A stretch of 64,000 nt of DNA from Rhodohalobacter sp. SW132 (GTDB lineage: Bacteria; Bacteroidota; Rhodothermia; Balneolales; Balneolaceae): contig NZ_QUOK01000002.1 of NCBI RefSeq assembly GCF_003390325.1, forward strand, positions 124,001-188,000. Direction: 5' to 3'. Below the pieces are notes generated by a model. It worked only from the letters and a program-made list of their open reading frames with translations. It made no database searches and had not been told where the DNA came from. Below are positions 1 through 64,000 of the stretch, piece by piece. Made by a program: the position numbers and the translations under genes. The stretch's first letter is position 1. Each line of letters opens with the position of its first letter.

Positions 1-2
1 GT

Positions 3-1607
3 TCTGAGAGCTGTTTATGGTTATGGATAGTACTTCCGCTATTTCTGCTGATGGCTTCCTGCGCGTCAGATGAGTCTCCGGATTCAGAATATAGCAGCAG
101 TACAGCTCTTGATGAGCGCCTGACCGATAAAGAACTGATCGCCCGCCGCCATTGTGCCGGATGCCATATCTACCCGGAACCGGATCTTCTCGATAAAAAT
201 ACCTGGCTCACACAAACCCTGCCCGCGATGGGTCCGCATCTCGGTATCTTTGAATATGACGGGGAAGAGTATCCGCTGGATGAGACCGAATATCTTCCCG
301 AAAATTTCTATCCCGATTACGCTATAGCTACTGATGAAGAGTGGCAGGCCATCCTCGATTTTTATGAAGAGATGGCGCCTGAACGGCTTGAAAGAGATGA
401 CGATTTTACTGAAATCCGGCGTGAAAACCACATTTTTAAACCTCTTCGTCCGCCGTACCGGTCCGATACCCATCCCATGGCGAGCGCGGTGAAAATCGAT
501 CCGGTAAACGGACTGATTTTTCTTGCAGATGCCAACCTTGGACGGATGTTAATTTACAATCGTGACCTCGATATTGTTGACACTTTTGAAGTACCGGCTG
601 CCATTTCTCATATCGCCTTCACCAACGATACATCCGAACCGGGAAGGAGAGAGCTGATGATTACCTACATCGCAAATATCAATCCGTCGGATGCCAAAGA
701 TGGGTTTATTTCCCGTGGATGGTACGATCCGGACAGCGGCAACGGTGAGTTCGATGATCGGTTTATCGAGAATCTGGCTCGTCCGGTCGAATCACTCCTC
801 GCTGATCTCAATCAAAATGGTAAACTGGATCTTCTCGTAAGTGAATTTGGTCACAGGGAAGGTTCTGTGTTCTGGCTGAAAGGGGAGGGAAGCGGTAATT
901 TTAATCAGCAAAAAAACATGCTGATCAACACGCCCGGCTGCCTGGACAGTGAGATCATTGACTGGACCGGAAATGGCCTGCCGGATATCCTGGCGCTCTG
1001 TTCACAAGTGGACCAGGCGATCTACCTGTTTGAAAATTTGGGCGATGGGCAATTCAGCCGCAAGACACTTCTCGAGTTCCCGATTACCGCAGGATCCAGC
1101 TCTTTTGAACTGCACGATTTTAATAACAACGGCCGCCCCGATATCCTTTATACAAGCGGTGATAATGCGGACTACTCGATGATGTATAAACCGTATCACG
1201 GGGTCTATATTTATATGAATGAAGATGAAAATCAATTTTCGGAAAAGTGGTTCTACCCGATTAACGGGGCATACAAAGCGATTGCAAAAGATTTCTCCGG
1301 AAACGGACATCCCGATCTTGCAGTTTCATCCTTTTTTGCGGACTACTCCCGCAAGCCGTATGAAGGGTTCATATTTTTTGAAAATGAAGGAAATAACACA
1401 TTTACCCCGTTCCACCCGCCCGAAGCTTCTTATGGCCGATGGATCGCAATGGATGCCGCAGATTTTACCGGGGACGGAGCCGAAGATATTGTGCTCGCCA
1501 ACTTTTCGATGGGGCCTACACGAGTCCATGAACAGATCGAAAATATCCTTACTCAAAGTCCCCATATTTTGCTTCTGAAAAATGAATCAGCGTCCGTTGA
1601 AAACTGA
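3..1607 (+). CDS. FG-GAP/VCBS propeller lipoprotein with N-terminal CxxCH heme motif (5' partial)
   Basis: The reading frame is open to the left edge with no start codon before the ATG at 51, so the true start lies outside the window. The in-frame residues before that ATG form a hydrophobic stretch running into a lipobox (L-M-A-S-C, Cys 4 counted from the ATG at 51), as expected of an exported lipoprotein. A CAGCH motif (residues 35-39 from that ATG) is a c-type heme site. About five FG-GAP/VCBS-like calcium-loop motifs follow (for example DFNNNGRPDIL and DFSGNGHPDLAV), pointing to a beta-propeller. Known: such proteins sit on the cell surface or in the periplasm and often neighbour SusC/SusD genes; substrates are unknown. 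Inferred: a heme-bearing accessory protein for the SusC1/SusD1 system 240 bp downstream. No separate cytochrome domain of normal length is visible. Confidence 0.8.
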   Translation, partial: SESCLWLWIVLPLFLLMASCASDESPDSEYSSSTALDERLTDKELIARRHCAGCHIYPEPDLLDKNTWLTQTLPAMGPHLGIFEYDGEEYPLDETEYLPENFYPDYAIATDEEWQAILDFYEEMAPERLERDDDFTEIRRENHIFKPLRPPYRSDTHPMASAVKIDPVNGLIFLADANLGRMLIYNRDLDIVDTFEVPAAISHIAFTNDTSEPGRRELMITYIANINPSDAKDGFISRGWYDPDSGNGEFDDRFIENLARPVESLLADLNQNGKLDLLVSEFGHREGSVFWLKGEGSGNFNQQKNMLINTPGCLDSEIIDWTGNGLPDILALCSQVDQAIYLFENLGDGQFSRKTLLEFPITAGSSSFELHDFNNNGRPDILYTSGDNADYSMMYKPYHGVYIYMNEDENQFSEKWFYPINGAYKAIAKDFSGNGHPDLAVSSFFADYSRKPYEGFIFFENEGNNTFTPFHPPEASYGRWIAMDAADFTGDGAEDIVLANFSMGPTRVHEQIENILTQSPHILLLKNESASVEN

Positions 1608-1847
1608 AGTTCCCTCTCTTAATTACAATTGGTTGTAACGAGTCAGATCTCCAAAATACCTGCTTTAAAAAGCTTCTGAGTGGTGTTTCTGGTAATTCAT
1701 CCACGCCTTTAAATAAATTCTGACAAACAAAACAACAAGATAGTATTAGTTATATAAAGTCAAATTAGTAACCTTTTTAACAGCTATATAAAATCACAAT
1801 AATCTTTATCTAACATAGATTCACTCATATCAAAACATAAGGGCAAT

Positions 1848-4799
1848 ATGAATTCAAACATACGATTAGTCTCTTTTCTGAAGATACTAATGGTTATCCC
1901 ACTCTTGCTTGGAATATCCAATAGTGTCTTAGCTCAACATCAGGTATCCGGTACTGTTACTGATGCAGAAACCGGAGAAGCGCTTCCCGGTGTAAGTGTT
2001 TTAGTACAGGGAACCGATACTGGCGATGCAACCGGTCTTGACGGCAGCTTTCAGGTTACCGCACCTTCCGATGATGCAACACTGGTCTTTACCTACATCG
2101 GTTACGAAAGACAGGAAGTGCCGATTGACGGCCGTTCTGAAATTAATGTAGAAATGGTTAGTGCAGCAATCTTAGGCCAGGATGTTGTTGTGGTCGGTTA
2201 CGGTACACAGCGCGTAGAAGACCTCACAAGCTCCATCTCCAGTGTGTCTTCGGATGATTTTGTACAGGGCTCTTCACGGAGTGCAGCTGAACTCATTCAG
2301 GGGCAGACCGCCGGTTTGATTGTAACCACCTCAAGCGGGAATCCCCGGTCAAGAGGTCAGATTAGTCTGCGTGGTATTACAACTATGAATGCGAGTACAT
2401 CGCCTCTTATTTTGGTAGATGGCGTTCCCGGTTCACTTGACACGATAGCTCCGGAAGACATTGAATCGATCGATATTCTGAAAGATGGTTCAGCTGCTGC
2501 AATCTACGGCTCACGAGGGCAGAATGGTGTGATTCTGATTCAGACACGAAGAGCAGCACGCGGACAGGCACCCACAATTCAATACAGCGGATATGTAAAT
2601 ACGCAGACCGTTTACAATCGTCCTGAAATGCTGACTGGTGATGATTACCGCCGGCTGATTGACGAGGGGGTAAACTTTGAGGATTATGGTGCAAATACAG
2701 ACTGGCAGGATGAAATCATGCAGACTCCTGTGGGTCAGACGCACAACCTTACTCTGATGGGTGGTGGTGATAACACCAGTTATACCGCTTCTCTGAACTA
2801 TAAGCAGTGGGAAGGAATCTTCATCACATCAGATGATAATGAGTTAACCGGTAGAATTAATATCCGGCACTCTATGTATGATGATATGCTCACTGCTGAT
2901 GTGAACCTGCTCTCACGTAAGAGAACTTTTGATAATTCCTTTGGGAACTACGATTATCGCCAGGCACTCATCCGAAACCCAACCGATATTGTTCGCGATC
3001 CGGTTGACGGTTCCTGGATTGAACGGGACGGTTTTAATTACGATAACCCGGTTTCCAGAATTCGTGAGACCAGCAGTGATGTAGAACAGCGTGAACTCCG
3101 CCTGAACGGTACTTTAACACTCGACCCTACCGAAAACCTGAGTTTATCATTGCTTGGATCTACTACGTTGTATAATGATCAGCGTGGATTTGCCCGATCA
3201 TTTAACCACACTGCAACCGTTATGGGCGGGGAAAACGGGTATGGCAGCCGAAACTTTGATTCCAGCACAGAAAACCTGCTCGAATTTACCGCGAACTACC
3301 AGGATGTGGTTGGCGCGCATGATTACGGGCTTCTCGCCGGATATAGCTGGCAGGAGACAACGTATGAAGGTTTTGGAGCAAGCAACTACCGCTTTCCAAC
3401 CGACCTGTTTTCGTACAATAACCTTGGTGTAGGGAATGCACTTTCAGATGGCGAAGCCGGAATGGGCAGTTATAAGAATGACTTTCGCCTGATCGGGTTT
3501 TTCAGTCGTGTAAATTACATCTTTGACCGGCGATACCTCTTTATGGCGAGTGTACGGTATGAAGGAAACTCCCGCTTTGGTGATAACCATAAATGGGGAA
3601 TGTTTCCTGCTGTATCTGCTGGCTGGAGAATCAGCGAGGAGAGCTTCATGGATAGATTCGATTTTCTGAATGATCTGAAAGTTCGTGCCGGTTTCGGTAT
3701 TACAGGTGTGGCACCGGGATCTTCTTATCTCTCATTGACCAGTTACTCTTATGGCGGACGAATGCTTGTGGATGGCAACTGGGTACAGGGTATTTCACCC
3801 GCACGGAACCCGAATCCGGACCTCAGGTGGGAGCAAAAAGAGGAGATCAATGTGGGTGTCGATTTTACCATGTTTAATGATCGCCTGTCAGGTACATACG
3901 ATATCTACCAGCGGGATACCAAAGATATGCTCTGGAACTACTCCGTTCCTGTCCCTCCCTATTTGTATGGGAGTATTCTTGCAAACGTAGGACATATCCG
4001 AAACTACGGTATGGAAGCGTCTCTGAAATATACAGCAGCACAGACCGAGAATTTCCTCTGGAACACTGGCATAAACTATTCAACCAACTCTAATCGCTTG
4101 GTTACTCTCTCAGATGATCTATTTGAGACATCGGATGACTTCTTTTATGCCGGATATACAGGCGAACCGATTCAGCAAAGTACTCACCGGGTAGATATTG
4201 GCGGCCCGATCGGAAACTTCTACGGCTGGGACTCTGTGGATATCACTCCGGAAGGAGAATGGATCATTCGGAATGCAGAAGGTGAGCTAATGCCGATCAG
4301 TGATGCAGGCCTTGGGGACAGAACAATTCTCGGAAACGGAATTCCCGATCACTTTCTTTCATGGAATAACAATTTCAGATACCAGAATTTTGATCTGAAT
4401 GTGACCATGCGCGGCGCGTTCGGTCACCAGATTCTGAACTTCCAGCGTCTGTACTACGAAAATCCAAGAGTTATTCAGTATAACATGCTGAACACTGCTT
4501 TTGATGAAGTATTTGGCAAAGCTCAACTCAACCAGGATCTCGCTTATGTGAGTTACTACATTGAAGATGGCGATTACTGGAAGCTCGATAACGTAACGCT
4601 CGGCTATACCATCGATCTGACCCGATTTGCAATCAACAATGCACGGGTATATGTCTCCGGCCGTAATCTGTATACATTTACCGGCTATAAAGGAATGGAT
4701 CCTGAAGTCAGTTTTTCAGGTACAGATCCTGGTTCCGACCAAAGGGATAAATTCCCAACGACCCGAACATTTACGCTGGGTGTAAATCTTACGTTTTAA
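1848..4799 (+). CDS. SusC/RagA-family TonB-linked outer-membrane transporter (SusC1)
   Basis: This is a 983-residue TonB-dependent transporter that would import oligosaccharides or other bulky nutrients across the outer membrane with the SusD protein encoded next. A signal peptide ends near A29 (VLA-QHQ). A carboxypeptidase-regulatory-like domain follows (about 33-110, GTVTDAETGEALPGVSV), then the VVVVGYGTQ segment and a plug domain with the diagnostic LVDGVPG, IESIDILKDGSAAAIYG and NGVILIQT motifs (about 115-235). The rest is a beta-barrel ending in the outer-membrane signature VNLTF. There is no N-terminal STN domain, so direct FecR-type signalling is not expected. SusD1 starts 25 bp after the stop, so the pair is surely co-transcribed. 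Substrate cannot be read from the sequence. Confidence 0.95.
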   Translation: MNSNIRLVSFLKILMVIPLLLGISNSVLAQHQVSGTVTDAETGEALPGVSVLVQGTDTGDATGLDGSFQVTAPSDDATLVFTYIGYERQEVPIDGRSEINVEMVSAAILGQDVVVVGYGTQRVEDLTSSISSVSSDDFVQGSSRSAAELIQGQTAGLIVTTSSGNPRSRGQISLRGITTMNASTSPLILVDGVPGSLDTIAPEDIESIDILKDGSAAAIYGSRGQNGVILIQTRRAARGQAPTIQYSGYVNTQTVYNRPEMLTGDDYRRLIDEGVNFEDYGANTDWQDEIMQTPVGQTHNLTLMGGGDNTSYTASLNYKQWEGIFITSDDNELTGRINIRHSMYDDMLTADVNLLSRKRTFDNSFGNYDYRQALIRNPTDIVRDPVDGSWIERDGFNYDNPVSRIRETSSDVEQRELRLNGTLTLDPTENLSLSLLGSTTLYNDQRGFARSFNHTATVMGGENGYGSRNFDSSTENLLEFTANYQDVVGAHDYGLLAGYSWQETTYEGFGASNYRFPTDLFSYNNLGVGNALSDGEAGMGSYKNDFRLIGFFSRVNYIFDRRYLFMASVRYEGNSRFGDNHKWGMFPAVSAGWRISEESFMDRFDFLNDLKVRAGFGITGVAPGSSYLSLTSYSYGGRMLVDGNWVQGISPARNPNPDLRWEQKEEINVGVDFTMFNDRLSGTYDIYQRDTKDMLWNYSVPVPPYLYGSILANVGHIRNYGMEASLKYTAAQTENFLWNTGINYSTNSNRLVTLSDDLFETSDDFFYAGYTGEPIQQSTHRVDIGGPIGNFYGWDSVDITPEGEWIIRNAEGELMPISDAGLGDRTILGNGIPDHFLSWNNNFRYQNFDLNVTMRGAFGHQILNFQRLYYENPRVIQYNMLNTAFDEVFGKAQLNQDLAYVSYYIEDGDYWKLDNVTLGYTIDLTRFAINNARVYVSGRNLYTFTGYKGMDPEVSFSGTDPGSDQRDKFPTTRTFTLGVNLTF

Positions 4800-4824
4800 A
4801 AGAAACTTCTAAATAAAGCACATT

Positions 4825-6441
4825 ATGTTTAAAGTAAAACAGATTGTTACGTTTGTCGTGCTCGGGTCGCTGATTATGCTGGCCTCCTGCACGGATTTAT
4901 CGGAAAATGTGTACGATCAGATCACGGAGGAAAATTTTAATCCTACCGGTGACGAGATCGGATCACTCGTGGCGCCGGCCTATTCGGTGCTCCGAGGGAT
5001 GAAACTCGGCTGGTACTCCTATTTTGACCTTCAGGAAGAATCATCCGATATCATGGTTACCCCTGTGCGGCCCAACGGCTGGTATGATGGCGGGGTTTAT
5101 ATCCGTCTTCACCGCCACAACTGGGATCGATTCCAGGGACAGCCTAATGGCTTATACGGCAATGCATTTAATGGCATTAACTCGGCAAACCGTGTAATCT
5201 ATCAGCTCGAATCAGGTGCCGTTGTTATGGATTCCGGTTCAGAGCAGGTTCTCGCAGAACTTCGCGGGGTTCGCGCCTACTACTACTGGCTGCTCTTGGA
5301 TAACCACGGAAATGTGCCGATTGTAACCGACTTTGCCGATGATTCTCTTCCAGAGCAAAGTACAAGGCAGGAAGTTTATAATTTCATTCTGAGCGAACTG
5401 GATGAGATTATGCCAAACCTGACTACAGAAACAGGAACTGCCACCTATGGCCGGTTCAACTACTGGGCAGCCCAGGCACTGCTGACCCGTATTTATCTGA
5501 ATGCTGAAGTCTATACCGGCACTCCTCAATGGGAAGAAGTCATCGATCGTGCAGATGAAATCATCGACAGCGGACTTTTTGCCCTTGAACCTGCATATAG
5601 AAATAACTTTTCACTGACGAACAGTAACTCTGGTGAAGCAATCTGGGCTGTACCGTACGATGAAACTATGGCTGGAGGAAATCAATATCACATGAAAAGT
5701 TTCCCGCCAATCATGCAGCGAATCTGGGGAATGCAGGCACAGCCGTGGGGTGGTAACGCAGCTCTTCCGCAATTCATCGATACGTATGATGAAGATGATG
5801 GCCGGCTGGATGATACCTGGCTGACAGGTTCGTATGATGATCCGGATACGGGTGAAGAGCTCGTAAATTTCCAGAACTACCTGGAGACAACCGAATCAGG
5901 TGTACCACAGCCCTTCGACTGGGGATACTCTCCGGCAAAATATGAAGTGCCAATTCCTGGCGCCCAGGTGGATATTTCAACCGATTATCCTGTGTTCCGT
6001 TATGCTGAAACACTGATGTCGAAAGCAGAAGCACTGCTCCGTCTGGGAGATGGTGGACAGGCAGCGAACTATGTGAATCAGGTACGTGAGCGAAACTTCG
6101 ATCCGTTCTCAGAAGATAAAATGGTTAGTGCTGCTGATCTTGAAGGCGGAAGTTCCTATCCCTACGGTTTCGTAGAAGATGGTGAAGTTGTGGATTTTGA
6201 AGGCGGAGATGATATCGTTTTTGGCGGAATGCTGGACGAACTCGGTTATGAGTTCGCGGCTGAAGGTCACCGGCGTATGCAGCTTATTCGCTTCGAGACA
6301 ACTTCCGGCGAACCTGTATTTACAGCAAAAAGCTGGTTCAAACGACGGGCCACCAACAGCCCGCACCTGACAATCTTCCCGCTAAGTGACGGTGTATTAA
6401 ATACCAACACCAACCTGAGTCAGAACCCGGGATATGACTAA
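4825..6441 (+). CDS. SusD/RagB-family nutrient-binding outer-membrane lipoprotein (SusD1)
   Basis: A 538-residue SusD-type lipoprotein that forms the surface lid on SusC1 and captures substrate. The lipobox is LASC with Cys 22. The body shows the SusD pattern: an early NRVIYQLE helix, RGVRAYYYWLLLDNHGNVPIVTDF, a helical ALLTRIYLNAEVYTG segment, and the typical C-terminus ending SQNPGYD. It lies 25 bp behind SusC1 and is followed about 33 bp later by a hairpin terminator, so the two genes form a closed operon. No glycan-processing enzyme is attached to it. Confidence 0.94.
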   Translation: MFKVKQIVTFVVLGSLIMLASCTDLSENVYDQITEENFNPTGDEIGSLVAPAYSVLRGMKLGWYSYFDLQEESSDIMVTPVRPNGWYDGGVYIRLHRHNWDRFQGQPNGLYGNAFNGINSANRVIYQLESGAVVMDSGSEQVLAELRGVRAYYYWLLLDNHGNVPIVTDFADDSLPEQSTRQEVYNFILSELDEIMPNLTTETGTATYGRFNYWAAQALLTRIYLNAEVYTGTPQWEEVIDRADEIIDSGLFALEPAYRNNFSLTNSNSGEAIWAVPYDETMAGGNQYHMKSFPPIMQRIWGMQAQPWGGNAALPQFIDTYDEDDGRLDDTWLTGSYDDPDTGEELVNFQNYLETTESGVPQPFDWGYSPAKYEVPIPGAQVDISTDYPVFRYAETLMSKAEALLRLGDGGQAANYVNQVRERNFDPFSEDKMVSAADLEGGSSYPYGFVEDGEVVDFEGGDDIVFGGMLDELGYEFAAEGHRRMQLIRFETTSGEPVFTAKSWFKRRATNSPHLTIFPLSDGVLNTNTNLSQNPGYD

Positions 6442-6473
6442 AAATTCGCTCAATTAATTTATTTGTAACCTCA

Positions 6474-6509
6474 AAAACGGTGCATGGGAACATGTGCCGT
6501 TTTTTTTTT
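6474..6509 (+). terminator. Rho-independent terminator after SusD1
   Basis: A stem of about 11 bp (AACGGTGCATG pairing with CATGTGCCGTT through wobble positions) is followed by ten T residues. It ends the SusC1-SusD1 operon. Confidence 0.8.
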
Positions 6510-6544
6510 GATGGGTGCAAGTCCCGGAACTTTTACCAACGACG

Positions 6545-6645
6545 AGATATGGTATTTCTCAGGGAAACCACTGTGTTCCTATTTTCGAAGCCTTTTCAGG
6601 ATTGTGAATAGTGCAAAATTCAGAACCTTCAGAAATACCATATCT
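6545..6645. repeat. 101-bp inverted-terminal repeat element, copy 1
   Basis: The element begins AGATATGGTATTTCT and ends AGAAATACCATATCT, a perfect 15-bp terminal inverted repeat. The interior is unique and carries a GGATTGTGAATAGTGCAAAATTC-like core split over the right half. It is exactly as long as the copies at 6671 and 7979. A 25-bp spacer containing CGACCAACTTTCCGATGAG links it to copy 2. It is non-coding and resembles a small non-autonomous (MITE-like) or structured-RNA repeat. Confidence 0.75.
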
Positions 6646-6670
6646 GGGTTACGACCAACTTTCCGATGAG

Positions 6671-6771
6671 AGATAAGGTATTTCTCAAGTAAGCCAGCAT
6701 GTTTCGATTTCCGAACCCTTTTTGGGATTGTGAATAATGCAAAATTCAAAACCCTCAGAAATACCATATCT
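6671..6771. repeat. 101-bp inverted-terminal repeat element, copy 2
   Basis: Same length and layout as copy 1. The left end AGATAAGGTATTTCT has one mismatch to the consensus; the right end AGAAATACCATATCT is intact. The interior again carries a GGATTGTGAATAATGC-type core followed by AAAATTC. Confidence 0.75.
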
Positions 6772-6813
6772 GATAGGATAATACTTGAAATGTATTTGGC
6801 TGCATTCCAAACG

Positions 6814-7925
6814 AAAACCGCCCCGGATGGGGTGGTATGTTTGTAGAAAATGCAAATTGATTCACAAAGCCAGATTTCCCGAGGCGGATCATTACGAAAT
6901 GGCGAACAAATATGTCGAGGGATTGTCCGATGAATTATGCAACAAACCGAGCCCGTTGAACAAAATCGATAAACGACCATCGGATATGCATCGCCCGATG
7001 GCCCTAATTTATTGCCATATCTTCCCCGGGATACGCCCGATTGCATCGTGCTTCACCCGGGCTACAAACATTTGTCCCCTCCGGGCCATTTGCAGGCAAT
7101 GCAATGTATGAAGGCCAATCAGATGTTTCACTGGTGATTGACTTTGTAACATTGAATTTATCCCAATTTGTGGCAGGTCAAACAATCAAGCCCCGAACGG
7201 GGCGCAAATCAACAGCCCGGGGGTGCAACCCTGGGAAAAACAATGGGCACAAAAACGAGGAACCCCGAGGCAATAATCAATGCAGAATCAATGAACCAAC
7301 CGAGAGGTTGTTCGATGAATTATCCACAACACGGAATCCGTTGATCAACATCTGTGAACCGCCATCGGATATTATTCCCAATCCATCGTTTATGCATCGC
7401 CCGATGGCCTTAATCTATTGCCACATCATTTCCCCGGGTTACGCCCGATTGCATCGTGCTTCACCCGGGCTACAAATATATGTCCCCTCCGGGGCCAGTT
7501 TGAACAACATTTTTGTGTAGGCTATATAATGCCTGTTGACCAATCGTATGTTTTAAGGTTGATAGATCGCTTGTTTGCCATATAATTTATTCTAGTAAAC
7601 GAAGAATAATAAACCTGTAAACCCAGCCCCGAACGGGGCGCATATCAACAGCCCGGGGCAGCAGCCCCGGGAAAACGTTGGAAATCAAAAACAAGAACCC
7701 CGAGGCAATAATCAATGCAGAATCAATGAACCAACCGAGAGGTTGTTCGAAGAATGTTGCACCACACCGAATCTATTGACCAACACCGATAATTTCCCCG
7801 AAAACCCGCCCCGGATGGGGTGGTATGTTTGTAAAACATGAAGGTTGGTTCACAAAACCAGATTTCCCGAGGCAATAAAAAAAGCAGAATCAATGAACCA
7901 ACCGAGGGGTTGTCCGAGAAATCAA
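6814..7925. repeat. Composite array of short GC-rich palindromic repeats
   Basis: Several non-coding units recur in alternating order. Units opening CCGCCCCGGATGGGGTGG lie at about 6818 and 7807. Units opening CCCCGAACGGGGCGCA lie at about 7193 and 7627. A module with GAATCAATGAACCAACCGAG and then GGTTGTTCGA lies at about 7282-7316, 7718-7752 and, diverged, 7888-7913. A unit of about 105 bp with ATGCATCGCCCGATGGCC and TTCACCCGGGCTACAAA lies at about 6987-7094 and 7391-7496. Many contain small perfect palindromes such as CCCCGGATGGGG. Short open frames here follow the repeats rather than any protein family, so I treat the stretch as a REP-type array without genes. Confidence 0.7.
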
Positions 7926-7952
7926 TTCAGATCCCTCAGAAATGCCATGTCT
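7917..7952. repeat. Truncated right half of the 101-bp element
   Basis: Only the right end is present, closing with AGAAATGCCATGTCT, two mismatches from the consensus end. The following 26 bp resemble the spacer between copies 1 and 2 and lead into the full copy at 7979. Loss of the left half points to recombination or deletion within the array. Confidence 0.6.
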
Positions 7953-7978
7953 GGATTTCCACCCAACCCTTCGATGAG

Positions 7979-8079
7979 AGATGTGGTATTTCTAACGGAA
8001 ACCAACGTATTCAGAAGTCCGGAGCCTTTCCGGGATTGTGGATTGTGAATTATTCAGATCCCCCAGAAATACCATATCT
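7979..8079. repeat. 101-bp inverted-terminal repeat element, copy 3
   Basis: The left end AGATGTGGTATTTCT has one mismatch and the right end AGAAATACCATATCT is intact. The total is again exactly 101 bp. It ends 13 bp before the stop codon of the - strand transporter gene, so it could act as a 3' structure for that transcript. Confidence 0.72.
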
Positions 8080-8092
8080 GAAATCTTATCTC

Positions 8093-9610
8093 TTAACTTG
8101 TTGGGTTCGTTTTACCGGTTCCTTCCGTGGATTGGGTTCGGGCAGCGATTTGTCTGTTGTAATATTTGAAGAGCGCCATCATAATTCCCCATTGTACAAA
8201 AACTGTGGCTACAGAGAATGTACTCAGCGGATTGTACCACGTGTCGGGTGCGTAAACTGCAGCGCTTAAGTAAATCCACCATCCCAGGAGTGTGATTACC
8301 TCAACAGGGATCACATATTTAATGATGGCAGTCCACCACGGTCCGAGCTGAAAATGTGTCTCTTCAGTATTTACCAGTGTTTCTCTGAATTTGTCTGCAC
8401 CAAAAGAGATCACGGCAAACGAAATGAACCCGCCGGAAACCATCAGTCCAACTCCCCAGACAAAATCCTGGTTAGCGAAAAATTCAAGATTGATTGCAGA
8501 TGGAAGTCCGAAAAGGAATCCGGTGGTGCAAACTGCAATGGCAGCTTTCTTCCGGGAAATGCCCATATCAACAAAAACTCTTGTTGCAAGCTCAATCATT
8601 GAAATGAGTGAACTGAATGCAGCAAATGTAAGTGCCAGGAAAAACAGAATGGCCAGGATCTGTCCGCCAGCCATTTCATTGAAAAGCTGCGGCATCCACA
8701 TAAAAGTAAGACCTGTTCCTGCAGGGCCGGATGTTTGCATCACGTTCAGAATTTCTCCATCTGTCATCTGGCTGCCAAGTGTACCGAATACAGTGGAGAA
8801 AATGATCATGGCGGCCACAAGCGAAACAATGTTATTCCCAATTCCGGTCTGCAGAGCTGTTATCGTGATATCGTCACGATTCCGCATATAAGCTCCGTAG
8901 GTTAGAATTAGCCCCCAGGCGGCACCGGTATCCCATGCATTCTGTGTCAGCGCTTCAAGCCAGAGTCGTGGTTGGGAGAGAGTTGACCAATCCGGAGTAA
9001 ACAGATAAGAGAGGCCTGCGCCGCTGCCCGGCAAAGTAAGCGCACGCACGAGTGCGATAATCAGCACAACAAGCAAAGAAGGAATCAGCACTTTATTGAT
9101 CCTTTCAATGCTTTTAATCCCTTTTATGATGACCAATGCCCCGAAGAACATAACAATGGCGTGAAATGCGGAGGGCAGCATAGAGCCCTGAAATCCGGTC
9201 CATACTGCATCCGCCTGTTCCAGACTTTCCGGAAGAGCAGAGAAGAGAGATTCAAGAAGATAGTACAGGCACCACCCGGCTACCACACTGTAGTAAAACA
9301 TAATGGCCGTAGCAACAAAACCGATGAATGAGCCCATCCACGCAAACTTTTCACCAGCAACTTTTATGAAAGATCCGATAACCCCTTTCCGGCCATTCCG
9401 CCCGATCCCGTACTCCGCAATGATGAGCGGAATCGACCATATAAACAGAAAAGCAAGCCACGCAATCAGAAAAGCTCCGGCTCCGTCGTCACCACCCTGC
9501 TGAGCCGCTATCCGGGGAAACCTCCATATGTTACCTGTGCCAACCGCAATTCCTAATACACTGAGTATAAGTCCCCATTTTGTGGCAAATCGTTCTTTCT
9601 TTTTAGTCAC
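8093..9610 (-). CDS. Sodium-dependent transporter of the neurotransmitter:sodium symporter (NSS/SNF) family
   Basis: This 505-residue polytopic membrane protein imports amino acids or related small amines using a sodium gradient. The N-terminus has the family signature: WGLILSVLGIAVGTGNIWRFP in TM1, with the unwound sodium/substrate-binding stretch, followed by AGAFLIAWLAFLFIWSIPL and the EYGIGR motif. About 11-12 hydrophobic helices follow, the usual bacterial LeuT-like number. The short basic N-terminus (MTKKKERFATK) fits the positive-inside rule. It is the only complete gene on the - strand and diverges from the aldose-epimerase gene. Its 3' end abuts a 101-bp repeat. Specificity cannot be predicted. 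Confidence 0.93.
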   Translation of the reverse strand: MTKKKERFATKWGLILSVLGIAVGTGNIWRFPRIAAQQGGDDGAGAFLIAWLAFLFIWSIPLIIAEYGIGRNGRKGVIGSFIKVAGEKFAWMGSFIGFVATAIMFYYSVVAGWCLYYLLESLFSALPESLEQADAVWTGFQGSMLPSAFHAIVMFFGALVIIKGIKSIERINKVLIPSLLVVLIIALVRALTLPGSGAGLSYLFTPDWSTLSQPRLWLEALTQNAWDTGAAWGLILTYGAYMRNRDDITITALQTGIGNNIVSLVAAMIIFSTVFGTLGSQMTDGEILNVMQTSGPAGTGLTFMWMPQLFNEMAGGQILAILFFLALTFAAFSSLISMIELATRVFVDMGISRKKAAIAVCTTGFLFGLPSAINLEFFANQDFVWGVGLMVSGGFISFAVISFGADKFRETLVNTEETHFQLGPWWTAIIKYVIPVEVITLLGWWIYLSAAVYAPDTWYNPLSTFSVATVFVQWGIMMALFKYYNRQIAARTQSTEGTGKTNPTS

Positions 9611-9814
9611 AGGTTTGTACGGTATGATATATTGTTGAGGTTCCGGCGATCTATCGGTCGTAGATACTAAAGATCTTACGAATTAGCCAATATTTTTCTT
9701 TTGAAACATAGACCTTTTTTACGCTGCAATTTATTTAGCGAAATGTATTAAGTAATCAGGTACAAACGCATCTTTCACTCTTGCATATCATAATAAAATT
9801 AGCTAATAATGAAA

Positions 9815-9827
9815 TGTAAAATTTACA
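9815..9827. promoter_or_regulatory. 13-bp palindrome, candidate operator
   Basis: TGTAAAATTTACA is a perfect palindrome around a single central base, in the divergent intergenic space 118 bp before the aldose 1-epimerase start. Shape and position fit a dimeric repressor or activator site. The Nudix-type regulator encoded two genes downstream is one candidate binder (inference). Confidence 0.35.
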
Positions 9828-9884
9828 CTTAAGTCACTGGCACCATTTTGAGAGATGTTTCCAGTGATTTTTTTATCAATAACT

Positions 9885-9902
9885 GAAAGGGCTTTTTTAT
9901 AA
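9885..9902 (+). promoter_or_regulatory. Leader motif GAAAGGGCTTTTTTATAA, copy 1
   Basis: The same string, minus the first two bases, recurs at 23004-23019 before SusC2, and a shorter variant occurs at 18227-18243. Here it ends 42 bp before the aldose 1-epimerase start codon. Function is unknown; see findings. Confidence 0.35.
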
Positions 9903-9944
9903 CCATACATAAGAAGCTGGAATGCATAAATAGAATATATTTAT

Positions 9945-11069
9945 ATGAATTTTAATCACTCATCACCATTTCTTACTGGATTTTTGATCCTCACACTCTT
10001 ATTTACTGGCTGCACAGAAACTGAAGAAAATGAAAGAGTAATGGAAACGAACATGGAATTATTTGGTCAGCTTGAAGATGGCCGGGACGTGCATCAGTTT
10101 ACACTGAAAAGTGATGCCGGTATTGAGGTTAAAATTATTAATTATGGTGGGATTATCACATCTCTTTACGCACCCGACAAAGATGGTGAACCGGGAAATG
10201 TAGTTCTTGGGTTTGATAATCTTGATGATTACCTGGGAGATCACCCTTATTTTGGTGCACTGATCGGCCGGTTTGGCAACCGGATTGCAGAAGGCCGGTT
10301 TGAACTGGACGGCGAAGAATACCAGCTTGCCACCAACGATGGAGAGAATCATCTACACGGCGGGGAACAGGGTTTTGATAAAGTTCTCTGGGATGCCGAA
10401 TTGGTGGATGACCAAACCCTGCAGTTAACCTATCTGAGTGAGGATGGGGAAGAGGGATATCCCGGGAATCTCGAGGTTACCGTTACATATACTCTCACCG
10501 ATAACGAGCTTGAAATTGATTATCGTGCAGAAACCGATAAGGCCACTCCGGTAAATCTGACGGCACACAGTTATTTTAACCTGACCGGGGATCCATCAAA
10601 CACCATACTCGATCACCAGTTGAAACTCAATGCTGAAAAATTTACCCCGGTAAATGAACAGCTTATCCCAACCGGCGAAATAGCTGAAGTTTCAGGAACG
10701 CCGTTTGATTTTACCGATTCTCACACTATCGGCCAGCGTATTGGGAACGTTGAAGGCGGGTACGATCACAATTTTGTTTTGGATAATGAAAATGGTGAAT
10801 TAATTCTGGCAGCTGAAGTAACGGAGTCTGAGTCGGGCCGGGTACTCTCTGTATACACAACCGAACCTGCAATTCAGTTTTACTCCGGAAATTTTCTGGA
10901 TGGTGAACTCCAAAGTCCGGATGGAGTGTCCTATGAGCAATACAGCGGGTTTTGTTTGGAACCTCAGCATTTCCCTAATTCACCCAATGAACCTTCTTTT
11001 CCATCGACCATATTGCGGCCGGGAGAGATTTATGAGACGAAAACGGTATACTCATTTTCGACTCAATAA
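9945..11069 (+). CDS. galM: Aldose 1-epimerase (mutarotase), lipoprotein form
   Basis: The enzyme interconverts alpha and beta anomers of aldoses such as galactose, glucose, xylose or arabinose. A lipobox LFTGC (Cys 23) places this 374-residue copy at a membrane outside the cytoplasm, as in many Bacteroidota. The GalM fold is clear: NYGGIITSLYAPDKDG near the start, GRFGNRIAEGRF, the His pair in NHLHGG (about 135-137), catalytic His in LTAHSYFNL (about 207), and the catalytic-base Glu in CLEPQHFPNSPNEP (about 338). It is followed after roughly 100 bp by the Nudix regulator gene. Role inferred: preparing the right anomer of imported or surface-released sugar. Confidence 0.93.
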   Translation: MNFNHSSPFLTGFLILTLLFTGCTETEENERVMETNMELFGQLEDGRDVHQFTLKSDAGIEVKIINYGGIITSLYAPDKDGEPGNVVLGFDNLDDYLGDHPYFGALIGRFGNRIAEGRFELDGEEYQLATNDGENHLHGGEQGFDKVLWDAELVDDQTLQLTYLSEDGEEGYPGNLEVTVTYTLTDNELEIDYRAETDKATPVNLTAHSYFNLTGDPSNTILDHQLKLNAEKFTPVNEQLIPTGEIAEVSGTPFDFTDSHTIGQRIGNVEGGYDHNFVLDNENGELILAAEVTESESGRVLSVYTTEPAIQFYSGNFLDGELQSPDGVSYEQYSGFCLEPQHFPNSPNEPSFPSTILRPGEIYETKTVYSFSTQ

Positions 11070-11166
11070 TAAATTTTGAAAGAAAAAAAGTGAATTGGAA
11101 AAAGGTTCTGGTTATCTCCAAACCGAGAGCCTTTTATTACCTATAAATCTAACGAATGGACTATCG

Positions 11167-11880
11167 ATGGAAGTGAATCAATATGAAGAGTATGACCGGA
11201 TTTTTGTAGCACTTGACTGTATCATTTTTGGATTCGACCGGCAAAATTTGAACTTGCTGCTGATCAAAAGAGATTTTGAGCCTGAAAAAGGGAAATGGTC
11301 ACTCATGGGGGGCTTTCTTAATAAAGATGAAAGTCTTGATGATGCCGCAAACCGAATTTTATATGAGTTAACGGGTTTGAAGAATATTTACCTCGAACAG
11401 CTTCACGGTTTCGGTTCGGTTGACCGTGATCCGGTAGATAGAACGGTCTCAATCGCCTATTACGCATTAATCAACATACATGATCACGACGAAGACCTGT
11501 CGAGCGATTACCAGGCAAAATGGTTTCCGATTGATGAAGTTCCCGACCTGATTTTCGATCATGAAGAGATGGTTGAAGCTGCAAAAGAGAGGCTTCGCTA
11601 CAAAGCATCAAATCAGCCGGTTGGATTTGAGTTGCTTCCGGATAAATTTACGCTCCCTGAACTTCAGCAGCTTTATGAAGTGATTTACGAAACCGAGTTC
11701 GACAAACGAAACTTCCGCCGCCGGATGCTTTCTATGGATGTGCTCGAAAAAACAAATGAAAAACAGAAAAAATATTCAAAAAAAGGGGCCTTTCTCTACA
11801 AGTTTAACGGTGAAAAATATGATCGTCACGTTAAAAAAGATGGTGCATCTGCGATGAAATTCAAACCCCCTAACGCCTGA
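11167..11880 (+). CDS. Nudix-domain transcriptional regulator (NrtR/AraR-like) with degenerate Nudix box
   Basis: Starting from this ATG gives 237 residues; an alternative TTG 72 bp upstream (11095) would add 24 residues that look unconserved, so I prefer the ATG. An N-terminal Nudix-like domain (about 10-140) is joined to a C-terminal winged-helix segment (about 150-215, LPELQQLYEVIYETEFDKRNFRRRML). The Nudix box GGFLNKDESLDDAANRIL keeps the first G and E, but the catalytic REUxEE core reads RILYEL, so hydrolysis is unlikely. Known: NrtR-family proteins use such inactive domains as ligand sensors; in Bacteroides the arabinose regulator AraR belongs here. The neighbouring mutarotase supports a sugar-responsive role. 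Confidence 0.85.
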   Translation: MEVNQYEEYDRIFVALDCIIFGFDRQNLNLLLIKRDFEPEKGKWSLMGGFLNKDESLDDAANRILYELTGLKNIYLEQLHGFGSVDRDPVDRTVSIAYYALINIHDHDEDLSSDYQAKWFPIDEVPDLIFDHEEMVEAAKERLRYKASNQPVGFELLPDKFTLPELQQLYEVIYETEFDKRNFRRRMLSMDVLEKTNEKQKKYSKKGAFLYKFNGEKYDRHVKKDGASAMKFKPPNA

Positions 11881-12057
11881 TTTGAGAAGTTTAAGGCGAT
11901 TAACAATAAAATAGCAGCAGTAACGTGAAATATTGTAGTTTCGGCGTCTGATAAAAATGTTTACATTATTAAATGGCTCAGTTCTGCTCAATGCTTTTAT
12001 TTGAACCCCGGAATTTAATTTGCGGCCATTACGCTGGATAATCCGATTTTTGATTTC

Positions 12058-15000
12058 ATGTCAGGTATGTATAAGATTTTTTTTGCTACACTATCGTTGA
12101 CCTTCCTTTCTCTATTTTTATTCATTGGCTGCAGCAGTGATCCTGATGAAGTATCAACAGAATCTGAAGATTACCAGCAGGCGATCTCTGATTTTTATGT
12201 GAGCCTTGGGGCGAGTGAGACCCAGGAGGCTCGTTTTGCATTCAACAAAATGAATGATGTGGCACAGGCTTTTCCACAGGAACCGGCAGCATGGGCTAAT
12301 CTGGGAGTTTACGCCATGCGCCAGGGAAATTTTGAACTTGCCGACGACCGTTTTACTGAAGCCAGGAACCTTGCACCGGATCATCCGGATATCTTATTCC
12401 TTTCCGGTTTATTTGAAAGCCGAAGGGGGGATGTTGACCGGGCTGTAGAGTTTTTGCGGGAAGCCCATCAAGCCGATCCAAACAGCGTTATGATCCAGTA
12501 TTCGCTGATAGAAGCGCTGGAACGTCAGGATGATGTGGCAAATGCTGATGAAATTCTTGAACGGATTGAATCACTTAAAAATCAGCATCCCGAAAACCAG
12601 GCGGTGCTTTTTGAAGCGGCCCGGATTGGAGCGAAAGAACAGAATGCAGAATTGCTGCAGTCCGCAATCGAGTCACTTGGAGAGTTCACCTACCTTTGGG
12701 ATGATGAAGCGGTTGAGCAGTATCGTGTAGTCAGCGAAGTGATTGAAGACCGCGATTTTTCCGAACTTAATTTTGAGCTTACATTTCTCAGAAATGCCGT
12801 TGAACCTTCCCCGGCATTTCAGCAAAATCTCAGGGAAATAAAGCTGGAACCGAATGAGGTTGGTTTCCTGATGCAGAGATTTATCACGCTCCCGATGCCC
12901 GATTTTCGAGCGGCTGATCCCGATCTCGAAACCACTTTTGCAGCCGGCGAAACCGCTGCCCCGGATCGCCGGGCTACCCTGGTTAAATCCGTGACGCTCC
13001 TTGAGGAGCTTCCGCCTTTTTCCATTTTTGTAGCCGACGGTGAACTTCACATCGATGATGATAACCGGCTTCCGTTTCCCGGTGATACGGCTGAACAGCT
13101 TCCGCCATCTGCACTTGCAGAAATCGATTACAACTATAACTTTCGCAACGATATCGCACTGGCCGGCAGCAGCGGATTCCGCTTATTTGAACAGAACAGC
13201 GACGAAACATTCAGCGATATTACCGGTCGGCTTAATCTCCCCTCATCGGTAACAGAAGGTTCTTACCGGGGTGTCTGGCCTGCCGATGTTGACCTGGATG
13301 GTGATCTCGACCTGGTTTTGGCACCGGAATCCGGATCACCGTTTGCGCTCAGAAACAATACGGATGGCACCTTTACAGAGATCAATCTCTTTGATGACGT
13401 AGAAAATGTGATCGATTTCCGCTGGGCAGATCTCGACAGCGATGGCGCTGCTGACGCACTTTTTCTCACCCGGCAAGGCGAACTGGTCATCTACAGAAAT
13501 GAACGGGGCGGAGTGATGACCCGCGTAGAGAATCTGCCGTCCGGAAATGATTTTAACGCTGTTGCGATCAGTGATATCGATGCGAATGGCGAGTTTGATG
13601 TGCTGGCCGTGCGCGGAATGGAATCCATCGAACGGGTATTTTATAACCGGGGTACGGGTGAATGGCAAACCGATACACTGGTTGATGATATCCGGATATC
13701 GCAATCCGGGAACTCTGACTTCGCTGCACTTTTCTCAGCAGATATCGATAATAACGGGAGCCTTGATATTATTTTTTCCACCGGTGATGAGACATCGGTC
13801 TGGCTGAGTGACAGCGAACGAAATTTTTCAAAGCTTGATCTCTCGCTCCCCGGCAATCTATACTCGATTTTTGATATCGATGGAAATGACCGCCTCGATC
13901 TGCTCGGTCTCGAATCGGACGGGTCGATATACGAGTTGATGAACAGCGGACCGCAGAACTATTCAGCCCGATCCATTCGTGCGCGTGCATCCGGCCTCGA
14001 GGGAGATCAGCGGATCAATTCATTTGGGATTGGGGGAGAGATGGAAATCCGGACCGGTCTTCTTTATCAGAAACAGCTTATCAGTTCGCCGATTGTACAT
14101 TTTGGTCTGGGGATACACGATGAAGCAGAAATGCTGCGGATCATCTGGCCAAACGGATCGGTTCAGGCTGAATTTGCAGAACTTGGTATGGGTTCTACCA
14201 TCTTCAACGAACAGATTTTGAAAGGATCATGCCCGTGGCTTTTCACTCATGATGGCGAGGAGCACCACTTTATTACCGATATTTTATGGCGTTCACCGCT
14301 CGGTCTGCGGATTAATGCGCAGGAAACGGCAGGAGTTATTCAAACACTCGACCGTGTACGAATTCCGGGGGATCAGCTCAATCCGGTGGATGGAATCTAT
14401 GATATTCGCATCACGGCAGAGCTTTGGGAGACCCATTTCTTTGATTATGTGAACCTGGTGGCGGTGGATCACCCCGAAGGTTCTGAAATCTTTGTGGATG
14501 AACGATTTGTATTTCCCGCACCGGACCTGTCCACCCGGGCCGTATCAAGCCCGAATCCGGTGGCCCGTGTGTTGAAACAGAATGGTGATGATGTCACCGA
14601 TACGGTAAGTAAACTGGACCGGAACTACATCAAACCGTTCAGAAAAACGAGCTACCAGGGATTGGTTGAAGAGCACTACATTGAGATCGACCTGGGAGAA
14701 GAGCCTCCCGCTGACCGCCCGCTCTACCTGGTTGCCTCGGGCTGGCTGAGACCAACCGACAGCTCGATCAATTTAGCGCTCAGCCAGGGGGATCATGAGC
14801 CTCCGGCCGGGCTGAGAGTTGAAGTATCCGACGGAAACGGCGGCTGGACTGAACTGCATGAAAATTACGGAGTGCCCGCCGGTAAAACGAAAACCATTCT
14901 GCTGGAACTCGACAACGTATTTGAAGATGCCGGTGACCGAAGGGTTCGGCTTCATACCACATCAGAAATCTACTGGGACGCTTTGATGTGGGCTGAAAAG

Positions 15001-15522
15001 CTGCCGGTTGACCAAATTACCGAAACGGAACTGCAGGCAACAAAAATGGATCTCCGTTACCGCGGATTTTCAGAGTGGAACCGTGCGAATGAGGTTTCTC
15101 CCAAAATGCCGACTTACGGTGAAATTTCAAGCACAAATCAACGTTGGAGAGATCTGGTAGGTTATCATACACGGTTTGGTGACGTAACCGAACTTTTATC
15201 CGATATTGATGATCGTTATGTTATTATGAACGCCGGGGATGAAATTGTGCTGGAATACGAAGCCATCGACGAACCGGCTCCCGGCTACACCCGAAGTTAT
15301 ATTTTTGTATCGGATGGCTGGGTGAAAGATGGAGATTACAATACCGAGGCATCCAAAACGGTAACACCGCTGCCTTACCACGGGCAGACCGATTATGATT
15401 ACCGGTCTGGGTCCACGCTTCTTGATGACCCGGTCTACCAGAAACACCGAAGCGACTGGGTGAATTATCACACCCGTTTTGTCACTCCAGAATCATTCAG
15501 ATCCGCTTTATTATTCGAATAA
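12058..15522 (+). CDS. TPR - FG-GAP - ASPIC/UnbV lipoprotein
   Basis: An 1154-residue exported protein with lipobox FIGC (Cys near 25) followed by an acidic SSDPDEVSTESED stretch typical of surface lipoproteins. Residues about 55-200 are tetratricopeptide repeats (AAWANLGVYAMRQGNFELADDRFTEARNLAPD). About 390-640 holds FG-GAP/VCBS propeller motifs (DVDLDGDLDLVLAP, DLDSDGAADALFL). An ASPIC/UnbV-like module follows at about 650-720 (FGLGIHDEAEMLRIIWPNG). A long C-terminal region of about 400 residues contains a CPWLFTHDGEEHHF stretch. The enzyme role is unknown. It is the first gene of a tight set with the CRTAC1 protein 12 bp downstream and an RnfD-like protein. The ATG at 12067 is an alternative start. 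Confidence 0.85.
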   Translation: MSGMYKIFFATLSLTFLSLFLFIGCSSDPDEVSTESEDYQQAISDFYVSLGASETQEARFAFNKMNDVAQAFPQEPAAWANLGVYAMRQGNFELADDRFTEARNLAPDHPDILFLSGLFESRRGDVDRAVEFLREAHQADPNSVMIQYSLIEALERQDDVANADEILERIESLKNQHPENQAVLFEAARIGAKEQNAELLQSAIESLGEFTYLWDDEAVEQYRVVSEVIEDRDFSELNFELTFLRNAVEPSPAFQQNLREIKLEPNEVGFLMQRFITLPMPDFRAADPDLETTFAAGETAAPDRRATLVKSVTLLEELPPFSIFVADGELHIDDDNRLPFPGDTAEQLPPSALAEIDYNYNFRNDIALAGSSGFRLFEQNSDETFSDITGRLNLPSSVTEGSYRGVWPADVDLDGDLDLVLAPESGSPFALRNNTDGTFTEINLFDDVENVIDFRWADLDSDGAADALFLTRQGELVIYRNERGGVMTRVENLPSGNDFNAVAISDIDANGEFDVLAVRGMESIERVFYNRGTGEWQTDTLVDDIRISQSGNSDFAALFSADIDNNGSLDIIFSTGDETSVWLSDSERNFSKLDLSLPGNLYSIFDIDGNDRLDLLGLESDGSIYELMNSGPQNYSARSIRARASGLEGDQRINSFGIGGEMEIRTGLLYQKQLISSPIVHFGLGIHDEAEMLRIIWPNGSVQAEFAELGMGSTIFNEQILKGSCPWLFTHDGEEHHFITDILWRSPLGLRINAQETAGVIQTLDRVRIPGDQLNPVDGIYDIRITAELWETHFFDYVNLVAVDHPEGSEIFVDERFVFPAPDLSTRAVSSPNPVARVLKQNGDDVTDTVSKLDRNYIKPFRKTSYQGLVEEHYIEIDLGEEPPADRPLYLVASGWLRPTDSSINLALSQGDHEPPAGLRVEVSDGNGGWTELHENYGVPAGKTKTILLELDNVFEDAGDRRVRLHTTSEIYWDALMWAEKLPVDQITETELQATKMDLRYRGFSEWNRANEVSPKMPTYGEISSTNQRWRDLVGYHTRFGDVTELLSDIDDRYVIMNAGDEIVLEYEAIDEPAPGYTRSYIFVSDGWVKDGDYNTEASKTVTPLPYHGQTDYDYRSGSTLLDDPVYQKHRSDWVNYHTRFVTPESFRSALLFE

Positions 15523-15534
15523 ACCGTTAGCATC

Positions 15535-17337
15535 ATGGAAAAATCAACGATTATACGAATAGGTGTGATCGCCTTTTTTTTGGCGCTTTTTGCCGTTCCT
15601 ACCGTTCTGAAACAGCTCGACAACGTTGACCTGGATCAGATGTTTGATGATCGCCAGGAAGTGATCGACCGGTACGGTTTTTTCCTCGAGGAAGCTTCTG
15701 AAGAGTTGGGAGTTCAGTTTGTGCATCAGCGGCCGGAACTCGATAAAAAAATTGAGCATATCAACCCGCAGATCGCTTCAGTGGGAGCATCGGTTTCGGT
15801 TGTAGATTTTAATAACAACGGACTGCCGGATCTCTATTTCACAAACAGCGAATACGGAACAAAAAACGCCCTCTACATGAATCTGGGTGACGGAACGTTC
15901 CGCGATGTTGCAGAAGATCTTGGTATTGCCGATATCAACACAGATGGTACAGGTGTTTCGATGGGGGCGATATGGGGGGATATCAACAACAATGGATATG
16001 AAGATCTTTTCGTGTATAAGTGGGGGCGTCCGGAGCTTTACCTGAATAATGAGGGCACGGGGTTCACCCGGGTGACTGAAAGCGCCGGTCTGCCCGATTG
16101 GGTAAATGCAAACAGTGCGGTCTGGCTTGATTACAACAACAACGGGCTGCTCGACCTTTTTGTCGCCGGGTATTACCATGAAGATGTTGATTTCTGGAAT
16201 CTGACCACCACTCGGATTATGCCTGACAGCTATGAATATGCTACAAATGGCGGGCGGAATTTTCTTTTTGAGAATCAGGGGGATGGAACCTTTGTAGATA
16301 AAACCGAAGAGCTTGGACTCAATACACGTCGGTGGACGCTGGCCGTGGCTGCTGCTGACCTCAATGATTCGGGTTATCCCGACCTGGTGATTGCAAATGA
16401 CTACGGTGTGGATGAACTTTTTATCAACGATGGTGGAAACGGTTTCATAAATGCGGGAGAAAGTGCCGGCATGGGATTTGTCCCTAAAAGCGGAATGAGC
16501 GTGGCCTTTGGCGATATTATGAACCAGGGACAGCTCGCTATTTATGTCACCAACATTTCAGAGGCTGGAGTATTGATGCAGGGTAACAATCTTTGGGTTC
16601 CAACCCGCCGCTCAACGCCTGAGCAGCTTCGGTTCAGAAATCTGGCCGGGAATATGGGTGTGGATATTGGTGAATGGGGATATGGCGGTCAGTTTATCGA
16701 CCTGAACAATAACGGCAACCTTGATCTTTATGTAGCGAACGGTTTTGTTTCGGATGAACCGGGCACAGACTACTGGTATGATTACGCAAAAGTAGTGGGC
16801 GGAAACAGAAACGTGATTATTGACGCGAACAACTGGCCGGCTATGAACGGGCGGACGTTTTCGGGATATCAGACGAACAAAATTTGGATGAACGATGGTG
16901 CGGGTCGATTTCGCGAAGTATCTGCAGCTGTGGGCGGTACCCTCGATCTGGACAGCCGTGCGATCGCCTACGCCGACCTTGATCAAAACGGGAGCCTCGA
17001 TCTGATCGTGGCCAATCAGAACGGCCCGGTGAAAATTTACAGAAACCATCAGTCCGGCAGCAACAACTGGCTCGGGCTGAAACTTGAAGGCACAAAAAGC
17101 AACCGAAGTGCGATTGGTGCGGTAGCTATCCTGCACTGGGATGGCAAACAGAAAAAGATGGTTGTATCCGGCGGGGATGCATTCAGTTCACAAAGCCAGC
17201 GATCACTCCATTTTGGGCTTGGCGGGCATGATGAAGTAGACCGTATTGAAATTCGGTGGCCATCCGGCGAAACCCAGGAGATTCACTCTCCGGAAATCAA
17301 TCTTGTACATACGATTACCGAACCGGTTGATGCATGA
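15535..17337 (+). CDS. CRTAC1-family FG-GAP/ASPIC (UnbV) protein
   Basis: A 600-residue protein with one N-terminal hydrophobic segment (about 6-25, IGVIAFFLALFAVPTVL) and no lipobox, so it is probably periplasmic and anchored. FG-GAP motifs run from about 80 to 480 (DFNNNGLPDLYF, DINNNGYEDLFV, DLDQNGSLDLIV). The C-terminal ASPIC/UnbV module is complete (about 510-590): NNWLGLKLEG, NRSAIGAVAI, and LHFGLGGHDEVDRIEIRWPSG. Known: the family takes its name from cartilage acidic protein 1, and no reaction is established for bacterial members. Its stop codon overlaps the ATG of the RnfD-like gene (ATGA), showing translational coupling and suggesting joint function with that membrane protein. Confidence 0.9.
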   Translation: MEKSTIIRIGVIAFFLALFAVPTVLKQLDNVDLDQMFDDRQEVIDRYGFFLEEASEELGVQFVHQRPELDKKIEHINPQIASVGASVSVVDFNNNGLPDLYFTNSEYGTKNALYMNLGDGTFRDVAEDLGIADINTDGTGVSMGAIWGDINNNGYEDLFVYKWGRPELYLNNEGTGFTRVTESAGLPDWVNANSAVWLDYNNNGLLDLFVAGYYHEDVDFWNLTTTRIMPDSYEYATNGGRNFLFENQGDGTFVDKTEELGLNTRRWTLAVAAADLNDSGYPDLVIANDYGVDELFINDGGNGFINAGESAGMGFVPKSGMSVAFGDIMNQGQLAIYVTNISEAGVLMQGNNLWVPTRRSTPEQLRFRNLAGNMGVDIGEWGYGGQFIDLNNNGNLDLYVANGFVSDEPGTDYWYDYAKVVGGNRNVIIDANNWPAMNGRTFSGYQTNKIWMNDGAGRFREVSAAVGGTLDLDSRAIAYADLDQNGSLDLIVANQNGPVKIYRNHQSGSNNWLGLKLEGTKSNRSAIGAVAILHWDGKQKKMVVSGGDAFSSQSQRSLHFGLGGHDEVDRIEIRWPSGETQEIHSPEINLVHTITEPVDA

Positions 17338-18185
17338 ATAAAATTGCTACAACGTTAGGATTCGACAAAGGCTTTTCCATTCCCCGGCAATATTTTGCTC
17401 CGCTTCTGATTACAGGAATTCTGCTGGCAGCCCATATCTCATTCGGTATACTCGACAGTTTTAATAAACTTCTGACAGCCATCACCGTTGCGGTTTTAAC
17501 CGAACTCGTACTGCACCGCGTGGTCACCGGGAAATTCAGAAACCTGAGCAGCGCTTACGTTTCGGGAATCAGTGCCGGGATCCTGGTACGCTCTCCGCTG
17601 CTCTGGCCATTTGCACTCTGCGCAGCCATATCAATTGCATCAAAATATGTGCTCCGGTATAAAGGGCGCCACATCTGGAATCCAACAAATTTTGGTGTTG
17701 TTGCGCTTATCATCATTGCTTCAGACAGCGCGGCAATCCTCAGTATCCAGTGGGGAAACAACATGTGGGCGATGTTTGTGATCTGGATGATCGGGCTGGT
17801 ATCCCTCTGGAAAATTAACCGGCTGAATATAGCGCTCACATATATTCTTTGTTTTACACTCTTTGCGTGGGTCAGAAGTCAGTTTACAGGTCACGTTTTT
17901 CTTGCCGAGCTCGCCCCGCTCACGGGACCGATGTATCAGCTCTTTACCCTGTTTATGCTTACAGATCCAAAAACAACTGTAAAAAGCACAAAAGGGCAAA
18001 ACCTGACCGTCGTAGCGATTGCCTTTCTTGAGATGATTTTGCGCCTGAACGAATTTATTTACGCACCGTTTTATGCTTTATTTATCATCGGGCCGATTGC
18101 TTTGATTATTGAAGATCGTATTCGGGAAAAGAAGGCGGGTAAACAAGCCGATTTAGAATCTGAAAAAAGTGCTGTGGTGTCATGA
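17334..18185 (+). CDS. Orphan RnfD/NqrB-like membrane protein
   Basis: This 283-residue polytopic protein has about eight hydrophobic helices and resembles the RnfD/NqrB subunit of ion-pumping flavin redox complexes. Supporting segments are the KGRHIWNPTNFGVV turn, a helix pair around MWAMFVIWMIGLVSLWKI, and MLTDPKTTVKS near 215, where the canonical family carries its flavin-linked Thr motif; the usual S-G-A-T form is absent here. It overlaps the upstream CRTAC1-like gene by 4 bp. None of the other Rnf/Nqr subunits lies in the window, so it is probably not part of a classical pump. Inferred: a membrane redox partner of the two ASPIC proteins. Confidence 0.75.
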   Translation: MNKIATTLGFDKGFSIPRQYFAPLLITGILLAAHISFGILDSFNKLLTAITVAVLTELVLHRVVTGKFRNLSSAYVSGISAGILVRSPLLWPFALCAAISIASKYVLRYKGRHIWNPTNFGVVALIIIASDSAAILSIQWGNNMWAMFVIWMIGLVSLWKINRLNIALTYILCFTLFAWVRSQFTGHVFLAELAPLTGPMYQLFTLFMLTDPKTTVKSTKGQNLTVVAIAFLEMILRLNEFIYAPFYALFIIGPIALIIEDRIREKKAGKQADLESEKSAVVS

Positions 18186-18226
18186 GTAAAACTCCGGAAG
18201 TTAATCCACATTTTATTTTTCTTTTT

Positions 18227-18243
18227 GAAAGGGCTTTCATATA
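18227..18243 (+). promoter_or_regulatory. Leader motif variant GAAAGGGCTTTCATATA
   Basis: Shares the GAAAGGGCTTT core with the motifs at 9885 and 23004. Here it lies 367 bp before the DUF1080 gene, from which a hairpin repeat and a dispersed repeat separate it. Confidence 0.3.
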
Positions 18244-18352
18244 GTTATGTGGTCATTTCGGGAATATGTCGAAATTCATTTCCAATCAATTTTTCATAGC
18301 TTTCACACGGTTTTCTGTTACTGTAAAAATCAGACAATATATTTTAATGAAC

Positions 18353-18378
18353 TACCTCGGGGCAGAGCCCACGAGGTA
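18353..18378. repeat. REP-like hairpin
   Basis: TACCTCG-GGGC-AGA-GCCC-A-CGAGGTA forms a near-perfect 11-bp stem with a 3-base loop. It has no T tract, so it reads better as a palindromic intergenic repeat than as a terminator for the RnfD-like operon. Confidence 0.6.
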
Positions 18379-18387
18379 TCCACTTAG

Positions 18388-18605
18388 AATCCATAACTTT
18401 TTAGTCAATATTGAGTTTATGTTGAAGTGTCCCCCTTCGAAGGGGGCAATGGGGGATGACCTGTTATTCTTAACAACTACAAATGGGCACACTTCCGAAC
18501 TCAGAGAGTCATCCCCCAGCTCTCTCCGTTCGCTTCCCCCTTCAAAGGGGGAATTTTATCCTTTCCGACCCAAAGGGTCGGGGAATTAAACCACTTTTTA
18601 TTAAA
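18388..18605. repeat. Dispersed intergenic repeat, copy 1 (218 bp)
   Basis: Begins AATCCATAA, holds the hairpin string CCCCCTTCGAAGGGGG followed by CAATGGGGGATGA, and ends with GGGGAATTAAACCACTT and TTATTAAA. The second copy is at 62514-62692. The right end stops 5 bp before the start codon of the DUF1080 gene, so the repeat provides that gene's immediate leader. Confidence 0.7.
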
Positions 18606-18610
18606 TACCA

Positions 18611-20524
18611 ATGTCACGAATTTTCAGAATGAATATACTTACCAGGTGTACCGGGTTTTTCCTCCTCATGTTTATTGTAGCTGTCGGCTGTTCATCGGAG
18701 TCTGATGAGGAGCAGGAGCTCGGTTCTGAAGAGATCAGAACACTTCCCATGGAAAAACTGCAGCTTGATGAACTGACAGGATTTCAGCCCACCGGAGATA
18801 ACTGGACAATTGCCGGGAATGTGCAGTCCGATTACCAGGCAGAACACTCGATGGACGTTTCGGATGGAACCGGAGTTCTGGTGAATCTGGGTGATGGGGA
18901 TGAAGATCACATTTTTACAGATTTTGAACATGGTGATATAGAGCTGAAACTTGAATTCCTGGTACCGCGGGGCTCCAATTCCGGTCTCTATTTTCAGAGT
19001 CGTTACGAGGTTCAGATCCTCGATAGCTGGAGAGTGGAAGAACCGCAATTTTCCGATCTTGGCGGAATTTACGCCCGTTGGGATGGTTCGCGTCCCGATG
19101 GAGATGAACATTTTGAGGGATCGGCACCATCCGTAAACGCCGCCCTGGCTCCCGGTCTGTGGCAGGAGTACCATATATTGTTCAGAGCACCCCGGTTTGA
19201 TGACGCCGGGAATAAAACAGCGAATGCCCGTTTTGAATGGGTGGAGCTGAACGGCGTTCGGGTTCAGGAAAATGTTGAGCTTTCAGGTCCAACACGTGAA
19301 GCTGCATATGAAGATGAGACAGAAACAGCACCGCTGATGATTCAGGGAGATCATGGCCCGGTGGCGTTTCGAAATATGGAATATAAACTCTACGGACAGA
19401 CCGATTCTCTTTCGGTAGGCGAGCTGAACTACAGGGTATATGATTACGAGGGCGATCGAACGCCGGTGAACTTTGATGAGCTTGAACTGCTGGCAGAAGG
19501 TACAGTCGATTCATTCAATGTATCCCAGGTGAGCCCGAAAGGAGACCGCTATGCAGTGGTGCTCACAGGAGAACTGAACGTACCCGTTTCAGGAGACTAC
19601 CTTTTTCAGACGCGCATGAATAACGGTGGAAATTTTTATATCAATGATGAATTGATCATTGAAAATACCGGCGAACTGGATGAACAACAGCTGGGCCGAA
19701 TCATTCATCTTGATGAGGGCACACACGACCTGAAGCTCACTCACTTTCAGATTCAATGGGGGACATACGCTTCTCTGGTTTATGAAGGGCCGGGGATGGA
19801 GCGGCGTTCACTGGCTTCAACGGAACCGTATACCGGAGGAACTCAGGAAGATCCGCTCACTGTACAGCCGGAATCAGACCGCACAGAAATTGTCGGCGGA
19901 TTTACAAATTACGGTGGCGAAAAACGCACACACACTCTCTCCGTTGGACATCCGGATGGAATTCATTACAGTTATGATTTGAATCGTGCGGCTCTGTTAA
20001 AAGTCTGGCGCAATCCTTTTGCCGATGTATCACAAATGTGGCGGGGAAGGGGACATGAGCAGCTTTTGGCTCCAATGAATGCGGCCGTCGAAGAATCTTC
20101 GGGGATATCTTTTATGATTGTTGGATCTGATGACGCTTTTGACAATCACCGGCTGAGTTCAGATTACGGAGTAGATGAGTATCAGTTAAACAGCTCGGGT
20201 GAACCCACATTTATAAGCCATCATGGTGATGTGCGGATTGAAGACCACATTTCACCATCCGATGATGGCACAGAATTTATCCGCACCCTCCGTTTTGAAC
20301 GAGATGAGCAGAATGATAACGGAGCTGCACGAATTGCGCAGGGGAGTTCAGTGGAACAGCTGCCAAACGGGCTCTACAGGGTAAACGGAAGATATTATTT
20401 AGAGATTCTTGATGATGGAGGCCAATCACCCGAAGTCATCGAAAACGGGGATATTCAGGCACTCATCATTCCGGTGTTACGAGGTCAGAATTCATCTGAA
20501 ATTCGATATCAGCTCATCTGGTAA
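18611..20524 (+). CDS. DUF1080 (3-keto-disaccharide hydrolase-like) lipoprotein with PA14 domain
   Basis: A 637-residue surface-type lipoprotein: lipobox AVGC (Cys near 26), then an acidic SSESDEEQELGSEE tail. Residues about 45-260 form a DUF1080 jelly-roll (GDIELKLEFLVPRGSNSGLYFQSRYEVQILDSW, QGDHGPVAFRNMEYKLY). About 290-395 looks like a PA14 carbohydrate-binding module (VSGDYLFQTRMNNGGNFYINDELI, YASLVYEGPG). The last 220 residues are unassigned. Known: characterised DUF1080 members act on 3-keto-glycosides, cleaving the glycosidic bond by elimination or hydrolysis. It sits 24 bp before the propeller-cupredoxin gene, a natural candidate to supply oxidised sugars outside the cytoplasm (inference). 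Confidence 0.87.
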   Translation: MSRIFRMNILTRCTGFFLLMFIVAVGCSSESDEEQELGSEEIRTLPMEKLQLDELTGFQPTGDNWTIAGNVQSDYQAEHSMDVSDGTGVLVNLGDGDEDHIFTDFEHGDIELKLEFLVPRGSNSGLYFQSRYEVQILDSWRVEEPQFSDLGGIYARWDGSRPDGDEHFEGSAPSVNAALAPGLWQEYHILFRAPRFDDAGNKTANARFEWVELNGVRVQENVELSGPTREAAYEDETETAPLMIQGDHGPVAFRNMEYKLYGQTDSLSVGELNYRVYDYEGDRTPVNFDELELLAEGTVDSFNVSQVSPKGDRYAVVLTGELNVPVSGDYLFQTRMNNGGNFYINDELIIENTGELDEQQLGRIIHLDEGTHDLKLTHFQIQWGTYASLVYEGPGMERRSLASTEPYTGGTQEDPLTVQPESDRTEIVGGFTNYGGEKRTHTLSVGHPDGIHYSYDLNRAALLKVWRNPFADVSQMWRGRGHEQLLAPMNAAVEESSGISFMIVGSDDAFDNHRLSSDYGVDEYQLNSSGEPTFISHHGDVRIEDHISPSDDGTEFIRTLRFERDEQNDNGAARIAQGSSVEQLPNGLYRVNGRYYLEILDDGGQSPEVIENGDIQALIIPVLRGQNSSEIRYQLIW

Positions 20525-20548
20525 CCTGAACCATCCATTCACGATTTT

Positions 20549-22528
20549 ATGAAATACGTTATGAAGCCATCAAAAACAGATATTTTTCCATTTATAGCCG
20601 CACTGAGTTTGTTCATTTGTTTCGGGCAATCCGCGCTCTTTGCCCAGTCATCCGATCGCAGTGAGTCCGATTATTTTACGATATCAACCCTGAATATTCC
20701 GGACGAAATCGTGATGGAAGCCGGCGGACTTTCTTTTGATGATGAGGGAAACCTGGCTGTGGTTACGCGCAGGGGGGAAGTGTGGATTGTGAATAACCCC
20801 CAAAGTGATAATCCATCGTTCAGCCGTTTTGGTCAGGGCCTGCATGAGCCGCTCGGAATTGCATATCGGGAAGGCGCATATTATATCGCTCAGAGGGGTG
20901 AACTGGTACGTCTGGAGGATAGCAGTGGCGACGGGTATGCAGATCTGTATCAAACCATCTATCGCTGGCCGCTCACGGGAAACTATCATGAGTATTCATA
21001 CGGCCCAAAATTTTTACCGAATGGTGATATGCTCGTTACGCTCAACCTGTCTTGGATCGGTTATGGTGCGAGTCTGACCGACTGGCGCGGATGGATGCTG
21101 CGAATTACACAGGATGGTGAGATGACACCCTTTGCAACCGGTCTTCGTTCCCCGCTAGGGTTTGCACTAAATGCAGAAGGCGATATTTTTTATACTGAAA
21201 ATGAGGGCGACTGGGTCGGATCGGGATGGATGACTCATCTCGAAGAGGGTGATTTTGCCGGTCATCCGGAAGGATTGAGATGGACCGAAATGGAAGGCTC
21301 ACCCCTCGATCTTCGTTTTGATGATATCGATGATTCGGAAGGATTGACCCTCTATGAGCAATCACAAAACATCCCGGAGATCAAAAATCCTGCAACCTGG
21401 TTTCCGCATACGATTATGGGAATATCCACATCCGATATTTTACTCATCGAAAATGACGACCAGGTTGGTCCTTTTGCAGGTCAGTTTCTGGTAGGCGACC
21501 AGGGACATTCCAAAATCATGCGGGTTTATCATGAGAAAGTAAATGGCGAATACCAGGGAGCCGTGTTCGATTTCAGGGAAGGATTTCAATCCGGAATCAT
21601 AAAGCTGGAATGGGGACCGGATGACCAGATTTACGTGGGAATGACAAGCCGCGGCTGGGGATCCACAGGCCGGGATCAATATGGCGTTCAGCGGATGCGG
21701 TGGAATGGCGAAATCCCGTTTGTAATGCAGAAAATCAACGCAGAATCAAATGGGTTTACGCTGACGTTTACAGAACCTGTTGATCATCAAAGCGCAATGG
21801 ATATCAACAATTACAGCGTAACTGATTTTACCTACCGGTATGATGCTGCTTATGGAAGCCCGGTGATCAATCGTCAGAACAAAACAATCACACGTTTGTC
21901 GGTTGCCGATGACGGGATGAGTGTTCGCCTTTATGTTGATGGGCTCCGTGAAGGATATATCAATGAGGTGCAGGCCGCGGGTGTGCTCAATGAAGCGGGA
22001 CAGAATCTGTTGCATTCTGCCGGATATTATACTCTGAATAACCTGCCGGAAGGAGAACGGTCTGCTGTAGCGGATGGTACGGGAGTGGATCGTCCGGACG
22101 ACGAACCGGGTCCGTCAGCAAAAAAAGTTACGGAACGTCCGTCAGATTGGGATACCGGGCCGAATATGAGAATACAGCTCGCTACAGAACCGGGCTTGCA
22201 GTACGATCAGACACTCATCACGGTTCAGGCCGGCAGCCGGGTTGCCCTTACCTTTGAGAACGATGATGATATGGCTCATAACGTGGTTATTACTCTTCCG
22301 GAATCCGCCGATCAGGTGGGAGAAGCCGCAATGAGGCTCGGGTTGGATGCCGATGCGCTGGAGTTCGTTCCCCGCTTAGAGGAAGTTCTGTTTCATACAT
22401 CCATGCTTCAGCCCGGCCAGAGTGAAACAATCTATTTCGAAGTTCCCGAAACTCCGGGTGATTACGACTTTGTATGTACATTTCCCGGACATCACATCTC
22501 TATGCGCGGCATTTTTAGAGTTGAGTAG
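20549..22528 (+). CDS. Secreted propeller sugar-dehydrogenase-like protein fused to a cupredoxin domain
   Basis: A 659-residue exported protein with a signal peptide ending near ALFAQ. Residues about 45-400 form a beta-propeller like PQQ-dependent or PVC-type dehydrogenases (EPLGIAYREGAYYIAQRGELVRLEDSSGDG, GLRSPLGFALNAEGDIFYTENEGDW). A beta-sandwich linker follows (about 405-500). The C-terminal domain (about 545-659) is a type-1 copper protein: His near 576 in DMAHNV and the Cys, His and Met of VCTFPGHHISMRG give the usual ligand set. Inferred: electrons from sugar oxidation pass to copper and on to a respiratory acceptor. Cofactor use by this propeller is not proven. It forms an operon with the upstream DUF1080 gene. 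Confidence 0.85.
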   Translation: MKYVMKPSKTDIFPFIAALSLFICFGQSALFAQSSDRSESDYFTISTLNIPDEIVMEAGGLSFDDEGNLAVVTRRGEVWIVNNPQSDNPSFSRFGQGLHEPLGIAYREGAYYIAQRGELVRLEDSSGDGYADLYQTIYRWPLTGNYHEYSYGPKFLPNGDMLVTLNLSWIGYGASLTDWRGWMLRITQDGEMTPFATGLRSPLGFALNAEGDIFYTENEGDWVGSGWMTHLEEGDFAGHPEGLRWTEMEGSPLDLRFDDIDDSEGLTLYEQSQNIPEIKNPATWFPHTIMGISTSDILLIENDDQVGPFAGQFLVGDQGHSKIMRVYHEKVNGEYQGAVFDFREGFQSGIIKLEWGPDDQIYVGMTSRGWGSTGRDQYGVQRMRWNGEIPFVMQKINAESNGFTLTFTEPVDHQSAMDINNYSVTDFTYRYDAAYGSPVINRQNKTITRLSVADDGMSVRLYVDGLREGYINEVQAAGVLNEAGQNLLHSAGYYTLNNLPEGERSAVADGTGVDRPDDEPGPSAKKVTERPSDWDTGPNMRIQLATEPGLQYDQTLITVQAGSRVALTFENDDDMAHNVVITLPESADQVGEAAMRLGLDADALEFVPRLEEVLFHTSMLQPGQSETIYFEVPETPGDYDFVCTFPGHHISMRGIFRVE

Positions 22529-22893
22529 ATTCTTTAAACGTATTAATCGGCAGTGAACTTTTTGCTGCCGATGATGAGATGTCTTTATGGGAATTATTCC
22601 TCTCGCACATCTTTCAAGTTATTGAGAAGATGGATTCTTATATAATGCATTGGTGATCTGACTGATGCAGATGCTCTCCAAAGTTTTTCATCTAAACCAC
22701 TGTTATAAATTGAGATAAAGTGTAATCTTCACACTTACTTCATATAATTCTCAGGTTTAGCAGAATCATCAAAAAAAAATTCAATTCTGCTAAAAATGAA
22801 ATTGCACTGAGGAGAGATACATAACAAATCATGTTATATCGAATGAACACATTTCTGAAAGCAACAGATGATTAAGCACTTGATACTCAACAA

Positions 22894-22905
22894 GTAAGCG
22901 CTTAC
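22894..22905. promoter_or_regulatory. LacI-family-type operator GTAAGCGCTTAC
   Basis: A perfect 12-bp palindrome with the central CG of LacI/CcpA-family sites (AAGCGCTT core). It lies 238 bp before SusC2. No LacI-family regulator is encoded in the window, so the binder would be encoded elsewhere. Confidence 0.55.
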
Positions 22906-23003
22906 ATCATATAAACAATCTACGTTTGCTGTGTAGCGAAAACAATAAAAGACACTGAAACGTGTAAGGGTGTATGTTTCTTATGAAAAACTTTTATATA
23001 TGG

Positions 23004-23019
23004 AAGGGCTTTTTTATAA
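23004..23019 (+). promoter_or_regulatory. Leader motif AAGGGCTTTTTTATAA, copy 2
   Basis: Identical over 16 bases to part of the motif at 9885-9902. It lies 124 bp before SusC2. Confidence 0.35.
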
Positions 23020-23029
23020 TGTGAAGCAG

Positions 23030-23048
23030 ATGTAATATTATTTTACAT
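23030..23048. promoter_or_regulatory. Inverted repeat ATGTAA-N7-TTACAT
   Basis: Two perfect 6-bp arms 95 bp before the SusC2 start. Possible regulator half-sites, or the stem of a small leader hairpin. Confidence 0.25.
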
Positions 23049-23142
23049 TTAGTTCGTTCCCACTGTGCCGGGAACAAAAGCTTCACCTAATTGCACAGAA
23101 GATGTAACTGCTACACTGTCACATTAACCACAGGTAATTCAT

Positions 23143-26100
23143 ATGAATGGAAAATGGCTACAAAAAAATGACCTCAAGGCAGGATTGACGGGAAGCGCTA
23201 CCGGGATGCTTGCCGCAGGAAATGTCTGGTATAAAGGAATCATCCGAATATCGCTCACCTTCGGATTGATAGCAATAATGGGCGTTTATTCTGCATTTGC
23301 CCAGGATCGGGTAACAATAACAGGAGTTGTTACAGATGCACAGGATGGTTCCTCACTGCCCGGTGTAAATGTAACGGTTCAAGGCTCACAGGAAGCTACC
23401 GGTTCTACAATTGGTACAACCACGAATATGGATGGAGAGTACACCGTACAGGTACCGGGGGAGCTCAATTTTCTTGAGTTTTCTTTTATTGGCTATCAAA
23501 GACAGGTAGTTGAAATTGATGGGCGGACTGAGATAGATGTAGAACTTCAGCAGGATCTTCAGCTTCTGGATGATGTAGTTGTAGTAGGATATGGCACGCA
23601 GGACCGGAGGCAGATTACCGGATCAATTTCCAGCGTTAGTTCTGAAGATTTTGTTACGGGGAATGTGGGTAGTGCTGCTGAACTGATTCAGGGTAAAGTT
23701 CCGGGGCTGAATATTTCGCGCGCCGGTGGAAATCCGAATGAACCTCCAACATTGCGACTTCGGGGTGTTTCCAGTTTTGGCGGGGCACAATCACCGCTGA
23801 TTGTTGTGGATGGAATTGTAGGTGCAGATCTCGCAAACATCGATCCCAACGACATTGAATCGATCGATGTACTTAAAGATGCGTCTGCAGCCGCAATTTA
23901 TGGTACCCGGGGCGGAGCCGGTGTAATCGCGATTACCACAAAGAAAGGGGTTGCCGGTGAAACATCTGTATCCTACAGCGGGTCAATGACCCTAAACGGT
24001 GTGGAAAACAAAGTTGATATGCTGAGTGCAGATGAATTCAGAGAGCTTTCGGAGCTAACACCTTTCGAAATCAATGACTTGGGTGGAAATACAGACTGGT
24101 TTGATGAGATTACACAACGAAGCCATACTCAAATTCACAATCTATCGATCTCTGGGGGAACCCAGGCAACCACTTATAGAGTCTCTGGTAACTTTCGCGA
24201 GAGTCAGGGTCTACTTCGTACAACTGGGTTTGAGCAGTTAGGCGGGCGATTGAACATCAATCATCGCGCTTTAAATGATCAGCTTACACTCACAATTGAT
24301 TTGGGGGCCACGAACCGCGAGGAGGATTACGGTTTTAATAACGCTTTCCGTTATGCTGCAACGTTCAACCCAACCGCACCGGTACGCGCTTCGGGTTTTG
24401 ACAACACTGGCGGATACGTAGAGATTGATGCATTCGACATATTTAATCCCGTTGCCATTGTTGAAACTGCTGAAGATGTACGACAACGACGCCGGCTGAA
24501 CGCCTCGTTCCGGGCCGATTACGAATTTGATCATCTCGTCCCCGGCTTAAGTGCATCAGCATTCTACTCAACTGAAACCTTCTCGGGAACGGAAAACCGG
24601 TTCTGGGCGAGAACCAATAAGTTTACAGGTGGTGCAACAACGTCATCTCTCGGCCGCGGCCAGGCTGAAAGGCTGGCGAGGGATAATAAAAGAGAACAGC
24701 TCGATTTTACCGCTAATTATATAAACACCATTTTTCAGGATCTTCGGGTAGAAACTCTTGCCGGGTACTCATTTCAGGATTTTGAGAGCAGCGGAACCAC
24801 GGTTGCTGGGGGTGACTTTATCTCTGATGCGGTTCGCGCCAACAATCTCGAATTTGCCCAGGATTTCAACAACGGGCTGGGTACAGTTCAGAGTTTCCGA
24901 AACAGCAATCGTCTGATTGCCGGTTTCGGTCGAATCAGCATGAACTGGGATGATACCTATTTCGCCAATGCAAGTATTCGCCGTGAAGGTTCTTCAAGAT
25001 TTGGTGTAAATAACCGATGGGGAACATTCTGGTCAGTCGGGGCAGGCATGGAGGTAACCAACCTGGTTGATTTAGGACTGATAGATCGATTAAGACTTCG
25101 CGGAAGCTATGGGCTTACAGGTCTCGACGCTCCGTTTGATGGTATTTCCAGACTTCGGTTCGCACCAAGAGGAAACTTCTTCGTAGGGGGCAGTTTTGTT
25201 CAGAGTTTCGGCCCGGTTAGTAATGATAACCCGGATCTGAAATGGGAAGAGACTGGCGAGTATAATATCGGGGTGGACTTTTCCATGTTCGATGAACGTC
25301 TTACCGGTATTGTAGAATATTATCAAAAAGTTACTTCTGACCTGATTTTTGAGATCGAAGTTCCGGTACCTCCAAATCTCTTCCCAACATCTTTCATCAA
25401 TGTTGGTGAAATCGAAAATAAAGGGATTGAAGTTACACTCAACTACGATGTACACCGATCACAAAACGCAATGTACAACACAGGTATTACATTCACGACC
25501 TATGAAGTAAACCTGAACCAGTTCGAATCAGATGTTCCGCGATATATCGCGAATGTGGGATCACCCGGCCAGAACAATACTCAGATGGTGCGTCTGCGTG
25601 AAGGTGAGCCTCTCGGGCAGATTTGGGGGCCAAGATTTCACAGCATCGGTGATGACGGCCGCTGGAGATTTATTCCTGCCGAGTGGAATGGTGAATTTGA
25701 CACTCTTCTTTTCAGCGATGAAGTGGCCCGTGAAGATGAGGCTATTATCGGTAACGGAATTCCTGAGTTTGAACTGGGCTGGTCAAATTCCGTTCGGTTC
25801 CGGAACTGGGACTTCAACGCATTTATCCGGGGAGTTTTTGGGCATGATCTCGTAAACAGTACGCGAGTATTCTTCGAGAATCCAATTAACATAACTACCT
25901 ATAACGTTACAAAATCTGCATTTGACCTTATTGATCTGGAATCAGCCCCGGCTTATTCAAGCTACCATGTTGAAGATGCATCATTCATAAGACTGCAAAA
26001 TATGTCTATCGGGTATACTGTGCCTTTGCCCGCTACAAGTATGATCAACCGCCTGCATCTTTCAGTCTCAGGTAACAACCTGTTTACAATTACAGGATAT

Positions 26101-26223
26101 GATGGAATTGATCCCGAAGTGCGCTGGCTGGATGGTGGCGATCCGCTGGCACCGGGAATTGAGCGGAGAGAGCAATGGTATTCCGCACGCTCATTTACCT
26201 TCGGAATTAATCTTGATTTTTAA
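23143..26223 (+). CDS. SusC/RagA-family TonB-linked outer-membrane transporter (SusC2)
   Basis: A 1026-residue SusC-type importer. The N-terminus is long: about 30 polar residues precede the hydrophobic signal core (ISLTFGLIAIMGVYSAFAQ, cleavage near 51). The carboxypeptidase-regulatory-like domain is at about 55-135 (GVVTDAQDGSSLPGVNVTV). The plug shows DDVVVVGYGTQ, LIVVDGIVG, IESIDVLKDASAAAIYGTRGGAGVIAITT. The barrel ends in FGINLDF. No STN domain is present. The upstream region holds a LacI-type operator, so control is likely by a sugar-responsive repressor or activator rather than anti-sigma signalling. SusD2 starts 18 bp after the stop. Confidence 0.95.
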   Translation: MNGKWLQKNDLKAGLTGSATGMLAAGNVWYKGIIRISLTFGLIAIMGVYSAFAQDRVTITGVVTDAQDGSSLPGVNVTVQGSQEATGSTIGTTTNMDGEYTVQVPGELNFLEFSFIGYQRQVVEIDGRTEIDVELQQDLQLLDDVVVVGYGTQDRRQITGSISSVSSEDFVTGNVGSAAELIQGKVPGLNISRAGGNPNEPPTLRLRGVSSFGGAQSPLIVVDGIVGADLANIDPNDIESIDVLKDASAAAIYGTRGGAGVIAITTKKGVAGETSVSYSGSMTLNGVENKVDMLSADEFRELSELTPFEINDLGGNTDWFDEITQRSHTQIHNLSISGGTQATTYRVSGNFRESQGLLRTTGFEQLGGRLNINHRALNDQLTLTIDLGATNREEDYGFNNAFRYAATFNPTAPVRASGFDNTGGYVEIDAFDIFNPVAIVETAEDVRQRRRLNASFRADYEFDHLVPGLSASAFYSTETFSGTENRFWARTNKFTGGATTSSLGRGQAERLARDNKREQLDFTANYINTIFQDLRVETLAGYSFQDFESSGTTVAGGDFISDAVRANNLEFAQDFNNGLGTVQSFRNSNRLIAGFGRISMNWDDTYFANASIRREGSSRFGVNNRWGTFWSVGAGMEVTNLVDLGLIDRLRLRGSYGLTGLDAPFDGISRLRFAPRGNFFVGGSFVQSFGPVSNDNPDLKWEETGEYNIGVDFSMFDERLTGIVEYYQKVTSDLIFEIEVPVPPNLFPTSFINVGEIENKGIEVTLNYDVHRSQNAMYNTGITFTTYEVNLNQFESDVPRYIANVGSPGQNNTQMVRLREGEPLGQIWGPRFHSIGDDGRWRFIPAEWNGEFDTLLFSDEVAREDEAIIGNGIPEFELGWSNSVRFRNWDFNAFIRGVFGHDLVNSTRVFFENPINITTYNVTKSAFDLIDLESAPAYSSYHVEDASFIRLQNMSIGYTVPLPATSMINRLHLSVSGNNLFTITGYDGIDPEVRWLDGGDPLAPGIERREQWYSARSFTFGINLDF

Positions 26224-26241
26224 AATAACCAGGTCAACACT

Positions 26242-27897
26242 ATGAATAAAAGAATGAAAACGTACAAAAAACGAACATTTGCATGGCTTCTTCTCCTGCC
26301 GGTCCTTTGGATAGGATCGTGTACGGATCTGACCGAAACCGTTCATAACCAGGTAACCGCCGATCAGTTTTTTCAAACTGATGAGGAGTTTATTTCAGCC
26401 CTGGGTGATGCATACGGGCCGATGACCAGCTTCGGTGGAAACTGTTGTGTAACGGCAATAAATGAAGTATCCAGCGATGAAATTGTGGTAACACAAAAGG
26501 GTGCTGACTGGGAAGATGGCGGCGTGTGGATTCGGCTGCATCGCCATACATTTACTCCGTCTGATGACGTGATTAACAACACATGGAACAATTTTTTCAG
26601 TGGTGTTGGTAATGCCAATCGACTGATTTTTCAATTTGAAACGGTTGTTGAGGCTGGTAATGTAAGTGAAGAAGATGCCGCTGCATTTATTGGTGAATTA
26701 AGGGCGCTGAGGGCATTTTACTACTACCAGCTGCTGGATAATTTTGGCAATGTTCCCATTGTAACCAGTTTTGAAGGGGCACCTGAAAGTCCGCCACAAC
26801 CCAGTACTGATTTTCAGCAGGGCCGCACCGAAGTGTTCAATTTTGTTGAACAAGAACTGCTGGAAGTACTTGACCAGGTGGATACCGATGTGAACGCTAC
26901 ACTTGGAAGAGTGAATCGTTGGGTTGTTCACATGACGCTGGCTAAACTCTACCTGAATGCTGAAGTCTACACCGGACAACCACGCTGGGAGGATGTTATT
27001 ACACATACGGATGCAATCATCGATTCTGGTAATTTTAATCTATTGGTTGATTACTCAGAGAACTTTATCGTAAATAACACCGGCAGCGCGGAGCATATAT
27101 TTACGATCCCATTTAATGAGATTTTCCTGGGAGGATTTCAGCTTCATGTGATGACAAACCACATTCTCAGCCAGCCCGCGTTTAATTTTGGTGAGCAGCC
27201 GTGGAACGGCTTCCAAACCGTTGCTGATTTTTATGAATCGTATATCGATCCGGATCAAAATCCGGGTCCACAGGGAGAGGTTGTTGGGATGAGCCCTACC
27301 GGGGATATGACCACGGGTACGCTCGACAACAGACTCAGTAATTTCCTGGTCGGACCGCTTCTGGATCTTCAGGGTAATCAAATTGAAGACCCGGGTGTTG
27401 AGAGTTCCGACCCTGTCGGTCCTCCGATTGTTCATACTCCATACATCAATGAATTGGCACCTGGTGGCTGGAGACAGGCAGGAGCCCGTATTGCCAAATA
27501 TGAGATGGAGATCGGGTTAAGTGGGGCCAGTATGAATAACGACATGGTGATTTATCGCTATTCAGATGTTCTTCTGATGAAAGCAGAAGCTCTCTGGAGA
27601 ATGAACCCATCCGATACGGATGCCCTGATGCTGGTAAACGAAATCCGAAACCGTGCCGGAGTGGATCCTTTTGATAATTTGGACGCTGACAGACTCCTGG
27701 CCGAAAGGGGCCGTGAACTCTTCTGGGAGGTCGTTAGACGGCAGGATCTGATTCGCTTCGAAGGCAATACCGGACTAACTCGCTTTAACGATCCATGGTG
27801 GGAAAAAACGTCCAACAATCCGGACCGAAATGTATTTCCAATACCACAAAATCAGTTAGAAGCAAACTCAAGCCTGGTTCAGAATCCGGGATATTAA
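26242..27897 (+). CDS. SusD/RagB-family outer-membrane lipoprotein (SusD2)
   Basis: This 551-residue SusD-type partner of SusC2 has lipobox WIGSC (Cys 27) followed by TDLTETVHNQVT, nearly the same opening as SusD1 (TDLSENVYDQIT). Family segments are RALRAFYYYQLLDNFGNVPIVTSF, ALWRMNPSD in the C-terminal helices, RGRELFWEVVRRQDLIRF, and the closing QNPGY. SusD1 and SusD2 share so much local wording (HRH...W, LYLNAEVYTG) that they probably bind related ligands (inference). The gene ends the SusCD2 transcript at a strong terminator 28 bp on. Confidence 0.94.
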   Translation: MNKRMKTYKKRTFAWLLLLPVLWIGSCTDLTETVHNQVTADQFFQTDEEFISALGDAYGPMTSFGGNCCVTAINEVSSDEIVVTQKGADWEDGGVWIRLHRHTFTPSDDVINNTWNNFFSGVGNANRLIFQFETVVEAGNVSEEDAAAFIGELRALRAFYYYQLLDNFGNVPIVTSFEGAPESPPQPSTDFQQGRTEVFNFVEQELLEVLDQVDTDVNATLGRVNRWVVHMTLAKLYLNAEVYTGQPRWEDVITHTDAIIDSGNFNLLVDYSENFIVNNTGSAEHIFTIPFNEIFLGGFQLHVMTNHILSQPAFNFGEQPWNGFQTVADFYESYIDPDQNPGPQGEVVGMSPTGDMTTGTLDNRLSNFLVGPLLDLQGNQIEDPGVESSDPVGPPIVHTPYINELAPGGWRQAGARIAKYEMEIGLSGASMNNDMVIYRYSDVLLMKAEALWRMNPSDTDALMLVNEIRNRAGVDPFDNLDADRLLAERGRELFWEVVRRQDLIRFEGNTGLTRFNDPWWEKTSNNPDRNVFPIPQNQLEANSSLVQNPGY

Positions 27898-27924
27898 TCC
27901 AGCAGTTAACATTATTACATTGAA

Positions 27925-27959
27925 GACACTCCGGTTCTTTACCGGGGTGTCTTTTTTTT
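27925..27959 (+). terminator. Rho-independent terminator after SusD2
   Basis: GACACTCCGGT and ACCGGGGTGTC form an 11-bp stem with one G-U pair and a 5-base loop, followed by eight T residues. Confidence 0.9.
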
Positions 27960-28049
27960 ATCTCACAAAATTGATACCATCAAAAATGCCTGTTCCGCCG
28001 GGCTGATTTGTAATACCGCACAGATATCAATGTTCGTTGTACAGGCAAT

Positions 28050-31000
28050 ATGAATAAGTCGCAGTCTATCTTTTTCAGTTTTGTGATGATTCTGTTTTTA
28101 GTGCACTGTTCTTCTTCCGAAGATGCAGAGACAGATCCCAGTCTTTTTGAACGCTTGCCATCCTCCGTTACCGGTATTGAGTTTGAAAACCGGCTCTACC
28201 CCACAGAAGAGTTTAACATGTATGTGTTTCGCAATTTTTATAATGGCGGGGGAGTCGCTATAGGCGATGTCAGCGGAAATGGTCTTCCCGATATTTTTTT
28301 TGGCGGAAATATGGTTTCCAACCGGCTCTATCTGAACAAAGGTAATTTCGAATTTGAGGATATTACCGAACAGGCCGGCCTGCTTTCTGATGGAATCTGG
28401 ACCACCGGCGTGAGTATGGTTGACATTAACGGGAATGGCCTGCTTGACATTTATATCACAAAATCAGGTCCGCCGGAAGGGGAGAGACGTTATAATGAAC
28501 TCTTTATTAACAACGGAGATCTGACCTTTACCGAAAAAGCGGAAGAGTATGGCCTGGCTGAAATTGGACTTTCGACACATGCTGTATTTTTTGATTATGA
28601 TGGAGATGGTCTGCTGGATATGTACCTGTTAAATAATTCTTTTGATCCGGTTGGGAACTACGATGGAGTGACGGGTGAATCGAGAAAGATCTACGATCCT
28701 CATGGCGGCAGCAAACTTTTCAAAAACGAGGGCGGACGATTTACAGATGTTACCGAGAAAGCAGGTATTTACGGGAGTAGAATCGGGTTTGATTTAAGCG
28801 CATCCATTGCTGATTTCAACCGCAACGGTCTGCCGGATATTTACGTGGCAAATGATTTTTTTGAACGCGATTATCTCTACCTGAACAATGGAGATGGAAC
28901 GTTTCGTGAAGTTCTTGAGGATAAAATGCGGAGTATAAGCTCAAGTTCGATGGGCTCTGATGCTGCTGATCTAAATAATAACGGATGGCCGGATATCTAT
29001 GTCGCAGATATGCTACCGTATTCAGAAGAGCGCAGAAAATCGAAAATGAATTATGAAACGGAAGATGAGTACCGGGAAAGCTTTGAAAAAGGATTTCACC
29101 ATCAATTTACACGAAATACTTTTCAGATGAACAACGGAGACGGAACGTTTTCTGAGGTCAGCCGGCTCACAGAAACAGAGGCTACGGACTGGAGCTGGGC
29201 AGTTCTGATCGCCGATTTCGATCACAGCGGCCACAACGATATTTATGTTACAAACGGAATTTACAAAGATTTGCTTGATCAGGATTATCTTGAGTATACC
29301 TCAAATCCCTCCAGAATTACTGAAATCATAGAAACAACGCCTGATCGTGTGATTATGTCACTCATGGATATCATCCCTTCGGAGCCTGTGGGGAATGTAC
29401 TGTTTTCGGGAGAGGGGGAGATGGGGTTTCGGGACAGCAGCGAGGCGTGGGGCCTGGGTGAGCCGGGATTTTCGAGCGGTGCGGCGTGGTCCGACCTGAA
29501 CGGGGACGGGGCTCTGGACCTGGTGGTCAGCGATGTGAACGGCCCGGCCCGGATCTATCGCAACCGCACCGCAGAGCTTCGCCCGGACCACCGCTGGCTG
29601 CGTGTGGACCTTGAGGGAACCGCGCCCAACACGCAGGCGATCGGCGCGCAGCTGCAGGTGTGGGCCGGCGGGCGGCAGTGGTACCGCGAGCAGATGCTCC
29701 AGCGGGGCTTCCAGTCGAGCGTGGAGCCGGGGCTTTTTGTGGGCCTTGGGGAGATCTCCCGCGTGGATTCGCTGGTGCTGCGCTGGCCGGACGGGCAAAC
29801 CAGCCGGGCGGCAGACCTGGAGCTGCCGGCCCGGATCACCCTGCGCCAGGCGGAGGGTGAAGAACGTCCGGCCCCGCCCCCGGGACTGGCCGTACTTCCG
29901 GGCGATTTCCAGAACCTGCAAGAGTCCGAAGCGGAGCGGAGGTCCCGGCAGCGTTCAGGGGCAGAGGACCTGACAGAGTTGAGCGAATGCGAACCCTGTA
30001 AGAGTCCGGATATCGGGGCGGAAATTCATGACACAGACGCTCATTCATCCGACTCTGGCAGGAACGCAAAAGAGCGTGCTCTGCCAGGTCGTTCGTGGCT
30101 TCAGCCGGTGGAACTCCCTCCGCTGAGCGACCGGGCCCACGAGCGCTACCCGTACAGCGACTTCACCCGCGAGCGGCTGCTGGTGCACATGCGCTCGTCG
30201 GAAGGCCCGGCCCTGTGCACCGGGGACGTGACGGGCAACGGGCTGTCCGATGTCTACATCGGCGGGGCGCGGGGGCAGTCCGGGGCGCTCTACCTGCAGG
30301 ATGGCGGCGGCTTCCGCGAGCAGACCCCGGCGTCGCTCACCGGCGACGCCGCCTCAGAGGATACCGACTGCGCGCTTTTTGACGCCACGGGCAACGGACA
30401 CCTTGACCTGTACGTAGCCAGCGGGGGCAACTCCTTTTCGAGCAGCTCCTCGGCGCTGATGGACCGCCTGTATTACGGGGACGGCAGCGGCGGGTTTGAG
30501 CGATCAGGCCAGGTCCTGCCGACCCGGAGCCGGTATGTGAGCAGCTCGACGGTGGCGGTGGGCGACCTCACGGGCAACGGGCACGCGGACCTGTTCGTGG
30601 GCGAGCGGCTTCGGCTGTTTTCGGTGGGCCTGCCGGCGGGCGGCTACCTGCTGGAGGGTGACGGTCAGGGGCAGTTCCGGGACGTGACCGGGCAGTGGGC
30701 GCCGGAGCTGGGCGAGCTGGGGATGATCACCTCCGCGGTGTGGACCGACTGGACAGGCGACGGGCGCGATGACCTGGTGGTGACCGGCGAGTGGATGTCC
30801 CCGAAGGTGTTTGCCAACCGCGGGGACCGCCTGGAGAACATCAGCGCAGACCTGGGCCTGGAAGAAGTAACCGGTTGGTGGAACGCGGTGCACGCAGCTG
30901 ACCTGAGCGGGAACGGCCTGCCGGACCTGGTGCTGGGTGGCCACGGGCTGAACTCGCAGTTTCGCGCAAGTGAAGAATCCCCGGTGCGGATGTGGGCGGG

Positions 31001-31592
31001 CGACCTGCAGGGCAACGGAATGGTGGAGCAGCTGCTGAGCATGCCGCGGGAGGGGCGCGACTACCCGGTGGCGCTGCGCCACGATTTGATTGATGAGATT
31101 CCCACGCTTCGGGAGGCCTACCCGGACTATGCGAGCTACGGGGGGCAGACGGTTCAGGATGTAATCGAGGCGGGTGGGCTGTCGCCGTCGGTGGAGCTGC
31201 AGGCTGCGGAGCTGGCCAGCGTGGTGGTGTGGAACGAAGGAGGCGGGCAGGTGCGTGTGGAGCGTATGCCGCTGCGGGCGCAGCTGTCGCCGGTGTACGG
31301 GATCTGGAGCGGCGACCTGAGTGGGGACGGCCGCCCGGAGGTTGTGCTGGGGGGCAACCTGCACGAGGTGAAGCCGATAGCAGGTCCGTATGACGGAAGC
31401 TTCGGCGTGGTGCTGTCTGCAGGAGAATCGGGGGAGCTGACCGCTTATCATCCGGAGCAGAGCGGGTTTCGGGTGCGCGGGGCGGTGCGCCGGATCGCGG
31501 CAGTGGAAGGCGCCGAAGGACAGAAGTGGCTGATCGCCGTCCGCAACAACGACACTCCGGTTCTCTTTAAAATGAATCAGAAAAATAATTAA
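28050..31592 (+). CDS. Giant FG-GAP/ASPIC surface lipoprotein, paralog A
   Basis: An 1180-residue protein with a signal segment ending LVHC (atypical His at -1) and an acidic SSSEDAETD tail. Two FG-GAP propeller regions (about 60-490 and 690-1150) flank an ASPIC/UnbV-like module (about 513-590: HRWLRVDLEG, FQSSVEPGLFVGLGE, DSLVLRWPDGQ). The opening FENRLYPTEEFNMYVFRNFYNGGGVAIGDVSGNGLPDIFFGGN is shared with paralogs B and C. From 29368 to its end the DNA becomes strikingly GC-rich and nearly identical to the end of paralog B. Function is unknown; position right after SusCD2 suggests a surface partner that binds or processes the imported ligand. Confidence 0.88.
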   Translation: MNKSQSIFFSFVMILFLVHCSSSEDAETDPSLFERLPSSVTGIEFENRLYPTEEFNMYVFRNFYNGGGVAIGDVSGNGLPDIFFGGNMVSNRLYLNKGNFEFEDITEQAGLLSDGIWTTGVSMVDINGNGLLDIYITKSGPPEGERRYNELFINNGDLTFTEKAEEYGLAEIGLSTHAVFFDYDGDGLLDMYLLNNSFDPVGNYDGVTGESRKIYDPHGGSKLFKNEGGRFTDVTEKAGIYGSRIGFDLSASIADFNRNGLPDIYVANDFFERDYLYLNNGDGTFREVLEDKMRSISSSSMGSDAADLNNNGWPDIYVADMLPYSEERRKSKMNYETEDEYRESFEKGFHHQFTRNTFQMNNGDGTFSEVSRLTETEATDWSWAVLIADFDHSGHNDIYVTNGIYKDLLDQDYLEYTSNPSRITEIIETTPDRVIMSLMDIIPSEPVGNVLFSGEGEMGFRDSSEAWGLGEPGFSSGAAWSDLNGDGALDLVVSDVNGPARIYRNRTAELRPDHRWLRVDLEGTAPNTQAIGAQLQVWAGGRQWYREQMLQRGFQSSVEPGLFVGLGEISRVDSLVLRWPDGQTSRAADLELPARITLRQAEGEERPAPPPGLAVLPGDFQNLQESEAERRSRQRSGAEDLTELSECEPCKSPDIGAEIHDTDAHSSDSGRNAKERALPGRSWLQPVELPPLSDRAHERYPYSDFTRERLLVHMRSSEGPALCTGDVTGNGLSDVYIGGARGQSGALYLQDGGGFREQTPASLTGDAASEDTDCALFDATGNGHLDLYVASGGNSFSSSSSALMDRLYYGDGSGGFERSGQVLPTRSRYVSSSTVAVGDLTGNGHADLFVGERLRLFSVGLPAGGYLLEGDGQGQFRDVTGQWAPELGELGMITSAVWTDWTGDGRDDLVVTGEWMSPKVFANRGDRLENISADLGLEEVTGWWNAVHAADLSGNGLPDLVLGGHGLNSQFRASEESPVRMWAGDLQGNGMVEQLLSMPREGRDYPVALRHDLIDEIPTLREAYPDYASYGGQTVQDVIEAGGLSPSVELQAAELASVVVWNEGGGQVRVERMPLRAQLSPVYGIWSGDLSGDGRPEVVLGGNLHEVKPIAGPYDGSFGVVLSAGESGELTAYHPEQSGFRVRGAVRRIAAVEGAEGQKWLIAVRNNDTPVLFKMNQKNN
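29368..31579. repeat. GC-rich duplicated block, copy in paralog A
   Basis: 2212 bp encoding the ASPIC module and second propeller of paralog A. Nearly identical to 33643-35911. Its base use (runs such as GGCCTGCCGGACCTGGTGCT) differs sharply from the more AT-rich first half of the same gene. Confidence 0.85.
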
Positions 31593-31775
31593 GCGTATAG
31601 ACTATGAATCGATTCATAATCTTACTAATTACCTTTTACCGAGTGAAATTAATGTTTTTGAATTGTTTTATTCAGTTGAAAACTGAACATGAATACAGAA
31701 AATTATACATTTCAATTTCTTAAGCACACTCTTATCATCAATTTAATATCATCGAAATCGAAACAGACAAATCTT

Positions 31776-32315
31776 ATGAAGTACCTCGTTTTCATCACAA
31801 TTATCTTCAGCTTAATTGCGTGTGATCAGAGAAGCGATTACGAACGTCTTATTCAGGACGGCCAACGCTCCGATGTTCGTCACGACTCACTTTTTCTCGG
31901 TTATGAACTTGGAATGGAACAGCAGCAATTCCTCGATCATAGCTGGCAGTTGAACCAGGAAGGTTTAATTACCGGCGGCACACAAATTGAGTACCGGCTC
32001 ACAGACCTTTCATATGATGCACGGATGGTATTCTATCCGCATTTCGAAAATGGTAAGATTTATAAGATGCCGATTGAGATATCCTACAATTCCTGGGCAA
32101 TCTGGAATCGTGAACTCTACTCAGAACACATGATCAATGACCTCCTTGAATACTATGAAAATATTTACGGAACCGGGTTCAGGCAGGTCGATCATCCGGT
32201 GCTAAACCGCCAGGTATGGATGAAGGTTGACGGGAACCGAAAAATAGTAATCTATCCTAAAGATGATATGATTACCCGGGTTGAATTTACGGATCTGTCA
32301 GTCCAAAAAGAATAA
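31776..32315 (+). CDS. Small lipoprotein of unknown function
   Basis: From this ATG the product has 179 residues and opens with a normal lipoprotein signal: MKYLVFITIIFSLIAC, Cys 16, then DQRSDYERL. The ATG at 31689 would add 29 residues that spoil the signal peptide, so I reject it. The mature part mixes charged and aromatic residues, with repeated Tyr/Trp motifs (SYNSWAIWNRELYSEHM, LLEYYENIYGTGF), and predicts as one compact alpha/beta domain. I recognise no family. It sits between the two giant paralogs, and its stop codon directly abuts the ATG of paralog B, so the two are translationally linked. Confidence 0.75.
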   Translation: MKYLVFITIIFSLIACDQRSDYERLIQDGQRSDVRHDSLFLGYELGMEQQQFLDHSWQLNQEGLITGGTQIEYRLTDLSYDARMVFYPHFENGKIYKMPIEISYNSWAIWNRELYSEHMINDLLEYYENIYGTGFRQVDHPVLNRQVWMKVDGNRKIVIYPKDDMITRVEFTDLSVQKE

Positions 32316-35300
32316 ATGGAAATTATGAAACTGTTGGGAGACAATCGTATATCATATGTTGCCTTCATTATTTCTATATTGATTTTCTCTGCATCCTGCA
32401 CTTCCGAAACGCATGATGAAGTGCTTTTTGAGAAACTTTCGCAAGATCAAACCGGAATTGATTTCGAAAACAAGCTCTCATTTGATCCCGATTTTAATAT
32501 CTACAGATATAGGAATTTCTATAACGGCGGCGGAGTGGCTGCGGGTGATATAAGCGGAAACGGACTTCCTGATCTTTTCTTTATCGGTAATATGGAGCCG
32601 AATCGTCTTTACCTGAATAAGGGCGATTTTACGTTTGAAGATGTAACCGAATATGCCGGTGTGGCCGGATCGATGGGATGGTCAACCGGTGTAAGCCTGG
32701 TCGATATCAACGGTAACGGATTGCTCGATATATACGTGACAAACTCCGGGCTTTTTGATGAAGATGAGAGAAGAAACGAGCTTTTCATAAATAACGGGGA
32801 TTTGACCTTTACTGAAAGTGCAGCAGAGTACGGACTGGACGATCCGGGCTTTGCGATTCATGCGATCTTTTTCGATTACGATGGTGATGGGGATCTCGAT
32901 ATGTATCTGCTGAATAACTCAAACCGCGCGATCAGCAGTTTTGATATCAGTGAAAATCTGCGCGATGTTCGGGATGAGCATGGCGGAGATAAATTATTCA
33001 GAAATGATAACGGTACGTTTGTTGATGTCTCTGAAGAAGCGGGCATATATGGGAGCGAAATTGGGTTTTCATTAAGTGCATCCATCGCCGACATCAACCG
33101 CAACGGCCTGCCGGATATTTACGTGGCAAATGATTTTTTTGAACGTGATTATCTCTATCTGAATAACGGAGACGGTACCTTCCGTGAAGTTCTGGATGAA
33201 CAGATGCGAAGCATCAGTGCGGCTTCAATGGGTTCTGATATTGGGGATCTCAACAACAACGGATGGCCCGATATTTACGTATCGGATATGCTTCCCCAAT
33301 CAAACCGCCGTCTGAAAACAATGACTACATTTGAGGACTGGGACCGATATACGGAGAAGGTGGAGTACGATTACGGTCACCAGTTTACACGAAATGCTTT
33401 TCAGATGAACAACGGAGACGGAACGTTTTCTGAGGTCAGCCGGCTCACAGAAACAGAGGCTACGGACTGGAGCTGGGCGGTTCTGATCGCCGATTTCGAC
33501 CACAGCGGCCACAACGATATTTACGTTACAAACGGTTTATTACAGGATATCACCAATCTCGATTATCTTGGGGATATACGATCACCTGATATGGTTCGGT
33601 CGATTGTTACTGGCGAAGGTGCCGACTTTGAAGAGCTAATCAATATCATCCCTTCGGAACCTGTGGGGAATGTACTGTTTTCGGGAGAGGGGGAGATGGG
33701 GTTTCGGGACCGCAGTGAGGCGTGGGGCCTGGGCGAGCCGGGATTTTCGAGCGGTGCGGCGTGGGCCGATCTGAACGGGGACGGGGCTCTGGACCTGGTG
33801 GTCAGCGATGTGAACGGCCCGGCCCGGATCTACCGCAACCGCACCGCAGAGCTCCGCCCGGAGTACCGCTGGCTGCGTGTGGATCTGGAAGGTAAAGCGC
33901 CCAACACGCAGGCGATCGGCGCGCAGCTGCAGGTGTGGGCCGGCGGGCGGCAGTGGTACCGCGAGCAGATGCTCCAGCGGGGCTTCCAGTCGAGCGTGGA
34001 GCCGGGGCTTTTTGTGGGTCTTGGGGAGACTACCCGCGTGGATTCGCTGGTGCTGCGCTGGCCGGACGGGCAGACCAGCCGGGCGGCAGACCTGGAGCTG
34101 CCGGCCCGGATTACCCTGCGCCAGGCGGAGGCTGAAGATCGTCCGGCCCCGCCACCGGGCCTGGCCGTACTTCCGGGCGATTTCCAGAACCTGCAAGTGT
34201 CCGAAGCGGAGCGGAGGTCCTGGCAGCGTTCGGGGGCAGAGGACCTGAAAGAGTTGAGCGAATGCGAAACCTGTAAGAGTCCGGATATTGGGGCGGAAAT
34301 TCATGACACAGACGCTGACAGGACCCCGGAAAACGCGGGGGCGCTTTCAGGTCAGCGTTCGGGGCCGGAGGCTCATTCATCCGACTCTGGCAGGAACGCA
34401 AAAGAGCGTGCTCTGCCAGGTCGTCCGTTGCTCCAGCCTGCGGAACTCCCTCCGCTGAGCGACCGGGCCCACGAGCGCTACCCCTACAGCGACTTCACCC
34501 GCGAGCGGCTGCTGGTGCACATGCGCTCGTCGGAAGGCCCGGCCCTGTGCACCGGGGACGTGACGGGCAACGGGCAGTCCGATGTCTACATCGGCGGGGC
34601 GCGGGGGCAGTCCGGGGCGCTCTACCTGCAGGATGGCGGCGGCTTCCGCGAGCAGACCCCGGCGTCGCTCACCGGCGACGCCGCCTCAGAGGATACCGAC
34701 TGCGCGCTTTTTGACGCCACGGGCAACGGACACCTTGACCTGTACGTAGCCAGCGGGGGCAACTCCTTTTCGAGCAGCTCCTCGGCGCTGATGGACCGCC
34801 TGTATTACGGGGACGGCAGCGGCGGGTTTGAGCGATCAGGCCAGGTCCTGCCGACCCGGAGCCGGTATGTAAGCAGCTCGACGGTTGCGGTGGGTGACCT
34901 GACGGGCAACGGGCACGCGGACCTGTTCGTGGGCGAGCGGCTGCGGCTGTTTTCGGTGGGCCTGCCGGCGGGCGGCTACCTGCTGGAGGGCGACGGTCAG
35001 GGGCAGTTCCGGGACGTGACCGGGCAGTGGGCGCCGGAGCTGGGCGAACTGGGGATGATCACCTCCGCGGTGTGGACCGACTGGACGGGCGACGGGCGCG
35101 ATGACCTGGTGATAACCGGCGAGTGGATGTCCCCGAAGGTGTTTGCCAACCGCGGAGGCCGCCTGGAGAACATCAGCGCAGACCTGGGCCTGGAGGAAGT
35201 AACCGGCTGGTGGAACGCGGTGCATGCAGCTGACCTGAGCGGGAACGGCCTGCCGGACCTGGTGCTGGGCGGCCACGGGCTGAACTCGCAGTTTCGCGCA

Positions 35301-35927
35301 AGTGAAGAATCCCCGGTGCGGATGTGGGCGGGCGACCTGCAGGGCAACGGGATGGTGGAGCAGCTGCTGAGCATGCCGCGGGAGGGGCGCGACTACCCGG
35401 TGGCGCTGCGCCACGATCTGATTGATGAGATTCCCACGCTGCGGGAGGCCTACCCGGACTATGCGAGCTACGGAGGGCAGACGGTGCAGGATGTGATCGA
35501 GGCGGGCGGGCTGTCGCCATCGGTGGAGCTGCAGGCTGCGGAGCTGGCCAGCGTGGTGGTGTGGAATGAAGGAGGCGGGCAGGTGCGTGTGGAGCGACTG
35601 CCGCTGCGGGCGCAGCTGTCGCCGGTGTACGGGATCTGGAGCGGCGACCTGAGCGGGGACGGCCGCCCGGAGATTGTGCTGGGGGGCAACCTGCACGAGG
35701 TGAAGCCGATCGCAGGACCGTATGACGGAAGCTTCGGCGTGGTGCTGACTGCAGGAGAAACGGGGGAGCTGACCGCTTATCATCCGGAGCAGAGCGGGTT
35801 TCGGGTGCGCGGGGCGGTGCGCCGGATCGCGGCAGTGGAGGGCGCCGAAGGACAGAAGTGGCTGATCACCGTACGCAATAACGACACTCCGGTTCTCTTT
35901 AAAATGAATCAATCTGAAGAACCGTAA
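32316..35927 (+). CDS. Giant FG-GAP/ASPIC surface lipoprotein, paralog B
   Basis: A 1203-residue copy with the same plan as paralog A: lipobox SASC followed by TSETHDEV, FG-GAP region, ASPIC/UnbV-like module (about 512-590), second FG-GAP region. The first 440 residues have diverged from A, while 33643-35911 is almost the same DNA as 29368-31579 apart from a 57-bp in-frame insertion in the linker (34317-34373). The in-frame ATG at 32325 gives a better lipoprotein signal (MKLLGDNRISYVAFIISILIF) and may be the real start. It is translationally coupled to the small lipoprotein. Ligand or reaction is unknown. Confidence 0.88.
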   Translation: MEIMKLLGDNRISYVAFIISILIFSASCTSETHDEVLFEKLSQDQTGIDFENKLSFDPDFNIYRYRNFYNGGGVAAGDISGNGLPDLFFIGNMEPNRLYLNKGDFTFEDVTEYAGVAGSMGWSTGVSLVDINGNGLLDIYVTNSGLFDEDERRNELFINNGDLTFTESAAEYGLDDPGFAIHAIFFDYDGDGDLDMYLLNNSNRAISSFDISENLRDVRDEHGGDKLFRNDNGTFVDVSEEAGIYGSEIGFSLSASIADINRNGLPDIYVANDFFERDYLYLNNGDGTFREVLDEQMRSISAASMGSDIGDLNNNGWPDIYVSDMLPQSNRRLKTMTTFEDWDRYTEKVEYDYGHQFTRNAFQMNNGDGTFSEVSRLTETEATDWSWAVLIADFDHSGHNDIYVTNGLLQDITNLDYLGDIRSPDMVRSIVTGEGADFEELINIIPSEPVGNVLFSGEGEMGFRDRSEAWGLGEPGFSSGAAWADLNGDGALDLVVSDVNGPARIYRNRTAELRPEYRWLRVDLEGKAPNTQAIGAQLQVWAGGRQWYREQMLQRGFQSSVEPGLFVGLGETTRVDSLVLRWPDGQTSRAADLELPARITLRQAEAEDRPAPPPGLAVLPGDFQNLQVSEAERRSWQRSGAEDLKELSECETCKSPDIGAEIHDTDADRTPENAGALSGQRSGPEAHSSDSGRNAKERALPGRPLLQPAELPPLSDRAHERYPYSDFTRERLLVHMRSSEGPALCTGDVTGNGQSDVYIGGARGQSGALYLQDGGGFREQTPASLTGDAASEDTDCALFDATGNGHLDLYVASGGNSFSSSSSALMDRLYYGDGSGGFERSGQVLPTRSRYVSSSTVAVGDLTGNGHADLFVGERLRLFSVGLPAGGYLLEGDGQGQFRDVTGQWAPELGELGMITSAVWTDWTGDGRDDLVITGEWMSPKVFANRGGRLENISADLGLEEVTGWWNAVHAADLSGNGLPDLVLGGHGLNSQFRASEESPVRMWAGDLQGNGMVEQLLSMPREGRDYPVALRHDLIDEIPTLREAYPDYASYGGQTVQDVIEAGGLSPSVELQAAELASVVVWNEGGGQVRVERLPLRAQLSPVYGIWSGDLSGDGRPEIVLGGNLHEVKPIAGPYDGSFGVVLTAGETGELTAYHPEQSGFRVRGAVRRIAAVEGAEGQKWLITVRNNDTPVLFKMNQSEEP
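33643..35911. repeat. GC-rich duplicated block, copy in paralog B
   Basis: 2269 bp. The 57-bp excess over the other copy is exactly the in-frame insertion at 34317-34373; otherwise there are only scattered substitutions. Both borders coincide with ATATCATCCCTTCGG on the left and AAAATGAATCA on the right. Confidence 0.85.
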
Positions 35928-36053
35928 ATCGCACCTTATTAAGGTTAAAAATAGGTAAAGGGATCACCCATTTGTTTGCATAATTACCGAATCTTCATTA
36001 TCTGTATGAGTCAGAGTAAACCTACATAAAACCAGCAAAATCATATTGTTTAC

Positions 36054-37211
36054 ATGAGTAAAAAAACAAAATTAGGAATGGTAGGCGGAAGCCTCGACGC
36101 TTTTATTGGAGAGGTGCACCGAAAAGCCGCAGCAATGGATGGAAAGTTTGAGCTTGTTTGCGGTGCGTTTAGCAGCAGTCCTGAAAAATCGAAGAAAACA
36201 GGCGAAGCGCTGTCACTCGATTCATCCAGAGTGTATGGCTCGTACAAAGAGATGATCGAAAAAGAGAGCCAGCTTCCTGAGAACGAGCGAATGGAAGCGG
36301 TTTCTATTGTTACGCCAAATCATGTGCATTTTGAGCCGGCAAAACTCGCCCTGGAAAATGGGTTCCACGTTATTATTGATAAACCCATTACGTTCTCGCT
36401 GGAAGAAGCGAAACAATTGAAAAAAATCGTGGATTCTACAGGAAACATCCTGGCTCTTACGCATACGTACACCGGTTACCCGATGGTAAAGCAGGCCCGT
36501 CATATGGTTGCTACCGGACAGCTGGGTAAAATCAGAAAAATTTACGTGGAATATCCACAGGGATGGTTGTCAACCCCGCTGGAAGATGAGGGAAATAAAC
36601 AGGCATCCTGGCGGACAGATCCCGAAAAATCGGGAGCAGGTGGCGCAATTGGCGATATCGGAACACATGCCGCAAATCTTGCTGAATATGTAAGCGGACT
36701 GAATATCACCCAGATATCAGCTGATGTAAACATTTACGTCGAAAACCGTCGGCTGGATGATGACTCAGCCGCGCTGCTGAAGTTCGAAAATGATGCTTCC
36801 GGCGTATTGATGGCAACACAGATCGCTGCGGGTGAAGAGAACGATCTTAAGCTTAGAGTTTATGGCGAAAAGGGCGGTGTGAAATGGATTCATTCCGATC
36901 CCAACTCCCTGCATTACAAAACTCTGGATGGCCCGTACCAAACTCTTCGGGCCGGAACAGGATACCTTGCGGATAGTATCGCAAAATTCACGCGAACTCC
37001 TGCCGGTCATCCCGAAGGATATCTCGAAGCGTTTGCCAATATCTATCTTGAATTTCACAACGCCGTCTCCGATTTCAAAAACGGAAATTTCAGTTCTATC
37101 GAAGATTACGATTTTCCGGGAGCCGATGATGGAATCCGCGGAATGGCTTTTGTTGATACGATGCTCGAATCAAATAAATCAGAAACTAAATGGACACCGT
37201 TTAAAAAATGA
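36054..37211 (+). CDS. Gfo/Idh/MocA-family NAD(P)-dependent sugar oxidoreductase
   Basis: A 385-residue cytoplasmic dehydrogenase. The N-terminal Rossmann region reads [21 protein letters not shown], then [38 protein letters not shown], where DKP is the family's E/D-K-P substrate-and-cofactor motif (Lys near 110). The C-terminal alpha/beta domain carries [20 protein letters not shown] with the active-site Asp and His pair. Known: the family oxidises or reduces sugars, inositols and related compounds, including C3 oxidation of glycosides. The stop overlaps the next ATG by 4 bp, tying it to the TIM-barrel isomerase as one functional pair. Exact substrate is not deducible. Confidence 0.93.
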
Positions 37212-38263
37212 AAACTATAAAAGGACCCGCAATATTTTTAGCTCAGTTTGTTGACGATGAAGCCCCTTACAACGATATAATTTCAATCTGTGAATGGGCA
37301 GCTTCTCTCGGATATAAAGGCGTTCAGATTCCAACATGGGAATCGCGGCTGATTGACCTCGAAAAGGTCGCCGAAAGCAAAACGTACGCTGATGAGTACA
37401 AAGGAAAAATTGAAGAGACCGGAGTAGAGATCACCGAACTTTCAACCCATCTTCAGGGACAACTGGTTGCCGTAAATCCCGCATATGATGTGATGTTTGA
37501 TGGATTTGCGCCAGAAGAAGTTCACGGCAAGCCGAAAGAGCGCCAGAAATGGGCGGAGAATCAGCTTAAAATGTCCGCTAAGGCAAGTGCAAATCTTGGC
37601 TTAAATGCTCACGCATCATTTTCCGGAGCGTTAATGTGGCACACGGTATATCCCTGGCCGCAGCGTCCCGCCGGACTGGTTGAAGACGGATTTGCTGAAC
37701 TCGCAAAACTGTGGAAACCGATCCTCAACGAGTTTGATGAACACGGCGTGGATGTATGCTACGAACTTCATCCCGGAGAAGATCTGCATGACGGCGTGAC
37801 GTACGAACGTTTCCTGGAAGCGACCGGTGATCACCCACGGGCACGTATCCTTTATGATCCGAGTCACTTTATCCTTCAGCAGCTTGACTACCTCGCATTT
37901 ATCGATATCTACAAGGATTACATCAAATCGTTTCATGTGAAGGATGCCGAGTTCAATCCAACCGGAAGAGCCGGGGTTTATGGCGGCTACGAAAGCTGGA
38001 TCGACCGGCCCGGCAGATTCCGTTCCATTGGTGACGGACAGATCGATTTCAACGGCATCTTCACTAAACTTTCTCAGTATGATATCGATTGCTGGGCAGT
38101 TCTGGAATGGGAGTGCTGCATCAAACATCCCGAGCAGGGCGCGATCGAAGGCGCACAAATCATTCAGGATCACATCATCCGGGTGACGGAAAAAGCGTTC
38201 GACGATTTCGCAGGAGCCGGAAGCGACACCGAACTGAACAAAAAAATACTCGGTGTGAAATAA
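37208..38263 (+). CDS. Sugar phosphate isomerase/epimerase-type TIM-barrel protein
   Basis: A 351-residue xylose-isomerase-like barrel. Probable metal ligands are the Glu of DVCYELHPGEDLHD (about 180), Asp of ILYDPSHF (about 217), His of KSFHVKDAEF (about 242) and Glu of AVLEWECCIKHPE (about 300). Known: members isomerise or epimerise sugars, keto-sugars or inosose derivatives, and some hydrate 3-keto-glycals. It overlaps the Gfo/Idh/MocA gene, so the likely job is to act on that enzyme's keto product. A strong terminator follows 31 bp after the stop, making a two-gene operon. Confidence 0.9.
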   Translation: MKTIKGPAIFLAQFVDDEAPYNDIISICEWAASLGYKGVQIPTWESRLIDLEKVAESKTYADEYKGKIEETGVEITELSTHLQGQLVAVNPAYDVMFDGFAPEEVHGKPKERQKWAENQLKMSAKASANLGLNAHASFSGALMWHTVYPWPQRPAGLVEDGFAELAKLWKPILNEFDEHGVDVCYELHPGEDLHDGVTYERFLEATGDHPRARILYDPSHFILQQLDYLAFIDIYKDYIKSFHVKDAEFNPTGRAGVYGGYESWIDRPGRFRSIGDGQIDFNGIFTKLSQYDIDCWAVLEWECCIKHPEQGAIEGAQIIQDHIIRVTEKAFDDFAGAGSDTELNKKILGVK

Positions 38264-38294
38264 ACCCGGGTTCAAATTTCAACTTCAGATCAAA

Positions 38295-38330
38295 AGAGAG
38301 CTGTACGATCTGCGTGCGGCTCTCTTTTTT
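38295..38330 (+). terminator. Rho-independent terminator after the isomerase gene
   Basis: AGAGAGCTGTACG pairs with CGTGCGGCTCTCT (13 bp with wobble pairs) around a 5-base loop, followed by T residues. Confidence 0.9.
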
Positions 38331-38416
38331 ATATACAACTTTTAGTCTTTGGTACCAGGTCGTTTACCAATAATTTCATTTTGATTCCGGTTTGATTTAG
38401 TTGTAACTATCCAGAT

Positions 38417-41400
38417 ATGGCAATACGATATTCAGAATTATTATTACTCTCTCTTTCCTTATTTCTGATTTTATTTTTTGCCGGCTGCAGCAGTGAAGCG
38501 GATACACATTTTTCACTTCTGTCCACCTCCAAAACAAATATCGATTTTGAAAACCAGGTTACGAGTACGCCTGAGTTTAACATCGTAAACTACATGTATT
38601 TTTATGATGGTGCCGGAGTTGCAGCCGGTGACCTGAATAACAATGGCCTGCCGGATCTCTTTTTCGTGGGAAACGAAGAACCGAATAAACTATATTTCAA
38701 CCGGGGAGATTTTCAGTTTGAAGATGTCACCGAAACGACCGGGGTTGGCGGCGATCCCGGTTCGTGGTCAACCGGCGTGACCATGGCTGATGTGACCGGA
38801 AACGGTTACCTGGATATCTACATCAGCCGGGTCAACTATCTTACGAAATCAGGGCCAAATCAATTTTTTGTGAATAACGGCGATGGCACATTCACCGAAC
38901 GGGCAGCTGACTATGGCATCGATTTTGAAGGATATTCCACGCAGGCTGCTTTTTTTGACTATAACAAAAATGGCCGGCTCGATCTTTTTATCCTGAACCA
39001 TTCGTTTCACAGCGAAAGAACGTATGGTCCGGTTGATGTACTCCGCGATATTCACGATCCAAAAGCTGGTGACCGGCTTTTTCGAAATGAAGGAGATCAT
39101 TTTACCGATGTAACGGAAGAAGCGGGAATCATAAGCAGTGCTCTGGGATACGGCCTGGGCCTGGCGATCAGCGACATCAACAAAAACGGCTGGCCCGATA
39201 TTTACATCGGCAACGATTTTCATGAAAATGATTATCTCTACATCAATAACGGGGACGGCACATTTACCGAATCACTTTATGAATCGATCGGCCATACAAG
39301 CGGATCATCCATGGGAAATGATATTGCCGACATCACAAATGACGGTTATCCCGACATCGTATCCCTGGATATGATGCCGGAAGATCACAACTCATTTATG
39401 AGATCAGGCGGACCGGATCTGACTGTTGTAGCCGAAACCAAGGCTAATTTTGGATTTGGTGATAAAAATGCCCGAAACACCGTTCAGATTCACCGGGGAA
39501 TGGCGCCCGATGGTCGTCCGGTTTTCAGCGAACTTGCCTTCACCCTCGGAATGGCAAAGACAGACTGGAGCTGGGCATCCCTTTTTGCTGATTTTGATAA
39601 CAGCGGTTATAAAGACCTTTTTATAAGTAACGGTATGGTGCGCAGACCGAATGACCTGGATTATATCCGGCGTGTCGGGGATTTTCGGGAACGGAGTACG
39701 GAAGGAACCGTATCGGACGAAGAGTTTGAATCGATTCAGTTCATGCCGCCGATCTATATTCCGAATTACATCTACAAAAATCATGGAGAACTTCAGTTTG
39801 AAAATACCACGGAAGAGTGGGGGATAGATCAGCCATCATACTCCAGCGGTGCTGTACATGCGGATCTGAACGGCAATGGAATGCTCGATCTTGTTGTAAG
39901 TAATGTTAATATGCAAACTTTTGTATATCGAAATAATGCTGAGGTTGACTCTCTTCACAATTATCTGAAAGTCTCCTTTTCCGGCAGCCGGATGAACAGC
40001 ACTGGAATCGGGACGAAAGTTATACTGTACAAAAATGATGAAATTTTCTACCAGGAGCAGTATCCCACCCGTGGATTTCAATCTTCGGTGGATCATGTCC
40101 TCCATTTTGGGCTTGGGTCTCATGCTGAAATCGATTCACTCTTGGTCGTCTGGCCGGATGACACATACCAGACCATTTATGATATCTCATCAAACCAAAA
40201 GCTAAGTCTCGATCATCAGGATGCCGGCGGGAGTTTCGACTACACCAGGCTTCACAGAAGTTATGAGAATGCTTTGGTTGAAAATGTCACCCACGATTTC
40301 TCTATCGATTTTGAACATCAGGAAAATACACACAACGATTTTTCCCAGGAACCTCTGATTCCCTATAAAATGAGCAGAATGGGTCCGGCAGTGGGGATAG
40401 GTGATGTGACCGGAAATGGCCGCGATGACATTTTTATGGGAAATGCGCATCGAAATCGCTCGGTGCTCTACCTTCAAAATGAGGCCGGTGATTTTACGTC
40501 ATCGAATGAAACCTTGTTCACAGCAGATGCGAGATATGAGGATGTGAGCGCCCATTTTTTCGATGCAACCGGCAATGGATCTCTCGATCTCTATGTAGTG
40601 AGCGGAGGAGGTCAGCTTTTTGAAACGAATGAGCTATTTATGGACCGGCTCTACATAAATGACGGAGACGGAAGTTTTGAGCGGTCAGAAGGGCGGTTAC
40701 CCGACCTGAGAAATAACGGCAGTGTGGCTGTAAGTTCAGATTTTAATGGAGATGGAAGTCTCGATCTGTTTGTGGGAGCCCGGTCGAGGCCGTGGTATTA
40801 TGGTGTGTCACCGGAGAATGTTTTACTGCAGAATGACGGGACAGGGCGATTTCAGGATGTGACCGATGAAGCGGCCCCCGGACTCAGAGACATCGGAATG
40901 ATTACAGATGCAGCCTGGGCGGATATTACCGGAAACGGTTATGATGATCTTATCCTGGCGGGTGAGTGGATGCCGGTAACCGTTTTTGAAAACAGGGGAG
41001 GGAATTTAGTGAACATAACAGAAGATCTCGGTTTTAACGAGCTCAGCGGATTGTGGCAGTCGATTACTGTTGATGATCTGAACGGAAACGGTGATTTGGA
41101 TATCATTGCCGGAAATTTTGGGACCAACTCACGGCTGCAGGCGGACGAAGATCATCCGCTTAAGCTTTTTGTGAATGATTTTGATGAAAGCGGATATACA
41201 TCGGGATTAATTTCGAGAAGAGTTGACGGAAAAGATGTGCCGTTTGAACAGCTGGATGAACTGTTACAGGAGTTTCCGCAGCTCACGCAACAAATTACCA
41301 GTTATGTGGATTTTGCATCGAAATCGGTGCAGGAGCTATTCGGCCGGGAGGCGATCGATGATGCTCAGACCCTTGAAATCCGTGAGCTTCGTTCCATGAT

Positions 41401-41755
41401 TTTTTGGAATACCGGTGATGGCAGTTTTGATGTCCAGCCTCTGCCTGTGATGGCTCAATCGTTTCCTATAAATGCAGTTGAGATACATGAAGATTCTGAA
41501 AATAGAAAACATCTCCTGGCAGCCGGAAATCATTATCATGTGAAACCGAGTATGGGTGGTCGGCAGGATGCCGGGTATGGCCTTCATTTGATTTATGATC
41601 CGGAAATCGGGTTCAAAACGTTGAATCTTCAGGAGAGCGGATTCTTCACGGAAGGCGTAGCCAGATCTATAAATACAGTGGATATTGGCGGAGAAATGTA
41701 TTATTTGGTAGGGAAGAATAATTCCGCGCCGGAGCTCTTCAGATTTACCGAGTGA
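38417..41755 (+). CDS. Giant FG-GAP/ASPIC surface lipoprotein, paralog C
   Basis: An 1112-residue relative of paralogs A and B with the same order: lipobox FFAGC (Cys near 25), FENQVTSTPEFNIVNYMYFYDGAGVAAGDLNNNGLPDLFFVGNEE, first propeller, ASPIC/UnbV-like module (about 514-590, YLKVSFSGSRMNSTGIGTKVILY, LHFGLGSHAEIDSLLVVWPDD), second propeller (about 660-1100). It lacks the GC-rich composition of A and B and is only moderately similar in sequence, so it represents the ordinary form for this genome. The DUF1080 gene begins 38 bp downstream, linking this lipoprotein class with keto-glycoside processing (inference). Confidence 0.88.
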   Translation: MAIRYSELLLLSLSLFLILFFAGCSSEADTHFSLLSTSKTNIDFENQVTSTPEFNIVNYMYFYDGAGVAAGDLNNNGLPDLFFVGNEEPNKLYFNRGDFQFEDVTETTGVGGDPGSWSTGVTMADVTGNGYLDIYISRVNYLTKSGPNQFFVNNGDGTFTERAADYGIDFEGYSTQAAFFDYNKNGRLDLFILNHSFHSERTYGPVDVLRDIHDPKAGDRLFRNEGDHFTDVTEEAGIISSALGYGLGLAISDINKNGWPDIYIGNDFHENDYLYINNGDGTFTESLYESIGHTSGSSMGNDIADITNDGYPDIVSLDMMPEDHNSFMRSGGPDLTVVAETKANFGFGDKNARNTVQIHRGMAPDGRPVFSELAFTLGMAKTDWSWASLFADFDNSGYKDLFISNGMVRRPNDLDYIRRVGDFRERSTEGTVSDEEFESIQFMPPIYIPNYIYKNHGELQFENTTEEWGIDQPSYSSGAVHADLNGNGMLDLVVSNVNMQTFVYRNNAEVDSLHNYLKVSFSGSRMNSTGIGTKVILYKNDEIFYQEQYPTRGFQSSVDHVLHFGLGSHAEIDSLLVVWPDDTYQTIYDISSNQKLSLDHQDAGGSFDYTRLHRSYENALVENVTHDFSIDFEHQENTHNDFSQEPLIPYKMSRMGPAVGIGDVTGNGRDDIFMGNAHRNRSVLYLQNEAGDFTSSNETLFTADARYEDVSAHFFDATGNGSLDLYVVSGGGQLFETNELFMDRLYINDGDGSFERSEGRLPDLRNNGSVAVSSDFNGDGSLDLFVGARSRPWYYGVSPENVLLQNDGTGRFQDVTDEAAPGLRDIGMITDAAWADITGNGYDDLILAGEWMPVTVFENRGGNLVNITEDLGFNELSGLWQSITVDDLNGNGDLDIIAGNFGTNSRLQADEDHPLKLFVNDFDESGYTSGLISRRVDGKDVPFEQLDELLQEFPQLTQQITSYVDFASKSVQELFGREAIDDAQTLEIRELRSMIFWNTGDGSFDVQPLPVMAQSFPINAVEIHEDSENRKHLLAAGNHYHVKPSMGGRQDAGYGLHLIYDPEIGFKTLNLQESGFFTEGVARSINTVDIGGEMYYLVGKNNSAPELFRFTE

Positions 41756-41793
41756 TATCTGAACGTAAAAACAGGAACTAAACTAAGAACACA

Positions 41794-42582
41794 ATGAAAA
41801 AATTTACCGGAATATTGATCATTTTATGGGCTATGGTACATATGCCTGCCTGCGCACAAGACATGGACAACGAACGGGAGTGGGAGCCTGAAGACACTGA
41901 ATTTTACGAGCCGGTTCCCCCCGTTGTTGAGGCCGAAGGCGGGTTTATGGATCCACCTTCAGATGCAATTATACTGTTTGATGGAAGCGATTTTTCCGCA
42001 TGGCAGTCCGCCAATGGAGACGAAGTGGACTGGATGCTTGATGAGGGAGAGATGACCGTGATGCCGGGATCAGGCAATATTGTAACACGGGATGGTTTCG
42101 GTTCGATTCAGCTCTACCTGGAATGGAAAACGCCAACAGAAATTGATGGTGACGGACAGGGCAGAGGGAACAGCGGTGTTTTTCTGCAGAGGAGATACGA
42201 AGTGCAGGTTCTGGATTCTTATGAAAATGAAACCTACGTAAATGGAATGGCCGGAAGTATTTATAAACAATACGCCCCGCTTGTCAATGCAGCTCGTCCG
42301 CCGGGTGAGTGGCAAACCTACAACATTATTTATGAAGCTCCTGAATTTGATGACAATGACGAACTGGTATCACCCGCATATTTGACTGTATTCTGGAATG
42401 GTGTGATGATTCATAACCGGACGGAAGTGAAAGGAGATACTGAATACATCGGGCCGGCAGATTATTCAGTACACGGCAATGACGGAATCATGCTTCAGGA
42501 TCACGGTGACCTGGTCAGTTTTCGAAATATCTGGGTGAGGGAACTGGATGAAAGCCCGGTGTGGGGGCATGAAGGGTTTTGA
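41794..42582 (+). CDS. Secreted DUF1080 (3-keto-disaccharide hydrolase-like) protein
   Basis: A 262-residue single-domain DUF1080 protein. The exported N-terminus reads MKKFTGILIILWAMVHMPACAQ; it could be cut by signal peptidase I after ACA or lipidated at Cys 20. Family landmarks: IILFDGSDFSAWQSANGDEVDW, GSIQLYLEWKTP, GNSGVFLQRRYEVQVLDSYEN, IYKQYAPLVNAARPPGEWQTYNIIYEAPEF and a closing LQDHGDLVSFRNIWVRE. Length matches the family's minimal form, unlike the 637-residue copy at 18611. Known activity in the family is cleavage of 3-keto-glycosides. It is probably co-transcribed with paralog C and ends at a terminator. Confidence 0.92.
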   Translation: MKKFTGILIILWAMVHMPACAQDMDNEREWEPEDTEFYEPVPPVVEAEGGFMDPPSDAIILFDGSDFSAWQSANGDEVDWMLDEGEMTVMPGSGNIVTRDGFGSIQLYLEWKTPTEIDGDGQGRGNSGVFLQRRYEVQVLDSYENETYVNGMAGSIYKQYAPLVNAARPPGEWQTYNIIYEAPEFDDNDELVSPAYLTVFWNGVMIHNRTEVKGDTEYIGPADYSVHGNDGIMLQDHGDLVSFRNIWVRELDESPVWGHEGF

Positions 42583-42606
42583 TTGATTCAATATCAATCA
42601 AATTCA

Positions 42607-42660
42607 GAGCAGGAAACAGACTGTAAGAAGGCCGGTTTGTTTCTGCTCACATTTTTTTTC
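42607..42660 (+). terminator. Rho-independent terminator after DUF1080 gene
   Basis: GAGCAGGAAACA and TGTTTCTGCTC form an imperfect stem with a long loop, followed by AC and eight T residues. Confidence 0.75.
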
Positions 42661-43356
42661 ATCAGGATTTCTTACGTTACATTCAGGATAGTAGTCGTTT
42701 CAAAATCTCTCCTTACCTATCCTGTTCACTCACCAATTGAACATGAATAACTTCGGCCGAAGTGTTCTTATGAAATCATCCAAATGATCAAAACCTGTAT
42801 AGAGTGATTTCAGACTCTCGTTGTATTCATATATTTAATTTATAGTTTCAATAATAAAAATGTGAAAATATAATGCACTAAAGATAAATATTGATATCAT
42901 AATAATGTTTATATGTTATATAAAAACGTAATTTATATTAATAAACAATGTTGTTTTGTTAAGGTTAACATAGAGAGGTTGATTACTGAAATTGTAAAAC
43001 TTATGATCAGTAAGAATATGAAAAATATAGACTTGTGAATTTGTCCCGAAAGTGTATTTAATACACTCTTTATTCTTTAGTTATAATTTGTTAATTAAAG
43101 AGAGGAGCTAAAATGTGAGGGAAATTCAATCGAAATTTTCTCTCAGCCATTCAGATGAACAATTAAAAAAATTGGGTTTATCACAACACGTATTGGATTT
43201 CTAATCTGAAGTAAACTGTACTATGGAGCAGGAGTGAATAGTGTTGTTGATTCATATGTGTAATATTATATAAATAATAAAACATATCATTTATATTGAA
43301 ATAATTTATAAAAAAACATAATTGTATCAATATTAAAAGTATTAATTTTGTTTGAT
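42661..43356. other. AT-rich intergenic region before the ECF sigma gene
   Basis: About 700 bp of very AT-rich sequence. Apart from the possible small frame at 43115 and a GTTAAGGTTAAC inverted repeat near 42960, I see no gene, RNA or clear promoter. It presumably holds the promoter of the sigma/anti-sigma operon. Confidence 0.5.
43115..43204 (+). CDS. Possible 29-residue small ORF before the ECF sigma gene
   Basis: A GTG start is preceded 7 bp upstream by GAGGAG (43102-43107), one of the best Shine-Dalgarno matches in the window. The product contains SLSHSDEQLKKLGLSQHV and stops at TAA. It is hydrophilic with no signal sequence. It may be a leader peptide, the remnant of a larger gene, or chance. 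I recognise no family, and conservation has not been tested. Confidence 0.3.
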   Translation: MREIQSKFSLSHSDEQLKKLGLSQHVLDF

Positions 43357-43917
43357 ATGCATTCAGAATCTCATAAAAAATTATGGTTAAGATATGTGGA
43401 AGGCGATTATAGCGTCTACAAAAAAATATTTGAATCTTACTATAGTGGGCTTTTTGGCTATGGAATGAAGTTATGCAATGATTCGACCATTGTTGAGGAT
43501 AGTATCCAGGATGTTTTTATTTATATCTGGGAAAAAAGAGAGGATTTAATGCATATCAATTCACCAAATGTATATTTGTTCGTATCACTCAGGAGAAAAA
43601 TTATCAAAAGAAGAAATAAGTATCGTAATAAAAAGAAAATAAAAGATGGGGATTTCTTCATTGAGTTTGGTGTTGAAGAAATTATGATAAACAAAGAGAT
43701 AAGGGATGAACAGAAAGAGGAGCTTCATAAGGCGTTGAATTTACTTTCCAATCAACAGAAAGAGGTACTGTTCTTACATTATTACAACGGGATGAGCTAT
43801 GGTGAAATTGAGGAAATCCTTTCTATAAACAGGCAGTCTGTTCGAAACCATATGTACCGGGCAATAAGTACACTTAGATCTGCACTCAACAAAAATACTC
43901 TTCGCCTTGTTGTTTGA
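43357..43917 (+). CDS. ECF-type RNA polymerase sigma-70 factor
   Basis: From this ATG the product has 186 residues; a TTG 9 bp upstream is a possible alternative. Region 2 reads YKKIFESYYSGLFGYGMKLCNDSTIVEDSIQDVFIYIWEKRE (about 18-60). Region 4 is the helix-turn-helix NLLSNQQKEVLFLHYYNGMSYGEIEEILSINRQSVRNHMYRAISTLR (about 128-175). This is the FecI-like Bacteroidota group paired with FecR anti-sigma proteins. Together with the FecR gene and the STN-domain SusC3 downstream it forms a trans-envelope switch: substrate at SusC3 should release the sigma factor to drive the SusC3/SusD3 genes. Confidence 0.93.
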   Translation: MHSESHKKLWLRYVEGDYSVYKKIFESYYSGLFGYGMKLCNDSTIVEDSIQDVFIYIWEKREDLMHINSPNVYLFVSLRRKIIKRRNKYRNKKKIKDGDFFIEFGVEEIMINKEIRDEQKEELHKALNLLSNQQKEVLFLHYYNGMSYGEIEEILSINRQSVRNHMYRAISTLRSALNKNTLRLVV

Positions 43918-44228
43918 TTTTTGGTGGATGATTATCTGCTCACCGATATCCGACCACTATAGTCAGCGGTTTTATAATCCTATACACTTCTATAATGTGA
44001 TGAAGTTTGATCTGATGTAGATTGAAAATCATTTGTCAGTTAAATATGAATATATCTGTAGGTGTAATAATAACAGGTAATTAAGAGGCGCCATATCTTA
44101 TAGAACTTCATTAAATCGGAGTTTCAGATCTGGCTTTTTAAAAAAGTTCAAGTCAATTTGAGTACGGAAGCGGTTTCATCAACTCTCCTATATCGAACAG
44201 GTCATCGATAAGCTTTCAATTTAACACT
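43918..44228. other. Intergenic gap between sigma and anti-sigma genes
   Basis: 311 bp with no open frame of interest. This spacing is unusually wide for a sigma/anti-sigma pair and could hold a second promoter. A short TAAGA/TCTTA stem at 44082-44100 surrounds GGCGCC. Confidence 0.4.
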
Positions 44229-45326
44229 GTGACAGACAGAGAATATACGGTAGAAGAATTATTGGAGGATTCCTCGTTTCGACGATATGCGAAAGGCAGA
44301 GGTACAGCCGAAGATATTGAAAAATGGGACAGTTGGGTTGAAAGGGGTTTTGAGCAAAAAATTCTTTTTAAGGAAGCTTCAAAACAGTTGGCCGGTTTTG
44401 AATTCAGAGTTGATGTTGAATCGAAAATTGATAAAGCGTGGAAAAAAATATCTTCAAAAACTGTATCAAGACAAAGATATAGTTTTGAAAAACGACGTGA
44501 TAGAAACTTTCACAGAAGGATATTTTATTTAGCCGCATCCGTGCTTCTGATTTTAAGTATGGTTGGCATAGGAGTTTTTCAGTTCAGTCAAAATGAAGAA
44601 GGTATTACTAACCTGGAGCAGCAGAACGAAGAGAAAATCATTACTACCGATGAAGGGGAAGTAAAAACACTTAGATTTTCAAATGGTTCACGAATTATTC
44701 TGAACAGCAACTCATCAGTGGCATACAAAGCAGGATTGCTGCAGGATGAAACCATTGAAGTCTCACTGCAGGGAGAGGCATGGTTCGAAACGGATCACTC
44801 GAATAGTAGTGCAGAACCGTTTTTTTCAATATCAACTTCGGAAGGTATCATCCGTGATATCGGGACGGAGTTTTTGGTATCTACCTCCAAAGATGATACT
44901 AAAGTAATTTTGCAAGATGGTCTTGTAGAAATTGAATACAACCTGGACGGTCAACACTCAGCAGATCAAGCCATTACGTCAGAAATCATCTTTGTTGAAA
45001 AGGGTGAAATGGTTCAATTCAGAAAAAATAAAGTAATCAACCGGGAGAGTGTGAATCCCACATTTTATACCTCTTGGGCAACCGGTTATCTCGAGTTTAA
45101 CAAAACGAGTATTTATGAGCTGGCAGAGTATGTAGAACAACGGTTTAATGTAAAAGTAATTATTGCACAGAACGACCTGCAAGAGATTACTCTGGATGGG
45201 GCTATCTACTTCAATTCACTGAATGGTCTTGTGAGATCAGTTACTGATGTAATCGGTGTACCTGCGTTTCGAGATCCGGAAAGTGATAAAGTCTTTATTG
45301 GAAATCCAAATGGTGTGGATGATTAA
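44229..45326 (+). CDS. FecR-family anti-sigma factor
   Basis: A 365-residue inner-membrane protein starting at GTG. The cytoplasmic part (1-95) would hold the ECF sigma factor. One transmembrane helix lies at about 100-120 (FYLAASVLLILSMVGIGVFQF). The periplasmic FecR domain (about 135-250) shows ITTDEGEVKTLRFSNGSRIILNSNSSVAYK, GEAWFETDH and IIRDIGTEFLVSTSKDDTKVILQDGLVEI. A DUF4974-like C-terminal domain follows (about 285-350, LEFNKTSIYELAEYVEQRFNVKVII). This periplasmic part should touch the STN domain of SusC3, whose gene starts 57 bp after the stop. Confidence 0.93.
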   Translation: MTDREYTVEELLEDSSFRRYAKGRGTAEDIEKWDSWVERGFEQKILFKEASKQLAGFEFRVDVESKIDKAWKKISSKTVSRQRYSFEKRRDRNFHRRIFYLAASVLLILSMVGIGVFQFSQNEEGITNLEQQNEEKIITTDEGEVKTLRFSNGSRIILNSNSSVAYKAGLLQDETIEVSLQGEAWFETDHSNSSAEPFFSISTSEGIIRDIGTEFLVSTSKDDTKVILQDGLVEIEYNLDGQHSADQAITSEIIFVEKGEMVQFRKNKVINRESVNPTFYTSWATGYLEFNKTSIYELAEYVEQRFNVKVIIAQNDLQEITLDGAIYFNSLNGLVRSVTDVIGVPAFRDPESDKVFIGNPNGVDD

Positions 45327-45382
45327 AATATCGTCGGCTTTTAAGCCGAATGGGGCAAGTTCAATCAAAAATAAAATCAACT

Positions 45383-48300
45383 ATGAAAAATGTTACGATA
45401 AAACTAACGAGGATTCTTATTGGTGTATTTTCAATTTGTCTTGCTATGAATTTCGGGCAATTGGAAGCACAGCAATTAGGTTCACTAATTCAATCTTCCG
45501 GCTCAACAGCTGATAAGAACCAATTACTCGACATTGTTTTAGACCAGGGGATGGATTTGGAATCGGCATTGGAAGTGGTGGAGGAGCAATTTGATGTTGT
45601 ATTTCTGTATCGAACGGAAACGGTTGAAAATTATAAAATCAGTAAAGATTTCCGTTTATCTACAAATTTAGAACACAATTTAGAGAACATTTTAGGCAGC
45701 TTAGAACTTGAATTTAAAAACCTGAACCCGAAAACGTATGGGATCTATCCAAAAGCGGATGAGCCCGCTTTTGAAGAATCTTTGCCGGATCTGGACCATG
45801 AAATACGGGGGACGGTTACGGATCAAACCTCCGGGGAAAGCCTGCCAGGTGTAAATGTAGTGGTGGAAGGTACCACTTTGGGTACATCAACAAATATTGA
45901 GGGTATTTTTGAGCTAACGGTACCTTCACTGGAAGAAACCCTGATTTTTTCTTTCGTGGGGTATGAAAGAAAAGAAGTGCCACTCGATGGCAGAACAGAA
46001 CTTACAGTAGAACTATCACCGCAGGCATTTGTTGGTGAGGATGTGGTTGTTGTGGGGTATGGAACTCAACAGGTGGAAACATTAACGGGATCAATCAGCA
46101 GGGTAGCCGGTGAAGATATGACAGCAAGCCCGGCCCCGAATGTTGCCGGTAATCTTGCCGGCCGGCTTCCGGGTTTAGTTGTTAATCAGCGTACGGGAAT
46201 GCCCGGTTCAGAAGATGTTAATATTTTAGTTCGCGGTTCATCAACATTTGGAGATAATTCTCCTTTGATTGTTATTGATGGTGTGCCTCGCGGCAACATG
46301 AACAGGCTCAATCAGAACGATATAGAAAGTGTTACTGTGCTGAAGGATGCGTCTGCAGCTATTTATGGCGCGCGAGCAGCAAATGGTGTTGTACTGGTTA
46401 CAACAAAACATGGTCAGGAAGGCAGCCCGGTTTTTGATTTGTCATACAGTACTGCACTGCAGCGTCCTACACAGCTGCCGGATATGCTGGATGCAGCTAC
46501 ATTTGCCGAAGCATTTAATGAGGCTGAATGGTACAGGGCCGGCCGGCCGGATAGGGAGAATTTTACACCGTTCTATTCGGACAATGCCATACAACGATAT
46601 CGTGATGGCTCTGATCCCGTTTTATATCCAAATACGGACTGGGTGGATGAGGTAATGCTTCCATATTCGTACCAGCATAAAATTAATCTGCAGGCAAGTG
46701 GAGGAACTGAAAATACAAGATACTTTTTATCCTTTGGGATGAGAGATCAGGATGGAGGTTTTCGGAATAATCCTACTCATTACAGGCAATACAATGCCAG
46801 GGGAAGATTTGATGTGGATTTGACCCAGGATTTGACAGTAGGAGCGAATGTTAATGCGATCATTAATGAGCGAACGTATTCGTCAACAGCAACGGATGTC
46901 GATTTTGTTAATATTTTACAGGCAAATCCAACGCTCGCAGCGGTTTACCCGAATGGGTTAATTGCACCCGGCCGATTGCGGGAAAACCCTCTGCTGCTGG
47001 ATCAGCGTGGTTTTGATAATATGAGAGATTATCCAATTCAAACTACCGTTACGGCCAACTACCAGGTGCCTTTCGTAAATGGACTTGAATTGAATGCCTC
47101 CTATAATTACGATCTGAACAATCAGTTCCAGAAAAACTTCGACAGGCCTTATTTCTATCATGAATACAATGTAAACACGGAAGAATTTGAACGCCGACAA
47201 TATGGTGAAGAAATTCAGTTAACCGATACATACCGCAGATGGAGGGAATCGCTTTTTAATTTCAGAATTAATTACCAAACGGTTCTCGGGTATCGGAATA
47301 ACGTATCAGCAATGGCAGGCTTTGAGCAGCAAAGGCAAGAGTTTAGCTATGCAAGTGCCTATCGAAAAGGTTTTGTGAGCCCGGCAATACCTCAGATTAA
47401 TGTAGGTGGAACTGACCCCGAAGATATTAACAATTCCGGAAGCGCTTCGGAAAGTGCCTATAATAACTTCTTTGGGCGAATCAACTATGATTTTGATATG
47501 AGATACCTGTTTGAATTTGTGTTCCGGTATGACGGATCACAGATTTTTCCTGAAGGTAACCGGTATGGGTTCTTTCCCGCAGTTTCTGCAGGATGGCGAA
47601 TGTCGGAAGAGGATTTTATGAGGGATAATTTTCCTTTTGTGACTGAATTGAAACTAAGGGCGTCCTATGGTGAAATAGGTAATGATCGTGTGGGTGCTTA
47701 TCAGCATTTACAGGCCTTCTCTTTTGGCAACAATTATGTATTTGGCAGCAGAGATGCCCCCGGAATCTACTCAAATACGATGCCGAACCCGGATATTACC
47801 TGGGAGGTAAGCAGAAAGTTTGATCTTGGATTAGACCTTGAGCTATGGGATGGGTTACTCGGTGCAGATTTCACTGTTTTCACAGAGAACAGGTCAAATA
47901 TATTAACTCAGCCAAATCTATCCGTGAGTCGTGTGTTTGGATTTCCGTCACTGCCAGATCAGAATATCGGTGAGGTGGATAATCGTGGTTTTGAACTTTT
48001 AATATCCCACCAGAATAATGTGGGCGATTTAGCATATCGCATCTCAGCAAACACATCATTTGCCCGTAGTGAGATTGTGTTTATGGATGAACCTCCACAA
48101 GCTGAAGACTACCAAACTCAAACTGGAAGTCCGTTAGGCGCAGGTTTATTCTATCGGACAGACGGTATCTTCAGAACACAGGAAGAACTGGATAGTCATC
48201 CGCACGGCAGTGGAGCCCAGGTTGGAGACATCCGAATCGTTGATATCAATGGTGATGGTGTTATCGATGCTGATGATCGTTATAGAGCTCAATACTCTGA

Positions 48301-48778
48301 AATTCCGGAAATTGTATTTGGGCTGAATTCCAATTTCCGGTATAGGGATTTTGATTTAACCTTGTTTATTCAGGGTCAGACAAATGCTCTGCACTACGAT
48401 GGTGAAGTTGCGCAGCTTGGAGGGAGTGATTTTGCAAACACCCCTCATTACCGGGCTGATAACCGATGGACTGTAGACAACCGTGAGGGGGCTACAATGC
48501 CCAGGGCAGACCACTGGCAGCCAGGTGCTACGGATTTCTTCTTGTTCGACGCAACGTTTGTGAGGCTGAAAAACGCAGAACTGGGATACCATCTACCGGC
48601 CAGGTTATTAGCACGCACCGGGGCCCTCAGTGACGTTCGTTTATACGTTAATGGATCAAACCTGTTAACCTGGGCCAAAGAGATCAAATATAAAGATCCG
48701 GAGATGGGAGGACAGTTCGGGTTTAATAACTATCCCCCGATGCGCATGGTAAACTTCGGCATAAACGTAACATTTTAA
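45383..48778 (+). CDS. SusC-type TonB-dependent transducer with STN signalling domain (SusC3)
   Basis: From this ATG the product has 1131 residues and a clean signal peptide ([20 protein letters not shown]); an ATG 33 bp upstream would only add a polar extension. The mature N-terminus is an STN domain (about 50-120, [30 protein letters not shown]), which contacts FecR in the periplasm. A carboxypeptidase-regulatory-like domain (about 137-215, [21 protein letters not shown]) and a plug with [19 protein letters not shown] and [29 protein letters not shown] follow. The barrel ends FGINVTF. Unlike SusC1 and SusC2 it should both import and signal. Confidence 0.94.
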   Translation: [1131 protein letters not shown]

Positions 48779-48791
48779 ATAGGTAAGAAAC

Positions 48792-50474
48792 ATGAATAAA
48801 TTAACAATAATACCCGTTTTATTTGCACTGTTTTTGATATCCTGTGAAATGGACGTTTTGGATATATCCCCACAGGATCGTGTATCAGAGGATGCTGTTT
48901 GGGAAGATCCCAATCTAATAACGGCATACCATAATGAGCTATATAACGCAATCCCACACGGATTTTACCTTCACATGTACTCAAAATATACCGATGAGGC
49001 CTATAACTCAGCTCCTTGTTGCGGAGCCGATATTTTTGCCAGGAATACATTTGATCCGGATAATATTTCACAGGTAGGAGAAGGTGATTTCTGGGGCGGA
49101 TACATGTACTACTGGGATCGGGGATATGAATATATCCGAAAAATTAATGTATTCCTGGAGAAAGCAGAAGAGGATCTCGGTTTGGAAAATCAAGACCGGA
49201 TGGTAGCTGAAGCACATTTTCTCAGAGCTTTCACATATTTCGAATTGATTAAACGTTTTGGTGGTGTTCCCATTGTTACTCAAACTTATCAACTCGGGGA
49301 TGAAGTTGAGTTTGTAAGAGATTCATTTGAAGAAGGAGTTCAATTTATTGAAGATGAACTCGCACTGGCAATGGCAAATTTGTCTCAGAGCTATCCATCT
49401 ACGAGTTCTGAATATGGCAGGGCAACGGTTGATGCAAGCCAGGCACTGCTCTCCAGAGTTCTGTTGTACGCGGCCTCGCCACTGCACAATCCATCGAATG
49501 ACCAGGAAAAATGGGCGCGGGCTGCCGATGCAGCTGAAGCACTTCTTGAATCCGGTTATTCACTCTATCCAGACTATCAGGAACTTTTTACGCTCTCACA
49601 TGGGGATAGCCAAAATGAGGTGATATTTTCCAGAGGTTTTACTACCTCAAACTATCATGAAACACCAATGCATAATTTAAACCGAAGATTTGAAGCTTAC
49701 GGTGGATGGTGGGGAAGTAACGGGCCTTCCCAAAACCTGGTGGATGACTATGAAATGATAAATGGTGAACGTCCATTTTTAGAAGATGGAACCGTGAACA
49801 CCACTTCTGGATATGATCCTCAAAATCCATACCAGGATCGGGATCCGAGACTGAATGCATCTATCATATACAATGGGGGTGAATTTCGGGAAACTACATT
49901 TGAGATGTGGGTAGCTGAGGATGGCGAATCATGGGGATTTGATTCCTACAGAGAAAGTGGCGACAATCCACGGAGTCATTACGTTTTGAAAAAATTCATG
50001 CCTACAGAGGGACCGATAAATTGGGAAACTTCCTATACGATGAAATGGCCCCATTTTCGTTTGGCTGAGATTTACCTGAATTATGCTGAAGCTCAATTTG
50101 AGCTGGGGAATGAAGATCTTGCCAGGCAATATCTTAATGAGGTCAGAAGCAGAGAAGGTGTGAATATGCCTGATATTCCGGCAACTGTTACTGGTGAGGA
50201 GTTGAGACAAAGAATTTATAATGAGCGGAGAGTTGAATTGGCTTTCGAAAATCACAGATTCTTTGATATCAGACGATGGCTTATTGCCGATGAGGTTGAA
50301 AACCGTCCGATAAGAGGTATGGATATATTTAGAAATATGTCAACCGGTGAACTTTCATATAGTCCGGTGCAATTATTGGAGAAAATTCCCTGGGAAGATA
50401 AGATGAATTTGTTACCGATTGCATCTGATGAGATCCGTCGAAATCCTGGAATAGAACAAAACCCGGGATGGTGA
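48792..50474 (+). CDS. SusD/RagB-family outer-membrane lipoprotein (SusD3)
   Basis: A 560-residue SusD-type partner of SusC3, 13 bp downstream of it. Lipobox LISC gives Cys 18, followed by EMDVLDISPQDRVSEDAVWEDPNLI. Family segments are MVAEAHFLRAFTYFELIKRFGGVPIV, ALLSRVLLYAASPLHNPSND, HFRLAEIYLNYAEAQFELGN, YNERRVELAFENHRFFDIRRW and the terminal NPGIEQNPGW. It belongs to a clearly different SusD subgroup from SusD1 and SusD2, so this system probably takes a different ligand (inference). Confidence 0.94.
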   Translation: MNKLTIIPVLFALFLISCEMDVLDISPQDRVSEDAVWEDPNLITAYHNELYNAIPHGFYLHMYSKYTDEAYNSAPCCGADIFARNTFDPDNISQVGEGDFWGGYMYYWDRGYEYIRKINVFLEKAEEDLGLENQDRMVAEAHFLRAFTYFELIKRFGGVPIVTQTYQLGDEVEFVRDSFEEGVQFIEDELALAMANLSQSYPSTSSEYGRATVDASQALLSRVLLYAASPLHNPSNDQEKWARAADAAEALLESGYSLYPDYQELFTLSHGDSQNEVIFSRGFTTSNYHETPMHNLNRRFEAYGGWWGSNGPSQNLVDDYEMINGERPFLEDGTVNTTSGYDPQNPYQDRDPRLNASIIYNGGEFRETTFEMWVAEDGESWGFDSYRESGDNPRSHYVLKKFMPTEGPINWETSYTMKWPHFRLAEIYLNYAEAQFELGNEDLARQYLNEVRSREGVNMPDIPATVTGEELRQRIYNERRVELAFENHRFFDIRRWLIADEVENRPIRGMDIFRNMSTGELSYSPVQLLEKIPWEDKMNLLPIASDEIRRNPGIEQNPGW

Positions 50475-50521
50475 TTTTGAGTAGTTCATATTCATAAATA
50501 TTTAAAACTAATAATATTAAT

Positions 50522-50595
50522 AATAACTGGTCAGGTCGTTTGTTGATTTCGGATAGTAAAAATTCCGAAGACAATGTTACGACTGATCAGTTATT
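50522..50595 (+). terminator. Nested inverted repeat after SusD3
   Basis: Outer arms AATAACTGGTCAGGTCGT and ACGACTGATCAGTTATT pair with one bulge and one mismatch. Inside them TTCGGA (50548-50553) and TCCGAA (50564-50569) make a second stem. The T tract after it is weak, so termination is likely but not certain. Confidence 0.5.
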
Positions 50596-50660
50596 TATAT
50601 GTTTAACTACATTTTGTTATTATTACTTTTAAGGTTAAAAATATCACAAAACTTTTATAC

Positions 50661-50742
50661 TCTATGGTTTAGTTTGATTCTTGTTAATTCGTTATATACA
50701 AATCTGCTATCAAAATTAAATGCATTTAAACTAAACCATAGA
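50661..50742 (+). promoter_or_regulatory. 15-bp perfect inverted repeat reaching the start codon of the next gene
   Basis: TCTATGGTTTAGTTT (50661-50675) and AAACTAAACCATAGA (50728-50742) are exact reverse complements separated by 52 bp. The right arm ends on the A of the ATG at 50742 and covers the whole ribosome-binding region. In RNA this would hide the start of the giant lipoprotein gene; in DNA it could be a pair of operator half-sites. Confidence 0.55.
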
Positions 50743-53700
50743 TGAAGTTAACTTTTCTCTCAAAAATTGCAGTCCACAATATTATAATCGGAACGTTGTT
50801 TCTGTCATTTTTCCTGGTGCAATGCACTTCATCAGACCGGGATGTGATCGAGCTTCATCCGGATGACAGCATTGTTTTGATCGGCAACAATCTTGGCTCA
50901 CGGATGATGCACTACGGTCATTTCGAAACGGAGCTGCATGTTCGGTATCCCGGCCACTCTCTTGTTATTCGCAACCAGAGCGAGTCGGGGGATACGCCCG
51001 GGTTTCGTCCCCATTCTTCACGCGATACCCCGTGGGCTTTTCCCGGTGCCGAACAGTTTCAAACCGAGTATGCCACCAATTCCGGAAGCGAAGGCCATTT
51101 TCCTGAGCCGGATGAATGGATTTCGAAATTTAATCCGGAGGTACTGATCGCATTTTTCGGTTTCAGCGAGTCGTTCCGGGGCGAAGAGGGTCTTGAAAAT
51201 TACAAAGCGGAACTGGACGCGTTTATTCGCCACACGCTCAGTCAATCCTATAATGAAGAAGGCGAAACCGAACTGGTTCTCGTTTCTCCGATTGCTTTTG
51301 AGGATCTGTCCGATCGGTATGATCTGCCCGATGGAGTGGAGGAGAACCGGAATCTTGAGCTCTATACAGATGCCATGAGGGACGTCGCTGATCGGCATGA
51401 TGTTCGGTTCGTGGATCTCTTTCGCCCGACAAAAGAGTGGTTTGATAATAGCAGTGAACCTCTGACGATTGATGGTTCTCAGCTGAATGATGAGGGATAC
51501 CGGCAGTTATCGGTTCTGCTTGCAGATCAAATTTTCGGATCCCGCTCTGCTGCCGCTGATGAGTATCGGGATCAGGTTCATGATGCCGTACTCGACAAAA
51601 ACTGGATGTGGCAAAACGATTATAAAATCCCGAATGGGGTACACGCGTACGGCCGGCGGTTTGAGCCGTTTGGACCGGATAACTACCCGGCTGAAATTGA
51701 GAAAATTCAGCAGATGACCGAAATTCGTGACTGGGCGATCTGGAAGGCCGCCAATGGTGAACAGCTGGATGTGGCGGCTGAGGATGAAAAAACCCTCGAA
51801 CTGCCGGAGATTGAGACCAACTTTGACCCCAATCAGCACGGAAATCCGGAGTATCTGTATGGTCAGGATGCACTCGATAAACTTACCGTTCCGGATGGAT
51901 ATGAGGTTGCCCTGTTTGCATCGGAGGAGGATTTTGCCGATATGGCTAACCCCGTTCAGCTTACGTTTGATAACGAAGGACGGCTCTGGGTGGCCACACT
52001 GCCGAGTTACCCGCACTACAAACCGGGAGATACGAGGCCAAATGATAAAATCATCATCCTCGAAGATACTAACGGCGATGGCAAAGCAGACACACAGTCT
52101 GTTTTCGCCGACGGACTTCATCTGCCGATCGGGTTTGAAATCACCCCGGAGGGCGTATATGTATCTCAGGGGCGTGACCTGGTTCTGCTTCGGGATACCA
52201 ACGGCGATGGAAAAGCCGACACCCGTGATATTATTCTCAGCGGTTTTGACGACCACGATACGCATCACGCCCACAGTACTTACACCACGGATCCGTCGGG
52301 AGCTTTTTACCTGGCCGAGGGAGTGTTTCTTCACTCAAACATCGAAACGTCATATGGACCGGTGCGGGCTACCAACGGAGGTTTCTACCGATATAATCCT
52401 CAGCGAAAAAAACTTGAAAGAATAGCCCAGATGTCGATACCCAATCCGTGGGGCATCGCGTTTGATGAGTGGGGTCAGCCGATATTTGCCGAAACATCCG
52501 GCCCCGACGTGCTCTGGATGCTGCCAGGAATGATTCGTTCGCGTTATGGAGTGGCCAGCCCAAAATCCCGGAATCTGATCGAAGATAGTCACCGGGTCAG
52601 GCCCACATCGGGATTGGAATTTGTATCCAGCCGGCACTTTCCTGATGATGTTCAGGGTGATTTTATCATCAGCAATTCCATCGGCTTTTTGGGCACAAAA
52701 CAACATTCACTTGAGGAGGATGGTACAGGATATTCAAGCCAACACCGCTTGGATCTGTTTCGCGGAGGGGATCCCAATTTCCGGCCTGTGGATATGGAAT
52801 TTGCCCCGGACGGCTCGCTCTATATCGTAGACTGGCACAACGTTCTGATCGGCCATATGCAGCATAACGCACGTGATCCGCTGCGTGATCATGTTCACGG
52901 CAGAATTTATCGCATCACCCATACGGAGCGCCCGCTCGTTGAACCTGCTGAAATTGCAGGCGCTGATATCGATGTACTCCTGGAAAATCTGAAGCTCCAT
53001 GAGATCAGGGCGAGAGACCGCACACGACGTGAACTTCGGGGGCGGGATGCGGATGACGTATTGCCACGGCTGGCTGACTGGATTGAAAATCTCGATACGG
53101 AGGATGAGCGGTACGACCATCATCGGCTTGAAGCACTTTGGGTGAGCTGGGGACTGAACCGGATAGACCAGGAATTATTGCGAGAACTGCTGGTGAGCAG
53201 CGATCACCGGGTTCGCGCAGCGGCGGCAAATGCAGTGCGTCATAATGGTCACCAGGTTGAAGACCATGTGGATCTTCTTGTGCAGGCCGCGGGTGATGAT
53301 CACGGGCGGGTGCGCCTCGAAGCAATTGTGGCGGCATCGTGGCTGGATGTAGATAAAGGCATTGCAATTTTAAACGAAGCAGCCAATCATCCGCTCGACG
53401 ACTGGATGTCGCGAAGTTATGAAGCTTCTATGGCACACCTGCTGGGTAATGTTCCGGCTGAATCGGTGGCCGAGGAGACTGAAACCAATCTTACAGGAGC
53501 CGACCTGGAGCTTTTCCAAAAAGGACGTGAAATTTATGTACGGGATGGATATTGCGGAACCTGTCACCAGCCGGATGGACAGGGGTTGACCGCTGCCGGA
53601 TTTCCGCCGCTTGCAGGTACGCGCTGGGTCACCGGAAGTGAAGAGCGTCTGATAAAACTGACGCTTCACGGTCTGGTGGGCCCGATGGAAGTTCTCGGTG

Positions 53701-53912
53701 AGGAATATCCCGGCAGTGTACCGATGACTCCGTTTCGCGGCCTTCTGGATGATGAAGAGATGGCAGCTGTTTTGACCTACATCCGAAACAGTTTCGGAAA
53801 CGAAGCTTCGCCGGTATCTGAAGAAAAGGTTCGTGAAGTTCGCGAGGCAACATCCGACAAAACCGGTTTCTATTCACCGGATGAACTGCTTGAGGAGCAT
53901 CCGCTTGAATGA
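50742..53912 (+). CDS. PVC-type heme lipoprotein: SGNH-like, propeller dehydrogenase, HEAT repeats, cytochrome c
   Basis: A 1056-residue lipoprotein (FLVQC, Cys 28). Residues about 40-265 resemble an SGNH/GDSL hydrolase domain (DDSIVLIGNNLGSRMM, VLIAFFGFSESF). About 370-720 is a putative membrane-bound dehydrogenase propeller (DGYEVALFASEEDFADMANPVQLTFDNEGRLWVATLPSYP, DTNGDGKAD). About 740-905 is HEAT-like helical repeats. The C-terminus (about 915-1010) is a cytochrome c domain with CGTCH (near 937) and the probable Met ligand in VPMTPF. Known: this combination is common in Planctomycetes and Bacteroidota; its substrates remain unproven. Inferred: oxidation of a sugar with electrons leaving through heme. 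Translation start lies inside an inverted repeat. Confidence 0.9.
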   Translation: MKLTFLSKIAVHNIIIGTLFLSFFLVQCTSSDRDVIELHPDDSIVLIGNNLGSRMMHYGHFETELHVRYPGHSLVIRNQSESGDTPGFRPHSSRDTPWAFPGAEQFQTEYATNSGSEGHFPEPDEWISKFNPEVLIAFFGFSESFRGEEGLENYKAELDAFIRHTLSQSYNEEGETELVLVSPIAFEDLSDRYDLPDGVEENRNLELYTDAMRDVADRHDVRFVDLFRPTKEWFDNSSEPLTIDGSQLNDEGYRQLSVLLADQIFGSRSAAADEYRDQVHDAVLDKNWMWQNDYKIPNGVHAYGRRFEPFGPDNYPAEIEKIQQMTEIRDWAIWKAANGEQLDVAAEDEKTLELPEIETNFDPNQHGNPEYLYGQDALDKLTVPDGYEVALFASEEDFADMANPVQLTFDNEGRLWVATLPSYPHYKPGDTRPNDKIIILEDTNGDGKADTQSVFADGLHLPIGFEITPEGVYVSQGRDLVLLRDTNGDGKADTRDIILSGFDDHDTHHAHSTYTTDPSGAFYLAEGVFLHSNIETSYGPVRATNGGFYRYNPQRKKLERIAQMSIPNPWGIAFDEWGQPIFAETSGPDVLWMLPGMIRSRYGVASPKSRNLIEDSHRVRPTSGLEFVSSRHFPDDVQGDFIISNSIGFLGTKQHSLEEDGTGYSSQHRLDLFRGGDPNFRPVDMEFAPDGSLYIVDWHNVLIGHMQHNARDPLRDHVHGRIYRITHTERPLVEPAEIAGADIDVLLENLKLHEIRARDRTRRELRGRDADDVLPRLADWIENLDTEDERYDHHRLEALWVSWGLNRIDQELLRELLVSSDHRVRAAAANAVRHNGHQVEDHVDLLVQAAGDDHGRVRLEAIVAASWLDVDKGIAILNEAANHPLDDWMSRSYEASMAHLLGNVPAESVAEETETNLTGADLELFQKGREIYVRDGYCGTCHQPDGQGLTAAGFPPLAGTRWVTGSEERLIKLTLHGLVGPMEVLGEEYPGSVPMTPFRGLLDDEEMAAVLTYIRNSFGNEASPVSEEKVREVREATSDKTGFYSPDELLEEHPLE

Positions 53913-54039
53913 AATCTAAAACCAAAATATTTAAATTAACTAAGAGCCTGAGTTCGATTCTTAAAAATTGACTTCTAAAGTCTCCCCTGAGGCTGTCCAA
54001 AAAGGGCGAAAAAGAAGATCATTCGTCCTCAATTTAGTC

Positions 54040-54107
54040 ATGCCGGACTCCGATCCGGCATCTCCTGCCCATATTAGAGATGGGAGATCCCGCATCAAGT
54101 GCGGGAT
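54040..54107. repeat. Cluster of three REP-like hairpins
   Basis: ATGCCGGA/TCCGGCAT (54040-54061), then an imperfect ATCTCC...ATGGGAGAT stem (54060-54088), then ATCCCGCA/TGCGGGAT (54087-54107). This is a typical intergenic palindromic repeat cluster between the PVC lipoprotein and ThuA genes. Confidence 0.7.
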
Positions 54108-54174
54108 GACCTTATGATCACATATTATCAGGTCCTTTAAATCAAATTAACTATCAATCCGATTAAACCACATC

Positions 54175-55182
54175 ATGCAAAAAATAGCTATTCTTCTCGC
54201 TGCACTCACTCTTTTATGTACCACACAAATAGCGTGCGCACAGCAAAACGATTCCTGGATTACGTTTGAACCGGATGATGGAAATGGAAAGCACATTGTG
54301 CTGGTAAGCGGTGATGATGAATATCGTTCAGAGGAGGTTCTGCCGATGCTGGCGAAAATACTGACTGAACATCACGGGTTTAAAACCACCGTTCTTTTTG
54401 CGATCGATCCGGAGACCGGAGAGATCAAACCGGATCATCAAACCAACATACCGGGCCTGGAGCATCTGCAATCGGCGGATTTGATGATTCTATTCACGCG
54501 GTTCAGGGAGCTCCCGGATGATCAGATGATCTATTTCGAAGAGTATCTCCGGGAAGGGAAACCGATTGTGGCGATGCGCACATCAACCCACGCTTTCCGC
54601 TTTGAGCGCAACCCGGATAGCCGCTTTGCGAAGTATTCTACCTGGAGTGATACGGAAGGATGGGAAGGAGGTTTTGGCCGGCAGATACTGGGTGAAACAT
54701 GGATAAATCACCATGGGGATCACGGTTCGGAAGGTACGCGAGGTTTGCTTGACGGACGGAAAGTGAATGCAGATCATCCGATACTGCATGGCGTATCCGA
54801 TATCTGGACGCCTACGAACGTTTATGAAGTTGGCGAACTGGAGGGTGAAAATGAGATTTTGATCTGGGGCCAGTCCACATCAGAAAAAACTGCCGATTCA
54901 CCGGTAAACTGGGAAAAACCGGTGATGCCCGTTGCGTGGACGCGAGAGTACTCCGTGGAAAATGGAGCAGCCGGTAAGGTTTTTACGACTACGATGGGAT
55001 CAGCCGTCGATTTTGAAAATGAAGATTTGCGAAGGCTGATCGTAAATGCAGGATATTGGGCGCTGGAGATGGCCGATGATCTGCCGGAAGATGTAAACGT
55101 GGATATTATCGGCGAGTACAACCCGACAATGTACGGATTTGATGATTTCATAGAGGGACTGCGGCCATCGGATTATAAGTAG
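54175..55182 (+). CDS. ThuA-like domain protein, secreted
   Basis: A 335-residue exported protein with signal peptide ending near IACAQQ. The ThuA class-I-glutamine-amidotransferase-like fold is seen in KHIVLVSGDDEYRSEEVLPMLAKILTEHHGFKTTVLFAI, LQSADLMILFTRFRELPDDQMIYFEEYLREGKPIVAMRTSTHAFRF and GKVFTTTMGSAVDFENEDLRRLIVNAGYWALEM. Known: ThuA was named from trehalose utilisation in rhizobia, where it works with the ThuB dehydrogenase on 3-keto sugars; in this phylum it often neighbours PVC-type heme proteins. It is followed by three sugar-isomerase-like genes, which supports a role in oxidised-sugar handling. Reaction is not established. Confidence 0.9.
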   Translation: MQKIAILLAALTLLCTTQIACAQQNDSWITFEPDDGNGKHIVLVSGDDEYRSEEVLPMLAKILTEHHGFKTTVLFAIDPETGEIKPDHQTNIPGLEHLQSADLMILFTRFRELPDDQMIYFEEYLREGKPIVAMRTSTHAFRFERNPDSRFAKYSTWSDTEGWEGGFGRQILGETWINHHGDHGSEGTRGLLDGRKVNADHPILHGVSDIWTPTNVYEVGELEGENEILIWGQSTSEKTADSPVNWEKPVMPVAWTREYSVENGAAGKVFTTTMGSAVDFENEDLRRLIVNAGYWALEMADDLPEDVNVDIIGEYNPTMYGFDDFIEGLRPSDYK

Positions 55183-55230
55183 AAAATTTCCAATCAGAAT
55201 TCACAAAAACATATTTAATTATCAATTTTT

Positions 55231-56256
55231 ATGCTAAACGTACATAATTCGTTATGGCCCGGAATCGTGGGGAAAGGAGAAGGGGCGGATGAACCTGTTA
55301 TTTCCCTGCAGCGGATGCTGGAACTTACGGAAAACGCCAGGGCAAATGGCCAACGGTTTGATGGTGTGGACCTGAACGTAATGGAGCCTCATCTGGATAT
55401 AGATGCTGAAAAAAAGCAAATTCTTGAATTTGCTGATCAGGTTTCAGAAAGGGGTTTACAAATTGGATCTATCGGCGCACCAGTATGGCCGGACGCCGGC
55501 GGCGGATCGGCAATGGGGGACCAATCCGGCAAGCAACGATTTCTGGATGCGATTCGAAAAACCTGCGAATATGCCAAAGTGCTGAATCAACACGGAGTTC
55601 GACAGTACGGAATTATTCGGATTGATTCGGCAGATTCCCCCGAAAACTGGGTTAATGATCCGGATGGAAACACAAAAGAAATTGCCGAAACGTTCAGAGA
55701 AGCAGCAAAAATTGCATCCGGTTATGGGGAGCGGTTGGCTGCTGAAGGGGAAATTTGCTGGGCAGGGATGCATTCATGGCGTCACATGCTCAATCTTCTT
55801 GAAGAAGTTGGTATGCCCGATAGTTTGGGATTTCAGGCTGATTTAGCACATACTTATCTGTTTCTGCTTGGATATAATGCCCCGGATCATGCGCTGATCG
55901 GTAAAACGTATTCCGAAGAGGAATTCTGGCAGGGTTATAAAAAAATGACCGATGCACTTGGCCCATGGACAATAGATTTTCACGTGGCTCAAAGTAACGG
56001 TACCGTATTTGGCAGTGGTTCCCATGATAAAACAGGACGCCACTGTCTGCCGGATGATCCGGAGGGTAAACTCGATATTGTGGAGTGCAGCCGGTATTGG
56101 CTGCTGGATCAGTCGGGAAACCTGAGAAATAATATCCGTCATATCTGCTGGGATGGCTGCATGTTTCCAAACTCAGCACTTGAATCAGAGGAGACCTGGA
56201 AGGATGTTTTACAGTTGCTGATCCGGGTAAAAACAGATATTGAGAAACGAACGTAA
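55231..56256 (+). CDS. Sugar isomerase/epimerase-like TIM-barrel protein (341 aa)
   Basis: A cytoplasmic barrel without a signal sequence. The N-terminus [33 protein letters not shown] and the phrases [62 protein letters not shown] and [11 protein letters not shown] fit a xylose-isomerase-like fold with Glu, Asp and His metal ligands at the expected strand ends. It is more divergent than the other three barrels in the window. No specific sugar can be named. It lies 48 bp after ThuA and 24 bp before the next isomerase, suggesting one operon. Confidence 0.8.
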
Positions 56257-56280
56257 AGTTAACCGATCAACCAAATACAG

Positions 56281-57132
56281 ATGACAAAAATAGGGTTTAA
56301 TATGCTGGCATGGTCACAGGTTGTTTCTGATGACCTGATGCCAAACGTGGAACGGCTTAAAAAAATCGGCTATGATGGTATTGAAGTTACATTGGGTACG
56401 GATGATATCGAGGCCTATCGAAGGCTTGGTAATTTTGTATCTCAGTTAGATATGGAAGTGAACTGTGTGATGCCATTGGGCCCTCAGGAAAACCCGATAA
56501 GTTCAGATCCGAAAGTTAGATCAAAGGCAATAGATCAATTAAAATGGGGGATTGATCGCGCTTCAGAGATGGAAGCCAAAGTTATATGCGGGCCGTTCCA
56601 CTCCGCTTTTGGAACGTTCGCAAATAAACCCCCGGATGAGCAGGAAATGCAATGGAGTGCAGAAGTGCTGTCAGCCGCCGCAGAATATGCCGGTCAGGCA
56701 GAAATTACATTGGCGATTGAAGCTCTGAACCGCTTTGAATGTTACCTGTGCAATACAATGGAACAGCTTGTGGAGTTATCAAAACGGGTTTCTCATCCAA
56801 ATCTTGGGGTGATGTTCGATACCCATCACGCAAATATCGAAGAGAAATCATTCTCGAAAGCGATCGATACCGCAGCTCGGCACCTGAAACATGTCCACAT
56901 CAGCGAAAATGACCGCGGCACACCCGGTGATGGTTTGGTTCAGTGGGATGAAGTATTTGCCAGCCTATCGAAGCACCATTATGACGGTTGGTTAACCATC
57001 GAATCATTTACTCGAAACGACCCGGAATTCTCAAACGCTATCAATGTCTGGCGTGAATTTTCTGCCCCGTGGGATGTGGCTGAAGATGGGTTTGTATTCA
57101 TAAACAGGATGCGGGAAAAACACGGACTTTGA
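56281..57132 (+). CDS. Sugar phosphate isomerase/epimerase (tagatose/psicose 3-epimerase-like)
   Basis: A 283-residue barrel close to ketose 3-epimerases. The metal and catalytic residues are well placed: Glu in LAIEALNRFECYL (about 147), Asp in LGVMFDTHHANIEE (about 181), His in KHVHISENDRG (about 207), the GDGLVQWDEVF loop, and Glu in GWLTIESF (about 242). Known: such enzymes epimerise D-tagatose, D-psicose, L-ribulose or similar ketoses at C3. In this cluster a 3-keto or 2-keto product of sugar oxidation is a plausible substrate (inference). Confidence 0.9.
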   Translation: MTKIGFNMLAWSQVVSDDLMPNVERLKKIGYDGIEVTLGTDDIEAYRRLGNFVSQLDMEVNCVMPLGPQENPISSDPKVRSKAIDQLKWGIDRASEMEAKVICGPFHSAFGTFANKPPDEQEMQWSAEVLSAAAEYAGQAEITLAIEALNRFECYLCNTMEQLVELSKRVSHPNLGVMFDTHHANIEEKSFSKAIDTAARHLKHVHISENDRGTPGDGLVQWDEVFASLSKHHYDGWLTIESFTRNDPEFSNAINVWREFSAPWDVAEDGFVFINRMREKHGL

Positions 57133-57230
57133 ATTTGTGGGAAGTCACACAACACTTATTTTAATTTAATTGCAATAAAATCAATTACTTAAAATGTTTA
57201 TTAAGTGGTGATCGTTGTTAGGTTATTTAG

Positions 57231-57320
57231 CGCAGATTTACGCTATGTATGACGCAGATTCCCGCTGATTTTCAGCGTAACTCAGCGATTCATCTGCGTG
57301 ACTCTGCGAGATAACAACCT
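57231..57320. repeat. Dispersed repeat with CGCAGATT motifs and imperfect terminal inverted repeats
   Basis: Ends GGTTATTTAGCGCAGA and TCTGCGAGATAACAACC are imperfect reverse complements. Inside, GACGCAGATTCCCGCTGATT and CATCTGCGTGACTCTGCG repeat the same theme. Non-coding, in the gap between two isomerase genes. Confidence 0.55.
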
Positions 57321-57391
57321 ATTGATTAAAAAATGGGATAATTCCTCTTAAACTGAAACATTTAGGCATACAAAAAAGATATAATTTAGAT

Positions 57392-58216
57392 ATGCAAAAT
57401 TTACCTTTCAAATTTGGTGCAGAAGTGTACACCTGGTTTATGGATAACGAAGGAGAAGCCCATGCGGGCCGTCTCGGTCATATGATTGAAGTAGCGTCAC
57501 GTGCAGGTTTTCAGGGAATCGAGCCGATGCATTTTTGGATGGGTGATTTAAGCGATCCCGGTCTGCTGGAGGCTAAATTACGGAAAGAGAATATAAAACT
57601 GGCTGCCATTGCGCTGATCCTGGAATGGAATGGTCCGGAAGAAACGGATAAGGAACGCCGGGAGGCAGATCAGGTTATTGAATTACTGAAACGATTTCCC
57701 GGAGCGCTTCTTTGCACGGTTCAAATGCCAACAGGACGGCATGATCTGGAGAACAGGAGAGAACATCTCATTTCAAATGTGAATGCAGTTTCCCGGCGGG
57801 CTTCCGCACAGGGAATTACCTGCAGTTTTCATCCCAACTCCCCGGAAAGTTCTATAAATCGAACCGAGGAAGATTATCGTGTGATTTTGGAGGGATTGGA
57901 TGAGAAGGTTACAGGATGGACTCCCGATGTGGGACATATTATCAACGGAGGGATGGATCCGCTGGAAAAAATGAAAGAGTATAAATCCCTGATCAATCAT
58001 GTTCACTATAAAGATTGGGATGGAGAGCCCGAATTCGCCCTGATGGGAAAAGGAGTGATTGATTTTACAAACATCACTCAGTGGCTCAAAGATGAAGGAT
58101 ACGACGGATGGATCGTTTGCGAGGATGAGGCACCCGAAGCGGTTGAAAATCCCGATGAGGTTACACTGCACGACGGGGAGTGGATTCGTCGCGATCTGAT
58201 TCCTTCACTGAAATAA
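57392..58216 (+). CDS. Sugar phosphate isomerase/epimerase-type TIM-barrel protein (274 aa)
   Basis: A cytoplasmic barrel with FGAEVYTWFMDNEGEAHAGRLGHMIEVASRAGFQGIEPM at the start and the ligand signatures SFHPNSPESS, GWTPDVGHIING, NHVHYKDWDGEPEFALMGKGVIDF and GWIVCEDEAPEA. The His-His-Tyr-Lys-Asp arrangement and the GKG loop resemble inosose dehydratase and hydroxypyruvate isomerase relatives. The alpha/beta hydrolase gene follows after 25 bp. Probably acts on a keto sugar or inosose; which one cannot be told. Confidence 0.87.
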   Translation: MQNLPFKFGAEVYTWFMDNEGEAHAGRLGHMIEVASRAGFQGIEPMHFWMGDLSDPGLLEAKLRKENIKLAAIALILEWNGPEETDKERREADQVIELLKRFPGALLCTVQMPTGRHDLENRREHLISNVNAVSRRASAQGITCSFHPNSPESSINRTEEDYRVILEGLDEKVTGWTPDVGHIINGGMDPLEKMKEYKSLINHVHYKDWDGEPEFALMGKGVIDFTNITQWLKDEGYDGWIVCEDEAPEAVENPDEVTLHDGEWIRRDLIPSLK

Positions 58217-58241
58217 ATTTTCAACCAAAACATATTTCAAC

Positions 58242-59045
58242 ATGCCCTACGCACAAGCAAACGGAATAAATATTTATTACGAGGAATACGGAACGGGTGA
58301 ACCGCTTCTGTTGATCATGGGAATCACAGCTCCCGGATCGGTTTGGGAGAAACACTTGGCTTACTGGAAAAAACATTTTCGATGCATCCTGTTTGATAAC
58401 CGGGGTGTGGGTAAATCAGACAAACCTGCAGGAGCCTACAGCAGCTCGCAGATGGCCGAGGATGCCGCAGGATTGTTGCAAGAATTGGGAATTTCAGAAG
58501 CACGGGTTGTGGGTGTTTCGATGGGCAGTATCATCGCTCAAGAACTGGCAATACGCCATCCTCAACAGGTTCGCTCACTGGTGCAAATGTGCCCCTGGGC
58601 ACGGTGTGACCGGAAAGCTAAGGCCATATTTCGTCACATTATGCATATTAAAGCGCATCTCAGGCCCGAACAGTTTCAACATTTCATTCAGCTATTAATC
58701 TTTGATAAAACCAGCTGGGATGATGATGAGGTGTATCAGGAGTTAACGGACGGACAAAAGGAAGCGGCTTCCGACCCTTTACCACAGCCTTTGCATGGGC
58801 TGGAAGGGCAGGCACAGGCGTGCATGAATCATGATGTACTGGAAAAACTCGCAGATATTAAAACACCCTGCCTGGTTACCGGGGGAGAAAATGACAGATT
58901 TGTTCCATCATGGATGGTGCGGGAAGTGGCCGATGCTATCCCGGACTGCGAACTGTATATGTACAAAAACGCCGGTCACGCTTTCCACTGGGAAAATATT
59001 GAAGATTTTAATCCCAGGGTGTGTAACTGGCTGTTAGATCATTGA
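58242..59045 (+). CDS. Alpha/beta hydrolase (possible lactonase or esterase)
   Basis: A 267-residue cytoplasmic alpha/beta hydrolase. The oxyanion region is LLLIMGITAPGSVW, the NRGVGKSDKP turn follows, the nucleophile elbow is GVSMGS (Ser near 92), the acid lies in the GGENDRFVP segment and the catalytic His is in NAGHAFHWEN (about 247). Close motifs occur in 3-oxoadipate enol-lactonases and haloperoxidase-like enzymes. Given GntP, IlvD/Edd and FAH genes downstream, opening of a sugar lactone to its acid is an attractive role, but this is inference only. Confidence 0.85.
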   Translation: MPYAQANGINIYYEEYGTGEPLLLIMGITAPGSVWEKHLAYWKKHFRCILFDNRGVGKSDKPAGAYSSSQMAEDAAGLLQELGISEARVVGVSMGSIIAQELAIRHPQQVRSLVQMCPWARCDRKAKAIFRHIMHIKAHLRPEQFQHFIQLLIFDKTSWDDDEVYQELTDGQKEAASDPLPQPLHGLEGQAQACMNHDVLEKLADIKTPCLVTGGENDRFVPSWMVREVADAIPDCELYMYKNAGHAFHWENIEDFNPRVCNWLLDH

Positions 59046-59112
59046 TCAGCCATACAGTGCTTTTGAATAATTGGGTTGATAATCCGCCTGATGTTTTCAC
59101 AAAACTTTTTAC

Positions 59113-59296
59113 ATTTTGATTAAACAATTTGTCCGATCATGGGAAGACCATTCCACTCAATGTACACTCTGCCATATGGTTGCCGGATTTGGATGCAATG
59201 TGGGTCCGGATCATTCAGATGATAAGCCCGGATCTGACTGAGGTCGAAATCCGAATTTCGAACGACCTGTTTGAAAGCATGAAGATATTGGGGTAA
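59113..59296 (+). pseudogene. Decayed fragment of a PVC-type CxxCH cytochrome domain
   Basis: Frame A (59122-59241) reads KQFVRSWEDHSTQCTLCH and then MVAGFGCNVGPD before a stop. Frame B, shifted by one base, continues SPDLTEVEIRISNDLFESMKILG to a TAA at 59294. Intact members of the Piru_CxxCH type domain run FVRSW...C..CH.V.G.G..VGPDLTEVG.R.S...L.ESI, so both frames together match one ancestral domain broken by a frameshift and small rearrangements. No upstream part of the gene survives here. Confidence 0.6.
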
Positions 59297-59356
59297 TTAA
59301 ATCAAATGAAGGTTAAATAGCAGTCTAAACTTTATTTTAAAAATGGAGCTCAAAGA

Positions 59357-60688
59357 ATGATCATTTTATACCTGGTAATTAGTGTAATACTCATTATTCT
59401 ATTAACGGCCAGGTATAAAGTGCATCCCTTTCTTGCCCTCTTTATGGTGGCGATTGTGTATGGGCTTCTCGCCGGTATGTCACTGGAACTTATCGTGGAA
59501 TCGATCAACCAGGGATTTGGAAATACACTCGGCAGTATCGGGCTGATCATTCTGTTTGGTGTAATTATCGGCGCTTTTCTGGAAAATTCCGGGGCAGCGT
59601 ATGTTCTTGCTGAAAAAATCCTGAAAGCGATTGGCAGGAAACGGGTTGGTCCGGGGATGGGCATCATCGGTTATTTTATATCCATCCCGGTTTTTGCTGA
59701 CAGTGGTTTTATTCTACTCTCCCCGCTAAATAAAAGTCTTACAAAAAAAGCGAAACTGTCGCTTGCCGGAACTGCAGTAGCGCTCGGCCTGGGCTTAACT
59801 GCCTCGCACACCATGCTTCCTCCAACTCCCGGACCCATTGCCGCTGCCGGGATCTTGAATGCAGACCTTGGCCTTGTGATGCTGATCGGCCTGCCGGTGA
59901 GTCTGCTCGCACTCACGGCCGGAATCATCTTTGCCGTTAAAGTTGCTGCCCGCACAAAAATAGAACCCAATCCCGGAACAACCGATGCCGAAATTCAAGA
60001 ACGCGTAAAACAGGCGCCGGGTGCGCTTCACGCCTCCTTTCCGGTTTTGGTTCCGATCGTGCTGATTATCATGAAATCACTCACGGAAGGGCTGAATTTA
60101 TTGCCTGAAGGGAATTTGTACCAGTTTATTCTTTTCATTGGTGATCCGGTTATCGCTCTGATGATTGGTGTCTTTTTAGCTTTCACACTGCCGAAAAATC
60201 TGACACCCAAAATGCTCTCTTCTTCCGGCTGGATGGGCAAGGCGATCGAAACGTCTGCATCAGTCATCATGATTACGGGTGCCGGTGGAATTTTCGGGAT
60301 GATCCTCCAGAATTCAGGAATTGCTGACGTACTGGGCGAACTGCTTGCGGATGTTCACCTCGGGATTTTCTTGCCGTTTTTATTAACTGCGGCCATTAAA
60401 ACCGCCCAGGGATCATCCACAGTTGCACTGATCACCGCCGCATCCATTATGATGCCGATGATGGATTCACTCGGTTTTGAAACCGAAATGCAGAAAGCAC
60501 TTGTTGTATTGGCGATCGGGGCCGGATCTGCCGTCGTTTCCCACGCGAACGACAGTTTTTTCTGGGTTGTGACACAGCTCACCGGAATGACTACAAAAAC
60601 CGGATATAAACTGTATACTACCGGAACACTAATATTGGGAAGTACCGCCGCAATTATCGTCTTTATTCTCTATCAAATTGTTGCGTAA
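59357..60688 (+). CDS. GntP-family gluconate/sugar-acid permease
   Basis: A 443-residue membrane protein with about 12 hydrophobic helices. Family features are ARYKVHPFLALFMVAIVYGLLAGMSLE near the start, GFGNTLGSIGLIILFGVIIGAFLENSGAA, GYFISIPVFADSGFILLSPLNKSL, GLTASHTMLPPTPGPIAAAGIL and AAIKTAQGSSTVALITAAS. Known: GntP proteins import gluconate, ketogluconates, fructuronate or other aldonates with protons. It stands just before IlvD/Edd and FAH-family genes, giving an uptake-and-catabolism set for a sugar acid. Substrate is probably a C5 or C6 aldonate (inference). Confidence 0.94.
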   Translation: MIILYLVISVILIILLTARYKVHPFLALFMVAIVYGLLAGMSLELIVESINQGFGNTLGSIGLIILFGVIIGAFLENSGAAYVLAEKILKAIGRKRVGPGMGIIGYFISIPVFADSGFILLSPLNKSLTKKAKLSLAGTAVALGLGLTASHTMLPPTPGPIAAAGILNADLGLVMLIGLPVSLLALTAGIIFAVKVAARTKIEPNPGTTDAEIQERVKQAPGALHASFPVLVPIVLIIMKSLTEGLNLLPEGNLYQFILFIGDPVIALMIGVFLAFTLPKNLTPKMLSSSGWMGKAIETSASVIMITGAGGIFGMILQNSGIADVLGELLADVHLGIFLPFLLTAAIKTAQGSSTVALITAASIMMPMMDSLGFETEMQKALVVLAIGAGSAVVSHANDSFFWVVTQLTGMTTKTGYKLYTTGTLILGSTAAIIVFILYQIVA

Positions 60689-60770
60689 TTGTTTGTATAA
60701 CGGGTGATTGGGTGAAAATCCATCAAATCAACAAATCGAAATCTTCATAACACAAAAAAACTGCTAAAAC

Positions 60771-62492
60771 ATGGGTGATAAGAAAAATTTAAGAAGTCAG
60801 GAATGGTTCGGGGCATCGGATAAAATGGGATTTGTTCACCGTTCATGGCTCCGCAACCAGGGATACCCGGACGATTATTTTACAGGCAAACCGGTTATTG
60901 GAATCTGTAACACCTGGTCTGAATTAACGCCATGTAATGCCCATTTGCGCGATTTTGCGGATGTTGTGAAACGGGGTGTTGTAGAAGCCGGCGGTGTGCC
61001 GTTTGAATTTCCGGTAATGTCACTGGGTGAAACCCTGATGCGTCCAACCACCATGCTGTTCAGAAATCTTGCCAGCATGGATACGGAGGAATCGATTCGG
61101 GCAAACCCGATTGACGGCGTTGTTCTGATGACCGGGTGTGATAAAACCACGCCATCAACGGTGATGGGAGCCTGCAGTGTGGATCTTCCAACCATCGTGG
61201 TTCCGGGCGGACCGATGCTGAACGGCAGATTTAGGGGTGAGACGATTGGATCGGGAACGTTCAGCTGGAAAATCAAAGAGAAGCAGGAAAATGAGAATTT
61301 TACCGAGCAGGATCTGTTTGAAGCGGAAGCCTGTTCATCACGCAGCAGCGGGCATTGCAATACAATGGGAACGGCGTCAACGATGGCTTCGATGAGCGAG
61401 GCATTGGGGCTGACCCTTCCCGGGGCGTCAGCCATTCCGGCGGTGGATTCCCGTAAGAAAAAAATGGCTCAGCTTTCCGGCCGAAGAATTGTGGAGATGG
61501 TCAATGAGGACCTGAAACTTTCGGATGTGCTGACTCGCCAGGCGTTCGAAAATGCAATCATCGTGAACGCAGCTGTCGGGGGATCAACAAACCTGATCCT
61601 GCACTTGCTGGCCATTGCCGGCAGGATAGGCGTGGATCTCGATCTGAAAGATTTTGACGATATCGGCAGTAAAATACCCCTGCTCCTGAACCTGATGCCA
61701 TCCGGAGAGTTTTTGATGGAAGATTTTTATTACGCAGGCGGACTTCCGGTTGTCATAAATGAACTCCGTGATGTACTTCGAAAGGATAGTGTCTCCGTTA
61801 ACGGAAAGTCTATTGTTGAAAACAGTAAGGGAGCGAAATGCTACAATCGCGATGTAATCAAAGAGTATGATAAACCCCTGAAAAAAGAAGCCGGAATCGC
61901 CGTGCTGAAAGGAAATTTGTGTGAAAACGGTGCGGTTATCAAACCTTCGGCTGCTACGGATGAGCTGATGCAGCACAGAGGCAAGGCCGTCGTTTTTGAA
62001 TCGATCGAAGATTATCATCAGCGAATTGATGATCCCGATCTGGATATTGACGCGTCATCTGTGATCGTATTAAAAGGAGTTGGGCCCAAAGGGTATCCCG
62101 GAATGCCGGAAGTTGGGAATGTGGATCTGCCTGCAAAGCTGATCAAAAAAGGAGTAAAAGATATGGTTCGTATTTCTGACGGAAGAATGAGCGGCACGGC
62201 GTACGGAACCGTGGTTCTGCACGTCGCCCCGGAATCGTCCACCGGTGGTTTGCTGGCACTTGTTCAGAATGGCGATATGATTGAGCTGGATGTGCCGAAT
62301 CGGAAACTCACCCTGGATGTGCCGGATGATGTATTGGAGGAGAGAAGAGCCGTATGGGCACCTCCGGAACCGTCGACAGACAGAGGGTATGTGAAACTCT
62401 ACCTGGACCATGTCCAACAAGCGGATAAAGGAGCCGATTTTGATCTTCTGAGAGGAGGTTCCGGCTCCGGGGTCGCGAGGGATTTGCATTAG
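60771..62492 (+). CDS. IlvD/Edd-family sugar-acid dehydratase, L-arabinonate dehydratase-like
   Basis: A 573-residue Fe-S dehydratase. The cluster ligands are visible: Cys 55 in NTWSELTPCNAH, Cys near 124 in TGCDKTTPSTVMGA and Cys near 197 in SGHCNTMGTASTMASMSEALG. The opening LRSQEWFGASDKMGFVHRSWL and AASVNAAVGGSTNLILHL-like stretch are characteristic of pentonate dehydratases such as L-arabinonate dehydratase rather than of valine-pathway IlvD. It would convert an aldonate to its 2-keto-3-deoxy acid in the cytoplasm. The order GntP, this gene, FAH-family gene supports that use. L-arabinonate is favoured but D-xylonate or L-fuconate type acids are possible. Confidence 0.9.
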   Translation: MGDKKNLRSQEWFGASDKMGFVHRSWLRNQGYPDDYFTGKPVIGICNTWSELTPCNAHLRDFADVVKRGVVEAGGVPFEFPVMSLGETLMRPTTMLFRNLASMDTEESIRANPIDGVVLMTGCDKTTPSTVMGACSVDLPTIVVPGGPMLNGRFRGETIGSGTFSWKIKEKQENENFTEQDLFEAEACSSRSSGHCNTMGTASTMASMSEALGLTLPGASAIPAVDSRKKKMAQLSGRRIVEMVNEDLKLSDVLTRQAFENAIIVNAAVGGSTNLILHLLAIAGRIGVDLDLKDFDDIGSKIPLLLNLMPSGEFLMEDFYYAGGLPVVINELRDVLRKDSVSVNGKSIVENSKGAKCYNRDVIKEYDKPLKKEAGIAVLKGNLCENGAVIKPSAATDELMQHRGKAVVFESIEDYHQRIDDPDLDIDASSVIVLKGVGPKGYPGMPEVGNVDLPAKLIKKGVKDMVRISDGRMSGTAYGTVVLHVAPESSTGGLLALVQNGDMIELDVPNRKLTLDVPDDVLEERRAVWAPPEPSTDRGYVKLYLDHVQQADKGADFDLLRGGSGSGVARDLH

Positions 62493-62513
62493 CGGAGTTC
62501 ATAGAACATTTAA

Positions 62514-62692
62514 AATCCATAATTTTAATTGGTCATGAATTTTTTAAGGAGTGTCCCCCTTAGAAGGGGGCAATGGGGGATGATCTTTTGTGCTTCGGAA
62601 CCTAATGTGTGACCTTACCAGATTATGAAATTCATTTGAGACAATTTTTTTAGCCCCAGAGTATCGGGAAATCAAACCACTTATTAATTAAA
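62514..62692. repeat. Dispersed intergenic repeat, copy 2 (179 bp)
   Basis: Same architecture as 18388-18605: AATCCATAA, then GTGTCCCCCTTAGAAGGGGG and CAATGGGGGATGA, ending near CAAACCACTTATTAATTA. About 40 bp shorter, lacking the second CCCCCTTCAAAGGGGG hairpin. Its right end lies 13 bp before the FAH gene start, the same placement as copy 1. Confidence 0.7.
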
Positions 62693-62705
62693 GCCCACAG
62701 TAAAA

Positions 62706-63542
62706 ATGAAAGCATATAACTTAAAAAACAGTATTTTAATCGAAGATGATACATCGGCATACCTGGTGAATGACCAGGATTGGGACTCTTTCATCAATGA
62801 TGATAATCTGTACAACAAACTAAAGGACATCACTCAAACAGCTGAACCAGTTTCCGGATCAGCTGATTCAGTGAAGAAAGATCTGCTCCCGCCGATTGGA
62901 AGTCAGGAAATCTGGGCAAGCGGTGTTACCTATAGCAACAGCAAACTTGCCCGGCAGGCGGAATCGGCAGAGGCCGGGGGAGGAGAATTCTATGCCCGTG
63001 TATACGTGGCTGAGCGTCCTGAAATCTTTTTTAAAGCTACACCGGCACGAACGGTGGGGTCCGGCGGAAAAGTTCGCATTCGTAAAGATTCAACCTGGGA
63101 TGTACCAGAACCTGAACTAACCCTTGCACTCACATCTTCCGGTAAGATTGTCGGCTACACGATTGGTAACGATATGAGTTCACGAAGTATCGAGGGGGAA
63201 AATCCGCTCTACCTTCCACAGGCCAAAACCTATGATGGATGTGCTTCGGTGGGCCCCGGAATTTTTGTGCCTGAAAAACCACTCTCCAAAGAGACCGAAA
63301 TTGAAATGGAGATTTTACGATCAGGAAAACAGGAATTTCACGGCACGGTAGAGATCGGACAGATGAAACGTGAGCTGGATGAACTTGCCGATTGGTTATT
63401 CCGGGAACTTTCTTTTCCGAACGGATGCCTGCTGATGTCCGGCACAGGAATTGTCCCGGGTGACGGTTTTACGCTTCAATCCGGTGATGAAATTCGAATC
63501 ACAATTGAGCCCATAGGTAGGCTTGTGAATTTTGTGAGCTGA
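62706..63542 (+). CDS. Fumarylacetoacetate hydrolase family protein, AraD1-like
   Basis: A 278-residue FAH-fold enzyme. Metal-binding acidic residues sit in WDVPEPELTLALTSSG and MSSRSIEGENPLYLPQAKTYDGCASVGPGI, and the C-terminus has the MSGTGIVPGDGFTLQSGDEIRI motif. Known: FAH-family enzymes cleave or dehydrate 2-keto acids; the AraD1/KdaD branch, which shares the EGENPLYLPQAK phrase, dehydrates 2-keto-3-deoxy-arabinonate to 2,5-dioxopentanoate, feeding 2-oxoglutarate. It follows IlvD/Edd after 213 bp that contain a repeat. The role as second dehydratase is inferred; a lyase or hydrolase on a related keto acid is the alternative. Confidence 0.88.
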   Translation: MKAYNLKNSILIEDDTSAYLVNDQDWDSFINDDNLYNKLKDITQTAEPVSGSADSVKKDLLPPIGSQEIWASGVTYSNSKLARQAESAEAGGGEFYARVYVAERPEIFFKATPARTVGSGGKVRIRKDSTWDVPEPELTLALTSSGKIVGYTIGNDMSSRSIEGENPLYLPQAKTYDGCASVGPGIFVPEKPLSKETEIEMEILRSGKQEFHGTVEIGQMKRELDELADWLFRELSFPNGCLLMSGTGIVPGDGFTLQSGDEIRITIEPIGRLVNFVS

Positions 63543-63887
63543 AATTCGATTAAATTTATATTGACTATGGAAAACTCTCTCCTAATGAGACTGAGAGAAA
63601 ACGTCATGTCAAATAATCGGTACCTTTAATTTTTTAACCGCAGGGGCGCATACAGCCGCGGAGGTTATTTATTCATATTCTTTATGTATTTTCGTTCTTC
63701 ATGAAGAGGTCTCCTATGGATTTATTTAAAGTTGTGGAACTTTAAATCTAATAAATTCAGGGCGGCCTCTTTTTATAATACCTTGGCGATAAACATGTTT
63801 CAATATCCAGTTATGTTCACCCCCAATCCCGGCATACTCTATAACTTTGATAAATGTAATGACACATTTTGCGACAACTCCCGCACT
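63543..63887. other. Convergent intergenic region with hairpins
   Basis: Holds TAACCGC...GCGGAGGTTA (63635-63667), a degenerate palindromic repeat, and a structure of outer arms AGAGG/CCTCT with an inner perfect TTTAAAGTT/AACTTTAAA stem (around 63727-63748) followed by TTTTTAT near 63770. The latter may terminate the + strand transcript, the - strand arabinanase transcript, or both. Confidence 0.5.
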
Positions 63888-64000
63888 CTACTCTCCAAGC
63901 CGCACCACGGGCCAGTCGTTTTCATCCCACTCCATTTCGAGAATCAACAGTTTGGAATTCCCTTCGTCGGCAACATCATAACCATGGGCAATCAGGTAGT
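63888..64000 (-). CDS. C-terminal end of a GH43-type arabinan-degrading enzyme (partial)
   Basis: Read on the - strand, the last 36 codons before the TAG at 63888-63890 give YLIAHGYDVADEGNSKLLILE then MEWDENDWPVVRLGE. This closely follows the end of GH43 arabinan endo-1,5-alpha-L-arabinosidases, where the domain finishes with a G-H-G/Y-D...S-K-L-x-I-x-x-L-x-W-D-x-D-G/D-W-P-V-V pattern. The rest lies beyond the right edge. It is convergent with the FAH gene and gives a direct hint that arabinan or arabinose is the sugar behind the sugar-acid genes. The call rests on a short stretch. Confidence 0.7.
   Translation of the reverse strand, partial: YLIAHGYDVADEGNSKLLILEMEWDENDWPVVRLGE

Follow-up and report, generated by a model that had tools for sequence, protein, structure and literature searches.

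Background

Mammalian histone and Hsp70 genes are concertedly evolving paralogs in which the converted tract has raised GC3. In bacteria, GC-biased gene conversion was proposed on the basis of recombining sequence being GC-raised independently of codon selection (Lassalle et al. 2015, PMC4450053), while according to another author no such bias has been seen in bacterial genomes (PMC8153448), and the matter is treated as an open issue in a review of 2022 (PMC9348620). Much of the existing evidence consists of genome-wide correlation. In M. tuberculosis, local GC content was not associated with the frequency of paralogous conversion (PMC13061034).

In this work, we describe two adjacent genes, A and B, of Rhodohalobacter sp. 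SW132, located in a window of 64,000 nucleotides, which is the whole stretch of DNA analysed (contig NZ_QUOK01000002.1, positions 124,001 to 188,000, forward strand; all positions below are those of the window). Like the eukaryotic GC-rich converted paralogs (histone, Hsp70), they have raised GC3 in the converted tract, but this is a bacterial tandem pair, there is no meiosis, and half of each gene converts. The locus resembles the M. tuberculosis system in being a case of intragenomic conversion between bacterial paralogs, and the data of PMC4450053 in the raised GC of recombining sequence. The latter signal is, however, a genome-wide trend of gene GC against intragenic recombination, whereas here we noticed a step of ~24 points within one gene, which is tied to paralogous conversion and recurs in relatives. 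In the literature searched, which was covered in part, we found no earlier description of a GC step over half a gene that goes with conversion between bacterial paralogs. The GC-rich block is probably explained by recurrent GC-biased gene conversion between tandem paralogs.

Results

Organization of the locus

Genes A and B and a third paralog, C, encode full-length FG-GAP_3/UnbV_ASPIC proteins, each with a lipoprotein-type N-terminus and with profile scores above the curated Pfam cut-offs of the UnbV_ASPIC / FG-GAP family. The features, all on the + strand, are given below with their basis in brackets.

23143..26223, +: SusC/RagA-type TonB-dependent outer-membrane protein, upstream of A (TIGR04056, Pfam)
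26242..27897, +: SusD-type lipoprotein, upstream of A (Pfam SusD_RagB)
28050..31592, +: gene A, A-type paralog; lipoprotein in which two FG-GAP propellers flank an ASPIC/UnbV domain (ORF, Pfam, A-type clade of the front tree)
28050..29367, +: front of A, ~43% GC, diverged from B (GC, codon alignment)
29368..31579, +: back of A, homogenised, 68% GC, GC3 0.81 (GC, codon alignment)
29898..30086 (A) and ~34173-34430 (B), +: lineage-specific disordered linker within the block, missing in most homologues (GC3, AlphaFold model)
31689..32315, +: ORF of 208 aa between A and B, without family match (ORF, Pfam/TIGR profile search)
32316..35927, +: gene B, architecture as in gene A; B-type paralog (ORF, Pfam, front tree)
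32316..33642, +: front of B, ~45% GC (GC, codon alignment)
33643..35911, +: back of B, homogenised, 68% GC, GC3 0.80 (GC, codon alignment)
38417..41755, +: paralog C, architecture as in A and B, unhomogenised, GC3 0.46 throughout; internal control (Pfam, GC, alignment)

A and B are ancient and probably functionally distinct surface-lipoprotein paralogs adjoining the SusC/SusD pair. Directly after the cluster lies an AT-rich stretch of ~27% GC (window 42600-43900), far under the genome mean.

Identity of the two genes and the GC step

In a codon alignment, the nucleotide identity of A and B was 0.64 in the front and 0.96 in the back; most windows of the front fell at 0.47-0.81, and those of the back at 0.92-1.00. 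This agrees with the first-pass annotation, in which 29368-31579 and 33643-35911 were described as nearly identical DNA behind diverged fronts, and as richer in GC than the fronts and neighbours, with the third paralog not so enriched (measured here: 68% vs ~44%; C flat). Equal identity of the N-terminal halves once aligned, an alternative which it had raised in favour of simple duplication, was not found. It had missed an additional near-identical patch in the front, at ~29085-29290 (identity 0.77-0.89), which has nearly ordinary GC and is probably a separate recent conversion.

Along the genes, GC rises abruptly from 0.43-0.45 in the fronts to a level of 0.68. The step was placed at codon 452 in A (support 437-461; nucleotide ~29403, 29358-29430) and codon 455 in B (444-465; ~33678, 33645-33708), with a log-likelihood gain of 92-100, and GC drops to background at the stop codon, where the tract ends. 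GC3 changes from ~0.45 in the front to ~0.80 in the back, and GC1 and GC2 also rise. Peak GC was 0.685 and 0.687 in the two blocks, compared with at most 0.566 in any other of the 6,628 one-kb windows surveyed in the genome (1.66 Mb; mean 0.452, sd 0.042). The block DNA searched against the whole genome matched at A and B only, apart from a chance-like 43-base match. Since C is homologous along its full length and has a flat GC3 of ~0.46, the block is no inserted module; it is the normal back of the gene, changed in its composition.

Protein context and rejected causes of the GC rise

In the AlphaFold model of A (mean pLDDT 82, pTM 0.84), the GC step falls within a domain, behind a helical insert and where the last blade of propeller 1 starts with its first strands, and the converted half spans this last blade, the ASPIC domain, the linker and propeller 2. 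The best match in both sequence and fold was CRTAC1 (PDB 9etn), which is alike in its propeller and ASPIC fold; unlike it, the bacterial lipoproteins carry a second propeller and adjoin SusC/SusD. Amino-acid composition in the block moves toward G, A, R and P (GARP 0.35 vs 0.22 in C; FYMINK 0.13 vs 0.26 in C). The linker, which in B has an insertion of ~20 aa relative to A, has a GC3 of ~0.58 vs 0.84 in the block core, as expected if this lineage-specific part had less time for GC gain.

Several candidate causes were tried and rejected. Import of a domain module was ruled out, since the step lies inside propeller 1. Antisense ORFs in the block are no longer than in synonymous shuffles, which speaks against overlapping antisense genes as the cause. 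The search for a Chi-like recombination motif gave only weak k-mer enrichment versus synonymous shuffles (CGGGCA, ACGGGCA), perhaps tied to repeated DGNG-type motifs. Translational selection was judged unlikely, as whole-gene GC3 is <=0.68 in all other surveyed genes, compared with 0.81 in the block and 0.43 in the front on the same mRNA.

Different histories of the front and back halves

The first-pass annotation had suggested looking for phylogenetic discordance between the halves, and it is seen: fronts group by type and backs by genome (below, G000 is the Rhodohalobacter sp. SW132 genome studied here and other G numbers are relatives). In the front-half tree, the A-type and B-type fronts form two clades, each with several genera and both spanning families f1 and f4, so the A/B duplication is older than these families. 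In the back-half tree, copies pair within their own genome on short branches in G000, G103 and G013. Within-genome pairing of the backs combined with ancient fronts indicates concerted evolution of the back half, recurrent in separate lineages: the paralogs predate speciation, yet, by trees and pair identities, their backs are closer within a genome than to orthologs. The alignment and the GC step also show the mosaic junction between a converted back and an unconverted front. That the back halves of A and B evolve in concert by gene conversion is well supported by these comparisons, and the term gene-converted, one of two options offered in the first-pass annotation, is supported for the block.

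Coincidence of GC rise and homogenisation in relatives

Both copies were available in 13 genomes, comprising 3 homogenised and 10 unhomogenised pairs. The GC3 difference, back minus front, was +0.36, +0.29 and +0.09 in the homogenised pairs (3/3) and from -0.04 to +0.03 in the unhomogenised ones (10/10), giving a Mann-Whitney exact p=0.0035 that is uncorrected for relatedness, is based on only three fully assembled homogenised pairs and includes G000 and G103, which may have a partly common history. Rank correlation across all 13 pairs was weak (p=0.09 and 0.04). Raised GC thus goes with conversion of the tract and is lacking where orthologs are unconverted (3/3 vs 0/10), as GC-biased conversion predicts, with G003 and the B-type copy of G037 as exceptions. 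Concerted evolution and the GC step coincide across relatives.

In G103, which has 61% protein identity to G000, the GC-rich tract and a perfect repeat of 2,118 bp coincide. The steps in A and B of G000 and in G003, G103 and G097 were all placed between codons 444 and 455 of the respective gene. In the GC-raised G028, G096, G097, G107 and G001, contigs break off within the block, and in the GC-raised G015 one contig ends in the gene front and another apparently in the block. These breaks are indirect signs of near-identical copies, which break short-read assemblies, although chance breaks occur in fragmented assemblies too, and the G058 assembly breaks there without a GC rise. In Aquimarina and other Bacteroidota, tandem arrays of ASPIC genes were unhomogenised and had no GC step.

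As for the exceptions, GC3 is highest (0.86) in G003, of the same genus, where a single copy was detected, a B-type front is lacking and the assembly does not break. It is possible that the partner copy was lost or is missing from this MAG (89% complete, 7% contamination). The B-type copy of G037 has a GC3 of 0.73 vs a background of 0.59 and is unhomogenised.

Two further loci were noted. At L152 (G086, 3358-10171), the A- and B-type genes are convergent, with ends ~23 bp apart, and they are unhomogenised without a GC step; an inversion may have ended conversion there. The GC-raised block of L150 (G107:C61) is interrupted by a TAA in frame, which may reflect decay of the copy or a mistake in the assembly.

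Other homogenised DNA of the same genome was compared. In a flagellin-like tandem trio (G000:C1:321569-325319, L215), the outer two copies are identical over 1,130 bp and their GC3 is 0.49 vs 0.43 in the third, a slight rise only, and several intragenic repeats have no GC rise. The effect is thus not general for homogenised DNA in this genome, and long-lasting conversion may be required.

Age of the GC-rich state and direction of substitutions

The blocks of G000, G003 and G103 are at ~57-61% protein identity, yet GC3 is 0.74-0.86 in all of them, and their agreement at four-fold sites, 0.51-0.60, is little above the 0.40-0.45 predicted from composition. Such deep divergence with GC3 kept points to a maintaining force, since drift to ~0.46 would otherwise be expected. 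Judged from these sequences, the high GC of the block is old and maintained, not freshly imported.

In G013, changes unshared between the copies are mostly S to W (68 vs 35 at third positions; polarisation is imperfect, as the outgroup is 25% away), and the equilibrium which they imply, ~0.41, lies below the standing 0.53. As these copy-specific changes are AT-directed, a mutation bias at the locus would not account for the GC rise, and the gain is placed in the shared, converted fraction. Polarised A/B differences in G000 (6 W>S vs 15 S>W with two outgroups, 15 vs 21 with one) are underpowered.

On the coding strand, G contributes more to the gain than C does, with four-fold C/(C+G) of 0.33 in the G000 block vs 0.47 expected, 0.38 in G003 and 0.36 in G103; only in G097 is it symmetric. 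A symmetric gain of G and C, as against host preference, is a prediction of the simplest GC-bias model and not part of a strict definition, and it was not what we observed. The host's own high-GC3 genes also lean to G.

Discussion

In the proposed mechanism, the adjacent direct copies would pair in their second halves and one copy would overwrite the other by gene conversion, repeatedly. If the mismatches arising in conversion were resolved more often to G or C, long concerted evolution could drive the converting tract far above the genome base composition, and the edges of the GC tract would be sharp because they mark the sites where conversion stops. The fronts would stay apart because their divergence blocks pairing, and selection probably keeps them different, maintaining two specificities. 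Judged from composition, a repair bias during conversion is the likely rather than proved cause of the GC rise; the scaled bias implied at four-fold sites (log-odds of S, back minus front or genome) would be ~1.2 to 2.1.

A different order of events, which we consider improbable but would not neglect, lets high GC precede homogenisation: the half gene would be kept GC-rich by selection or by some local process, such as RNA structure, translation or recombination between alleles of different strains, and GC-rich DNA, recombining more, would then be homogenised as a by-product. G003 and the B-type copy of G037 are GC-raised without a homogenised partner, and the excess of G in codon use continues a tendency of the host's high-GC3 genes. 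Together with the slight or absent GC rise of the other repeats, these observations keep this order, or a contributing allelic exchange between strains, among the candidates. It fits poorly, however, with a step lying within one mRNA and one protein domain, with the shift of GC1, GC2 and amino-acid composition, with the lack of a front-to-back step in every unconverted pair and with the AT-directed copy-specific changes in G013.

Import of the block, as the first-pass annotation had it in its other option, is unlikely, and more so than the preceding reading. Here one copy would have received a GC-rich back in a single event, a GC-rich relative being the donor in homologous recombination, and this back would then have been copied to the neighbour. 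The block does differ sharply from the genome in GC and codon use, and codon use is alike among the GC-rich blocks of G003, G103 and G097 (correlation 0.85-0.92). Nevertheless, its closest relatives are found in genomes of the same order, several of them with ordinary GC, the back is collinear with normal-GC orthologs, and identities outside the order are <= ~48%. Neither a peptide-pattern scan of 84,980 species genomes nor a search of 394 genomes of the phylum, both limited in sensitivity, found a closer relative outside the order or a closer or GC-rich donor. The same GC-rich half has the same step at the same site in the lineages at ~57-61% protein identity, in which four-fold sites agree little more than composition predicts; an ancient import would have ameliorated. 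Import also gives no account of the raised GC in G013/G028, a lineage with a separate origin of homogenisation.

We attach very little probability to protein module swap or phase variation, with a constant back end and interchangeable N-terminal propellers varying specificity, as also supposed in the first-pass annotation. Differing fronts do stand on one back, in surface lipoproteins beside SusC/SusD, but there are two front types only, each a stable and ancient orthologous lineage in the front tree, the surroundings of the block showed no additional cassettes for fronts, and the boundary cuts propeller 1 ahead of its last blade. Simple recent tandem duplication with fast-diverging fronts, which would suit the high identity of the backs, is excluded, since A- and B-type fronts group with orthologs of other genera and families, and it leaves GC unexplained.

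Returning to GC-biased conversion between the tandem copies, converting and non-converting parts occur here in the same gene, and relatives carry both versions, which makes a controlled comparison on GC bias. Such a pair offers an unusual opportunity to ask in nature if gene conversion in bacteria is biased towards G and C. We lean, with some reserve, towards regarding it as a replicated natural demonstration of bacterial intragenomic GC-biased conversion, by which half a gene went from 45% to 68% GC and the protein was reshaped. If this is true, a GC island in a bacterial genome is not necessarily a sign of horizontal transfer, and repair bias, rather than selection, can shift protein composition.
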